A stretch of DNA of 47,415 bases from NCBI GenBank assembly GCA_001735895.1, contig DS021200.1:473324-520738 (forward strand). Reading direction: 5' to 3'. The first letter of the stretch is position 1. Every line of letters begins with the position of its first letter. A model generated the notes under the pieces. The model made no database searches. It saw only the letters and a list, made by a program, of their open reading frames with translations, and was not told the origin of the DNA. Positions 1 to 47,415 of the stretch are shown one piece after another. The position numbers and the translations under genes are program-made. This DNA is from Olavius algarvensis Gamma 3 endosymbiont. GTDB taxonomy: Bacteria; Pseudomonadota; Gammaproteobacteria; GCA-001735895.

Positions 1-487
1 TGGGCGTTAAGGATTCGGTGCGAAAGCCCGCGGCGTTGAGCGCCGTCCAATGTTTTACCAGCCGAGCCTGTGCGCCGAACCAGCACTCCCAGTCAAGCGT
101 TTTGTAAATATTTAGATTGAGACGGCCCTGCAGCAAAAATAATCCCTGCGCCTGGTGCTGCAGTTGATATTCCAGGCACCACAGGCATTGCCATGGATGC
201 TCACCGAACACGGCGACATAGTCTTCGCCATAGTGGTATTTCAGCAATGGATCGAACAAATCCTTAAGCTTACAGCGCAGTTTTTTTTTCTGATTGAGCC
301 AGAAGGATTTGCAATCTTCGAGCCGCGATAAACTGATGCTTTCACTCCAGCGCATAACCGTCGGCGACAGCGCGAAGAGATGATCCGGGCTCGAACTATA
401 GATCGCCGCATAGGCCGGAAACTCGTTCCGGCCACGTAGCTCGGCGAGGTCGATGACGCTGGCTTGAATTTCAGTGGTAACAGTCAT
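1..487 (-). CDS. ImuB-like/hypothetical protein, 3' end outside window
   Basis: An open frame runs leftward from an ATG at 487 to the window edge without a stop, giving 162 codons. Its start overlaps the end of imuA by 17 bases, so the two are probably co-translated. In lexA-imuA cassettes this position is normally held by ImuB, a catalytically inactive Y-family polymerase relative that links DnaE2 to the clamp. The visible part contains a stretch (LFALSPTVMRWSESISLSRL) that could correspond to the region of ImuB proteins after the N-terminal strand, but the usual N-terminal ImuB sequence is not obvious. I rely mainly on position. It may instead be an unrelated partner gene. The homology is unproven. 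Confidence 0.45.
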   Translation of the reverse strand, partial: MTVTTEIQASVIDLAELRGRNEFPAYAAIYSSSPDHLFALSPTVMRWSESISLSRLEDCKSFWLNQKKKLRCKLKDLFDPLLKYHYGEDYVAVFGEHPWQCLWCLEYQLQHQAQGLFLLQGRLNLNIYKTLDWECWFGAQARLVKHWTALNAAGFRTESLTP

Positions 488-1118
488 GCTCTTCGGCCAC
501 GGCAGCATAAGGCAAGGTAATCCTGCCGGTACTAGGCCCCTTGATAAGCTGCAGCGAAAACGCGCGCTTGCCGCTTTGCCAAGTGTTGATACGCAGGCCG
601 GCATAAGGATTGCCGCTCTTCGGGCTCAGAAAGTAGTGCCGGATCAGAAAAACGATCTGCTCCTGTTTGCGCGCCTGCTGGCTGACAAAGGCCATGTCGC
701 CAGTGCTGAATCGGCGCGGAGAATCGATGATAATATGCCTGAAAGTATCCTCGAGAAAAATAGGCCTTAACTCTCTGACCGGGTTATCCGAGCAGATGAA
801 AAACAGGCGCTGCATATCAACCCCATGACTGATCCAGCTGGAAGCAAATACGCCCAGGCCGTGGTGGTGATAAATCCACAGACTGAGGGGAATTCGGTGT
901 TTAAGCAACTGCAATGGAATCAGGCGACCATTCAGGCCGGGGGGAATACCCCATTCGACCAGATCGCCCGGCTTGATCTGTTCGAAACACCGGTCCAGGG
1001 CCTCGATACCCGAATGCAGTTCCTGCGGCTGGTGTTGCAGTTGCTGTTTGAGCGAGCGCGCGGATTGCAACTGATGCTGCAGCGAGGATTCGGTAAATTG
1101 CTCAGGAATTGAAGCCAT
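471..1118 (-). CDS. imuA: ImuA-like SOS mutagenesis protein
   Basis: A 215-residue protein of the ImuA/SulA-RecA-like family, which works with ImuB and DnaE2 in damage-induced translesion synthesis. The N-terminus (about residues 35-65, LHSGIEALDRCFEQIKPGDLVEWGIPPG split here as LHSGIEALD...GDLVEWGIPPG) matches the family pattern of a short helix followed by the RecA-like first strand with a degenerate Walker A. Later segments (FICSDNPVRELRP, IIIDSP, VFLIRHYFL, LRINTWQS) follow the RecA-fold strands. It lies downstream of lexA in the same direction with a 187-base gap, and its end overlaps the next gene, so an SOS-controlled pair is likely. No canonical CTGT-N8-ACAG box was found in its upstream gap. 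A partial match, CTGTATATCGTATG, lies at 1138-1151. Confidence 0.75.
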   Translation of the reverse strand: MASIPEQFTESSLQHQLQSARSLKQQLQHQPQELHSGIEALDRCFEQIKPGDLVEWGIPPGLNGRLIPLQLLKHRIPLSLWIYHHHGLGVFASSWISHGVDMQRLFFICSDNPVRELRPIFLEDTFRHIIIDSPRRFSTGDMAFVSQQARKQEQIVFLIRHYFLSPKSGNPYAGLRINTWQSGKRAFSLQLIKGPSTGRITLPYAAVAEEHDCYH

Positions 1119-1305
1119 GATCGTAAAACCGCCTAACCTGTATATCGTATGAAGAGAACGAAATTACTCCGGGTATCCTGCGAATTGTTTCTGCTTTCGA
1201 TCAGGTACGAACTGTCATCCGATGTGGTTGCGTACAATCTATGAAATTTGTTGATATTCAATGGATTTACTCCTGAGTTTGTGCCGCCTGCGTGCAATAT
1301 GCAGA

Positions 1306-1905
1306 TTAAAGTTTGCGGATAATGCCGACCAACTTGCCGAGAATTTCGAGCTGCCCGGCGGGCACTGAGCGTATGTCATGTTCCGGATTTGACGGCAACA
1401 GACGAGCCTGGTCTCCCTGTAGTTCGAGACGTTTGAGCGTAATTTCACCATCGATACGCAGCGCCAGAATATCGCTTTTGTTGCCCTCCGGCTGGCGCTT
1501 GATCATTGCCATATCGCCGTCGGCGATGGAATCACCCGACATACTGTCGCCAATCACTCGCACGGCGAGGATATCGCCACCGCCAAAAAAATCATGCGTG
1601 ACCGAAAACGATTCGGGAGTTTCATCATAAACGGATAGCGGGGCGCCGGCTGGTATCCGCGCGACCAGATCAAAGGTTTCAGCACTATGCTGGATATCGT
1701 CGGCCAGCATATAATCCGACACCCGTTGCGAGCGTTGCCGGATATAGCCCTTTTTTTCCAGCGCCTTCAGGTGAAAGCGGGCCGTGGTGTGTTGGAAACC
1801 GAAACGCGCGGCAATATCGCGCAATGACGGAAACGGCTGGCCCTGCTGTAAAACCTGGCGGGTATAGTCGTAAACAGCCTGCTGGATGTCGGTGAGCGAT
1901 TCCAT
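1306..1905 (-). CDS. lexA: LexA repressor (S24 self-cleaving)
   Basis: A 199-residue LexA, the SOS repressor. Residues 1-65 form the winged-helix DNA-binding domain (PSLRDIAARFGFQHTTARFHLKALEKKGYI). The cleavage site is the Ala-Gly pair in ARIPAGAPLS. The catalytic Ser lies in GDSMSGDSI and the catalytic Lys in EITLKRL, so autoproteolysis should be intact. Length fits the family (about 200). The recognition helix differs from the E. coli one, so its operator may also differ. The gene faces the FAN1 gene across an 82-base gap that contains a strong dyad, and it precedes imuA, the standard lexA-imuA-imuB arrangement. Confidence 0.93.
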   Translation of the reverse strand: MESLTDIQQAVYDYTRQVLQQGQPFPSLRDIAARFGFQHTTARFHLKALEKKGYIRQRSQRVSDYMLADDIQHSAETFDLVARIPAGAPLSVYDETPESFSVTHDFFGGGDILAVRVIGDSMSGDSIADGDMAMIKRQPEGNKSDILALRIDGEITLKRLELQGDQARLLPSNPEHDIRSVPAGQLEILGKLVGIIRKL

Positions 1906-1918
1906 GGGATGAATATAG

Positions 1919-1952
1919 TATATAACAGCGTTGCATGCAACAGAGTTATATA
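1919..1952. promoter_or_regulatory. Dyad operator candidate between lexA and fan1
   Basis: A 34-base imperfect palindrome sits 14 bases upstream of the lexA start. The outer arms TATATAAC and GTTATATA are exact reverse complements, and the centre GTTGCATGCAAC (1930-1941) is a perfect 12-base palindrome. Three-base mismatched spacers separate arms from centre. A second half-site-like run, GTTATATATTATTAAC, follows at 1945-1960. The location suggests LexA autoregulation and perhaps shared control of the divergent repair operon. That role is inferred. Confidence 0.6.
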
Positions 1953-1987
1953 TTATTAACAGGCCCTAGTGTAAAATACGATACCCA

Positions 1988-3643
1988 ATGCAGCCCGAAC
2001 TCCCCCCATCCTATTACCTCGATAACGTACTAACCCTGTTCGAACATGTTTCCCGGGTTTACGCGGATATACTCGAAACGGCGCAGCTCGAATTTCTTCA
2101 GCACTTTGCCGAATTGAACCCGGATGCGCAAAAGCTATGTATCCGCCTGCTGAATCGTAATTCCGACTGGTTTCGCGCCACCCGCTTGAACTACCCGGAA
2201 ATCGCATCGATCGAAGCCAGCCTGGCAGAACTCGCGCAAACCGGTTTCGTCGAACTCGACGGAAACATCGATTACCCGGACCTGTTATCGATCTTCACCA
2301 AAGCGGAATTACTCGCCGCCGTAGACGACGATGCGGGTCTCGACAAACTACGGCGCGCGCAACTCGAAGCCGCCCTGCTGGCGCTGGACGACATGAATTA
2401 TTTCACTCGGCTGGCATCCGGCGATACCCTGATACGGGTGCTGCGGCGCGACGATTACCAAATTTGCCAGATGCTGTTCTTCGGCAACCTGAACCAGTCC
2501 ATGACCGACTTTGTGCTGCGCGATCTAGGTCTGCATCAATTCGAAAGCTATAGCATCGATCAGACTCACAGGCCCTATCGCTCCACCCTCGAAATTCAGC
2601 AACACTGGCAGTTATACCAGCTCGAGGCGCGCTTCGGGCTCGGCAAGGATTGCGACCCGGCACTGCTGCACGAAATCAACGACCTGATCCCCGGCGATAT
2701 CGCAACCGAGGCGCCCGCACATCGTCGCTGCGAGCGCCTGCGTTTCGAGATCGCGCGCCAATTCGAACGGCTCGGCGACCCTGACACCGCGCTCGGGCTT
2801 TACCGGCAATGCCCGCAACCTCCGAGTCGCGAGCGCATCGCACGTATTCATGACAAACTTGAAAAATACCGGCAGGCATTCGAGGATTGTCTCGACATTC
2901 TCGCAACGCCTCTGGATGAAACCGAAGTCCAGTTTGCCAGCAACTTCGCCGCGCGCCTGGCAAGACGCCATGGATTCGACTGCCCGCAGTCGGTCGAATT
3001 GCAGCGCATTACTCACCAGCCGGAGATCGTCGACCTCGAACTCGAGTTGCATGACTCGGTCGAAACCGCCGTCGCCGAACACTACGCTACACTCGACCCG
3101 ACAGCGCGCTGTTACTTCCTCGAAAATAGCCTGTTCAACGGGGTACTCGGATTATTGATCTGGGATGCCGTTTTTGCCCCGCTGCCCGGCGCTTTTTTCA
3201 ATCCGTTTCAGTATCGCCCCAGCGATTTCCATGCGCCCGACTTTTGCGAACGGCGTATCGATTTGCTGGCGCAAACCTGGAACTCGATCAAAACGAATGA
3301 AGATATCTGGCATGTTGTCGAGCGGCGCTGGCATCGGAAACAGGGACTCATGAATCCGCTCGTCAATTGGCAGAATCTCGATCTCGAAATTATTAGGATT
3401 GCGCTCGAACGCATCGAGTTCACCCACTGGTGCGTTATTTTCAAGCGTATCCTGCGCGACCTAAGCGCTAACCGCGCCGGCTTTCCCGACTTGGTACATT
3501 TCCCAGCCGACGGCGGTTACTGCCTGATCGAGGTCAAGGCTCCGGGCGACAGCCTGCAACGGAACCAACAGCGTTGGATGCAGTATTTTCACGAGCACGG
3601 AATCCCACATCGACTCGCCAGGGTGGCATGGCGGACAAGCTGA
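1988..3643 (+). CDS. fan1: FAN1-family VRR-NUC domain nuclease
   Basis: A 551-residue protein resembling bacterial FAN1, a structure-specific nuclease that cuts 5' flaps and helps unhook interstrand crosslinks. The C-terminus (about residues 500-551) is a VRR-NUC PD-(D/E)XK domain: GFPDLVHF gives the catalytic Asp, LIEVKAPGD gives the Glu-x-Lys, and LQRNQQRWMQYF is the typical following helix. The N-terminal part (FLQHFAELNPDAQKLCIRLL, W-FR and LNYPEI) matches the SAP-like DNA-binding region of the family, and the middle is helical. The end overlaps the helicase start by 16 bases, which indicates translational coupling. Confidence 0.88.
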   Translation: MQPELPPSYYLDNVLTLFEHVSRVYADILETAQLEFLQHFAELNPDAQKLCIRLLNRNSDWFRATRLNYPEIASIEASLAELAQTGFVELDGNIDYPDLLSIFTKAELLAAVDDDAGLDKLRRAQLEAALLALDDMNYFTRLASGDTLIRVLRRDDYQICQMLFFGNLNQSMTDFVLRDLGLHQFESYSIDQTHRPYRSTLEIQQHWQLYQLEARFGLGKDCDPALLHEINDLIPGDIATEAPAHRRCERLRFEIARQFERLGDPDTALGLYRQCPQPPSRERIARIHDKLEKYRQAFEDCLDILATPLDETEVQFASNFAARLARRHGFDCPQSVELQRITHQPEIVDLELELHDSVETAVAEHYATLDPTARCYFLENSLFNGVLGLLIWDAVFAPLPGAFFNPFQYRPSDFHAPDFCERRIDLLAQTWNSIKTNEDIWHVVERRWHRKQGLMNPLVNWQNLDLEIIRIALERIEFTHWCVIFKRILRDLSANRAGFPDLVHFPADGGYCLIEVKAPGDSLQRNQQRWMQYFHEHGIPHRLARVAWRTS

Positions 3644-5955
3644 TACTCGGAGTACGCGAACTGGTCGAATTCTGTTGCCGCAGCGGAGATCTGGGATATG
3701 ACGGCAGCCCGGGCGTTAAAGCACTGCAAGGCTTGCAAACTCACCAGAAGATTCAGCAGCGCTATCGGTCGCAAGCCGATTCCGAAGTCGCGGTAAAATG
3801 GCTCGGCCGCAGCGATGACATCGAAATCGAACTCGGTGGCCGCATCGACCTGTTGTTTGCCGACGAAACACCGCCCCGCATCGAGGAAATCAAAACCGTG
3901 TACACTTATGCGCCCGGTCTCGAATCGGACCCACTGCACTGGGCGCAGCTCAAGTGCTACGGCGCCTGTTATGCGCGCGAACATGCACTCGAGGAAGTCA
4001 ATCTCAGCCTCAACCTGGTCAACCTGTTTTCACGCCAGGAACAGCGCCACGCCAAGGTTTTCCCGCGCCGGGAACTCGAATCCTTTGTCGAGACGACGCT
4101 ACGGCAATATCTGCATTGGCAGCGTCAGGTCGCAGCGCTTCGGCGGCAAATCCGGCAACAGGCGCGCGCGCTCGAGTTTCCGTTCGGCCAGTTTCGCGCG
4201 CAGCAACGCTATTTCGCCGCCGAGGTTTACCGCGCGATGGTAAACCGGCAGCGCTTGATGGTCGAAGCGCCGACCGGATCGGGCAAGACCATCAGCACCC
4301 TGTTCCCGGCACTCAAGGCGATTGGCGAAGACCAATGCGACCAGGTCGTTTATCTGTCGGCCAAGGTCTCGGGGCAGCAGCAGGCGGTGACTGCCATCGA
4401 GCTGATGCAAACCGACGTTTCCTACCTGGTGATCCAGGCCAAGGCCCGCAGCTGTCCCTGCAATTTCGACGCCGCCGAGATCGACGCCGAAGGCCGCTGC
4501 CGGCGCTGTCTCGGATTTTTCGAGCACCTGCCGCAGGCGCGCGAAAAACTGTTGCGGTTGCGGCGGCTCGACGTCGCCCGAATTCAGGCTGTCGCCGCCG
4601 AGTTCCAGTTATGCCCGTTCGAATTGGCATTGCAAATGCTGCCCTGGGTCGAGGTCGTAATCTGCGACTTCAACTATGTATTCGACCCGCTGGCACAGCT
4701 CGGATATTTTCGTAACGACCAGCGCCGCAAGCTGTTGCTGATCGACGAACTGCACAATCTGGTCGACCGCGCGCGCGGCATGTACTCGGCGAGCCTGACG
4801 CGCAGGCAAATCAAACAAGCGCTAGCCGCAGGTAACAGCCGCGCAATCACGGCGGCTTTGAATTCGATGCTGCGCACGCTCGATCGCGAGCTGCTGTCCC
4901 AGGAGTCGGACGAATCGGTTGCCGCAGAGGCACCTGAAAACCTGCTGCAAGCGAGCCAGCGATTCAGCGAGAAACTGGGTTTCGATATCTTTACCAACAA
5001 ACGCATCGCCGGGGCGACCCTCGAATTCTCGAAACAAGTTTTCCGTTTTCAACACATCAGTCAATTGTTTGCCCAACACCATCGAGCGCTCGGTTTCAAA
5101 GCGCTGAAGAAACGCGAAATGCGGTTGCTGTGCTTGAATGCATTCGAATATCTGCGTGATTGTTATCCGCTGTTTCAAGCGGTTTGCGGATTTTCCGCAA
5201 CCCTGTCGCCGGCGACTTATTTCCGACAGGCGCTAGGGCTAGAACGGGATTGCAAAAACCTGAACCTGGCCTCGACTTTCCCGGCGGCGCATCTCGGGGT
5301 TCGCATCGGCGGCTATGTCGACACGCGTTATCGTCAGCGCGAGCGACACATAAGCTCTATCAGCGCATCGATTGCGGCCTGTTACCGCGCCCGGCCGGGA
5401 AATTACCTGGTGTTTTTTTCCGCCTATTACTTCATACAGTTGGTGCATCGACACTTCGCGGCAAACTACCCGGAGATCGAAACCCGACTGCAACAGCGCG
5501 ATTTCGACGCGGCGGCACAACAGGAGTTTCTTGCCAACTTTTTCGAAAGCGATAACAAGATGGGGTTTGCCATCATGGGCGGTCGTTTTGCCGAGGGTAT
5601 CGATTACCAGGGCGATGCGCTGATCGGCGCCATCATCGTCGGCGTCGGACTGCCGCAGGCGAATAGCGAACAACAGTTGATACAGCAGGACTTCGAAGCG
5701 CTAGAGCTCGACGGTTTCGATTATGCATTTCGCTATCCCGGCCTGATTCGCGTAATGCAAAGCGCCGGGCGCGTCATCCGCAGCGAACGGGACTGCGGTG
5801 TGGTGGTGTTGCTGGAGCGCCGCTTCCGGCAGTCCGATTATGCGCAGTATCTTCCCCGGCACTGGCAAGCACAGTATTGCAACAGCCCCGAATCACTGGA
5901 ACAATCCTTGTCGGAATTCTGGGATGACATGGAGGAAACCGATGGCGAAAATTGA
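3628..5955 (+). CDS. DinG/XPD-like Fe-S DNA helicase with Cas4-like N-terminus
   Basis: A 775-residue superfamily 2 helicase. I choose the ATG at 3628, preceded by AGGG and overlapping fan1 by 16 bases, rather than the ATG at 3574. Residues about 1-190 carry a PD-(D/E)XK-like region (GGRIDLLF, IEEIKTVY, WAQLKCYGACYA) like that of Cas4/RecB nucleases. Walker A is EAPTGSGKT, and the Walker B/DEAH box is LLIDELHN. Cysteines in SCPCNF, CRRCLGFF and CPFEL form the Fe-S cluster region typical of XPD/DinG. Motifs V-VI are GGRFAEGIDYQGD and MQSAGRVIRSERD. It probably unwinds 5'-to-3' and works with FAN1 and the macrodomain gene in one repair operon. Confidence 0.88.
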   Translation: MADKLILGVRELVEFCCRSGDLGYDGSPGVKALQGLQTHQKIQQRYRSQADSEVAVKWLGRSDDIEIELGGRIDLLFADETPPRIEEIKTVYTYAPGLESDPLHWAQLKCYGACYAREHALEEVNLSLNLVNLFSRQEQRHAKVFPRRELESFVETTLRQYLHWQRQVAALRRQIRQQARALEFPFGQFRAQQRYFAAEVYRAMVNRQRLMVEAPTGSGKTISTLFPALKAIGEDQCDQVVYLSAKVSGQQQAVTAIELMQTDVSYLVIQAKARSCPCNFDAAEIDAEGRCRRCLGFFEHLPQAREKLLRLRRLDVARIQAVAAEFQLCPFELALQMLPWVEVVICDFNYVFDPLAQLGYFRNDQRRKLLLIDELHNLVDRARGMYSASLTRRQIKQALAAGNSRAITAALNSMLRTLDRELLSQESDESVAAEAPENLLQASQRFSEKLGFDIFTNKRIAGATLEFSKQVFRFQHISQLFAQHHRALGFKALKKREMRLLCLNAFEYLRDCYPLFQAVCGFSATLSPATYFRQALGLERDCKNLNLASTFPAAHLGVRIGGYVDTRYRQRERHISSISASIAACYRARPGNYLVFFSAYYFIQLVHRHFAANYPEIETRLQQRDFDAAAQQEFLANFFESDNKMGFAIMGGRFAEGIDYQGDALIGAIIVGVGLPQANSEQQLIQQDFEALELDGFDYAFRYPGLIRVMQSAGRVIRSERDCGVVVLLERRFRQSDYAQYLPRHWQAQYCNSPESLEQSLSEFWDDMEETDGEN

Positions 5956-6457
5956 TATTCGACAAACCGATATTACGCAGCTTGACGTGGATGCGATCGT
6001 CAACGCAGCAAATCCGCAACTGCTTGACGGCGCCGGGGTCTGCGGCGCGATCCACGCCGCCGCCGGGCCGCAGCTGCTGGCCGAGTGTCAAAGCCTGGGC
6101 GGCTGCGACACCGGCGACGCCAAAATCACCCGAGGATACGAGTTACCGGCGCGCCACGTGATTCACGCGGTGGGTCCGGTGTGGCAAGGCGGCGTCAATA
6201 ACGAGGCCGAGTTGCTCGCCAGCTGCTATCGCAAGAGTATCTTACTGGGCGAGGAATATGAACTCAAAAGTATCGCCTTTCCGGCGATATCCTGCGGAAT
6301 ATACGGCTATCCGCTCGAACAGGCTGCGACCATTGCAATCGAAGCGACCCTAACCGCGCTGCGCCAGTGCGAACATGTCGAGGAAGTAATCTTCGCCTGT
6401 TTCTCCGACGAGATCGAGGCGGCGCTAATCCAGGTCGCCTCCCATCACGCGCTTTGA
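5942..6457 (+). CDS. Macrodomain ADP-ribose hydrolase (YmdB-like)
   Basis: A 171-residue single macrodomain. ITQLDVDAIVNAANPQLL and the following GAGVCGAIHAAAG form the ADP-ribose pocket found in YmdB/MacroD proteins, which remove acetyl or ADP-ribose groups. TGDAKITRGYELPARHVIHAVGP and FPAISCGIYGYP are the other two family signatures. The ATG at 5942 follows a GGAGG and overlaps the helicase stop by 14 bases, so it is the third gene of the fan1-helicase operon. Placement with DNA-processing enzymes suggests removal of ADP-ribose from DNA or damage-linked proteins, which is inference. Confidence 0.9.
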   Translation: MAKIDIRQTDITQLDVDAIVNAANPQLLDGAGVCGAIHAAAGPQLLAECQSLGGCDTGDAKITRGYELPARHVIHAVGPVWQGGVNNEAELLASCYRKSILLGEEYELKSIAFPAISCGIYGYPLEQAATIAIEATLTALRQCEHVEEVIFACFSDEIEAALIQVASHHAL

Positions 6458-6497
6458 CTCAGAGTAAAAACTCTTAAGAGTTTTTACTCTGAGTCAA
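6454..6497. terminator. Perfect 44-bp palindrome, bidirectional terminator
   Basis: The two 22-base arms are exact reverse complements with no loop, centred on CTTAAG at 6473-6478. A/T runs (AAAAA and TTTTT) sit inside the arms, and the macrodomain stop codon lies within the left arm. It separates two convergent genes, so it can end transcription from both sides. Confidence 0.8.
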
Positions 6498-6503
6498 TTT
6501 TAT

Positions 6504-6806
6504 TCAAATTTCCATTTTCGAGTAAACGCTTTGCAGCTTGTCCCGCATGCTTTGCTCGCGATCGACGCGGGTGCCGACCCGTAGCGAGCTGCTGCAGCGC
6601 GGCGCGCCCATTTCATGCATTTTCTCATGACATTGCTTAACCGCCGCCATGACCTTATCCCACTCACCCTCGACATTGGTGCCGTAGGAATGCATTTCAT
6701 GGCTCAAGCCGGCGCCTTCGAAAATACGCTGACATTCGACCACGTAGTTCGAAACCGAAACTCCGACGCCCATCGGCACCACGCAGATATCGACTATTAC
6801 ATTCAT
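6504..6806 (-). CDS. MTH1187-family thiamine-binding protein
   Basis: A 100-residue YkoF/MTH1187-type protein. The ATG at 6806 is chosen because the family begins MNVIVDICVVPMG and a GGGGG ribosome site precedes it. The upstream start at 6848 would add an untypical tail. Family features are VPMGVGVSVSNYVVECQRIF, the pair LSHEMHSYGTNVEGEWD, and CHEKMHEMGAPRCSSSLRVGTRVD, which resembles the effector-binding fold that binds thiamine-like ligands. It is cytoplasmic, stands alone, and converges on the macrodomain operon. Confidence 0.85.
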   Translation of the reverse strand: MNVIVDICVVPMGVGVSVSNYVVECQRIFEGAGLSHEMHSYGTNVEGEWDKVMAAVKQCHEKMHEMGAPRCSSSLRVGTRVDREQSMRDKLQSVYSKMEI

Positions 6807-6969
6807 CAAATTTCCCCCAGGCTTCAAAAGCTCGCGATGATACACCAATCGCGCGACCCGTTAAGCCTTTCTATCATCAAGCAATCCTGTTTTCCGCTTT
6901 CCGGCAAGGTCTCATTTATCGTCAAATACAACTATACTTTGTCAATCGAATCGAATTACCGGCAGAAAT

Positions 6970-8097
6970 ATGTCTGAGCATAACGATGCGCTCGAAGACC
7001 TTAATAAACTCATTCCGCTGCACGAAAAGCTGATCGCCACCCACAAGTCGATCAGCGAATTTTTTCCCTTCATCGTGCGCATTGCTATTGCCGCTTACGA
7101 CCCGGAAACAAGCCTACTCAAAACCTATCTGCACAGCAGCGACGGCGATAATCCTCTCGAACATTATCAAGCGTCGATTGACGATGCACCATCTCTCAAA
7201 AAAATGCTGGAAAGCGGATTACCGCGGGTAATAAATAACATGGTGACATTTGAGTCGGGCGAACACGAACATACCATCCGGATCGGGCGGCAGGGCTACG
7301 CCGCAAGCTATACCATGCCGATGTTCGATAATGGCGCATTTTTTGGCTTTATCTTTTTTAACTCCGATAAAACGGACGTTTTTGACGAAAGCGTCTTACG
7401 CCAGGTAGACATTTTTGGTCATTTGATATCGCTAATGGTTATGAATGAACTGACATCCGTTAGCACACTGGCGGCCGCGCTCAAGACAACCAGCAGCATA
7501 ACCCACCTCCGCGATCCTGAAACAGGCAGTCATCTCGACCGTATGTCTCGCTATAGTCGCCTCATTGCCAGGACTATCGCCGACAAACACGAACTCAACG
7601 ATGATTACATCGAGCATATTTTCATGTTTTCACCACTGCACGATATCGGCAAGATCGGCATCCCCGATGAAATTCTGCTTAAATCCGAAAGGCTGAATCG
7701 AAGTGAGAGGACCATCATGAATTCACACACGCAGCTGGGACGCAAAATGATCGACGAGCTGCTTGAAAATTTTGGGCTCAGTGGTATCGGGCAAATCAAT
7801 ATGCTGCGTAACATTGCCGAGTTTCACCACGAATCGATAAATGGGAGGGGCTACCCGCTTGGCATACAAGGTGAAGAAATCCCACTGGAAGCCCGGATCG
7901 TTGCAGTCGCAGACGTATTCGATGCGCTCACCAGCAAGCGCCCCTACAAGGATGCCTGGTCTAACGTAGACGCGGTCCAGGAACTCATAAAACTGGCCGG
8001 TGAAAAACTCGACCAGGAATGCGTCGAGGCCTTGATCCACAATCTCGAAGAAGTCGAGAAAATTCAGCAGCAATTCAAGGAAAATAGATTCGTCTAG
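6970..8097 (+). CDS. GAF / HD-GYP cyclic-di-GMP phosphodiesterase
   Basis: A 375-residue signalling protein. Residues about 15-165 resemble a GAF sensor (FFPFIVRIAIAAYD, SYTMPMFDNGAFFGFIFFNS). Residues about 170-365 form an HD-GYP domain: TGSHLDRMSRYS, the metal-binding HDIGKIGIPD, HTQLGRKMID, and HHESINGRGYP, which carries the GYP motif, followed by RIVAVADVFDALTSKRPYK. The catalytic residues look complete, so c-di-GMP hydrolysis is expected. There is no membrane segment. The sensed signal is unknown, and the gene stands alone. Confidence 0.9.
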   Translation: MSEHNDALEDLNKLIPLHEKLIATHKSISEFFPFIVRIAIAAYDPETSLLKTYLHSSDGDNPLEHYQASIDDAPSLKKMLESGLPRVINNMVTFESGEHEHTIRIGRQGYAASYTMPMFDNGAFFGFIFFNSDKTDVFDESVLRQVDIFGHLISLMVMNELTSVSTLAAALKTTSSITHLRDPETGSHLDRMSRYSRLIARTIADKHELNDDYIEHIFMFSPLHDIGKIGIPDEILLKSERLNRSERTIMNSHTQLGRKMIDELLENFGLSGIGQINMLRNIAEFHHESINGRGYPLGIQGEEIPLEARIVAVADVFDALTSKRPYKDAWSNVDAVQELIKLAGEKLDQECVEALIHNLEEVEKIQQQFKENRFV

Positions 8098-8124
8098 GGG
8101 TTATTGATAAGCCTTAGCCCAGGG

Positions 8125-9216
8125 TTATTCGTAACCGGTGAGTTCCATATAGCCTATGCCGGCAGATGCACCCTGTTCATCCTCCACCAGCACCACGCCT
8201 TCCCAGTAGGGGATGCGGGTATCCATCCACTGCTGATCGTACAATGGCTTGATGCGCCAGCGGCGCTGCGGCTCGGCCAGCGCCAGCTGCCATTCCAGCG
8301 GCAGGCTGCGCACGCGGTTGTCGCCGATGGCAACCGGGCGCACGCGGGTCGAGTCCAGATCGATCGCACCGCGATCCAGCAACCGGGTTTCGCCGCGAGG
8401 ACCGATCCAGTTGCCGCTGAGCCAGTGTTCGCCGTCGTCGTGGCGCAACTGGTAAACCATGAGCTTATGCCCATCGTTGAGATGCAGCGAGAACCAGTCC
8501 CACCCCTGCTGATTCTGCGCCAGCGCTTGCGAACTCCATTCCCGGTCCAGCCAACCCTGGCCGCTTAAATAAGTTTTATCCAGCCCCTGATTGACGAAAC
8601 CGCGCGCCTTGATATGCGGTTGACTGTAGTAGTAACTGGCTTGCCCCTGCGCCGACTTTTGACTGTAGCCGTCGACCCCGTTGGCGACCAGTTCACCGGT
8701 CGCTTCCAGCAGTAAAATTATTTCACGGTCGTCAACCGTAAACTTGAGTTTGGCAGGCAGTAAGGCCGCGCTGTTCGAACGCAATTCCCAGTCATCCATC
8801 CAGGCGTTGAAAAAGCCGTCGCGGCCGCTCAGACTTACCCCGGCCTGACCGATACCGCCGCGCGCGAAACGCTGCTCATGGTGATGGCCCTGCGGCGTGG
8901 TAATCGCCGCGTGCGCCATCCACAGTTGATTGCTGTGCCAGCCGACTTCGACCGCCTGCGGACTCAGAGCCTGGCGAAACAGCGTCCACTGCAAGCCCCA
9001 GTTGCGGCCCTCTCGATCCGTCAGGTTTGCGGTCAGATACCACCATTCGATGCGATAGTCCGGATGCGCGCCATGGTCGCGCGGAAACTGCAGCCTTTTG
9101 CCCGGGGTGACCTGGGCGAATCCGAGGCCCTGATCGCGCAGATCACCGAGTACATCCTGCGCCAGCGACGTCTGGACCGGCCAAAGGCAGCAAATCAGTA
9201 GCAACAGGCGTTTCAA
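8125..9216 (-). CDS. AttH/CrtC-like lipocalin-domain exported protein
   Basis: About 363 residues from a TTG at 9216, which overlaps the permease stop. A GGAG lies about 9 bases ahead of the TTG, and the chosen start gives a signal peptide (LLLLICCLWPVQTSLA). The mature protein has the AttH/carotenoid hydratase-like pattern: FPRDHGAHPDYRIEWWYLTANL, WTLFRQAL, AHAAIT, DWELRS and GQGWLDREWSSQ. In AttEFGH systems this is the periplasmic partner of an FtsX-type ABC exporter. It is the last gene of the three-gene leftward operon. The transported substrate is unknown. Confidence 0.85.
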   Translation of the reverse strand: MKRLLLLICCLWPVQTSLAQDVLGDLRDQGLGFAQVTPGKRLQFPRDHGAHPDYRIEWWYLTANLTDREGRNWGLQWTLFRQALSPQAVEVGWHSNQLWMAHAAITTPQGHHHEQRFARGGIGQAGVSLSGRDGFFNAWMDDWELRSNSAALLPAKLKFTVDDREIILLLEATGELVANGVDGYSQKSAQGQASYYYSQPHIKARGFVNQGLDKTYLSGQGWLDREWSSQALAQNQQGWDWFSLHLNDGHKLMVYQLRHDDGEHWLSGNWIGPRGETRLLDRGAIDLDSTRVRPVAIGDNRVRSLPLEWQLALAEPQRRWRIKPLYDQQWMDTRIPYWEGVVLVEDEQGASAGIGYMELTGYE

Positions 9217-11717
9217 ATCGTTTCTCCGAGCTGGGCCAGCGCCCGCGGCATCTTGCGGCGCCATTGAAACGAGACCAGCGACAGGGTCAGGGCGCAGATC
9301 ACGAGGACGATGCCGGCCAGCTGCAGCGATGGCGCGAATTTCCATACCAGCGGCATGCTCCAGCCAAAACTGATGATATTGAGCTTGTGAATCAGGATCC
9401 AGCTTAACAAAGCTCCCAGCGGCAGCGACAATACCCAGGCGATGGCGCAAAAGATCAGCAACGGGATTGCCACCAGCAACAGCTGTTCGCCCTGGCGTAA
9501 TCCGAGTGCCCGCCATTGGGCAAACTGCGGCAGGCGTTCCTGCAGAATCGCAAGCAGCGACGCCAGCAGGGCGATGGCGGCAACAATCATGGTCAAGGCG
9601 TTCATCGCCGCCGTAATCGCAAAGGTGCGATCGAAGATCCCGACGGATAGTTTGCGGATCTGCGCCTGCGAAATCCAGTCTCCCGCTTGTGCGCCCAACG
9701 CTTTCAGGCTTTGTTCGGCTTGTTGCATCGCTGCGTTATTGTCTTGCTTTAACCAGAGTGCGATACCGCGCGAGTAGTAGTGACTCCATTGACTCGCAAC
9801 CACCTGCTCGGGCAGATAGAATTGAAAGTATGGATTACCATAATCGTAAAAAACGCCAACCACTTCATAATTTCTTAATCCGTTGTCGGTCTCCAGGGCG
9901 ACGCGCTCTCCCGGCTCGACCCCGGCAAGAAAATGAACCTGCTCGTTGACCAGCACCGTATCCGGTCGTTCGCGCCAGGCTTGCAGCGCCGCGGCCGCGG
10001 ATTCGCCCTGCCATTTCGATAACGGCAACGCCAGGCTATCCGGCGCCCCGGTATCGCCCCCCCGGATCAGGCTTGGGCGGCCGCGCCAGCGCGTGCTGAC
10101 ACCGATACGATGATGGCTGGCGGCGAGCCAGGAAGCATTCGCGGGCACGGATTCCAACTGCCGTAAGTCCAAATGCGGGGCCCGCAGATAGATGTCCGCA
10201 CTCTGGCGCAGCTCGAGCCAACCGACAAAGGCGCCGCGGAAACTATCGACTAGCGTGCCGACCCCGAGATTCGCGGTCAACGCCAACAGCAAGGCCATCA
10301 TCGCACTGCGATATGCCGGCAGCTGCGACCAGCCATCGCTGATCATCCAGCGCATTGTCAAAGACTCGCGCGGCACTAGCCCGGCGGCGACACGCAGCCC
10401 GGCGGCGAGTAATATCGGCAACAACCAGGCCGCGGCGAACAGCATCAGTCCGAGCACGAAAAATCCCTGGGTAACGGAGGCAATGCGCCCGTAGCCGAGG
10501 CCGGCAATCAAGGCCAGCAGCAACGCCGTCAAAGCTAGCCAACGGCGTGTTCGGGACTCGCTTCGCAGCAGCCCCTCGCTGCCGGCGGCGCTAAAGCTGG
10601 ATTGACGCAATTGCCGGTAAAGCGGCCAGCTCAAGGCCCAGATCAAACCCAGTAAAGTGATGCTCCAGGCCTGCAGCAAGGTGATCCAGCTCAAGCCGAG
10701 CTCGGCTTCGACCGTCGCCGCGTAAAGACTTTGCAGGCTGGCGCCGAGCCCCGGCAGCAAGGCCTGCGCCAGCAGGACGCCGAGGACAAATCCCAACGCA
10801 GTTCCGAGCAAGCTCCAAACCAGGGTTTCGGCCAGTATCGCCGCCACCAATTGCGCGCTGGCGCAACCCAGCAGTCGCAGATCGAGTAAGGTCGCACGCC
10901 GATACCAGAGCGAAAAACGCACCGCATTGAAAACGATGAAAAGCCCAACCGCGAACGACAACAGGCTCATCGCGCTTAAATGGCTGTGCAGCGACGCGGT
11001 CAGGTCCTGCAAATCGATATGTTGCTGGTTTTCGATCAACTCGAGATGATCGGGCAAGCTGGCCGCAAGCCGTTGGTATGCGCGCGGAGCGATCGACCCT
11101 ACCGCCAGGTAGCTAAAGCCATCGCTTGGCGCCAGTGACTGCGCCGCGCCGATATCGAGCAACACGCGCCGCCCCTGCTGTTCGCGCGCCTGGATTAGCG
11201 CCAGCGGCAACAGCCTGCCGTCGCGCAAGCGTAGCCGTTCTCCCGGCTTGAGCCCGAGCTCCTGCGCCAACACCGCAGGCACCCAGGCGCGATACGGCGC
11301 CTGCACCATCTCCAGCCAGCTGTCGCTAAAGTCCTGAGTATCGTCGCTACCGCTGTAAGGATCATCGGGCAGGGCCAGCAAATCGGTCGCGATAATGCTG
11401 ATGGAAATTCCGGATGCAGTGCTGACCTCGAGTTCGATCAGCGGGAATATTTGACGGAACCCGGCGCGCCGCAGGTCGATATACAGCGCTTGCTCGATAT
11501 CCTGACCGCGACGACTGCGAATCCAGTAGCTAGCCTGCGCCCCGAGCAGGCTTTGCGCCTGCCGATAACTGGTCTCGGCATGCTGGTTGACGATTTGCAC
11601 CGCCGACCATAGACCGACCCCGGCAACCAGCCCGACGCATAGAAACAAAGTTTGCCAGGGATGTCGCCAATAGTGGCTTAACAAGGCTTTCAGTATCCAG
11701 AAAAACCCCGCATTCAT
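9213..11717 (-). CDS. FtsX-family ABC transporter permease (AttF/AttG-like)
   Basis: An 834-residue inner membrane protein. One transmembrane helix lies near residue 20. A large periplasmic region follows, then a helix group around residues 245-370 and two more groups near 390-500 and 700-820 (TMIVAAIALLASLLAIL, LAGIVLVICALTLSLVSF). This double MacB/FtsX layout is typical of permeases that work with LolD-type ATPases on lipids, lipoproteins or exported factors rather than small solutes. Its ATG overlaps the ATPase stop as ATGA, and its stop overlaps the AttH-like start. Confidence 0.88.
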   Translation of the reverse strand: MNAGFFWILKALLSHYWRHPWQTLFLCVGLVAGVGLWSAVQIVNQHAETSYRQAQSLLGAQASYWIRSRRGQDIEQALYIDLRRAGFRQIFPLIELEVSTASGISISIIATDLLALPDDPYSGSDDTQDFSDSWLEMVQAPYRAWVPAVLAQELGLKPGERLRLRDGRLLPLALIQAREQQGRRVLLDIGAAQSLAPSDGFSYLAVGSIAPRAYQRLAASLPDHLELIENQQHIDLQDLTASLHSHLSAMSLLSFAVGLFIVFNAVRFSLWYRRATLLDLRLLGCASAQLVAAILAETLVWSLLGTALGFVLGVLLAQALLPGLGASLQSLYAATVEAELGLSWITLLQAWSITLLGLIWALSWPLYRQLRQSSFSAAGSEGLLRSESRTRRWLALTALLLALIAGLGYGRIASVTQGFFVLGLMLFAAAWLLPILLAAGLRVAAGLVPRESLTMRWMISDGWSQLPAYRSAMMALLLALTANLGVGTLVDSFRGAFVGWLELRQSADIYLRAPHLDLRQLESVPANASWLAASHHRIGVSTRWRGRPSLIRGGDTGAPDSLALPLSKWQGESAAAALQAWRERPDTVLVNEQVHFLAGVEPGERVALETDNGLRNYEVVGVFYDYGNPYFQFYLPEQVVASQWSHYYSRGIALWLKQDNNAAMQQAEQSLKALGAQAGDWISQAQIRKLSVGIFDRTFAITAAMNALTMIVAAIALLASLLAILQERLPQFAQWRALGLRQGEQLLLVAIPLLIFCAIAWVLSLPLGALLSWILIHKLNIISFGWSMPLVWKFAPSLQLAGIVLVICALTLSLVSFQWRRKMPRALAQLGETI

Positions 11718-12376
11718 ATGATTTCCGCGAGCCCGCCATTATGCAGATTCACACGTCGATCCATAAACCCGGCCATCGCCCGACTATGGGTCACCATCAG
11801 CAGACTGCTGCCGGCACGCTTGACCAAATCGCTGAACAGGCCCATGACCTCGAGACTGGAGGCCTCGTCCAGGTTGCCGGTAGGTTCATCGGCAAGCACC
11901 AGCTCCGGTTTGTGCAGTAACGCGCGTGCGATCGCGACCCGCTGCTGCTGCCCGCGCGATAACTGAAACGGATACTTGTCGAGTTGATCGACGAGACCCA
12001 GACGCTCGACTAGTTCAATTTCATAGTCCGGGTCAAAGCGCCGGCACAAAGCGGCCTGGAAGCGGATATTGTCGATCACCGTCAGCGTCGAAATTAGATG
12101 AAATTGCTGAAATACGAGGCTCATCCGTTGCCGCCGCAGCTCGGCCAGCGCGGATTCGGAAGCCTCGTGAACCGACTGTTCGGCAAAAAGAATCTGACCG
12201 CTATCAGGTCGATCGAGCCCGGCGATCAAATGCAGCAAAGTAGACTTACCGCTGCCGCTCTCGCCGAGCAGGGCAATCGACGAGCCGGCGTCCATCCTGA
12301 AATCGAGGCCCTGCAGCACGGTTTGCCGCACTTCAGCATACTGGTAAGACTTATACAGTTTGTTGATCGCAAGCAT
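11714..12376 (-). CDS. LolD/AttE-like ABC transporter ATP-binding protein
   Basis: A 220-residue ATPase with Walker A GESGSGKS, Q-loop VFQQFHLIS, signature LSRGQQQRVAIARAL, Walker B LVLADEPTGNLDE and the H-loop MVTHS. The spacing is that of the LolD/MacB family. The start is set at the ATG at 12376 (MLAINKLYKSY), where family members begin. A GTG at 12409 in the same frame would add 11 residues, and neither has a clear ribosome site. It drives the permease and AttH-like protein encoded downstream. Confidence 0.92.
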   Translation of the reverse strand: MLAINKLYKSYQYAEVRQTVLQGLDFRMDAGSSIALLGESGSGKSTLLHLIAGLDRPDSGQILFAEQSVHEASESALAELRRQRMSLVFQQFHLISTLTVIDNIRFQAALCRRFDPDYEIELVERLGLVDQLDKYPFQLSRGQQQRVAIARALLHKPELVLADEPTGNLDEASSLEVMGLFSDLVKRAGSSLLMVTHSRAMAGFMDRRVNLHNGGLAEII

Positions 12377-12491
12377 GGGGAATGATGCTAACCGAATTTC
12401 CCGAGACACAATACTTTATATTACGTTTTCCCGGCAGCCATGGATTTGCCCGGGTAAATAAGTAAACTGTGATCCGACTCAGGGGGCAACC

Positions 12492-13637
12492 ATGCCAACG
12501 ATTTGCGATATCAAGGATTTGCAAAAAATGGCGCGCAGCCGCGTGCCGCGCATGTTTTACGAGTACGCGGATTCGGGTTCCTGGACCGAATCGACTTATC
12601 GTGCCAACGAATCCGATTTCCAGGACATCAAGCTGCGCCAACGGGTCGCGGTCGACATCACCGAGCGCTCGGTCAAGACCGAAATGGTTGGCCAGCCGGT
12701 TGCCATGCCGGTAGCGCTGGCGCCGGTAGGCCTGACCGGAATGCAATATCCCGACGGCGAAATCAAAGCGGCCCGCGCGGCGCAAAAATTCGGCGTTCCC
12801 TTTACCTTGTCGACCATGAGTATCTGCTCGATCGAAGACGTCGCCGAAAACACCAGCGAACCCTTTTGGTTCCAGCTCTACGTGATGAAGGATCGCGACT
12901 TCATCGGTCGCCTGATCGACCGCGCCAAAGACGCCGGTTGCAGCGCGCTGATGCTGACGCTCGACCTGCAGATCCTGGGCCAGCGGCATAACGACATCCG
13001 CAATGGCCTGAGTGCGCCGCCCAAGCCGTCCCTGAATGCTGCATTGCAAATCATCAGCCGCCCGCGCTGGTGTTTGAACATGCTGACCACCAGGCGTCAT
13101 GGCTTTCGCAACATCATCGGTCACGCCAAGGGCGTTGGCGACCTGTCGTCGCTGGCTTCCTGGACCGCCGAACAGTTCGATCCGAAACTGTCCTGGCAAG
13201 ACATCGACTGGATCAAGGAACGCTGGGGCGGCACCCTGATCATCAAGGGCATTCTCGATCCCGAAGACGCGCGCATGGCGGTCGAGACCGGCGCCGACGC
13301 CATCATCGTTTCCAATCACGGCGGCCGCCAACTCGACGGCGCGCGCTCATCGATCAGCGCACTACCCGAAATCGTGGCTGCGGTGGGCAAGGACATCGAG
13401 GTGCATTTCGATGGCGGCATCCGCTCCGGGCAAGACGTGCTCAAGGCAATCTGCCTCGGCGCCAGCAGCACCTATATCGGCCGCGCCTTTGTTTATGGTC
13501 TCGGCGCCCGCGGCGAGGCCGGGGTCGAACAAGCGCTCGACATCATTTACCGCGAACTGGACACCACGATGGCGCTGTGCGGCGAACGCCGGTTGCAAAA
13601 CCTCGGTCACCACAACCTGCTGAATCCGCCGCAATAG
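12492..13637 (+). CDS. lldD: FMN-dependent alpha-hydroxy-acid (L-lactate) dehydrogenase
   Basis: A 381-residue protein of the glycolate oxidase/L-lactate dehydrogenase family that oxidises 2-hydroxyacids to 2-oxoacids with FMN. FMN-binding segments are PVALAPVGLTGM, FQLYVMKDR, LTLDLQILGQR and DGGIRSGQDVLKAICLGAS. The active-site motif SNHGGRQLDGA contains the catalytic His and the substrate Arg. The substrate need not be lactate, so the symbol is tentative. It converges with the acyl-CoA synthetase, with only 11 bases between the two stops. Confidence 0.87.
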   Translation: MPTICDIKDLQKMARSRVPRMFYEYADSGSWTESTYRANESDFQDIKLRQRVAVDITERSVKTEMVGQPVAMPVALAPVGLTGMQYPDGEIKAARAAQKFGVPFTLSTMSICSIEDVAENTSEPFWFQLYVMKDRDFIGRLIDRAKDAGCSALMLTLDLQILGQRHNDIRNGLSAPPKPSLNAALQIISRPRWCLNMLTTRRHGFRNIIGHAKGVGDLSSLASWTAEQFDPKLSWQDIDWIKERWGGTLIIKGILDPEDARMAVETGADAIIVSNHGGRQLDGARSSISALPEIVAAVGKDIEVHFDGGIRSGQDVLKAICLGASSTYIGRAFVYGLGARGEAGVEQALDIIYRELDTTMALCGERRLQNLGHHNLLNPPQ

Positions 13638-13648
13638 CGGACTGCCGG

Positions 13649-15277
13649 TCAGGTGGTCTGTTCGCGGGCGCGCAGGTCTGTGCGGCGAACCTTCCCGGTG
13701 GTGGTCATCGGCAGGCTGTCGATGAATTCGACTTCGCGCGGATACTCGTGTGCGGAGAGCCGATTGCGCACCGTTTTCTGAATTTCGGTGGCGAGTTCGT
13801 CACAGGCGCGGAATCCGTCCGCCAGCACCACGAAGGCCTTGACGACCTGGCCGCGCAACTCATCGGGCTTGCCGATTACGGCGGCCTGCAGCACGGCCGG
13901 GTGTGTTAACAGCGAGTCCTCGATTTCGCCCGGGCCGATCCGATAGCCGGCGCTGCTGATGACATCATCCTTGCGCCCGACAAACCACAGAAATCCTTCC
14001 GCGTCGCGATAACCGACGTCGCCGGTGCGAAACCAGTTGGCGGTGATCTTGGCCTGCGTCGCCTGCGGATTATTCCAGTATCCGAGAAACATCACCGGAT
14101 CGTCGCACCAGGCGGCGAGTTCGCCCTCTTCGCCGTCCGCCAGCACGTTGCCGTCGTCATCGATGACATCGACGCGGTGCCCGGGATAAGGTTTGCCCAT
14201 GGAGCCGGGTTTTGGCGGCATGATCGCCGAGCAATTACCGACCAGGTAGTTAAACTCGGTTTGCCCCCACATTTCGTTGATGGTCAAACCCAAGTTTTCA
14301 CGCCCCCAATGGATCAGTTCCTCGCCAACCTGTTCTCCCGCACTCATGATGGCGCGCAACTTCAAGTCATAAGTGGAATTCAGATTGGGCAGCGCGCGTA
14401 ACATTTTCAACGCGGTCGGCGGAAAAAAACTGTTGGTTACCGCATAGTCGGACATCAGGCGACACACCCGCTCGGGATCGAAGCGGCCGCCCTCGAAGGC
14501 AAGGATCGGCATGCCGTAATTCAAGGCCGGCAGCAGGGCATCCCAGAGCCCCCCGGTCCAGGCCCAGTCAGCGGGCGTCCAGAAAACATCGCCTGCCTGC
14601 GGGAAAAAATTTTGCGACATTTCGAAACCGGTCAAGTTGCCGAACAAGGCGCGATGCGCAGTCAGCGCCCCCTTCGGCGGGCCGGTGGTGCCGGAGGTAT
14701 AAATCAGGCAGGCCGGATCATCGGCCAGGGTTTGCACCAGGGTGAATTCATCGGAACCCTGTTCCAACAGCGTCCAGAACTCATCCTGCGGTATACCGCA
14801 GCGACAGCCGATGACGCGACCCAAATCGGGTAGTTCGGGTTGCAGTTGCCGGACGTCAGCGTAGCGGCTGGCATGCACGATCGCCGCCTTCGCACCGCTG
14901 TCGCGCAACCGATATTCAAGCGCCTCGGGTCCGAACAGAACCGCCAATGGCAACGATACCGCGCCCAGCTTGTGTATAGCGAGATGCGCCACGATGGTTT
15001 CGATGGTTTGCGGTAATACGATAGCGACGCGATCGCCCTGCCCGATCCCCGAGGCGCGCAATGCGTTGGCGAATCGATCCGATAGGTTTTTCAGATCCGC
15101 GAAGCTGTAGCTGGCCTTATCACCGGCGGCGTTTTCGTAAAACACGGCAACCCGGTGCGCCTGCCCCTGGTGACGCTCGCAGACTTGTTGGGCAACATTG
15201 AGTTTGGCCGGTATCGGCCACTTGAAATCACGGCGCAGCACATCAAAATCGGTGTTCGCGGGATCGATTAGTCGCAT
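13649..15277 (-). CDS. AMP-dependent acyl-CoA synthetase
   Basis: A 542-residue adenylate-forming enzyme that activates a carboxylic acid with ATP and CoA. Signatures in order are the P-loop-like YTSGTTGPPKGAL, the A5 segment NEMWGQTEFNYLVG, GDVGYRDAEGFLWFVGRKDDVISSAGYRIGPGEIE (broken here as GDVGYRDAEGF and GRKDDVISSAGYRIGP), and the C-terminal MTTTGKVRR with the catalytic Lys. It most resembles acetyl/medium-chain or aromatic acyl-CoA synthetases. The substrate cannot be told. The gene is monocistronic, with a 190-base divergent gap to the repeat protein. Confidence 0.88.
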   Translation of the reverse strand: MRLIDPANTDFDVLRRDFKWPIPAKLNVAQQVCERHQGQAHRVAVFYENAAGDKASYSFADLKNLSDRFANALRASGIGQGDRVAIVLPQTIETIVAHLAIHKLGAVSLPLAVLFGPEALEYRLRDSGAKAAIVHASRYADVRQLQPELPDLGRVIGCRCGIPQDEFWTLLEQGSDEFTLVQTLADDPACLIYTSGTTGPPKGALTAHRALFGNLTGFEMSQNFFPQAGDVFWTPADWAWTGGLWDALLPALNYGMPILAFEGGRFDPERVCRLMSDYAVTNSFFPPTALKMLRALPNLNSTYDLKLRAIMSAGEQVGEELIHWGRENLGLTINEMWGQTEFNYLVGNCSAIMPPKPGSMGKPYPGHRVDVIDDDGNVLADGEEGELAAWCDDPVMFLGYWNNPQATQAKITANWFRTGDVGYRDAEGFLWFVGRKDDVISSAGYRIGPGEIEDSLLTHPAVLQAAVIGKPDELRGQVVKAFVVLADGFRACDELATEIQKTVRNRLSAHEYPREVEFIDSLPMTTTGKVRRTDLRAREQTT

Positions 15278-15467
15278 AGACTGTTGAAACTGTTAAAAAA
15301 ATCATAATACCGCAACTAATTGCAAAACACAGTTGAGATAACCGTATTTCGGGGCTATAGGTAATGTTTATTCTGTGTTTTTTAACTAAAGCACTGAATA
15401 GTGTAGAATTTCCCCTCCAATCTGCTAAATAATTACCTTAGAGGAGCGCTTCTGGGCGAAAGGTATC

Positions 15468-17267
15468 ATGAAGAACTACGAAGACTGGGCACAACTCATT
15501 GCTAAAAATCTGGCGCATGAAGCCGATTACATAGCGGCGATCGATAAAGACGAACTGGACGACAAGGCCGCAACCGAAGCATTTGTGCGAGCCGTACTCG
15601 AACCTTTTTTGCCGGAAAATTACGGAATCGGATCAGGTCGCATTGTCGATGCTTTCGGTAATTGCTCTGAATACCTGGATACCATCGTCTACAACCGGGA
15701 TTTCCCCCGTATCGGCATGCGCGGCTCGTACAATACCTATCTGTATGAATCGGTGCTGGCGACATTTGCGATTCGAGCCAAGTTTATCCGGAAAACCTTT
15801 TTTGAGTCTCTCAACGCCTGTGCTTCGCTGGCGCATCTCGAGACCAATCTGGACAAGGTCGTTCTGGTAAAACTGGCCAAGAAAAACGGTTTAAGACCCG
15901 GTCCCAATAAAACGTTTATTCATGACGATCCGCTGCGCACCGGGCGCTTCGAACTGATCGGCCGCCCGCCGGGTTTCGTGTTCGGATTCAGCGGCATCAA
16001 GTACAGTTACCGCCAGCTGCAAGAAAATATCGAGCTGTGGATCAAAAATCGGGGAAACGACGGCATCGTCACCCCGATGAAAGCACTGCCCGCAGTTATC
16101 GCCACCCAGGGCTGTTTCGCCTGGCGCAACGCCGCACCGCTGGCGCTGAGCAATCGCGAAATGCTCGGCATCGGCAACGACGACGCACCCATCAGGTTGA
16201 TTGCCCTGCAATTGATGTATCTGCTCAATCGCCGTTTGAATGCTACCGCCGACGGTTACGGCCTGAGGCCGAACCTGAATGCCTACCTGAGTCAGTTTTC
16301 TGCACCTAAATTCGCGACTGGCGTTGGCGACGTTGCCGCAGCATTCAAGCAACCCCAGTCACCTGCCCCTTCCGCGAGCGCCGCCCGCGCGGCACGCGAT
16401 ACCGCGCGCTTCGAACCCGCGCGCGACCATGCCGCGATCGAGGAAGCTGCCAAGGCCGCGGCGGCGAGCGCGGCCAAACCCCAGAAACCGCAAGCGCGAA
16501 AGCCCGCGCCGAAACTCGGGGCGAAAAAACCTGACGCGGCGACACCGCCTTCGAAACCCGCGGCAGTAAGCGCCACGGCCAAAAAACCGGCCGCATTGGA
16601 CAAGCCTTCAGCCTTCGCCTCGGCGCCGAATCCACCGGCTAAAAAACCCGCCGCGATCGACAAATCCGACGCGGCGGCGGTATTCGACAAACCTTCACCG
16701 TTTGCGTCCGCCCCGATTCCGCCGGCGGAAACACCGGCCGAGGCCGATAAATCCGAGGCGGCGGTATTCGACAAACCCTCGCCGTTTGCGTCCGCCCCGA
16801 TTCCGTCGGCCGAAACACCGGCCGAGGTCGATAAATCCGAGGCGGCGGTATTCGACAAACCCTCGCCGTTTGCATCCGCGCCGATTCCGGCAGCCGAGAA
16901 AATTCCGGCAACCGAGCCGCTGCGTTCACCCGTTCCCGTCGCGCCGCTCGGATCTGCGCCAATCCCATCGATGGATTCGCCCAAACCGGCCGCCAGCGAA
17001 GCCGCAGCGGCGAAGGCGATCCCGCCGATACCACCGGTCGACATCAGCCTCGGTTCCGGGGAAGCTGCAGCGGACGGCAAGCAAGAGCCGGAGGAAGATG
17101 AATTTATTCAGACGGTCATCATCCCTCCCGATCCAAGCACCGATAAAAAAGAAGATAAATCGCGCAGTTCCACCGACGCTTTCATCGCCCGCGTCAAGGA
17201 ACAGTTGTCGACGCCCGATTCGCGCCCGGGAAACGAGCCGGATTTTACCTCGACCGTCCCACAGTAA
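15468..17267 (+). CDS. DUF6602-like protein with Ala/Pro-rich 28-residue repeats
   Basis: A 599-residue protein of unknown role. Residues 1-280 resemble DUF6602 (FVRAVLEPFLPENYGIGSGR, then YLDTIVYNRDFPRI and YESVLATFAIRAKFIRK), a fold related to PD-(D/E)XK nucleases. The expected Glu of the E-x-K pair appears to be replaced by Arg (AIRAK), so activity is doubtful. Residues 300-500 are Ala/Pro/Lys-rich and probably disordered, with repeats at 377-484. The C-terminus is acidic and polar. No signal peptide is present. A possible promoter (TTAACT, 16 bases, TAGAAT) lies at about 15380-15408. Confidence 0.72.
   Translation: MKNYEDWAQLIAKNLAHEADYIAAIDKDELDDKAATEAFVRAVLEPFLPENYGIGSGRIVDAFGNCSEYLDTIVYNRDFPRIGMRGSYNTYLYESVLATFAIRAKFIRKTFFESLNACASLAHLETNLDKVVLVKLAKKNGLRPGPNKTFIHDDPLRTGRFELIGRPPGFVFGFSGIKYSYRQLQENIELWIKNRGNDGIVTPMKALPAVIATQGCFAWRNAAPLALSNREMLGIGNDDAPIRLIALQLMYLLNRRLNATADGYGLRPNLNAYLSQFSAPKFATGVGDVAAAFKQPQSPAPSASAARAARDTARFEPARDHAAIEEAAKAAAASAAKPQKPQARKPAPKLGAKKPDAATPPSKPAAVSATAKKPAALDKPSAFASAPNPPAKKPAAIDKSDAAAVFDKPSPFASAPIPPAETPAEADKSEAAVFDKPSPFASAPIPSAETPAEVDKSEAAVFDKPSPFASAPIPAAEKIPATEPLRSPVPVAPLGSAPIPSMDSPKPAASEAAAAKAIPPIPPVDISLGSGEAAADGKQEPEEDEFIQTVIIPPDPSTDKKEDKSRSSTDAFIARVKEQLSTPDSRPGNEPDFTSTVPQ
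16596..16917 (+). repeat. 84-bp in-frame tandem repeat (about 4 units)
   Basis: Units begin at 16596, 16680, 16764 and 16848, each 84 bases or 28 residues. The last unit is partial. The core of each unit is (V/L)FDKPSPFASAPIP followed by a charged tail such as AETPAEADKSEAA. The first unit is more diverged (LDKPSAFASAPNPP). The two middle copies are nearly identical at DNA level, so copy number probably varies between strains. Confidence 0.9.
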
Positions 17268-17279
17268 ACGCCCCGCAAC

Positions 17280-17304
17280 CCCGCTTCACGGGGCCCTTCC
17301 GTTT
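17280..17304 (+). terminator. Weak intrinsic terminator after DUF6602-like gene
   Basis: A 5-bp GC stem (CCCCG/CGGGG) with a 5-base loop is followed by CCCTTCCGTTTT. The T-run is short and offset from the stem, so this is only a candidate. Confidence 0.35.
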
Positions 17305-17462
17305 TGTCCGATAGCGGCCGCGACCACGCGCCCCAGGCACTCCCCTTGCCCGCTTAAAATCCCCTCGGGCCGGGGATACCCCGGAGCCAGATTGCCATCT
17401 AAATCGGCAATACTGATGCATGTCAGCTCACTGCCGCCTGCGGTCGTATGCGGCGACCGCCC

Positions 17463-17476
17463 TTGACAAAAGTCAA
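17463..17476. promoter_or_regulatory. Crp/Fnr-type (FNR/DNR) box upstream of nirS
   Basis: TTGAC-AAAA-GTCAA is a perfect inverted repeat, extending to CC and GG outside. It differs from the FNR consensus TTGAT-N4-ATCAA by one base per half and fits the DNR/NNR-type boxes known from nir promoters. It lies 102 bases upstream of the nirS start. Activation under low oxygen with NO is the expected role. Confidence 0.75.
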
Positions 17477-17533
17477 GGAAAGCTGGTGGTCAGAAGCATA
17501 ATGTCACGTCCTGAAACAACATCTTTATTCGAT

Positions 17534-17551
17534 GATTCATGCAAATGAATC
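17534..17551. promoter_or_regulatory. Inverted repeat in the nirS leader
   Basis: GATTCAT, 4-base spacer GCAA, then ATGAATC: an exact 7-base dyad 27 bases upstream of the nirS ATG. It could be an operator for a second regulator or an mRNA hairpin. No known site was recognised. Confidence 0.4.
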
Positions 17552-17578
17552 GCTAATCATTAGTCAGGAGCACGATCA

Positions 17579-19249
17579 ATGAGTATTAAACGAAAAACCA
17601 TACAGGGTGCGCTTCTCGCGGCCGCGTGTATCGGACTGGCTACAACCACGGGGGTATCTTTTGCCGCTAAGAAGAAATTCGAGCCGTTGAACGAGGCTGA
17701 ATTCGAGCAGGCAAAAAGTATGTATTTCCAGCGTTGTGCCGGTTGTCACGGGGTCTTGAGAAAAGGCGCGACGGGCAAGAGGCTGTTGCCGAAGGGCGAT
17801 CCTAAAAAGAAAGCCAAGGGTACGCTCAAGCTGGGCACCAAGCGGCTTGCCAAAATCATCAAGATAGGCACCGAAGGCGGCATGAACAACTTCGACGATA
17901 TCTTCAACGACGAACAAATCGACCTGCTGGCGCGCTACATCCAGATGGAACCGCCGGTTCCGCCGGAAATGTCGCTGGCATTGATGAAACAACGCCACAA
18001 GGTATTTATCGAGCCCAAAGATTATCCGACCAAACCGCTGCACGGCCGCAATTGGGAAAACTTTTTCGTGGTTATCGAACGTGACGCCGGCAAGATCGCG
18101 ATCGTCGACGGCGACAAGCATGAAATCGTCGACCATATCGATACCGGCTACGCGGTACACGTCATCAAAGCGACCGAGCACCATGACCTGGAAAAACCGG
18201 TTGGCGGCGTTCCTGGACGCTTCTGGTACACCCAGGGCCGCGACGGCAAGATGACCAAGATCGACCTCTGGCAAAAGCCCGGCAGCATGCTGGTTGCCGA
18301 AGCGCAAATGGCCTACGACGCACGTGACGTCGCCGTATCCGGCGATGGCAAGTACGTAATCGGCGGCGCTTACTGGCCGCCGCATTTCGTTATCCTCGAC
18401 GCCGTTACCATGGAACCGCTGAAGGTGGTTTCGACTCGCGGTGTCAACGTCGATGGCGACTATGTCAACGAGTCTCGCGTGGCGGCTATCTACACCACTC
18501 CGAAGCAGTCTTCTTTCTGGGTAGCCATGAAGGAACTCGGCCAGATGTGGCAGGTGGATTACACCGATCTCGAAAACCTCAACATCAAGCAGGTCAATTC
18601 AGCCAAGTTCCTGCACGATGGCTTCTTCGACCCGACCGGCCGTTACTTCCAGATCGCCGCGAACGCATCTAACAAGATGGTTATCGTCGATTCCAATACC
18701 GGCAAGCTCGAAGCCATGATCGACACCGCCAAGCTGCCGCATCCGGGACCCGGTGCAAACTGGAACGATGCGCAATGCGGACCGGTAGGCAGCACCACCC
18801 ACCTGGGCGAAGGCAAGGTCACCGTCTGGGGTAACGATCCCAAGGGTCACAAGGCCAACGCGTGGAAGATTTGCTACACCGTCGACACCGATGGCCCGGG
18901 CGTCTTCATCCGCACCCATCCGAAGTCTCAGTACGTATGGGCTGACCAGACCAAGCACCCCGAGCCTTTGGTTCAGCAAAGTGTCAAGGTCATCGACAAG
19001 AAGACGCGTAAAGTTGCCAAAACCATTCGGGTGACCGAGGAAGACGGCAAGGCTGCGGTTCATATCGAGTTCAATGCCGATGGTTCTGAAGTCTGGGTTT
19101 CAGTCTGGAATCGAAAGGACAACAGCAACCCGACCGGTGAAATCGTGGTTTACGACTCCAAGACGCTTAAGGAAATCAAGCGTATCAAGGGTCTGACGAC
19201 TCCGACCGGCAAGTTCAATGTTCACAACCGTACCAATCACGTTACCTGA
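17579..19249 (+). CDS. nirS: Cytochrome cd1 nitrite reductase NirS
   Basis: A 556-residue periplasmic enzyme that reduces nitrite to nitric oxide. It has a signal peptide (residues about 1-30, ending VSFAA). Cytochrome c domain: CAGCH at 53-57 binds heme c. The eight-bladed d1 propeller follows, with the proximal d1 ligand His194 in GYAVH. His346 (KFLHDGF) and His388 (KLPHPGPG) are spaced 42 apart, as the catalytic His pair is in Pseudomonas NirS. Length is as in the family. A clear AGGAG site fixes the start. It is the first gene of the locus, preceded by an FNR-type box and followed by an intrinsic terminator. Confidence 0.97.
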   Translation: MSIKRKTIQGALLAAACIGLATTTGVSFAAKKKFEPLNEAEFEQAKSMYFQRCAGCHGVLRKGATGKRLLPKGDPKKKAKGTLKLGTKRLAKIIKIGTEGGMNNFDDIFNDEQIDLLARYIQMEPPVPPEMSLALMKQRHKVFIEPKDYPTKPLHGRNWENFFVVIERDAGKIAIVDGDKHEIVDHIDTGYAVHVIKATEHHDLEKPVGGVPGRFWYTQGRDGKMTKIDLWQKPGSMLVAEAQMAYDARDVAVSGDGKYVIGGAYWPPHFVILDAVTMEPLKVVSTRGVNVDGDYVNESRVAAIYTTPKQSSFWVAMKELGQMWQVDYTDLENLNIKQVNSAKFLHDGFFDPTGRYFQIAANASNKMVIVDSNTGKLEAMIDTAKLPHPGPGANWNDAQCGPVGSTTHLGEGKVTVWGNDPKGHKANAWKICYTVDTDGPGVFIRTHPKSQYVWADQTKHPEPLVQQSVKVIDKKTRKVAKTIRVTEEDGKAAVHIEFNADGSEVWVSVWNRKDNSNPTGEIVVYDSKTLKEIKRIKGLTTPTGKFNVHNRTNHVT

Positions 19250-19283
19250 TTCGTCTCTAACAGGAACAGCGTGATGTAGTCCA

Positions 19284-19319
19284 GGGCGGGCATGCTTTGA
19301 AAGTATGTCCGCCCTTTTT
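19284..19319 (+). terminator. Intrinsic terminator after nirS
   Basis: A GGGCGG...CCGCCC stem extends through CAT/ATG with G-U pairs to a small loop near TTGAA, followed directly by TTTTT. It lies 34 bases past the nirS stop. It would make nirS mRNA more abundant than that of the genes behind it. Confidence 0.85.
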
Positions 19320-19329
19320 CAAACCGGGT

Positions 19330-19363
19330 ATTTCTTAAACACCCCGCGGGATCTTTAAGAAAT
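19330..19363. promoter_or_regulatory. 10-bp inverted repeat upstream of nirT fusion gene
   Basis: ATTTCTTAAA and TTTAAGAAAT are exact reverse complements separated by 14 bases (CACCCCGCGGGATC). It sits after the nirS terminator and 28 bases before the next ATG. It may be an operator or an mRNA hairpin. Confidence 0.45.
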
Positions 19364-19391
19364 AAGCAGAATAACGAAAGGTAATAAAAAC

Positions 19392-21185
19392 ATGGCTGAT
19401 TCATCTCGAAAATTTAGCATGATGTCGCGCAAGGTCGTGTTGGGAACGACGCTGGGCGCCGCTCTGTTCTTCATGATCGTCGGCGTCATATTCTGGGGCG
19501 GCTTCAATACCGCGATGGAAGCCACCAACACCATGGAATTCTGTATTTCCTGCCACGAAATGGAAGAAAACGTTTACCGCGAATACACCGACACCGTGCA
19601 CTACAGCAACCGTAGCGGTGTGCGCGCCACCTGCTCCGACTGCCACGTGCCCGATCCCTGGTTGCACAAAGTAGTGCGCAAAGTCGAGGCCAGCAACGAA
19701 ATCTTTCACAAACTGCTGGGCTCGATCGATACCCCTGAAAAATTTGACGCGAAGCGCCTGCAGCTGGCCAAAAACGTGTGGCGGGCGATGAAGGAGACCG
19801 ATTCCCGCGAATGCCGCAACTGCCACGATTTCAACTCGATGAATCCCGAGAATCAGAAAAAGCGCTCGCGCAAACAGCATATCCTGGGTATGGAAGCCGG
19901 TAATACTTGCATCGACTGCCATAAGGGCGTCGCGCATAAAAAGGTACACGATCAGCTCAGCGAGGATGAACTAGTGGCGATGGAACAACCGCGCACCGAA
20001 GACAAGCGGCCGATCCCACCCCAGTGGCAGGCGTTCATCGCCGGCATCAACGGAGATGGCAAGGTTGCCATGGCAAGCGCAACCGCCGCCGAACCCGGGT
20101 CTGATGGCGAACCGGCGATGGAAAAAACCGCCACCGCCGAACCTTCCGAGGTCGAACAGGCCGGTACCGAGGTAGCGGCGACAACAGCAGTGGCAGCCGC
20201 ACCCGCCGCTGCCGGCGGCAGCGTCGACTGGGCGCCGATCGAAGCCTACCCGGTGACCCTGTTTTATACCGGCCAGGCATCGATGGAATGGGTTCTGAAA
20301 GGCAGCGACCACGGCGGTAAGCGGGCCTTCGTTACCGGCGACCGTTGCTACGACTGCCACGAAGAGGAAGAAGTCGATATCGGCGACCTCGTCGTTAGCG
20401 GCGAAAAGGTAGAAGACAGCCCGATTCCGGATAAGCGCGGCAGTATCCTGGTCAACATCAAGGCGGCCTACGATGCCGATAATATCTACATGCAGTTCCA
20501 GTGGGAAGACGCTGAACATACGCCTGTTCCATTCGTCGATGGCGGCAAGATGGACCCGGAAAATCCGATCAAGCTCGCGGTAATGCTCAGCACCGATGAC
20601 GAGGATAACCCGCAGGTCGAATACGCCGAACGTTCCGGCTGCTGGCAGACTTGTCACCACGATGCCAACTACATGCCGCATCAGCCGGACGAGGCGACGC
20701 TTGCAAGCAGCCCGCTGGCGTCCCGGCTGGAGTTGAGCCAGGGTGTCACCAAGTACCTCAAGGAAAGCCGCAGCGAGATCGAGATCGAGGGCAAGGACGG
20801 TAAGCTGCGAGGCGGCTGGGACAAGCTCAGGGAGCAGGCCGAAATCGACGCCGCGCTCGCTGACGGCGCCTTCATGGACTTACTACGCTACAAGGCGGGA
20901 ACCGGCGAGTCCGAGGATGGCCACATTCTCGAACGGCGCGTTATGACCGGTGGCCAGGGTGTCAGCTTCAGCGGCGGCCTCACGGATGGCGTCTGGACCA
21001 TCGAGATGGTGCGCAAGCTGACTTCCGACATGCCCGGCGACGTCAGCATGAGTAAGGATAACTGGTACAATATCGGCTTCGCGCTACACGACGATTACAC
21101 CAGCAGCCGCTTCCATCATGTCTCGCTCGGGTTCAAGCTGGGATTCGACGACGAGGATGCAGAAATTAATGCCATAGGGCAGTAA
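19392..21185 (+). CDS. nirT: NirT/NapC-type multiheme cytochrome fused to EB_dh heme domain
   Basis: A 597-residue membrane-anchored periplasmic electron carrier. One N-terminal helix (about residues 14-36) is followed by a NapC/NirT tetraheme domain with CISCH 51-55, CSDCH 81-85, CRNCH 141-145 and CIDCH 173-177. Residues 210-275 are an Ala/Glu-rich linker. The C-terminal part, residues about 280-597, resembles the heme-binding domain of ethylbenzene dehydrogenase/DMSO reductase type II gamma subunits, with a fifth heme site CYDCH 319-323 and an unusual CWQTCH at 417-422 (three residues between the Cys). It probably passes quinol electrons to NirS. The fusion is unlike ordinary 200-residue NirT. 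Confidence 0.88.
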   Translation: MADSSRKFSMMSRKVVLGTTLGAALFFMIVGVIFWGGFNTAMEATNTMEFCISCHEMEENVYREYTDTVHYSNRSGVRATCSDCHVPDPWLHKVVRKVEASNEIFHKLLGSIDTPEKFDAKRLQLAKNVWRAMKETDSRECRNCHDFNSMNPENQKKRSRKQHILGMEAGNTCIDCHKGVAHKKVHDQLSEDELVAMEQPRTEDKRPIPPQWQAFIAGINGDGKVAMASATAAEPGSDGEPAMEKTATAEPSEVEQAGTEVAATTAVAAAPAAAGGSVDWAPIEAYPVTLFYTGQASMEWVLKGSDHGGKRAFVTGDRCYDCHEEEEVDIGDLVVSGEKVEDSPIPDKRGSILVNIKAAYDADNIYMQFQWEDAEHTPVPFVDGGKMDPENPIKLAVMLSTDDEDNPQVEYAERSGCWQTCHHDANYMPHQPDEATLASSPLASRLELSQGVTKYLKESRSEIEIEGKDGKLRGGWDKLREQAEIDAALADGAFMDLLRYKAGTGESEDGHILERRVMTGGQGVSFSGGLTDGVWTIEMVRKLTSDMPGDVSMSKDNWYNIGFALHDDYTSSRFHHVSLGFKLGFDDEDAEINAIGQ

Positions 21186-21210
21186 TCGAATCGCAGTGTA
21201 AAGGTTATCC

Positions 21211-21543
21211 ATGAAGAATCGACTGCTCAGCATTGCACTAACTCTGTTCCTGACCAGCACCGCCGTGTTCGCGGGTGACGAGACCGCGGCGCTGGTTACC
21301 ATCAAGGACTTCAAGTTCGTGCCGCAGCACATCGCCGTCAAGACGGGACAAACCATCACCTGGGAAAACCGCGAAAAACGCCAATACCACAGCGTCTGGT
21401 TCGAGGCGCTGGGCGAAGAGGAACCCGCGGATTACCTGTTCCCCGAAGATACCTACGCGCGCACATTCGATAAATCTGGTACCTTTCCCTACCGCTGCGG
21501 GCCGCATCCGGAAATGACCGGCACCGTAACGGTAACCGAATAA
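21211..21543 (+). CDS. Small periplasmic cupredoxin (type 1 copper)
   Basis: A 110-residue plastocyanin/azurin-like protein with a signal peptide ending near AVFA. The copper ligands are visible: His in QYHSVWF, Cys in YRCGPHPEM, the His two residues on, and the Met in PEMTG. It lies 25 bases after the NirT fusion and just ahead of nirN in the same direction. It is probably a soluble electron donor to NirS or to the d1-handling NirN. Confidence 0.88.
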   Translation: MKNRLLSIALTLFLTSTAVFAGDETAALVTIKDFKFVPQHIAVKTGQTITWENREKRQYHSVWFEALGEEEPADYLFPEDTYARTFDKSGTFPYRCGPHPEMTGTVTVTE

Positions 21544-21578
21544 AGCTTTCAGCGCGAAACCGCAACCCGAGGCCACAC

Positions 21579-23144
21579 ATGTCACCCACCGGTGTAACCC
21601 TGAAATCCGCCCTGCTCTGCCTGATGCCGGTCTTATTTACACCCGCGATGGCCGCCGACGCACCGGCGCTTTACCAACAGCACTGCGCCGTCTGCCACAA
21701 TGCGCAACGCCTCGGCGGCATGGGCCCGGCTTTGCTACCCGGCAATCTGAAACGTCTGCGTAAAAAAGCGGCGGTCAAGGTAATCAGCGACGGCCGCGTC
21801 GCCACCCAAATGCCGGCATTCGCAAAAACCCTGTCCGCGCCGGAAATCCAGGCGCTGGCGGAATACATCTACACCCCCGCGAGCGATAATATCGTCTGGG
21901 GTCTGGATGAAATCAACGCCAGTCACATTCAGCACCACCTCGAAGCCGAGCTGTCGGACGAGCCTGTGTTCGAGGTCAACGACCTGCTCAACCTGTTTCT
22001 CGTGGTCGAGCTCGGCGACCACCACGTCACGCTGCTCGACGGCGACCGCCTGGAGCCGATACATCGTTTCAAATCGCGCTTCGCGCTGCATGGCGGGCCC
22101 AAATACTCGAATCGGGGACGCTTTGTCTACTTCGCGTCGCGCGATGGCTGGATCAGCAAATACGATATCTACAACCTCAAGCTGATAGCCGAAATACGCG
22201 CCGGCATCAACACCCGCAACCTTGCGGTATCGCATGACGGCCGCTATGTCATGGTCGCCAACTACCTGCCGCATTCGCTGGTGTTGCTCGACGCCGTCGA
22301 CCTGAAACCGATCAAACTCTACGACGTCAGAAATAACGCGGGCCAAACTTCGCGTATCTCCGCGGTATATACCGCACCGCCGCGCAACAGCTTTATCGCC
22401 GCGCTCAAGGATATCCCCGAAGTCTGGCAAATCCATTACGGCGACAGCCCGCCCGTCGGCTTCGGCCAGTGGATGCACGACTACAACCCGGAATCGGGCG
22501 AAAAAGCGGAAACCGAAACCTTCCCGGTACGCCGCATCCCGGTCGACGACTACCTCGACGATTTCTTCTTCGACCAGGAATACGTCTCCATCATCGGCGC
22601 ATCGCGCGAGGGTAAGGGACAAGTGGTCGACCTCGACGTCGGCCGCGTCATCGTGCCCGACCTGGCACTGCCGGGCATGCCCCACCTCGGTTCAGGCATT
22701 ACCTGGGAATACCAGGGACGCACCGTGCTGGCCACGCCGAATCTGCGTGCAAACAATGTCAGCGTCATCGACATGGAAAGCTGGGAAACGATTAAACATA
22801 TCGAAACCCTGGGACCCGGATTTTTCATGCGCAGCCACGAAAATACGCCCTACGCCTGGGTCGACGTATTCTTCGGGCCCGACAAGGATGCGATGCACGT
22901 AATCGACAAGCGCAGCCTCGAAATCGTCAAGACGCTGCGCCCCGCGCCCGGCAAGACCGCCGCCCATATCGAATTCACCCGCGACGGCAGGTATGCGCTG
23001 TTAAGCATCTGGGATCCGGACGGAGCCGTTATCGTTTATGATGCAGCGACACTGGAAGAAGTAAAACGCCTGCCGATGAACAAACCTTCCGGCAAGTACA
23101 ACGTTTACAATAAGATCACGCGCTCCGCGGGAACCAGCCACTAG
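21579..23144 (+). CDS. nirN: NirN: cytochrome c / d1-type propeller protein
   Basis: A 521-residue NirS paralogue with a signal peptide (ending PAMAA), one heme c site CAVCH at 36-40 and a d1-type propeller. Sequence features shared with NirS are AVYTAPP-NSFIAALKDIPEVWQI, LPGMPHLGSG, ARTVLATPNL-like blades and the C-terminal PSGKYNVYNK. NirN performs the last oxidation step in heme d1 formation (dihydro-d1 to d1) and delivers the cofactor. NirF is a related alternative, but NirF lacks the heme c domain. No other heme d1 genes (nirE, nirJ, nirDLGH) are in the window. Confidence 0.82.
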   Translation: MSPTGVTLKSALLCLMPVLFTPAMAADAPALYQQHCAVCHNAQRLGGMGPALLPGNLKRLRKKAAVKVISDGRVATQMPAFAKTLSAPEIQALAEYIYTPASDNIVWGLDEINASHIQHHLEAELSDEPVFEVNDLLNLFLVVELGDHHVTLLDGDRLEPIHRFKSRFALHGGPKYSNRGRFVYFASRDGWISKYDIYNLKLIAEIRAGINTRNLAVSHDGRYVMVANYLPHSLVLLDAVDLKPIKLYDVRNNAGQTSRISAVYTAPPRNSFIAALKDIPEVWQIHYGDSPPVGFGQWMHDYNPESGEKAETETFPVRRIPVDDYLDDFFFDQEYVSIIGASREGKGQVVDLDVGRVIVPDLALPGMPHLGSGITWEYQGRTVLATPNLRANNVSVIDMESWETIKHIETLGPGFFMRSHENTPYAWVDVFFGPDKDAMHVIDKRSLEIVKTLRPAPGKTAAHIEFTRDGRYALLSIWDPDGAVIVYDAATLEEVKRLPMNKPSGKYNVYNKITRSAGTSH

Positions 23145-23260
23145 CCCGCATATGGCGCGCAAGTGGTAAATTCGATTTAAAATGATGCGATGACGGAAAT
23201 ATTGGCAATTCTAAAAGAATACAAATCGTACCCGAACGCAATGCTCGGCAAGATCAATAT

Positions 23261-23704
23261 ATGACACTCGATCAATTGATCCCGTTTATGCCGCCATTCC
23301 AGGCAGCGGCAAACACCGTCGCCACCCTGCTGCTGGTCGCCGGTTATTATTTCATCCGCCGTGGAAACCGTCGCATGCACCGTAACTGCATGGTGGCCGC
23401 ACTGGCGGTGTCGGCCGTGTTCCTGGTTTCCTATCTGACCTATCACAATCTCGTCGGATACGCCCCATTCGCCGGCCAGGGCTGGATTCGCCCGCTCTAC
23501 TTCACGCTGCTGGGGTCACATATCGTACTCGCCGGCGTGATCGTGCCGTTGGTGCTGCTGACGGTCTGGTTTGCGGCAACCGGCAACTTCACGCGCCACC
23601 CCCGGATTGCGCGCTGGACGCTACCAATCTGGCTCTACGTGTCGATCACGGGCGTCGTTATATATATTCTGGGCTTTCATATTTATGCCGCGGCGGAGGT
23701 CTGA
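23261..23704 (+). CDS. DUF420 membrane protein
   Basis: A 147-residue protein with four predicted membrane helices, matching DUF420 (FQAAANTVATLLLVAGYYFIRRGN in two parts, MHRNCMVAAL, SYLTYHNLVG, HIVLAGVIVPLVLLT, RHPRIARWTLPIWLYVSITG). Members are associated with cytochrome oxidase assembly and denitrification loci. The position behind nirN supports a role in copper or heme delivery. The gene ends 1 base into the next ATG. Confidence 0.85.
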   Translation: MTLDQLIPFMPPFQAAANTVATLLLVAGYYFIRRGNRRMHRNCMVAALAVSAVFLVSYLTYHNLVGYAPFAGQGWIRPLYFTLLGSHIVLAGVIVPLVLLTVWFAATGNFTRHPRIARWTLPIWLYVSITGVVIYILGFHIYAAAEV

Positions 23705-23889
23705 TGGAGTTTGTTTATTACACCCTTGCCGGGCTCATCCTCTATGTTTTGTCTGACTGGATCCTGGGTCAGGTCGAAAAATTGCGCGGCGAGCGATTCG
23801 AACAGCGCACACTGATATTTTTCGTCATCATCCTGGTGCTCGCGCTTACCTCATTTAAGGCCATCGAAATGTTGACCACCGCTTCCTAG
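23704..23889 (+). CDS. Small two-helix membrane protein
   Basis: A 61-residue protein with two membrane segments (YYTLAGLILYVLSDWIL and TLIFFVIILVLALTSF) joined by a charged loop. Its ATG overlaps the DUF420 stop, so it is translationally coupled and likely works with it. No family was recognised. Confidence 0.7.
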   Translation: MEFVYYTLAGLILYVLSDWILGQVEKLRGERFEQRTLIFFVIILVLALTSFKAIEMLTTAS

Positions 23890-23995
23890 CCGTAATCCAA
23901 CAGACGGAGAGGACGCGGTCCCGGTGCTAATCATTGCTTGGAATTTTGCGGGATCCTGTTAATTTAGCAGGCTGACGGACAACCGAATTTCTTCC

Positions 23996-25258
23996 ATGTC
24001 AAAACCCGAAGCTGCTTCGATAAGCCGCTCACAGGCGATTATTGCATTTACGCTGGGCACGCTGTTTTTCAGCTATGCCTTCGTGCAACGCGTTTCGCCG
24101 AGCGTCATGACCGGCGAGCTGATGCGCGAGTTCGCGGTCGGCGGCGCGGCGCTCGGGTCGCTATCGGCGTTTTACTTCTACGCTTATGCTTCGATCCAGT
24201 TGCCGGTAGGCATGCTGACCGACCGCTTCGGTCCGCGCAAACTGATGAGCTTTACCGCGGCGCTGTGTGCGCTGGCGTCGGTGGGTTTCGCCTTAAGCGA
24301 TTCGCTGCTGACCGCGTCGATCGGGCGCGCGCTGATTGGCGGCACCGTCGCCTTCGCTTTCGTCGGCACGCTGGCCATCGCCGGCTACTGGTTCAAACCG
24401 GCGCAATACGCGCTGCTAGCGGGATTGCTGCAAACCGCAGGCATGTGCGGCGGTATATTCGGACAGGCGCCGTTGCGACAGCTGGTTGAATCGATCGGCT
24501 GGCGCAGCACGATTAATGTACTCGCGGTAGTCGCTCTGGCGCTGGCGCTATTACTGTTTTTACTGGTGCCTAAACGCTCGCGCGAACAAAAACATCACGG
24601 ACCGCAGCCCGGAATCATGCAGGGGTTACACGCGGTTGCGACCAACCCGCAAACCTGGATTTGCTCGATTATCGGCTTCGGCATGGCTTCGTCCATGCTC
24701 GCCCTGGGCGGTCTCTGGGCGGTACCCTGGCTAAACAGCATCCACGGTTACAGTAAAACCGAGGCCGCCGCCGTCAGCTCGATGATCTTTGTCGGCTGGG
24801 CCATATTATCGCCACTATGCGGCTGGTTGTCGGATCGCATCGGCCGGCGCAATATCATCCAGCAGGTTGGCGTGCTAATCGTGTTGGTTGCGCTAACTGC
24901 ACTGTTCTATGCGACCCCCGAAAGTACCAGCCTGTTGATGCTGCTGATGTTCATCGTCGGCGCCGGCGGCAGCGCGATGACGGTATGTTTCGGTTCGGTC
25001 AAGGAACTCAACGACCTCAACTACAGTAGCACTTCGCTGGGTTTGATGAACATGTGTATCGTCGGTTCGGGCGCGGTGATGCAGCCGCTGATCGGTTGGT
25101 TGCTCGATCTCGGCTGGAGCGGAGAAATGGTCGACGGCGCTCGGATTTACTCGGCTTCAGGTTATACTAACGCCTTTATTAGCTTGCTGGCGCTCAACCT
25201 GGCGGCCTTCGTCGCCGGCCTGTTTCTACGCGAGACCCGGTGTAAGCAGATTAACTAG
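23996..25258 (+). CDS. MFS transporter
   Basis: A 420-residue transporter with about 12 membrane helices. The A-motif between helices 2 and 3 is GMLTDRFGPRKLMS, and a second copy is GWLSDRIGRRNII. The substrate cannot be inferred. The nearest family is the sugar phosphate or anion-type MFS. It is followed by a secreted protein 25 bases downstream, so the two may be co-transcribed. Confidence 0.9.
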   Translation: MSKPEAASISRSQAIIAFTLGTLFFSYAFVQRVSPSVMTGELMREFAVGGAALGSLSAFYFYAYASIQLPVGMLTDRFGPRKLMSFTAALCALASVGFALSDSLLTASIGRALIGGTVAFAFVGTLAIAGYWFKPAQYALLAGLLQTAGMCGGIFGQAPLRQLVESIGWRSTINVLAVVALALALLLFLLVPKRSREQKHHGPQPGIMQGLHAVATNPQTWICSIIGFGMASSMLALGGLWAVPWLNSIHGYSKTEAAAVSSMIFVGWAILSPLCGWLSDRIGRRNIIQQVGVLIVLVALTALFYATPESTSLLMLLMFIVGAGGSAMTVCFGSVKELNDLNYSSTSLGLMNMCIVGSGAVMQPLIGWLLDLGWSGEMVDGARIYSASGYTNAFISLLALNLAAFVAGLFLRETRCKQIN

Positions 25259-25283
25259 AGTTACCCCCCAAGAGGAATAAAAT

Positions 25284-26006
25284 ATGCACGTACGATGGAT
25301 GCTACTCGGCCTGGTTATGCTGACCGCTTCACTGCCGGTAACCGCAGAGGAAATGTCGCTCGAACTGAAAGCGGGGAAACCCAGTGCGGCCGAGTTCCGC
25401 CTGGCTGCAATCCGGGCGTTCTACAAACGCAACTACGAGATTTGGTCTATCGATCCGCAGCGGGTCACGGGGCGCTATAAGGGTGCAGTGAAACTGGAAG
25501 TGGTTTTGCAGGAATCAGCCGTGATTATTCGCAATGCTACGCCTGGGTTGTTAAACGACAGTAACTCCCGCCGCTATCTCAATAATTTGAAACGCGACCT
25601 GGTCTACGAACTGGCCGCTTATATGATCACGGCGCCGTCGAGTTCTGAGTTGGCCGGCGCGGTTTCCACCCAGTCGGCAGCGCCGACCGCGTCCGGGACG
25701 GCAGTCTCAGGCACCTACGTTTCCAGCATCACAACTAACGGTAATTATACGTTTCAAAAGAAAAGTTCCCGCAGTATCGCGATTACCCTCGAACAGGAGG
25801 GTACCAATATCACCGGCAGCAACAGTGAATACAATTTGAAATTGATCGGTACCCGGGAAGGCAACACAATTAATTTTTATACCCTGCCCAGCAAGATAAC
25901 CAGCGGCGAAATAAAAGGTGAATGGGTGATCAGCGATGACGCTAATTTGCTGACCGGCAAATGGACGCGCGGCGCCGCCGGCGGTATTTGGAATCTGACC
26001 CGGTAA
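25284..26006 (+). CDS. Exported protein of unknown function
   Basis: A 240-residue protein with a signal peptide (MLLGLVMLTASLPVTA) and an AGAGGA ribosome site. Residues about 30-115 form an alpha/beta domain (AAIRAFYKRNYEIWSIDPQ). A Ser/Ala/Thr linker follows, and residues 145-240 look like a beta-rich lipocalin-like domain (ITLEQEGTNITG, GEIKGEWVISDDANLLTGKW). No family was recognised. Confidence 0.8.
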   Translation: MHVRWMLLGLVMLTASLPVTAEEMSLELKAGKPSAAEFRLAAIRAFYKRNYEIWSIDPQRVTGRYKGAVKLEVVLQESAVIIRNATPGLLNDSNSRRYLNNLKRDLVYELAAYMITAPSSSELAGAVSTQSAAPTASGTAVSGTYVSSITTNGNYTFQKKSSRSIAITLEQEGTNITGSNSEYNLKLIGTREGNTINFYTLPSKITSGEIKGEWVISDDANLLTGKWTRGAAGGIWNLTR

Positions 26007-26352
26007 CGGCGCCAGCCGACAAGCCGCTAAAAAATCTGTCACCGGATCTGCGTGAATGGAGTCGAGGCGACAGTCAACCCGCTTCAAAACTGGGTTAACC
26101 GCCGCCAATGGCGCTTGCTAATAAACATTGTTCTTGCCGCGAAAGCGCACTCAGCCGTATTGATATCTTGCGCCGAGCGCTTTACAGCTATACCCGTTGG
26201 ATGGACGGCATACAGCCGGGTATGACGCCTTATTTAAGCGCCATTGTTAACTGTTGCTTTAACCGCATACGCCCATCATGGCTGCTTCCCTTGGTAGTTA
26301 CCGAAATTCGGGACTCGAGGGTCTAACCCCAGTATGTCCAACCACTAACCAT
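26007..26352. other. Gene-poor gap
   Basis: No supported feature was seen over 346 bases. A 72-codon open frame on the plus strand lacks a ribosome site and protein-like composition. Confidence 0.6.
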
Positions 26353-26640
26353 TCAGCGATCTTGCTTGCCGAACTTAACCGCATGCGATATGTCCATGCG
26401 GGTGATCCCCATGTCGCGCAGTTGTGCGTCGGACAGCGACTGCAGATGTTCGATCGCCCTGCGATCTTCGGCTACACGCGCCTGCCGGCGAAAGCTCGCG
26501 GCGACATAGTCGCGCAGAGCGCGAACGGCTCCGGCCAAACAACCCCAATCACCGCCAACCGGCAAATAATGCGATTCCTCGCACTCGGAGCAGACGCAGT
26601 ATCGGGGACCGGACAGGTTTTGTATGCATTGCTTAATCAT
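26353..26640 (-). CDS. DUF1127 small protein (N-terminally extended)
   Basis: A 95-residue protein with a C-terminal DUF1127 motif (RRAIEHLQSLSDAQLRDMGITRMDI). I choose the ATG at 26640 with GAGG in front. The N-terminal half carries four Cys (YCVCSECEE, WGCLAG), unlike most DUF1127 proteins. The function of such proteins is mostly unknown; some bind RNA or regulate metabolism. Confidence 0.7.
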   Translation of the reverse strand: MIKQCIQNLSGPRYCVCSECEESHYLPVGGDWGCLAGAVRALRDYVAASFRRQARVAEDRRAIEHLQSLSDAQLRDMGITRMDISHAVKFGKQDR

Positions 26641-26742
26641 TGTAGAATTCCTCAAATTATTTGAATCGCCTAAACTGCACTACTACGGGATGGAAGGTTT
26701 GATTATCTTGTTATACCGTGCATTCTTCAAACGAGTATTTTT

Positions 26743-27686
26743 GTGAGTAAATCAAGTAAATCTAAATTTATAAAACGCCGTCTACCACCATTGAACGCGT
26801 TACGCGCGTTCGAAGCCGCAGGTCGCCTGGAAAGCCTGACCGATGCCGCGACCGAACTGAACGTAACCCCGGCCGCGGTCGGCCACCAGGTCAAGGCGCT
26901 GGAAAGTTATTTCGATCAGGCGCTGTTCGAACGGCGCTACCGCGCGATTGCCCTGACGGAAAAGGGACGCCTGCTGTTAGCGGGAGTGACCGACGGTTTC
27001 GACCGCTTATCCGAGTCGGTCGACGCTTTCGCGGCACTGGAGCAGCAGCGCGCATTGATAATCAGCAGCTGCACTTCCTTTGCGGCCCGTTGGCTGGTGC
27101 CACGCCTGGACGAATTCCGCGCGCTGCACCCGGACATCGACGTGCGCCTCGATGCAACCCAACGGTTGGTCGATCTGCGCCGCGAAGAATTCGATCTCGG
27201 CATCCGCTTCGGGCCGGGACAATGGGGGGCCTCGAAACCGATTACCTGCTGGATGAAGAATTCATCCCGGTGGCAAGCCCGTCGTTGCTCGCGCATAAAC
27301 CGGTTGCTAAACCCGCGGATCTCGCACGGCATACCCTGCTGCACCGCGACGAGTCGCCGGGGCCGCTGCCGCTCGACTGGGCCATGTGGCTGCAGGCGGC
27401 CGAGGTCGATAATGTCGATCCCGAACGCGGGATACGCTACAGCATGGAGAGTATGGCGATCCAGGCTGCCGTCGACGGTCACGGCATCGCACTGGTCAGC
27501 AATGTGCTGGTCGCAGCCGATATCGAAGCGGGCCGGTTGATCAAGCTGTTTGACCTCGGATTACCGGCCGGCCGCGACGTCGCCTATTATCTGGCCTATG
27601 CGCCGCGGCGCCGGCGCCACCCTCGGGTCGCCGCGTTCCGCGCCTGGATTCTGAACGAAGTCAGCCAGTCCACACGGCTCGCGTGA
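26743..27686 (+). pseudogene. LysR/GcvA-type regulator with one-base frameshift
   Basis: Begins at a GTG (26743). The first part has the LysR winged helix (LPPLNALRAFEAAGRLESLTDAA, split as LPPLNALRAFEAA) and effector-domain start (SCTSFAARWLVPRLDEF). At the run of six G (27224-27229) the frame changes. The continuation (LETDYLLDEEFIPVASP to LNEVSQSTRLA) is found one frame away to 27686. Seven G would restore a 314-residue GcvA-like protein. It could be a true pseudogene, a phase-variable tract or a sequencing error. Neighbouring genes show similar lesions. Confidence 0.85.
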
Positions 27687-27712
27687 TCCGTACGTGCTGC
27701 GCCCGGGCGTTT

Positions 27713-27919
27713 TTATTTATTGTCTATCGGCAAATCCTGATCGCATTTTTTACAGTTCAGCTCATAACCCAGCATGGATTCCCTGCCGGCTTCCGTTACG
27801 ACCCAGGGCCTGCTTACCAGCGGCGGATTGTGGCGCACGTGCTGGTTGTGGCGGCATGCCAGCTCCGCCACCCAATGATCTTCTTCATCTTTGTGATATC
27901 CGACGATAGGCTGTTTCAT
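27713..27919 (-). CDS. DUF3565 protein
   Basis: A 68-residue protein with the family pattern MKQPIVGYHKDEEDHWVAEL, HNQHVRHNPP, and CKKC near the end, probably a small metal-binding protein (His/Cys-rich). It stands alone, convergent with the LysR gene. Function unknown. Confidence 0.85.
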   Translation of the reverse strand: MKQPIVGYHKDEEDHWVAELACRHNQHVRHNPPLVSRPWVVTEAGRESMLGYELNCKKCDQDLPIDNK

Positions 27920-28369
27920 TATTTACGGATACCCGAATCTGCAACCGATAGTGCGCTGGCAAAAAAAAACTAATAATACCTCGATCACAGGAAGATGAAA
28001 ATTTCCGGGGCGGTAGCTGCGCGCTAGTTAGTGTGCTATTATGGGGGAACAATTCCACTGGCATAGCGCGGCAACGGGCTCTGAATCGCCCGGCTTGCGA
28101 GCCCGGCCGAAGACGACCGGTAAACTATTAACCCGGCGTAACGAATCCGCGACTGAAATCGACGAGTAATGCAATCCTTAAAGCCCAAATCACAATAGAT
28201 CTGCGTCTCAGGCCGAACTTGAACCAGTTCTCATCCAAAATGCGACTCACTTCTAAACTTTGACATCGACCGTATTTATTCCTTATCCCAATGAGGCCGC
28301 CATCGCATTTTTGAGCGTATCTAGCCTCTATATTATTCCTAATTCGTTTAACCGTATCGGAGAACAGAT
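27920..28369. other. Gene-poor gap upstream of DUF1127 gene
   Basis: No credible gene in 450 bases. A TTGACA at 28260-28265 with a weak TTATCC about 17 bases on could be a promoter for the DUF1127 gene. A GC hairpin with loop TGCG lies near 28090-28110 without a clear role. Confidence 0.45.
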
Positions 28370-28597
28370 ATGAATTCAGACACGATATGCTCACAACAGG
28401 TCGATTTGGCAGATACAACAGAGCGCGCTCCCATTACTCGCATACTCAACACACTACCTGGATTCTTTGCCCATTTGCAAAATGCGCAACGCGTCGAACA
28501 GCAAGCGAAACGTCTTTATACCATGAGCGATGCGGATTTGCATGACATCGGCATGACCAGGGAAGACATCCCGTCGCATCTGTCCAGCCAGTTTTAA
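28370..28597 (+). CDS. DUF1127 small protein
   Basis: A 75-residue protein ending in the DUF1127 motif (QQAKRLYTMSDADLHDIGMTREDI). A GGAGAA ribosome site precedes the ATG. It is the second DUF1127 gene in 2 kb. The role is unknown, but family members are usually short stress- or nutrient-responsive regulators. Confidence 0.8.
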   Translation: MNSDTICSQQVDLADTTERAPITRILNTLPGFFAHLQNAQRVEQQAKRLYTMSDADLHDIGMTREDIPSHLSSQF

Positions 28598-28668
28598 TTT
28601 AACGATTTACTCCCCACGGCGGCGCCATGCTGGATGCACTGCCCGCCCCGTGACGAGCCAGGCCGGAG

Positions 28669-29049
28669 TCAGCTGCCCGTTACCAAGAAAGCGCTGATTC
28701 CAATTACCAGAAATACGATCCATGATAGATGCCTGCCCCTGGTGCCCACCACGGCAACCAGGAAATGGGCAATAAATGTAAAGCCGATAACGGTCGCTAC
28801 AGATTTCAAATTTAAGGGCGGATGCGCCATTAATATCAATAGCGCCGCAAACCCCCACCAGGCCAGGGTAGTCAAATGCCATGCAAATCAAAGCGTCCGG
28901 ATAGTAAAGTCCGCGCTGCCGAATAAATGCGGAATGTCTACGCGGCGGAAAAGCCGCATGAGTATGAATTTTTCTCCGAGCAGCGAATGAAACACTCCTA
29001 TCCCGAAAGCTAAAAATGCGGCGAAATATAGCACCATTTTCATAATCAT
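28669..29049 (-). pseudogene. Small membrane protein interrupted by in-frame TGA
   Basis: A 126-codon frame from the ATG at 29049. The first part (KMVLYFAAFLAFGIGVFHSL) and last part (LAWWGFAALLILMAHPP and WIVFLVIGISAFLVTG) are membrane helices in one reading frame, broken only by TGA at 28890-28888 (codon 54, between TIRTL and FAWHLTTL). CGA to TGA would explain it as Arg. The remainder reads like one 4-helix protein. The family was not identified. Confidence 0.75.
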
Positions 29050-29281
29050 CAGCGATTGCCCTGTTGACTAAAAAAGGATTCGATCTCGACTGCCATACCG
29101 GCACGGCTTGGAAGCACAGACGGCAATATAACCCAGAAAGTGCAGTTGCCGTCCTCGTCTATCCTGAACGCAAGAACGCCGCGATAAAAACCGCATATCT
29201 GCTCCAGGTCATCGCAAACTACAACCTAGTCAAAATGGTTATATGGCTTAACGACGCCGACACGGTTTATCAAGAGTATGC

Positions 29282-29665
29282 CTAGTACATAAGGTTTCCG
29301 TTTTTGGTTTCACTCGGGATTTCCTGAATTGCATCCCAGTGCTCGACAATTTTCCCCTGATCGTCGAAGCGGAAAAAATCCATTGTGACGTGTTGCTCGT
29401 TACCCGGCCACGTCTGGAGTGTATGCAGCGCCACCAGATCGCCTTGCGCCACCGCACGCACAAATTCAATGCTTTTATCGGAATATTCCGCGGCCATGGC
29501 GCTGAAATAATCGATAAAAGCCTGCTTGCCGTCGGCGACTAACGGGTTGTGCTGTATGTACTCCGCACCGACATAATCTTCGACCGCTCCGGCTGGATCT
29601 CCGAGGTAAGCCGTTCGGTAAAACGCGATTGCGTTGCTTTTATTTGCCTCCAGATCCTGACCCAT
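29282..29665 (-). CDS. SnoaL/NTF2-like protein
   Basis: A 127-residue cone-shaped NTF2-like protein (AIAFYRTAYLGDPAGAVEDYV, split as AIAFYRTAYLGDP; YIQHNPLVADGKQAFIDYF; MDFFRFDDQGKIVEHWDAIQ). The pattern YIQHNP and the EHWD end are characteristic of SnoaL-like/hypothetical isomerase proteins. The substrate is unknown. A single gene. Confidence 0.87.
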   Translation of the reverse strand: MGQDLEANKSNAIAFYRTAYLGDPAGAVEDYVGAEYIQHNPLVADGKQAFIDYFSAMAAEYSDKSIEFVRAVAQGDLVALHTLQTWPGNEQHVTMDFFRFDDQGKIVEHWDAIQEIPSETKNGNLMY

Positions 29666-30010
29666 TCCTATCCTCCGATTTTAGGTTAGCAGACAATATC
29701 CGACCGACACCCCGGGTTCCGCCGCCGCGGTAAAAGTCACGCGCGGTGGGCCTGCGTATAACAGGGGCCGGTAGTCGGGCGAACTTCCAATCCCGGCACA
29801 CACTTTTAGGACTGCGTCGGTCTTTTCCGGCCTGCGACAAAAGGCCGATTTAATACCCCTACCCCGCTGCCGATGACCCATGGCCTGGTTGTCAAATCGG
29901 TGCAGGCGGGTCGTTTAACAGCCCCAATATCGCCAATAGCAACGTGGGAGCATTGCGCGCCTAGCAATTGATTTGCCCGGTTCAACTCCAGACGGCCCGA
30001 GCCAAACCGG
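29666..30010. other. Gene-poor gap
   Basis: No supported gene over 345 bases. Open frames here are not protein-like. Confidence 0.5.
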
Positions 30011-30881
30011 TCAGCAAGCCCGGGCTCGCGACCAGACCCGCGGATACAAATCGGTTCCGGGCCGATCACCGGGTTTGAGGCCATGTTCGGTCATGACGGC
30101 GCTGTGATCCGGATCCATACCGCACTCGCGGAACTCGATGCGCACATCATCGCCCAGCCACTTGGTGGTAAACACCGATAATTCGCGATCCGCGTCCAGT
30201 TTACCCGAGCCACCGTGCATGATACGACTGTTAAAGACCACGCAGTCGCCCGGTTGCATATCCCAACTCACCACACCGAAACTCTCCGGATCGGCGTCGA
30301 TATCGGGGATTGATTGTTCGGCGATTTTCGAGAAATCAACCTGATCGACATCCGTTTTGCCGTCCGGATTCAAAGCGCCGAAATTATATTGATTGAATAC
30401 CGAATCCTGGCGATGCGAACCCGGCACATAGGCCAGCGCGTTTTCCCGCTTAACCGGCACCAACGGCATCCAGATGGTACAGGTGTCAATAGCCGCTTAC
30501 CGACCAGTAGGGTTCGTCCTGATGCCAGGGCGTGGCGAACTGGCTGCCGGCCGAGCGCACAAACACGGCATCGAAGTAAAAATTGATATGGCTGGAGTCC
30601 ATCAGCATACCGGCGATTTGGGAGGCGGGGGAATCAAAGACAAACCGCCGGTATTCCTCTATGCCTAACCATGCCTGACTGTCCCAGAACATGGTGCGCC
30701 CTGTCTCATCCCGGTCCCACACCCTCGAACGATCCGTAGGGCGCCTGCAATTCACCTCCAGCCCTCGTCTCAGCAGCGCAATCCAGTCCGCGTCAAACAT
30801 TCCGGGTATGAGCACCACGCCGTCTCGCTGGTAGCTTGCAATTTCGTTCGCGGTAATCTCGCGAGGAAGGTTGGTGTTCAT
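30011..30881 (-). pseudogene. Phytanoyl-CoA dioxygenase-family protein with frameshift
   Basis: Start ATG at 30881 (MNTNLPREITA). The first frame ends at WSVSGY, and the second continues one base on, through MPLVPVKRENALAYVPGSH. Removing one T from the A/T pair near 30488 joins them into a 289-residue Fe(II)/2-oxoglutarate oxygenase. The HxD motif is in TPWHQDEP, and the distal His in SRIMHGGSG is followed by the oxoglutarate Arg in DREL. The product would hydroxylate an unknown substrate. It could be a real pseudogene or an indel error. Confidence 0.85.
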
Positions 30882-31215
30882 CGTGATATCGCCCAAATAC
30901 TATGATTATCAATGTCGGAAGTAAGCCGCAATGACAGATAATTGTCAAAATTAAGCTTATCGGGGTAAAGGCTAAAATCGACCGACAAAGCGACGCCCTG
31001 TCTTAAAAATCCCTTCTCGAGAAGAAGAACGGTGAAATATTGCGACCCTAAACAATTGGACCGGACCTTGGTTCGACGCGGTCACCAAATACTGCTTCGC
31101 ATACGCGGCCTGGCGGTAGGTAAGGTCAGACTGCTTGTCGCGTTAGGCTGGCGGTCGCGCCAACGATACTCCGATAGCGCGGAATTGAAATTTTATTAAC
31201 CCGAACAACGGGAAG
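30882..31215. other. Gap with a short palindrome
   Basis: Contains no gene. TGACA-GATAAT-TGTCA (30932-30947) is an exact 5-base inverted repeat with 6-base spacer, a possible operator in front of the PhyH gene. The rest is featureless. Confidence 0.4.
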
Positions 31216-31740
31216 CTACTTGCGGCCGCCGCTGAGCACGAAACCCTGGTCGGACTCGAAGCCTACCAGCAAAATCTGCGCTGGATCGATGCTGACCTGT
31301 TGCTCGAGTTGGTGATTGAAGCCCTCGATACGCACGCTATCGTTCATTTTGAGGCTCAGGCGATGCGCTCCGGCTGGGACTTTAGCTTTATGGAAAACGT
31401 CGACGCCGCCGTCACCGAACAGCCCCGGCGGTGGCAGCGAGGCGCTGAAGAAAGGTTCATCGTCGAGCAGGGCTTCGATCGTCACCGGGGAACGTTCGCG
31501 CGGGCAGTCTTCGAGCTTGCGCATGTTTGCCGGCAGTTCATTGAGTTCTTCCTGGCTCAGTCGGCGGCAGGGCTCGCGTAGCTGACCGGCATGGGCGAAA
31601 GCGATGGTTATCACGGCTTCGTCATCGGCGATGATGCGCACCGAGGGCGAGGTCGCGAAGTACCAGACCAGCGCCATGAAGACCGTATAGTTGATTGCCT
31701 GCAACAGAAAACGCAGCGGCTTGTTGTTGAATTCCGTCAT
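31216..31740 (-). CDS. Membrane-anchored periplasmic protein, unknown function
   Basis: A 174-residue protein with one N-terminal membrane helix (FLLQAINYTVFMALVWYFA) and a soluble domain with two close Cys (LREPCRRLS, LEDCPRER). It overlaps the end of the cytochrome b fusion gene by 4 bases and is transcribed with it. It is probably a partner of that complex. No family was recognised. Confidence 0.75.
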   Translation of the reverse strand: MTEFNNKPLRFLLQAINYTVFMALVWYFATSPSVRIIADDEAVITIAFAHAGQLREPCRRLSQEELNELPANMRKLEDCPRERSPVTIEALLDDEPFFSASLPPPGLFGDGGVDVFHKAKVPAGAHRLSLKMNDSVRIEGFNHQLEQQVSIDPAQILLVGFESDQGFVLSGGRK

Positions 31741-33304
31741 CGCTCCGTCCCTGTTACCGCGTCGGCGGCGGACTGGTTGAGCTCGATCAGGTGCCGGCGG
31801 AACTCGGCGAGGTCAGCTTCGACCGAGCGCAGATCGGGTTCGGCCGCGCCGTGGATGCGGATGCGCTCGCGCTCGGCGCGGGCGCGCAGACTCGGTTTGC
31901 GTTCGCCGGCGAAACGCAGGCGCGTCCAGCTATTGCCAAAGCGAAAATAGCAGTCGTTCTGGCGGCAGCCGGTTACCATGACGCCGTCGGCGCCCTGCTT
32001 GAGCGCGTACTCGACCAACGTCGGCGGCAGCATCCCGCTGCAAATCAGGCGCACGCCGCGCGTGTCTGCCCGATTGAGGCGGTCGACGCTCAAACCGTGT
32101 TCGCAGCCGAACACCAGAATTTTTACCTCACCGGACATCGCCGCCACGGTTTCACGCGTCAGGCGGCGCATTTCATCGACCGGCAATTGCGGCATGTCGA
32201 TCCCGGTCTTCAGGGTTTCGCGCGAGGAGCGGAACGGGTTCGACGCCGGGCAAGAACCCGCGCATATCCCGCAGGCGCCGCAGAGCGAGGGGTTGACCAC
32301 CACTTCGTGCTCGTAACGCGCGCCGTCGGTGCGCGCCTGCACGGTGATGGCGTCGAAGGGGCAATCCTCGAAACAAATGCCGTAACCGTTGCAGTTATCA
32401 AGGTCGACCACCGCCTTAGCGCCGTCTTTTTTCGGCAACAGCCACGGCAACGCCATCAACAACAGGGTGATCGCCGTGGTCACGATCCAGACCTGTTGCG
32501 CCGGCCAGATTTCGAGCAACGGGTAAACGTTCAGGTAAAACCAGTCGATATGCAGTACCCGCGGCACGCTGTCGAGGCTCGCCGGCGCGTGACTCAGGGC
32601 CGGCTGATAAATCGACAGTACCAGCAGCGCGAAAAATGTGCCCATGGCGAGACCGCGCGGCGGATTGATGTTGACGTTGGAGAGGCGATAAACGTGCAGC
32701 CACAGCATGAACACCAGGATCAACGGCTGCCCCAACAGATGCAGGAACTCGATCAGGATGAAGAAACGGTCGGTCATCCCGCCGGAGACGAAATTGCGCG
32801 TCATCGCGCCCGAGAATATCGGCAGGGCATCCATCAGCTGCGCCGAACCGACCGCAATGTACTGTGCCAGTTCGTCCCACACCAGCCAGTAACCGGTGAT
32901 GCCGAGAGTGACGATCATCCACAGATTGGGCACGCCGGTGACCCATGAAAACCAGCGGAAACCGCGATAACGGCCCGAGGCGAATTCTTTGAACCCGAGG
33001 CGAATTCTTTGAACATGTGCAGCAGCACGGTCACGACCACGGCATCCGAGGCATAGCGATGCAGGCTACGCATGATGCCGGCCGCATACCACTGCTCGTG
33101 GGTCATGTACTCCACCGACGCGTGCGCGCCTTCGACGCTGCCGTGAAATGGGATAAACAAATAGATGCCGCTGATCAGGATTACCCAGAACAGGAAAAAC
33201 GACAAGGTGCCCAAATGGTATAACGGGTTCCACTCGGTACCGAAGGAAAGATTGAACCATGACTCGAGCGCCAGATAGGCGCGTTTGACCGGATTGACTA
33301 TCAC
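31737..33304 (-). pseudogene. Cytochrome b / ferredoxin / MvhD-like fusion, broken by 20-bp duplication
   Basis: Start GTG at 33304. The first frame (NPVKRAYLALESWFN to HMFKEFASG) shifts at a 20-base tandem duplication at 32974-33013. Removing one copy joins it to GRYRGFRWFSWVTGVPNLWM and the rest, giving about 515 residues. The cytochrome b part (residues 1-225) has bis-His pairs LHRYAS/LLHMF and HLLGQ/WLHVYR. Then come a ferredoxin (CNGYGICFEDCP, where one Cys is Tyr, and CGACGICAGSCP) and a C-terminal MvhD/FrhD-like Fe-S domain (ILVFGCEHG, ICSGMLPP, VTGCRQNDC). It would move electrons between quinol/heme b and Fe-S partners. Confidence 0.85.
32974..33013. repeat. 20-bp tandem duplication in cytochrome b gene
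   Basis: Two perfect contiguous copies of CCCGAGGCGAATTCTTTGAA (32974-32993 and 32994-33013). The length is not a multiple of three, so it causes the frameshift described for the surrounding gene. Confidence 0.97.
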
Positions 33305-33383
33305 CTGATCGTCTTCTCTATGTGAGCTTTGAAAGCTGGATGAAACAGAAATTAGACTTTAACCGAAACCCGCCGCAGGCGAT

Positions 33384-33397
33384 CTGACTAAAGTCAA
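33384..33397. promoter_or_regulatory. Crp/Fnr-type box upstream of cytochrome b fusion
   Basis: CTGAC-TAAA-GTCAA matches the nirS box (TTGAC-AAAA-GTCAA) except for one half-site base and spacer. It lies 80 bases in front of the GTG start. A shared regulator with nirS is likely. Confidence 0.6.
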
Positions 33398-33401
33398 ATG
33401 T

Positions 33402-33425
33402 GCCGCTAGCCGTGCCGCTAGCCGT
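33402..33425. repeat. 12-bp tandem duplication at SCO gene end
   Basis: GCCGCTAGCCGT is present twice in tandem (33402-33413 and 33414-33425), running through the SCO stop codon at 33418-33420. It is a second small duplication in the same region as the 20-bp one. Confidence 0.85.
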
Positions 33426-34218
33426 GCCGCATGCCTCGTACCACGACCGTGCCGCCAATGGCGATGATCGTAGCGCCGATCAACATGCCGAGAAATAGCG
33501 AGTAGTCGAGATAATAACCGTCGCGCTGTGGGTCGTAGGTGGTGCAGAATAGCTTGATGCGATTAACCAGGTTGGCGAGCAGCGGCTGCTCGGGTGGCGA
33601 ACGCCCCAGCACCAGCTCGATCAGCGGATCAACCAGCAGCGGCGTATCGAACACCTGTCCGTAAACCTGGCGGTATACCCTGCCCTCGGCGTCGATAATG
33701 CTGGTCTGGATCAGGTGATCGAAACCGTTCGACGAGGGGTAATACAAAAACCCGAGATCGCGTGACAACGCCTCGATGGTTTGCGCGTCGGCGCTCAGCA
33801 AATGCCAGCCACGGTCGTAAACGCCCTGTTTGCTGGCGAAGAAGCGCATCGCGTCGGGCGTATCCACCGCGCTATCGAAACCGATCAGCGCGACGTTAAA
33901 GCTGTCGACGCCCAGCGCATCGCGTGCTTTTTCCACCATCGAGGCCAGGTGGCGCGTAGTCATCGGGCAAATCTGGTAGCAACTGGTGAAAATCATGGAT
34001 ACCAGCAGCGGTTTGCCGCGCAGTCGATCCAGTCTAACCGGATTGCCGTCGATATCGGTAAACCGGTGCACGCCCACCGAGTTGCCGACCGCCGCCTGAC
34101 TGGTGGCGAGCGCCGTATCGTAGTCGAAGGCCGGCTCCGGGGTTACCGTATAGGCCTGTGCGAGGGGCGACAGCGCCATATGCAGGATGAATCCACATAT
34201 GAGAGTGATATGGCGCAT
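33418..34218 (-). CDS. SCO1/SenC-type copper chaperone
   Basis: A 266-residue protein with a signal peptide (ending LAQA), a thioredoxin-like domain with the copper site TSCYQICP and the distal His in FDHLIQT, and a C-terminal membrane helix (GMLIGATIIAIGGTVVV). SCO proteins load copper into CuA. The gene lies in the leftward cluster behind cyoE and after the CuA subunit II, as in the senC arrangement of NO-reductase (norSY-senC) operons. Confidence 0.9.
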   Translation of the reverse strand: MRHITLICGFILHMALSPLAQAYTVTPEPAFDYDTALATSQAAVGNSVGVHRFTDIDGNPVRLDRLRGKPLLVSMIFTSCYQICPMTTRHLASMVEKARDALGVDSFNVALIGFDSAVDTPDAMRFFASKQGVYDRGWHLLSADAQTIEALSRDLGFLYYPSSNGFDHLIQTSIIDAEGRVYRQVYGQVFDTPLLVDPLIELVLGRSPPEQPLLANLVNRIKLFCTTYDPQRDGYYLDYSLFLGMLIGATIIAIGGTVVVRGMRHG

Positions 34219-34226
34219 TGGTTTAG

Positions 34227-35177
34227 CTACCCGAGCAGCAGAACGTCAAGCACCGCGCAAACCAGCAATAGCACCAGCTGCAGCAGTGAAGCGAAGAAGC
34301 TCTTCATCGCGACCCGGGGAGTCGGGTCCTTGATCATAAGGTAATTGTGGTAAATAAAATAACCCCCACCGCCCGCGGCGCCGGCCAGGTAAATCCAGCT
34401 CATGCCATAGAAAAACGGCAGGATCGAAATGCCGACCAACAGCAGCGTATTGAGCATCACCACCTTGGCACAACGATGGTTGCCGATAATCACCGGCAGC
34501 ATCGGCACGCCGGTTTTGGCGTAATCCTTGTTTTTAGCAATCGCGAGGCTCCAGAAATGCGACGGCGTCCACAGGAACAGCGCCAGCGCCAGCAGGATCG
34601 GCACCGGCCCGAGGCTCGGATCGACCGCGGCCGCGCCGGCGAGCACGGCAAAGCTGCCGGAGGCGCCGCCGATGACGATATTGGTCCAGGAACGGCGCTT
34701 CAACCACACGGTGTAGACGATGGCGTAGAAAAACGCGCCGAGGAAAATGTAAAACGCGGCGGACAGGTTCAGAACCAAGGCCGCAGGTACCACACCCGCC
34801 AACAGCAATAGTCCGATGATGCCGAGCCACAGCGGGCGCTTGCGAAAATATCCGGTGACGAAAGGCCGGGTGCAGGTGCGCGCTACCTCACGGTCGATAT
34901 CGACCTCGTAGTACTGGTTGAAAGCACCGGCGGCGCCGGCCGAAATCAGTACCGCGAAACACAACACCAGCATTTCGAAGCCACCAGGTTGCGGGCCCGG
35001 GGTAACCACCATGGCGACCAGGGCGGTCAGCATCATGATTACGCCGATGCGCAACTTGAGCAGATTGACTAACTGACCGAAAACAGTCTTCAGTCCTCTG
35101 CCCGCGTCCGCTTCGGCGCGAGACAGATCGTAATCCATCCCGCGCCCAGCCGGCATTTTGGCTAACTGAGAGGCCAT
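34227..35177 (-). CDS. cyoE: Protoheme IX farnesyltransferase
   Basis: About 316 residues with about nine helices. The prenyl-diphosphate site is NQYYEVDIDREVARTCTRPF (NxxxDxxxD-type) and the second is KNKDYAKTGVPMLPV. It makes heme O from heme B. The start is uncertain: ATGs at 35177 and 35156 both overlap or abut the subunit I stop (35162), and the ATG at 35138 (MDYDLSRAEAD) is another option. An upstream reading to 35225 is not needed. No ctaA (heme A synthase) was seen here, so the complex may use heme O or B. Confidence 0.9.
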   Translation of the reverse strand: MASQLAKMPAGRGMDYDLSRAEADAGRGLKTVFGQLVNLLKLRIGVIMMLTALVAMVVTPGPQPGGFEMLVLCFAVLISAGAAGAFNQYYEVDIDREVARTCTRPFVTGYFRKRPLWLGIIGLLLLAGVVPAALVLNLSAAFYIFLGAFFYAIVYTVWLKRRSWTNIVIGGASGSFAVLAGAAAVDPSLGPVPILLALALFLWTPSHFWSLAIAKNKDYAKTGVPMLPVIIGNHRCAKVVMLNTLLLVGISILPFFYGMSWIYLAGAAGGGGYFIYHNYLMIKDPTPRVAMKSFFASLLQLVLLLVCAVLDVLLLG

Positions 35178-36895
35178 ACCGAGGCCAGATAATCCCAGTT
35201 GATGAAGTAGTACACGACGAAACATACCAGCAGCGCCAGTGCCAGCACGAAGGTGCCGGGCGCTTCCATGCCGCCGGAGCCATGCTGCTCGACCGCTAGC
35301 TTCGGCGCCATCGGCAAACGCTCGGGTTGGCTGACGTTATAAGACGACGGCGCCAGCGGTACGCCAAAGCCCTGGAACAGGCCGGCGGACTCGTCGAGTT
35401 TCTTGCCGAACAACAGCGAACCCACGGTAACGATCAAGTACATAGCGCCGCCCAGCACGCCGAGCACGCCGCCGACACCGGCGACACCCATCATGGTGTA
35501 AGCCGTGCCCGAATACTCGAAACTAAGCAGCGCGCCGGTGAAGTCCATATCCCAGTGCCGCCGCGATACGCCGAGCGTACCCGCGCCGAGCATGAACAGG
35601 ATCATCAAAGTCATGCCGGCCGAAAACACATAGGGCTGCCACTTGGCCATCCACGGCAAAAACAGCGCGCGCCGGAACAGTACCGGGATCAGCAGGTAGG
35701 TCAACGCCATGAAAGCGAGCGTGGTGCCGACCGCGACGGTGGCGTGGAAGTGCGCCGGGACGTAAATAGTGTTGTGGATGATCAGGTTGATCTGCTCGGT
35801 GCCCATGACCACGCCGGTAATACCGCCGATAAAGCCAAAAATGATCAGCGAGAAGAAAAAGCCTGAAAATACCGGGTTACCCCAGGGCGCCTTGCGCAAC
35901 CATTCGAACATGCCTTTGGTGTAACCCTTGGCGCGTTGCGCGACCTCGACCGAACCCGGCACCGTGAGGCCGTGGATCATGCTCGCCAGTACCGCCAGGT
36001 ACATCGCGTAACTGGTGTTGAACACCTTCCATTCCGAACTGATGCCCGGGTCGACCAGGATGTGGTGCGCGCTCGCCAGCTGCAGGAACAGGATGTAAAG
36101 CAGGAACGCGAAGCGGCTGACTTTTTCCGACATCGGACGGGCGCCGAACAGGACGCCGGCGATCAGATACCAGACCGAAACGTGCGCGGCGACGTTGATT
36201 TGCTGCGACGAGTGTCCGAGGCCCCACCAAATGACGCGGTACATCGCGGCGTCAATATGGCCGATGTAACCGATCGACCACAGGAAGGTCGGCACCAGGA
36301 TAATGGCGCCGGAGGCGATGGTGAAGACCGCGATAATGCAGGCGGTCAGCGCGCCGAAAGTCACCAGCGGGATCGAGCCTTCGTAGGTTTTATCGTCGCG
36401 CGCGATAACCAGGGTTCCGAGGAATACGAAACATCCGATCAGTGCGCCCACGGCGAACAGGATCAGCCCGAGGTAAAAATGCGGAGCCGCCTGCATCGGC
36501 GCATAGGATGTCATCATGACGCTGGAATTACCCTGCAGCACCGCGACGTTGTTCATCACCATGCCGATAATCATCAGCGCGAATCCGAGCCAGGCCCAGC
36601 GCGGCGCGGCCAGGCGTGTGCGCAGCAGCGTCGACGACGCGAAGTAAAGAATTGCCATCTCGAAGAAGATGATCCAGAAAATCAGCGCGTTAATGCCGTG
36701 ACCGGTCAGTACCTGGTAAAACAGGTCGGCCGGCAGCAGGTGCACTTCCTGCCAGCGGGTCAGGATAACCCCGAGGCCGAGGATACCCGCGATCAACAGT
36801 GAAACGGCACCGGCGACCGCATTCGCTTTCATCAGGCTTTCGGCTGACCTGTCAAAATAGAAACCCGAATCCGGGCAAACTCTGAACTGTGCCAT
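35162..36895 (-). CDS. Heme-copper oxidase-family subunit I, likely NO reductase-type (Tyr-less)
   Basis: A 577-residue membrane protein with the ATG at 36895 (GGGGAG before it), one base after the subunit II stop. The six ligand His are present: His66 (low-spin heme), His228 (CuB), His277-His278, His382 and His384. The residue four after His228, which is the active-site Tyr in oxidases (HPEVY), is Gln here (GHSSQQI). An oxygen reductase is therefore unlikely, and a B-family nitric oxide reductase such as sNOR/bNOR is the best guess. Helix count about 12-13. CuA subunit II, CyoE and SCO are encoded alongside. Confidence 0.9.
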   Translation of the reverse strand: MAQFRVCPDSGFYFDRSAESLMKANAVAGAVSLLIAGILGLGVILTRWQEVHLLPADLFYQVLTGHGINALIFWIIFFEMAILYFASSTLLRTRLAAPRWAWLGFALMIIGMVMNNVAVLQGNSSVMMTSYAPMQAAPHFYLGLILFAVGALIGCFVFLGTLVIARDDKTYEGSIPLVTFGALTACIIAVFTIASGAIILVPTFLWSIGYIGHIDAAMYRVIWWGLGHSSQQINVAAHVSVWYLIAGVLFGARPMSEKVSRFAFLLYILFLQLASAHHILVDPGISSEWKVFNTSYAMYLAVLASMIHGLTVPGSVEVAQRAKGYTKGMFEWLRKAPWGNPVFSGFFFSLIIFGFIGGITGVVMGTEQINLIIHNTIYVPAHFHATVAVGTTLAFMALTYLLIPVLFRRALFLPWMAKWQPYVFSAGMTLMILFMLGAGTLGVSRRHWDMDFTGALLSFEYSGTAYTMMGVAGVGGVLGVLGGAMYLIVTVGSLLFGKKLDESAGLFQGFGVPLAPSSYNVSQPERLPMAPKLAVEQHGSGGMEAPGTFVLALALLVCFVVYYFINWDYLASVWPLS

Positions 36896-36896
36896 T

Positions 36897-37457
36897 TTAA
36901 TTCTCCCCCACATAGATTTTGCCGAGCATCAGGTGATGGCCGATGCCGCAGTATTCGTTGCACACCACCGTGAATTCACCCGCCTGATCCGGCGTCACCG
37001 TAAGCACCATTTCATAGCCCGGAATGATTTGCAGGTTGATATTAACCGGTTGGAGCGAAAAGCCGTGATTCCAGTCCATCGAGGACAGGTGCAGGCGGTA
37101 GGACTGATTTTTCTCGAGTTCGAGGATCGGGTACCACTGCCACAGGCGGCCCAACATGTAGACATCGCTGCCGGCGGGTGGTTTGACGACCGGAATGCCC
37201 GCCTCGACCTTCGGGTTGCCCTAGTCGTCGAGCACCTGGAATTGGCTAACCATTTCGTCGACACGCGACTGAAACCTTGCCGGCGTGGTTTGATAAGCCT
37301 CGTTGGACAGGTTCTGTTTTCCGTAGATGTGCCAGTAAGGCATCATGAAAAACATGATCAGGCACCAGACCAGCGCGATTCCGATCCAGAGAACTTCCTC
37401 TTTACCGATCGGCGTATTCCACCAGATCCGTTCCGATGGGGGTAAGAATGAACTCAT
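36897..37457 (-). pseudogene. CuA subunit II (CoxB-like), interrupted by TAG
   Basis: A 186-codon frame, strong AGGAGA site, ATG at 37457. There is an N-terminal membrane helix (EEVLWIGIALVWCLIMFFMM). The CuA site is intact in the second half: VVCNEYCGIGHHLM gives Cys-x3-Cys-x3-His-x2-Met with the extra His in DWNHGF. An in-frame TAG at codon 79 (37223-37221; LDD*GNPKV) separates the parts, where CAG (Gln) would be expected. Without reading through, the copper domain could not be made. Error, suppression or real inactivation are all possible. Confidence 0.88.
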
Positions 37458-37474
37458 GATAGTCTCCTAAAGAG

Positions 37475-37636
37475 TTAAGGGGCCACCGGAATGGTGGCTA
37501 TTTCCATGATGCCCCACAGGATGTAGAACACGGTGGGCATCACGATCCCCAGGAACAGCAGCAGGAAAGGATTTTCGAGCACCCGTTGAAAGAACGGAAT
37601 TCTCTCGGGTGTAGGAATCGGATCTTCTTGTGACAT
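37475..37636 (-). CDS. Small single-helix subunit of heme-copper complex
   Basis: A 53-residue protein starting at the ATG at 37636 behind an AGAGG. It has one C-terminal membrane helix (NPFLLLFLGIVMPTVFYILW), typical of the small helper subunits encoded at the start of ba3-type operons. It is 17 bases upstream of subunit II. Confidence 0.8.
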   Translation of the reverse strand: MSQEDPIPTPERIPFFQRVLENPFLLLFLGIVMPTVFYILWGIMEIATIPVAP

Positions 37637-37944
37637 GGCAAACCTCTTTATTTTAATCAAGCCCGGTTGATCACTGTTGCGGCTTAGCCACTCCGACCAG
37701 CCTGGTCACGGAATGCGTTTGAAAAGCGGCCACAAACGGTGTGGAATTTTTACTACCCGGCAGATTACCCAAGCAAAGGCAAAATTGATTTGATATAAGT
37801 CAAATAGGATTTTCGGGCGGTAACGCCTGCAGGACGCGGTTTGACGCGCTGCTCCTGGAGGTTTGACAATGATCAATTTGCGCGCCAAGCTCACGTGTTA
37901 AGTTGGCGTGCCGACCCACCGAATAGCTTGACTGGAACCTGCCG
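37637..37944. other. Divergent promoter region
   Basis: 308 bases between the leftward heme-copper operon and the rightward hemerythrin gene. An FNR/DNR-type box is listed separately. A small leader-like frame (37869-37902, starting MINLRAKLTC) precedes hemerythrin but is not supported as a gene. Confidence 0.55.
37790..37803. promoter_or_regulatory. FNR/DNR-type box between heme-copper operon and hemerythrin
   Basis: TTGAT-ATAA-GTCAA, with one consensus FNR half-site and the same GTCAA half as the nirS box. It lies 154 bases from the leftward start and 142 from the hemerythrin start, so it could act on either operon. Confidence 0.7.
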
Positions 37945-38430
37945 ATGGCATTGATTGAATGGCGAGACGAATACCGCACCGGAATCGAGGGCGTTGATTT
38001 TGAGCACGAACAGCTCATCAACCAGATTAACTCGATTTACCGGCTGGTCGAAAACCAGGCCGACAAGGATACGGTCATCGACGGCCTCGGTGAAATCTAC
38101 GGCAGTATATCGGCCCATTTCGCGCTCGAGGAACAGATGATGCTGCGCCACGAATATGACCACTACCCGCAGCACCGGGCGGACCACGAACGCCTGCTGG
38201 ACGAAATTCGTGATATCACCGAGGAATTCGAGGCCTCGGTCAAACTGGACCGGGCCGAATTCCAGCATAAGCTGGCGGAATGGTTCCAGCTGCATTTCAA
38301 GACCCACGATTCGCGCCTGCATAACCTCGCCGGCATGCGCTCCCACGAACCGGTGAGCCAGTCTACCCTGAAAACCCTGATTCGAAATGCCAAACAGAAA
38401 TTACTCCATGGACAGAACCGACCCAGTTAG
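37945..38430 (+). CDS. Bacteriohemerythrin
   Basis: A 161-residue protein with the full diiron motif: EGVDFEHEQL (His), AHFALEE (His and Glu), HYPQHRADHE (two His) and LHFKTHDSRL (His and Asp). Bacterial hemerythrins bind oxygen and can bind or scavenge NO. The C-terminus is longer than usual by about 25 residues (VSQSTLKTLIRNAKQK). Its end overlaps the next gene. Confidence 0.9.
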   Translation: MALIEWRDEYRTGIEGVDFEHEQLINQINSIYRLVENQADKDTVIDGLGEIYGSISAHFALEEQMMLRHEYDHYPQHRADHERLLDEIRDITEEFEASVKLDRAEFQHKLAEWFQLHFKTHDSRLHNLAGMRSHEPVSQSTLKTLIRNAKQKLLHGQNRPS

Positions 38431-38914
38431 AAAATTCGTTAAGCTTGCGCTGCTGTTCTGCCTGCTGGTGCCGGCAGTGACCCTGTCGGCCCAGCAAACC
38501 GGCAATGGCGAGAGTCTCTCCGGCTATTACGCGCGTGCGGGCAACAACGCCAGCCCGGCCAAAACCGCCGGCAACAATATCTACATCAAGTTTTTTGAAG
38601 ACCGTTGGGTCGGCATGTTATTCATTCCCTACCCCTACGCGAGCGAAGTCGAAAACGACGTGATCGACCGGGTTTTCAAGGCCGTGAAAAAACAGGCTCC
38701 CCGCGCCGCTATCGTGAGAGGCAAATACGGGTTGTTGAGCGAAGCCGCGACCGCCCAGATCGAAAGATACGGTTACCTGCAGGATCGCATCATTTTCGAA
38801 TGCGGCGCGATGTCACCCTGCACCATCAAACTCGGCAACGACCATCTCGAATTGATCAAACCCGGAGTGATCAACGAGCACATCATCAGGTATGACCATG
38901 TTGCAAACCCCTGA
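38408..38914 (+). CDS. Exported protein of unknown function
   Basis: A 168-residue protein from the ATG at 38408, overlapping the hemerythrin end by 23 bases. It has an N-terminal signal peptide (FVKLALLFCLLVPAVTLSA). Two Cys (FECGAMSPC) may bind metal or form a disulphide. It sits between hemerythrin and SCO, so a copper or heme assembly role is possible. No family recognised. Confidence 0.75.
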   Translation: MDRTDPVRKFVKLALLFCLLVPAVTLSAQQTGNGESLSGYYARAGNNASPAKTAGNNIYIKFFEDRWVGMLFIPYPYASEVENDVIDRVFKAVKKQAPRAAIVRGKYGLLSEAATAQIERYGYLQDRIIFECGAMSPCTIKLGNDHLELIKPGVINEHIIRYDHVANP

Positions 38915-38945
38915 ACCCCGGGCCGGTCGATAGCCGGTATCCGCC

Positions 38946-39593
38946 ATGAAGAAAAAGCGGATCATACCGGTCGGCAGCCTGGTTATCGGTCTCATCTTCG
39001 GGCTGGTCATGCTGGCCACCCATTTGCTGGTGAAACCGCCCGCGCCGCCGGCCGAACTGGAAGGCGTGCTGCGCCAGGAATTCCGTCCGATCGGCGGCTT
39101 CGAGCTGCAGACCCGGGGCCACGGCCCGATCACCGCGGCCAACCTGCGCGGCAAGTGGAGTTTCATTTTCTTCGGTTACATGTCCTGCCCCGACGTCTGC
39201 CCCAACACGCTGCACGAACTGAATTCGTTCCGCAGCCTGCTGGCGGATGAAACCGGCGCCGAACCGCAGGATATGCAGGTGATTTTCGTCTCGGTCGATC
39301 CCGCGCGCGACAGCACCGAAAACCTCGCCCGCTACGTCAATCATTTTAACCGGAAGTTTATTGGCGCGACTGCGGGCAAGGGCGCGATCGAACGCCTCAC
39401 CAAGCAGTTCGGCGCCGATTATGTGATCGAAGCCGAAACCGCGCCCGGGCAGTACCTGGTGGCCCATACCAGCGCCATTTTCCTGGTCGACCCGGCGGGT
39501 CGGCTGGTGGCCAGCTTTTCGCAGCCGCACTATGCCGCGACCCTATTATCGCAGTATCGTAAAATCACGGCGTATTTTACCGGCAGCGGGTAA
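38946..39593 (+). CDS. SCO1/SenC-type copper chaperone (second)
   Basis: A 215-residue membrane-anchored SCO protein. The N-terminal helix is SLVIGLIFGLVMLATHLLV. The copper-binding motif is FGYMSCPDVCPNT, with the distal His in VAHTSAI, plus the usual VSVDPARD. This is a second, distinct SCO copy, on the opposite strand from the first and adjacent to the second heme-copper-like gene. Confidence 0.9.
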   Translation: MKKKRIIPVGSLVIGLIFGLVMLATHLLVKPPAPPAELEGVLRQEFRPIGGFELQTRGHGPITAANLRGKWSFIFFGYMSCPDVCPNTLHELNSFRSLLADETGAEPQDMQVIFVSVDPARDSTENLARYVNHFNRKFIGATAGKGAIERLTKQFGADYVIEAETAPGQYLVAHTSAIFLVDPAGRLVASFSQPHYAATLLSQYRKITAYFTGSG

Positions 39594-39613
39594 AGGCCCG
39601 CCGGCCGCGACCT

Positions 39614-39790
39614 TTATTCCTCGGGTTTGCCGGTTTTATTCCATTGCTTGTAAGCCCAGATAAAATACGCTGTAATCAGCACCAGGTTGATAACTATACC
39701 TATCCCGAAAAACACGATCAGCGGGTCTTTCTGCTCAGGCGGATTGGCGGCAACGGGTTGCTCGGTATACGCGACGGTTTCTTTATTCAA
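39614..39790 (-). CDS. Small single-helix membrane protein (TTG start)
   Basis: A 58-residue frame from a TTG at 39790, missed by ATG-based calling. It starts with a polar head (MNKETVAYTEQPVAA), has one membrane helix (PLIVFFGIGIVINLVLITAY) and a basic tail (WAYKQWNKTGKPEE). An in-frame TGA lies upstream, so TTG is the only start available. The ribosome site is weak. It is divergent from the following gene and could be a small subunit. Confidence 0.6.
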   Translation of the reverse strand: MNKETVAYTEQPVAANPPEQKDPLIVFFGIGIVINLVLITAYFIWAYKQWNKTGKPEE

Positions 39791-39811
39791 GGCGTTTAAC
39801 GAAGAGAGTCA

Positions 39812-41173
39812 ATGCTGTTAAATCAGTTTACGCTACCTGTCCCCGATAGCAATGCCCGTAAGTTGACCACGGGCTGGCTGCTACTCGGCCTCGCCGCGCT
39901 CGTCGTCGGCGGGTTGTTCACCATTTTGGTGTTGCTGGCGCGCACGCCCTATTTTCAGGAAATCATTCCCTGGGTCGACTTTTTCCGCACCGCACTGGTG
40001 GTGCACGTCAACCTCACGGTGCTGGTCTGGTTCCTGGCGTTTACCGGCGTATTCTGGAGCTATACCAGTTCGACCCGCTGCCTGGCCTGCGGCTGGATCG
40101 CGCTGGCGCTGTGCTGCCTCGGCACGCTGGTGATCGTCGTTTCCCCGTTTACCGGAGAAAGTTATCCGCTGATGAACAACTACGTGCCGGTACTGCAAAA
40201 CCCGGTGTTTTTTACCGGCCTGATCGTATTCGGCCTCGGTTTTTGCCTGCTGGTTATCCGCGGCTGCCTGACCGCCTTCGACAGCGACAATCAGACCAGC
40301 GGCGAAACCAGCCTGCGCTTCGGACTGTTTGTCGCGATGGTGGCGTCGCTATTCGCGCTGGGCGCGCTGCTGGCTTCCTATCTCGGCATCGATGCCGGGT
40401 TCGAGGGGCTCGCCTATTTCGACCGCCTGTTCTGGGGCAGCGGCCATATCATCCAGTTCAGTCACACCCAGCTGATGCTGGTCGCCTGGTTGTGGCTGGC
40501 CACGGTAAGCGCCGCCCACTTGCGCATCTCGCCGCGCGCGACCCTGTTTTTATTCATCCTCGGGCTGCAGCCGGTGCTGGCGGCGCCGATAATTTACATC
40601 GTTTTCGAGGTCAGCGCGGGCGACCATCTGTTCTGGTTCATTCAATTGATGAAATACGGCGGCGCCATCGCCGCGGTGCCGATCGGCCTGGCCGTCACCC
40701 TGGCAATCCTCGAAAAATGGCGTCCGGCTCCCGGTTTCGAAGTCGAACGCAACGCCCTGCTGTACTCGATCCTGTTATTCGGGGTCGGCGGCCTGATCGG
40801 TTTCATGATCAGCGGCAGCACCGTCACCGTACCGGCGCATTATCACGGCTCCATCGTCGGCATCACCATCGCCTTCATGGGCATTACCTACCACCTGCTG
40901 CCGCGGCTCGGCTTCGCCCAGGTCAGCGGGCGCGCGGCGCGCTGGCAGCCCGGCATCTACGGCGGCGGCCAGCTGATGCACATCGTCGGGCTGGCCTGGT
41001 CCGGCGGTTATAACGTCGCGCGCAAGTCTACCGAGGTCGAGCGCGGTCTCGAACAGACCCTGGGGTTGGGCCAGATGGGATTCGGCGGACTGGTTTCGAT
41101 CATCGGCGGCATCATGTTCCTGGTACTGGTTTACCTCGCGATGAAACGCGGCAACCGGGCTGCCGCGTCTTAA
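39812..41173 (+). CDS. Divergent heme-copper oxidase-like subunit I
   Basis: A 453-residue, about 12-helix protein with heme-copper-like signatures: His65 (ALVVHVNLTVLVWFL), His212 in FWGSGHIIQFSHTQ, and the HYH pair His343/345 (VPAHYHGS). The residue at the Tyr position after His212 is Phe216, and the His-His pair that normally completes CuB is absent (only His272 in SAGDHLFW). This rules out a normal oxidase. It is probably an NO reductase-like or otherwise specialised member. A SCO gene lies just upstream. The family subtype cannot be settled by eye. Confidence 0.8.
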   Translation: MLLNQFTLPVPDSNARKLTTGWLLLGLAALVVGGLFTILVLLARTPYFQEIIPWVDFFRTALVVHVNLTVLVWFLAFTGVFWSYTSSTRCLACGWIALALCCLGTLVIVVSPFTGESYPLMNNYVPVLQNPVFFTGLIVFGLGFCLLVIRGCLTAFDSDNQTSGETSLRFGLFVAMVASLFALGALLASYLGIDAGFEGLAYFDRLFWGSGHIIQFSHTQLMLVAWLWLATVSAAHLRISPRATLFLFILGLQPVLAAPIIYIVFEVSAGDHLFWFIQLMKYGGAIAAVPIGLAVTLAILEKWRPAPGFEVERNALLYSILLFGVGGLIGFMISGSTVTVPAHYHGSIVGITIAFMGITYHLLPRLGFAQVSGRAARWQPGIYGGGQLMHIVGLAWSGGYNVARKSTEVERGLEQTLGLGQMGFGGLVSIIGGIMFLVLVYLAMKRGNRAAAS

Positions 41174-41220
41174 CAAACATATTTCGCCGCCCTCGAAACG
41201 CACCGCGATTTAAAAGTCCC

Positions 41221-41357
41221 CTCGTCATCCTGGCGTTTTCTTCGTCATCCTGGCGTTTTCTTCGTCATCCCGGAGTTTTCTTCGTCATCCCGGAGTTTCC
41301 TTCGTCATCCCGGAGTTTCCTTCGTCATCCCCGCGCTTTCTTCGTCATCCCCGCGTA
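41221..41357. repeat. 20-bp tandem repeat array (about 7 units)
   Basis: Seven units begin about every 20 bases (CGTCATCC at 41223, 41243, 41263, 41283, 41303, 41323 and 41343), for example TTCGTCATCCCGGAGTTTTC. Variants are CTGGCG, CCGGAG and CCCGCG. The last unit is split by the IS insertion. No spacers, so this is not a CRISPR. Confidence 0.9.
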
Positions 41358-41360
41358 AGC

Positions 41361-42594
41361 GCACTGCTGTCCGGAATAAATCATAATGCCAACTGTGCTT
41401 GATGTATTTGGAAATCGGATTTCCATTTTCGTCGTCGTTTAAGTACTTCGAATTCGAGTCTGGGTCGCTGGAATAGAGTCGATTTGAGTTCCGCCAGCCA
41501 CAGATAAAAACCGCGTCTCGATCCACAAAGTTGCCGGTATAGATCGGCGATGAGATACGTGATCAATGCCACCAGTATCTGGATTTTGACCGCATTCTCG
41601 CTTTGACCGAGAAACTTTTTGATTTTCAGGTTCTGCTTGACCCACTTGAACCAGAGTTCGATCGCCCAACGCTGCTTGTACAGCGCTGCAACTTCTTCAA
41701 CCGGGACCCCCATCAGGTTGGTTACCAGTACCAGCGGGTCCACATGATCCTCTCGATGCACCACTATTCGCCGCAACGGTTTGACGTAGTTGTTTTTCCG
41801 GCCGCCGCCAGGCCATTTGTTTTTAAACTCAATGACCTCATCCGACAGTATATCTCCTTCGGTCGAGCGGCTTTTGAGCACCCTGATCGATGCGTTACGC
41901 TTTAACCGGGTCACAAAGAAAGCACCCTCCTGGTCGATTTGATGCCACCAATTGTAATCGCAATATCCCTTATAATATCGTCTGGGTCGATGCCGTGATC
42001 CGAGCGTCACAAGGCAACTGCTGTCGGGGGGAATACAGCAGGTGAATCTTCAGGCCCGGAATGCGTGACATACTACGCGCTTGCGTCCACTCATAACCCC
42101 GGCCGCGCAGACAGATCGGCGTCGAGTCCAACAGATAGAGCAAGTCCTTTATCTCATTGCGTACTCGCCGATGAGCCCGGCCCATCAGCTGCTGGCAGAA
42201 TGATTCAAATACCCCGGCATCTCGTTGGCGATTGGCATCCGATAAAGTCGAGCGCTTAATCGGACCGCAGCCCAGGTGATAGTGATGCGCGGAATGACTA
42301 TTGTAGCTCACCTCCAACTCGCGCAAGCTCCGACAACCGGACAATTGAGCATACATCAGACTGATTAACTGCCCCCAGCTGTCGAAACCCTTGTTATGTT
42401 TATCGCTCCGATGCTGTTCAACGCAGCGTTTGAAAGTATTTTTAGGAAGGACTTTCAAAAGTTCGCCAAATCGGGTATTTGTATACATGTTGCAGTGTCC
42501 TGAAATTAAGTTGTCGCTTATGGTTTTATTCGTAAAACCCGGGCACTGCAACACTTTCAAATACACCAACTTAATTTATTCCGGACAGCAGTGC
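41361..42594 (-). mobile_element. Decayed IS4-family insertion element
   Basis: About 1234 bases bounded by terminal inverted repeats beginning GCACTGCTGTCCGGAATAAA. The likely target duplication GCGTAAGC lies at 41353-41360 and 42595-42602. It has split a 20-bp repeat unit downstream of the sirtuin gene and carries a frameshifted transposase on the minus strand. Confidence 0.88.
41381..42488 (-). pseudogene. IS4-family transposase, frameshifted
   Basis: The N-terminal half (ATG at 42488: MYTNTRFGELLKVLP, HHYHLGCGPIKRSTLSDAN, LLDSTPICL) and the C-terminal half (KGYCDYNWWHQIDQEGAFF, YKQRWAIELWFKWVKQNLKI) are in different frames. They break at the run of six G/C at 42026-42031. The first Asp and the Y-R-E-K region are visible. 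The sequence around the second catalytic Asp looks shortened (PRRYYKGY) and probably lacks it. So the element is unlikely to move by itself. Confidence 0.85.
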
Positions 42595-43429
42595 GCGTAA
42601 GCGGGGATCTCATATCGAATGCCGACTTTGCAAGGGCCGTGGCGCAGTCGATTTCGAGCTTCAATTCGATGAAATCGTCGGCGCGGGTTTTACCGCGGTT
42701 GATCGCCGCTATCGGCAGCCCCGCCTGCGCCGCCGCGCGGGCGAAGCGAAATCCGGAGTAAACCATCAAGGAAGAACCGACCACCAGCATGGCATCGGCC
42801 TGTCGCAGATCGTCGTAACAGGATGCAACCCTCGCCGCGGGCACGGTTTCGCCGAAAAATACGACCGCGGGTTTTAGGATGCCGCCACAAGCCTTGCAGT
42901 CGGGCACCCGAACCTCGGTTTCATCGTATCCGCTTAACACGGCATCGCCGTCCGGCGCCGCCTGCGCCGACCAATAGGCGAGCTCCGGATTACCCGCAAG
43001 TAATTGCTGCTGCAGGGTCGCGCGCGGCATAACCGCGGTGCAGCCCAGGCATTCGACGGCGGCCAGCGAGCCGTGCAATTCGGTGACTTTTTGGCTGCCG
43101 GCACGCTGATGCAGGCCATCGACATTCTGAGTGACGGTGCGCACCAACCGCTGCTGTTGCTCGAAGCGGGCCAGCGCACGATGCGCCGGGTTTGGTTGCG
43201 CCCGCCGAAAGCGTTGCCAGCCGATAAACGAGCGTGCCCAGTAGCGCTGCCGGGAGCGATGCGAAGTAACGAATTCGCGGAACTCCATCGGTTTCTGGTG
43301 CTTCCATTCACCTGTTTCATCTCGATAATCAGGAATTCCGGAGGCGGTGCTCACCCCGGCCCCGGTTAGTACGAAGAGGCGCTCGTGGCGGGCGATGAAA
43401 TCGACTAAGGCTGAAAACATAGGCGACAT
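42557..43429 (-). CDS. Sirtuin (SIR2) NAD-dependent deacylase
   Basis: A 290-residue sirtuin with GAGVSTASGIPDYRD, TQNVDGLHQRAG and the catalytic ELHGSL. The zinc site is CLGCTA and CKACGG, and the NAD segment is VVGSSLMVYSG. It removes acyl groups from lysines using NAD. The last 11 codons (TAVRNKLSWCI) lie inside the IS element. Before insertion the frame would have ended two residues after SPLTR, at a TGA in the 20-bp repeat, so the tail is foreign but the domain is intact. Confidence 0.9.
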   Translation of the reverse strand: MSPMFSALVDFIARHERLFVLTGAGVSTASGIPDYRDETGEWKHQKPMEFREFVTSHRSRQRYWARSFIGWQRFRRAQPNPAHRALARFEQQQRLVRTVTQNVDGLHQRAGSQKVTELHGSLAAVECLGCTAVMPRATLQQQLLAGNPELAYWSAQAAPDGDAVLSGYDETEVRVPDCKACGGILKPAVVFFGETVPAARVASCYDDLRQADAMLVVGSSLMVYSGFRFARAAAQAGLPIAAINRGKTRADDFIELKLEIDCATALAKSAFDMRSPLTRTAVRNKLSWCI

Positions 43430-43493
43430 TTTATCAGCTCCGCCGGGTTAATTAGCCTTTTATCCGGCCGCCGGCTTCCCTTATCAGGCGCCC

Positions 43494-43676
43494 ATGAGTA
43501 TCCGCACGACCTGCATCGGCGCTTATCCGAAACCCGACTATATCGAGATCGGCAATTTCGCCGAAACCGAAAAGCAGGGCCAGGGCGAGACCCGCGTTTT
43601 CACCTACACCCACGACGGCGCCGACCGGGCGGCGGAGGAATTGCTGGTCGCCGCCCGAGCGATTGATTACGCCTGA
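43494..43676 (+). pseudogene. Truncated MetE/UROD-like methyltransferase N-terminus
   Basis: A 60-residue frame beginning MSIRTTCIGAYPKPDYI with FAETEKQG and FTYTHDGADRAAEELLVAA. This matches the N-terminus of cobalamin-independent methionine-synthase-like proteins, which are over 300 residues long. After VAARAIDYA the frame stops and no continuation follows, since a hydrolase gene begins within 45 bases. It is a leftover fragment, though a small functional protein cannot be excluded. Confidence 0.55.
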
Positions 43677-43717
43677 TAACTATCGTATAAATGTGCCTGG
43701 ACATCCGGGGGGCTGGT

Positions 43718-44713
43718 ATGGCGATTGATCTGAGTAATAAAAAAATAATTATGATTCATGGCCTGGGTTCGAAGCCGCCACGGGACGTGACCCACGCGCT
43801 GTGGTGTAAAGCCCTGATCGAGAACATCCGCGTCGGCCATCGCGGGCTGGCGCAGCGCCTCGACGCCAATCCGCAACTGTTCGAGTCCGCCTACTGGGCC
43901 GATGCCGTACCGCACCATATTCCCGACGACGCCGGCTACTGCCGCAAACTGGCGATCCAGGTCGACAAGGTGATCGACGAGCGGCGTGCGGCCAGGGACG
44001 GATTTCACGTCGGCATGGGCGAAAAACTCGGCAGCTTCTTCAAGGATCGCGGCCTCGATGTGGTGAAGCTACTGGCCGGCGCGCTTACCGTCAAGGACGA
44101 CGTTATGACCGGATTGCTGCGCGAAACCGAACTTTACGATCAAGATCAATACATCGCCGACCAATTTCGCGCACCGCTGGAATCAGCCTTGCGCAAGGCC
44201 TGGGATGCGGGACAGGAACCCATCGTCCTGAGCCACAGCATGGGTAGTTTCATCGGTTATGACGTATTGTGGCGCTTCGCCCATCGCAAGACCGCGGGCT
44301 TCAGGCAATACAATAGCCGGCGCGTCAGAATGTTTGTCACCATGGGTTCGCCGCTCGGCGATGCCAGCATTAGAAATCTGCTGTTTGCGACGCACCACCA
44401 GGATCACAGCCGGCGCCAGTTCCCGACCAATATCGAGCGCTGGCACAACTACGCCTGCCTCGGCGACGTGGTTTCGCATCAAAAAAACTTTGACGAAACC
44501 TTTTACCGGCCGATGCGTAAGCTAAAGCTGTTCCCGGCCAATAAAAAGTTCCGCAGCATCGATTACGCCGCTTTGCACAATCCCTTCGAAGTGGTGACCC
44601 ATGCCGGCAACCGCAAAAAGGAAAAGCGCAATCCGCACAAGTCCTATGGCTATCTGGCGCAACCGCGCCCCGGCAGCTGGATCGCGGACTACCTGTTGGA
44701 TCGCCTGCGTTGA
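43718..44713 (+). CDS. Alpha/beta hydrolase-like protein
   Basis: A 331-residue protein from the ATG at 43718 (GGGG before it). It has KIIMIHGLGSKPP at the first strand and oxyanion region, and the nucleophile elbow VLSHSMGSFIGYDVLWRF with GxSxG-type SHSMGS. A lid-like helical insert lies between (about residues 85-150), and C-terminal residues supply candidate Asp/His (GDVVSHQKNF, LHNPFEVVTHAG). It is a lipase/esterase-like cytoplasmic enzyme of unknown substrate. Confidence 0.75.
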   Translation: MAIDLSNKKIIMIHGLGSKPPRDVTHALWCKALIENIRVGHRGLAQRLDANPQLFESAYWADAVPHHIPDDAGYCRKLAIQVDKVIDERRAARDGFHVGMGEKLGSFFKDRGLDVVKLLAGALTVKDDVMTGLLRETELYDQDQYIADQFRAPLESALRKAWDAGQEPIVLSHSMGSFIGYDVLWRFAHRKTAGFRQYNSRRVRMFVTMGSPLGDASIRNLLFATHHQDHSRRQFPTNIERWHNYACLGDVVSHQKNFDETFYRPMRKLKLFPANKKFRSIDYAALHNPFEVVTHAGNRKKEKRNPHKSYGYLAQPRPGSWIADYLLDRLR

Positions 44714-44799
44714 CGGCGCACCGGTACCCTACTCCGCGGTTGCCTATCGCGCGGCAGTCCGACGAGTCGGCACATCTCATTGCCGAATCGAATATCCCG

Positions 44800-46362
44800 T
44801 CAAACGACGTTATGGAAAGTGCAGATTCGATTGCGGCCGCTATGCTTGGCCTGGTAAAGCGCAATGTCGGCCTGCTCGATTAACAGCGTGCTGCTTTTAT
44901 CGAAAATCGGCAACATCACCGCAACGCCGATGCTGACAGTAACAAAGCGCGATATCGAGGACGACACATGCGGGATCTGAGCGTCGATCACCGCATCGAG
45001 ACAATCCTGCGCGATTTTCATGGCGCCGGTCATTTCCGCCTGTGGCAAGAGCGCAACAAATTCCTCGCCGCCATAACGCGCGATCAGGTCACCTGAACGT
45101 TGCATGCAGTTTTCGAGTATCCGCGCCACTTCGACCAGGCATTCATCGCCGCGCAAATGACCGTGCTGATCGTTATATTCCTTGAACTTGTCGACATCGA
45201 TCATCAATAGCGCCACGGACTGCCCGGTGCGCGCACCGCGGCCCCACTCAGCCAGCAGCCGCATATCGAACTCGCGCCGGTTACACACCGAAGTCAATGC
45301 GTCGACGCGTGCTATATTATTGAGTTGCTGCTGCGAACGCCGCGCCTGTAAGTGCATCTTGAGCCGCGCCCGCAACACCCTGGGATGAAATGGCCGGGCG
45401 ATGAAGTCGGCCGCACCGGCTTCAAACGCGGCGACCTCGGCTTCGGTGGTCTTGTCATCGCTGATGAAGATCACCGGCACTGCCGTTTCCAGATCGGAAT
45501 CGGTCGAGTTGCGCCACCAGTCGGTGCAATCGACGCCACCCAATTGCGCGGTATTGACGATGACCAGATCCGGCATGCCGAAATTCACCGCGGAATCCAC
45601 CAAGCGGGCGAAATCCCTGACGACCTCGACCTGTGCATCCTGCATCTGGGTGACGATCATTTGCAGGCTCGAAACATCATCGTCCAGCACCAGTATCCGC
45701 TGCAGCTCTTCCTGATCGCCCATGCCGCGCACCAGGGTATCCGACACCATCGAGCCGGTTTGCAAAAATGCGTCGAGCTCGGGTTCGAGCGGAAACCCGA
45801 CGACGGTCTCGCCAGTGTCGCTGATAACGATGGGCAGATTGCGATCGAATTCCGGGTTGCTGTCCCACTCGTCTTGCCAGGCTTGCCATTCCTCGCGCTG
45901 CAGCGCGGCATCATCGGGCGCCTCGATTTTGAGGTCCCGCAACAGAGTATCCAGGAGTTCAGGATCGGAAATATCAAGCCCTTCGATCCACAGCGAATGG
46001 TAAATTCGGTGGCGTAACTGCCTGCCTTTGATCGGATCGACCCGAGTGACGCTGTTAACCAAAGCCGCGGCGGCGGCCGAATTAGGCCGGAACAGGGGTA
46101 CGTTGATCTGGATCCGCGGTGCGCGGCGGCGCATTTCGGCGACTTCGCTGATAAGCGCACTGAGAATTTCAAAATCGGCCTGATTACTCGAGATTGCAGG
46201 CGCGTGCTGGACCGCACGAAATTCAACCCGATGATCCAGGCCCATCGCGTACAGACGTTGGTTTAACGCGTAGCTGAAAGGACAGTTGAAATCGTCGTAA
46301 ACGATGAAACCCCTGTCACCGTTTTCGTCAAACTGACCCTTTATTTGCGATACATCGCCCAT
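44800..46362 (-). CDS. DsbA-like / receiver / GGDEF fusion (diguanylate cyclase)
   Basis: A 520-residue protein. Residues 1-215 look like a DsbA/HCCA-type thioredoxin fold (FIVYDDFNCPFSYALNQRL; one Cys only). Residues about 220-345 are a receiver domain that lacks the phosphoacceptor Asp (LVIVNTAQ, Asn instead) and Lys (FIARPF, Arg instead), so it should not be phosphorylated. Residues 350-520 are GGDEF: RVDALTSVCNRREFD, the I-site RSGD, and GGEEF. It therefore should make c-di-GMP with product inhibition. The N-terminal domain may sense redox state. Confidence 0.88.
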   Translation of the reverse strand: MGDVSQIKGQFDENGDRGFIVYDDFNCPFSYALNQRLYAMGLDHRVEFRAVQHAPAISSNQADFEILSALISEVAEMRRRAPRIQINVPLFRPNSAAAAALVNSVTRVDPIKGRQLRHRIYHSLWIEGLDISDPELLDTLLRDLKIEAPDDAALQREEWQAWQDEWDSNPEFDRNLPIVISDTGETVVGFPLEPELDAFLQTGSMVSDTLVRGMGDQEELQRILVLDDDVSSLQMIVTQMQDAQVEVVRDFARLVDSAVNFGMPDLVIVNTAQLGGVDCTDWWRNSTDSDLETAVPVIFISDDKTTEAEVAAFEAGAADFIARPFHPRVLRARLKMHLQARRSQQQLNNIARVDALTSVCNRREFDMRLLAEWGRGARTGQSVALLMIDVDKFKEYNDQHGHLRGDECLVEVARILENCMQRSGDLIARYGGEEFVALLPQAEMTGAMKIAQDCLDAVIDAQIPHVSSSISRFVTVSIGVAVMLPIFDKSSTLLIEQADIALYQAKHSGRNRICTFHNVV

Positions 46363-46747
46363 GTCCAGGGCCTCTGGTTTATTAGATTTTAGTTGCTTTT
46401 TTATTATTCGCGAATTCCGGCAAATGGATTATAAGGCATTGCGTGCCGCATTCGAAGCTTTCATTGTGGTTCCGCGCGAAACGACCTAAGTCTGCGATTT
46501 TCACCGCGCTTGATAAAGCCCCGACGAACTGCCGCCCAGCCGGTGAATCGGCCATTGCAGAATACCCAAAAAACACAAGCCTGACATCACAACCTTGACC
46601 CCATATTCTCTCTATCAGTGATAACCGTCACTCGAGAACTCAATGCATAGCGGCCTGATCATGGCGACAGTTCAGTCGGCAGACATTCAAAGTTAAAAGC
46701 TCCTAGCAATCCATTATCCTTGAGTCTATATAGTTAAAAAATCACTT
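46363..46747. other. Gene-poor gap before IS3 end
   Basis: 385 bases without a credible gene. A 64-codon minus frame at 46382-46576 is not protein-like. Confidence 0.5.

Positions 46748-47415
<668 letters not shown>

Follow-up and report, generated by a model that had tools for sequence, protein, structure and literature searches.

A putative eNOR-type nitric oxide reductase operon and a neighbouring heme-copper oxidase homologue with an incomplete CuB site in the Olavius algarvensis Gamma 3 endosymbiont

Which enzyme reduces nitric oxide (NO) in the Olavius algarvensis Gamma 3 endosymbiont? The window considered here, a stretch of 47,415 nucleotides (contig DS021200.1, assembly GCA_001735895.1), carries a gene for a cytochrome cd1 protein and, on the minus strand, an operon of heme-copper oxidase type. 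An initial annotation had proposed that the minus-strand genes encode the NO reductase of a NirS denitrifier, and that this reductase is of sNOR or bNOR type. The features that bear on the proposal are as follows.

17579..19249, plus strand: cytochrome cd1 (NirS); PDB match 1bl9, E 1.5e-125
31216-37636, minus strand: the putative eNOR operon as a whole
37475..37636, minus strand: subunit IIa, the 53-aa single-helix peptide of B-type oxidases
36897..37457, minus strand: putative eNOR subunit II (CuA cupredoxin), interrupted, with the COX2 domain in its 3' half
35162..36898, minus strand: putative eNOR subunit I, from Pfam COX1 (E 5.8e-62), ligand tally and tree
34227..35225, minus strand: CyoE, heme O synthase; TIGR01473 above cut-off
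33418..34218, minus strand: SCO/SenC-type copper chaperone; PF02630
31737..33304, minus strand: fusion of a b6-like cytochrome b, two 4Fe-4S domains and FlpD, frameshifted; PF00033, Fer4, PF02662
32974..33014: perfect 20-bp tandem duplication in the cytochrome b gene
31216..31740, minus strand: p174, conserved in the operon, with no match in Pfam

Subunit I does keep the six ligand histidines first noted, which alignment and ligand tally place at His72, His234, His283, His284, His388 and His390. The loss of the oxygen-reductase tyrosine four residues after the CuB His is also borne out: the alignment has Gln237 and Gln238 at +3 and +4 from the helix-VI His234, whereas ba3 oxidases have Tyr at +4. 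Could the Gln pair be a chance occurrence? This is not an issue, because both Gln, together with the HH pair, are present in 92/92 distinct eNOR sequences, a set picked by similarity to the window protein, with identical sequences removed. The named eNOR loci were collected with two peptide patterns, one of which held the +3 Gln, so that of the two Gln only that at +4 escapes the bias. Two eNOR frames and two of the HCO2 frames described below were dropped from the tallies owing to stop codons. Polar residues on the ba3 K-channel path are present throughout the eNOR set (Tyr249 and Ser311, 92/92) or nearly so (Thr317, 89/92). Purifying selection is indicated by a dN/dS of 0.03-0.09 (ten pairs, five genomes), and the AF2 model of subunit I (pLDDT 76) has ba3-type oxidases as its nearest solved folds.

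To which family does such a protein belong? The eNOR family is attributed to Hemp and Gennis (2008), and an R. marinus enzyme of this family was reportedly described by Murali and colleagues in 2024. sNOR is encoded by the norSY-senC genes of ammonia oxidisers, which the window cluster, with its genes for a CuA subunit, SCO and CyoE, presumably resembles; this likeness favours the sNOR or bNOR (CuANOR) type originally proposed. The diagnostic Tyr site, however, argues for another assignment. Table A4 of PMC8756737 gives Gln at this site as the mark of eNOR and Asn for both sNOR and CuANOR, and Gln238, with its counterparts in 92/92 sequences of the eNOR set, agrees with the former; the same source gives a single proton channel for the eNOR family. 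In PMC11388526, bNOR is reported from Bacillota only, whereas the nearest named loci here (among the best 80 of 563 relatives) have titles of Gammaproteobacteria, and eNOR is reported as biochemically characterised, citing Murali et al. 2024. An sNOR or bNOR at this locus is scarcely credible, and eNOR takes the place of that assignment.

The tree of subunit I, built without the R. marinus eNOR and without verified sNOR or bNOR sequences, joins the window protein to Gln-bearing homologues of Thermus and Thermomicrobium and to homologues from Defluviimonas (support 91/98), and six Tyr-bearing B-type (ba3-type) proteins form a separate clade (100/97), with which the window protein does not group. 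The homologues from Thermus thermophilus plasmids and from Thermomicrobium roseum (L026, L190 and L027) are 44-48% identical over the matched part and have the GH-x-x-QQ motif and the upstream IIa- and II-type genes of the window; they differ in that HCO2 is missing, and the two Thermus proteins carry Lys for the second helix X His. Fold, subunits IIa/II/I and ligands are also those of the ba3-type oxygen reductase of T. thermophilus (1ehk, 7deg), but that enzyme has the cross-link Tyr and the window protein does not. A ba3 oxidase with a relocated Tyr was among the candidates considered and is rejected on the basis of the tree.

Might the complex nevertheless reduce oxygen, with a substitute for Tyr, or act on both O2 and NO? 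The ba3-type folds nearest to the model would suit such an enzyme, as would the fact that no aa3-like, CcoN-like (cbb3) or bd oxidase match was found in the endosymbiont's own genome (87% complete). Against it stand the separate Tyr-bearing clade, the tracking of d1 genes by eNOR among the genomes of the class and the oxidases of the genus: about two thirds of 31 genomes have full matches, by score and length, to aa3-like (20/31) and CcoN-like (21/31) proteins, a motif check of these matches covering two CcoN-like and one aa3-type fragment. We consider an oxygen-reducing or dual enzyme quite improbable. On the same counts we reject the idea that the genus relies on eNOR as its sole terminal reductase.

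As judged from sequence, the best reading is a putative Tyr-less, CuA-linked B-type NO reductase of the already named eNOR family; the tree, the co-occurrence of d1-type genes and the finding of no other NO reductase of heme-copper type support the NO reductase role that had been proposed. With known eNOR the locus shares the B-type subunit I, the six His and Gln at the Tyr position; a cupredoxin subunit II gene also lies upstream, but with a stop before its CuA motif. It differs in the interruption of subunit II, in the added genes for CyoE and SCO (rightly recognised at the outset), the cytochrome b/4Fe-4S/FlpD fusion and p174, and in a second heme-copper homologue nearby, termed HCO2. Among the named eNOR loci, which are the best 80 of 563 relatives and have nearly all proteobacterial titles, a IIa homologue is found in 77/80, a match to the fusion in 60/80 and one to p174 in 54/80. 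By record title, relatives that carry the same operon include Curvibacter sp. PAE-UM (L099), Simplicispira hankyongi (L108) and Piscinibacter caeni (L092). In relatives the fusion is one gene; a Defluviimonas plasmid that also carries parts of the eNOR operon has it as a single gene of 526 aa. The literature searched does not describe an eNOR operon of this architecture. It is probable that an NO reductase of eNOR type and the factors for its assembly are the products of the minus-strand operon and, jointly, that HCO2 is a CuB-less heme/NO-handling accessory.

Does the complex work in its own genome? The subunit II gene starts at 37457 and has an in-frame TAG at 37221-37223. The CuA motif (C-x3-C-x3-H-x2-M) is complete, as the initial annotation held, but it falls behind this stop and the gene is not open. 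The TAG lies within 21 inserted nt, in a linker of variable length; the insertion is missing from three relatives aligned, and subunit II is intact in three relatives translated. The 20-bp duplication shifts the frame of the cytochrome b/4Fe-4S/FlpD gene and is missing from three same-genus copies compared. Given the stop in subunit II, completeness cannot be claimed for the complex in its own genome, where it would work only if the insertions are assembly errors, are very recent or are bypassed. A recent pseudogene set, by which NO is not reduced, is a tentative but serious alternative: both lesions arise by insertion, and the oxidase genes usual in the genus were not found in this genome. 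Yet strong conservation marks the frame behind the TAG (dN/dS 0.060 and 0.045 in comparison with two relatives) and the remaining operon genes are open, so that any decay must be very recent, unless the lesions stem from errors of assembly. The window has other genes that look split, and the subunit I matches of two other genomes (G020 and G021) contain stop codons, which indicates that breaks occur in such assemblies.

Where would the NO come from? The claim that NirS makes it is weakened: a cd1 protein is encoded, but Val occupies the position of P. aeruginosa His327, one of the two catalytic His, and only His369 is kept (in this residue check the G102 protein was unaligned at the His327 site). 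The source of NO is uncertain, as NirS is without one catalytic His. The absence of norB from the window was correctly noted and extends to the 87%-complete genome, which has two PF00115 matches only, both within the window and neither NorB-like. No NorB-type sequence of cNOR or qNOR (Glu at the active site) was matched in it, nor was another NO reductase of heme-copper type found, with a model that detects NorB elsewhere. The missing norB could be an assembly gap, since the aa3-like and CcoN-like genes usual in the genus are likewise missing. A nosZ-type match is present elsewhere in the genome.

Within the class, d1-type genes occur in 31/34 eNOR genomes versus 74/369 class genomes (Fisher tests, kinship ignored), counted with a model that also picks up NirF/NirN-type proteins; three of the 34 are without a strong d1 match. 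Thresholds were set by eye (eNOR 350 bits, HCO2 190 bits, d1 E < 1e-60), and absences are soft, the first genome scans having scored 3-5 candidates per genome. Two genomes with weaker matches (G394, 227 bits, with the Tyr motif, and G380, 145 bits) were left out of the eNOR count, and four with weak matches only (G179, G201, G262 and G267) out of the HCO2 count. HCO2-only genomes have COX1 matches of 250-270 bits, two of which were checked: L241 is NorB, and L242 lacks the cNOR motif looked for.

What, then, is the second heme-copper homologue? It is encoded 2.9 kb from the subunit I gene, in a divergent operon.

37945..38430, plus strand: bacteriohemerythrin, at the head of the divergent operon; NF033749 above cut-off
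38387..38914, plus strand: p175, without a Pfam match, its position conserved in same-genus loci
38946..39593, plus strand: second SCO/SenC protein; PF02630, E 1.3e-34
39812..41173, plus strand: HCO2, second COX1 homologue; Pfam E 3.5e-14

HCO2 keeps His65 of helix II, His212 of helix VI and His343/His345 of helix X, with Ile261/Tyr262 at the helix VII position of the CuB His pair. The heme-ligand His and the one CuB His of helix VI are kept in 80/80 aligned HCO2 sequences, and the helix VII pair in 0/80; the helix VII columns are alignment-dependent, and helix VII of the window protein (241-264) has no His at all. A wider set of 93 rows, from which the CtaA-like N_L183 was removed, gives 93/93 for His212, His343 and His345 and 92 for His65, where L180 has Tyr. 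The AF2 model has 12 long helices (pLDDT 88, pTM 0.90), its best Foldseek match being the ba3 oxidase 3s8f (TMq 0.70), and a dN/dS of 0.09-0.22 (ten pairs, five genomes) indicates purifying selection. The 12-helix fold and the His for both hemes are thus common to HCO2 and the heme-copper oxidase superfamily; what sets HCO2 apart is an incomplete set of three CuB His, with that of helix VI alone kept throughout. A CuB-less homologue of this kind was not described in the literature searched, and novelty is claimed relative to that search only. The initial annotation overlooked HCO2, and also the subunit II TAG, the cytochrome b frameshift and the Val of NirS.

HCO2 lies near eNOR in 30/35 well-covered loci. 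It is not an obligate part of eNOR, because 18/46 HCO2 genomes are without a counted eNOR and no HCO2 was detected in the vicinity of the Defluviimonas eNOR; the former count also rules out an eNOR-specific protein. The only two HCO2 matches in the plasmid collection are eNOR genes themselves. In some other genomes HCO2 is found near genes for aa3 oxidase or heme A synthase. Eighteen neighbourhoods were read, with only part of the neighbours run against Pfam/NCBIfam and with the HCO2 frame unpicked in L182 and L183: in 9/18, HCO2 has coxA or ctaA close by, alongside other assembly genes, and about half have no recognised oxidase gene nearby.

Is HCO2 an assembly factor, a catalyst or neither? 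A factor that holds hemes, or passes them to subunit I of eNOR or of aa3 oxidase, is quite possible: at eNOR loci its neighbours include cyoE and SCO genes, and the 9/18 loci with coxA or ctaA fit the same role. Less easily fitted are the 6/34 eNOR genomes without a counted HCO2, the half of the loci without an oxidase gene, and the fact that HCO2 tracks d1 genes as well as oxidases. The latter association (d1-type genes in 37/46 HCO2 genomes, and in 10/18 even of those without eNOR) could suit a terminal reductase that is itself catalytic, its metal site being an unusual one of His212, Gln215, Tyr262 and perhaps His272. His212 and Gln215 are invariant and Tyr262 is present in 75/80; His272 is found in 52/57 HCO2 sequences at eNOR loci versus 22/37 others (CtaA-like N_L183 counted in the set). 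But only one of the three CuB His is left, and, aa3 operons excepted, no subunit II-type gene was recognised beside HCO2 in the 18 loci; a catalytic role is unlikely. We lean cautiously towards HCO2 as a CuB-less branch of the heme-copper oxidases, a membrane protein with two hemes that would have a common ancestor with eNOR and be a heme- or NO-handling partner of NO reductases and aa3 oxidases. We infer a heme/NO-handling accessory role as its most likely function.

In the proposed mechanism, CuA would be reduced by a small donor of c-type or copper kind and pass the electrons via the low-spin heme to the high-spin heme/CuB site of eNOR, where two NO would form N2O; with no Tyr radical donor in subunit I, O2 reduction would be disfavoured. 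The cd1 protein of the window would supply the NO, and the NosZ-type protein, whose gene lies elsewhere in the genome, would receive the N2O. HCO2, with two of the three CuB His lost and the heme ligands kept, would most likely bind two hemes without CuB and serve eNOR, or elsewhere aa3 oxidase, through cofactor delivery or through NO binding or sensing.

The eNOR type is already known; what has been little noticed is the HCO2 beside it, which appears to have lost its CuB site. If this is the correct reading, the copper-free HCO2 would constitute a natural test of the purpose of CuB, and might offer a handle on how NO reductases and aa3 oxidases receive their hemes, or on their protection from NO. 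In plasmid records eNOR is labelled as cytochrome c oxidase, either 'cbb3-type' or 'b(o/a)3-type' subunit I, and gene surveys therefore make such denitrifiers appear incomplete. A simple way to find them is by operon architecture together with the Gln-Gln motif.

The genes concerned are the following:

17579-19249, + strand: cd1 protein, NirS by similarity (sequence match)
37636 down to 31216, - strand: operon running IIa, subunit II, subunit I, CyoE, SCO, cytochrome b/4Fe-4S/FlpD and p174 (174 aa, conserved)

Subunit I carries the ligand set His72, His234, His283, His284, His388 and His390. Its GHSSQQI motif aligns with GHP-x-x-YF of structure-solved ba3-type oxidases and has Gln238 at +4 from His234, preceded by another Gln (Gln237). 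The initial annotation described the six His and the +4 Gln correctly; it took the complex for an NO reductase of sNOR/bNOR type. In Table A4 of PMC8756737, the residue at this diagnostic site is Tyr in oxygen reductases, Glu in cNOR/qNOR, Asn in sNOR/CuANOR, Asp in gNOR and Gln in eNOR. Both Gln (+3 and +4) and the HH pair are shared by 92 of 92 distinct eNOR sequences, a set selected by similarity in which one scan pattern contained the +3 Gln. The sNOR and bNOR types, both with Asn in the table, are rejected on this residue. In a tree of 54 proteins, the window protein groups with Defluviimonas, Thermus and Thermomicrobium homologues (support 91/98), and six B-type proteins that have the cross-link Tyr are separate from it (100/97), which places subunit I outside these Tyr-bearing proteins. 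Judged by sequence, the complex is an eNOR, a further member of a known family. According to PMC8756737, Alpha-, Beta-, Gamma- and Deltaproteobacteria carry putative eNOR genes, and a statement in PMC11388526, citing Murali et al. 2024, calls eNOR biochemically characterised.

His314 of subunit I occupies a site that is Thr in both ba3-type rows of the alignment. In the Thermus eNOR homologues (plasmids L190, 4983-6668, and L026, 5983-7665), Lys replaces the second helix X His (GHFK), which we take to be the expected low-spin heme ligand. Tyr249 and Ser311 (kept in 92/92 aligned eNORs) and Thr317 (89/92) lie on the ba3 K-channel path. Their conservation agrees with PMC8756737, which lists one channel for eNOR.

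Gene content is widely shared. Among 80 named loci (the best 80 of 563 relatives, fetched with an eNOR profile), many of which are truncated at contig ends and where weak homologues may escape detection, 78 have subunit II, 77 IIa, 68 SCO, 60 cytochrome b/FlpD, 55 CyoE and 54 p174. On the Defluviimonas plasmid, the operon occurs together with a gene for hemerythrin.

Two genes of the operon are interrupted. The complete CuA motif attributed to subunit II does exist (a His plus C-x3-C-x3-H-x2-M), but it lies beyond an in-frame TAG (37221-37223, - strand; gene start 37457), which sits within a 21-nt insertion in a linker of variable length among relatives. In the cytochrome b gene, the frame is broken by a 20-bp stretch duplicated perfectly in tandem (32974-33014), a duplication that is absent from three same-genus copies compared; on the Defluviimonas plasmid, cytochrome b/4Fe-4S/FlpD is a single open frame of 526 aa. 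Past the TAG, the subunit II frame is still strongly constrained (in comparisons with two relatives, dN/dS is 0.060 and 0.045), which suggests that the insertions are either very recent or assembly errors. Stop codons also occur in the subunit I matches of genomes G020 and G021, and four frames with stops were left out of the alignment set. Elsewhere in the window, two genes named by eye, one for a LysR-like regulator and one dioxygenase-like (26743-27686 and 30011-30896), each appear split in two frames, which may reflect assembly errors or gene decay.

Does the genome encode another NO reductase? A PF00115 search yields two proteins only, eNOR and HCO2 (the second COX1 homologue), and no NorB (the initial annotation reported no norB/norC in the window), although provisionally, as the genome is 87% complete. 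PF00115 does detect NorB: a match group near 250-270 bits is seen among 18 HCO2 genomes without a counted eNOR (by-eye threshold, 350 bits). Two of these matches were examined; L241 is a cNOR NorB (P. aeruginosa NorB, E 2.9e-220), and in L242 a search for the cNOR motif found none. Neither aa3 nor cbb3 nor bd oxidase genes (the last searched as cydA) were found in the 87% complete genome. Absences, that of NorB included, are provisional, because the assembly is incomplete and even the aa3-like and CcoN-like matches present in about two-thirds of 31 genus genomes are missing from it. A nosZ-type propeller match lies within a 779-aa frame on a different contig.

The window NirS has Val at the site of the catalytic His327 of P. 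aeruginosa and retains His369. Among nine further proteins, that site is Val in four, Ile in one, His in three and unaligned in one; a Thermus thermophilus NirS encoded near an eNOR also has Val. Strong d1-type matches occur in 31/34 eNOR genomes vs 74/369 overall (Fisher 2e-21; class sample, kinship ignored).

HCO2 (39812-41173, + strand, 453 aa) has a weak COX1 match (E 3.5e-14) and no NCBIfam match at E 0.01. Its AlphaFold2 model, of high confidence (pLDDT 88, pTM 0.90), best matches ba3 oxidases (3s8f, TMq 0.70). Invariant in 80 distinct sequences are the helix II His, the helix VI His, Gln at +3 and both helix X His; the helix VII CuB His pair is complete in none. Of this pair, the first site holds Ile, Ala, Leu, Val, Thr or Phe and the second Tyr (75), Leu (3), His (1) or Ser (1); the +4 residue is Phe (77) or Tyr (3). 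HCO2 forms a single clade (100/100) on a long branch, which joins eNOR (100/98; 54 proteins), and is under constraint (dN/dS 0.09-0.22).

HCO2 often keeps company with eNOR. It lies near eNOR in 30 of the 35 loci that extend 8 kb or more to each side (among the best 80 of 563 relatives), downstream on the same strand in 22 of the 30, at a distance whose median over the 30 is 4.1 kb. Loci of the window's genus have it in a divergent operon instead, and none is found within 8 kb of the Defluviimonas plasmid operon. Genus genomes carry it in 21/22 cases with eNOR and 0/9 without, counting partial matches as well; among the 369 genomes sampled from the class, 28 have both (4.2 expected), six eNOR only and 18 HCO2 only (Fisher 3e-24). 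Eighteen HCO2 loci were inspected: that of G191, and 17 whose genomes have no counted eNOR. Six contain coxA (L169, L172, L173, L174, L175, L181), and three others ctaA (L176, L183, L184), L183 with cyoE also. L171 carries genes for p174, p175 (in the window a divergent-operon protein without Pfam match), SCO and cd1; this is a cluster of eNOR type truncated by the contig end. Among those neighbours tested in the remaining eight, no oxidase gene was recognised.

Loss of two CuB ligands, full retention of heme ligands, a single clade, constraint, and neighbouring genes for heme O or heme A synthesis and copper loading together fit a CuB-free two-heme protein that would act in assembly or NO handling. 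Assembly is a real possibility, though short of probable, and a catalytic role appears unlikely; the remaining weight would go to NO binding, sensing or other functions. What differs from known eNOR is the cluster with a CuB-less homologue and redox module, a variant for which no description was found in the literature searched. HCO2 may already have a name, possibly within gNOR or nNOR.

In L092, L095, L099, L103 and similar betaproteobacterial-titled eNOR loci, HCO2 is followed by a second match of cytochrome b/4Fe-4S/FlpD type. In the window, 6.8 copies of a 20-bp repeat (41222-41356) separate HCO2 from transposase-like frames (41381-42569), and 84-bp repeat units (16626-16897) lie within a long Ala-, Pro- and Lys-rich coding frame.
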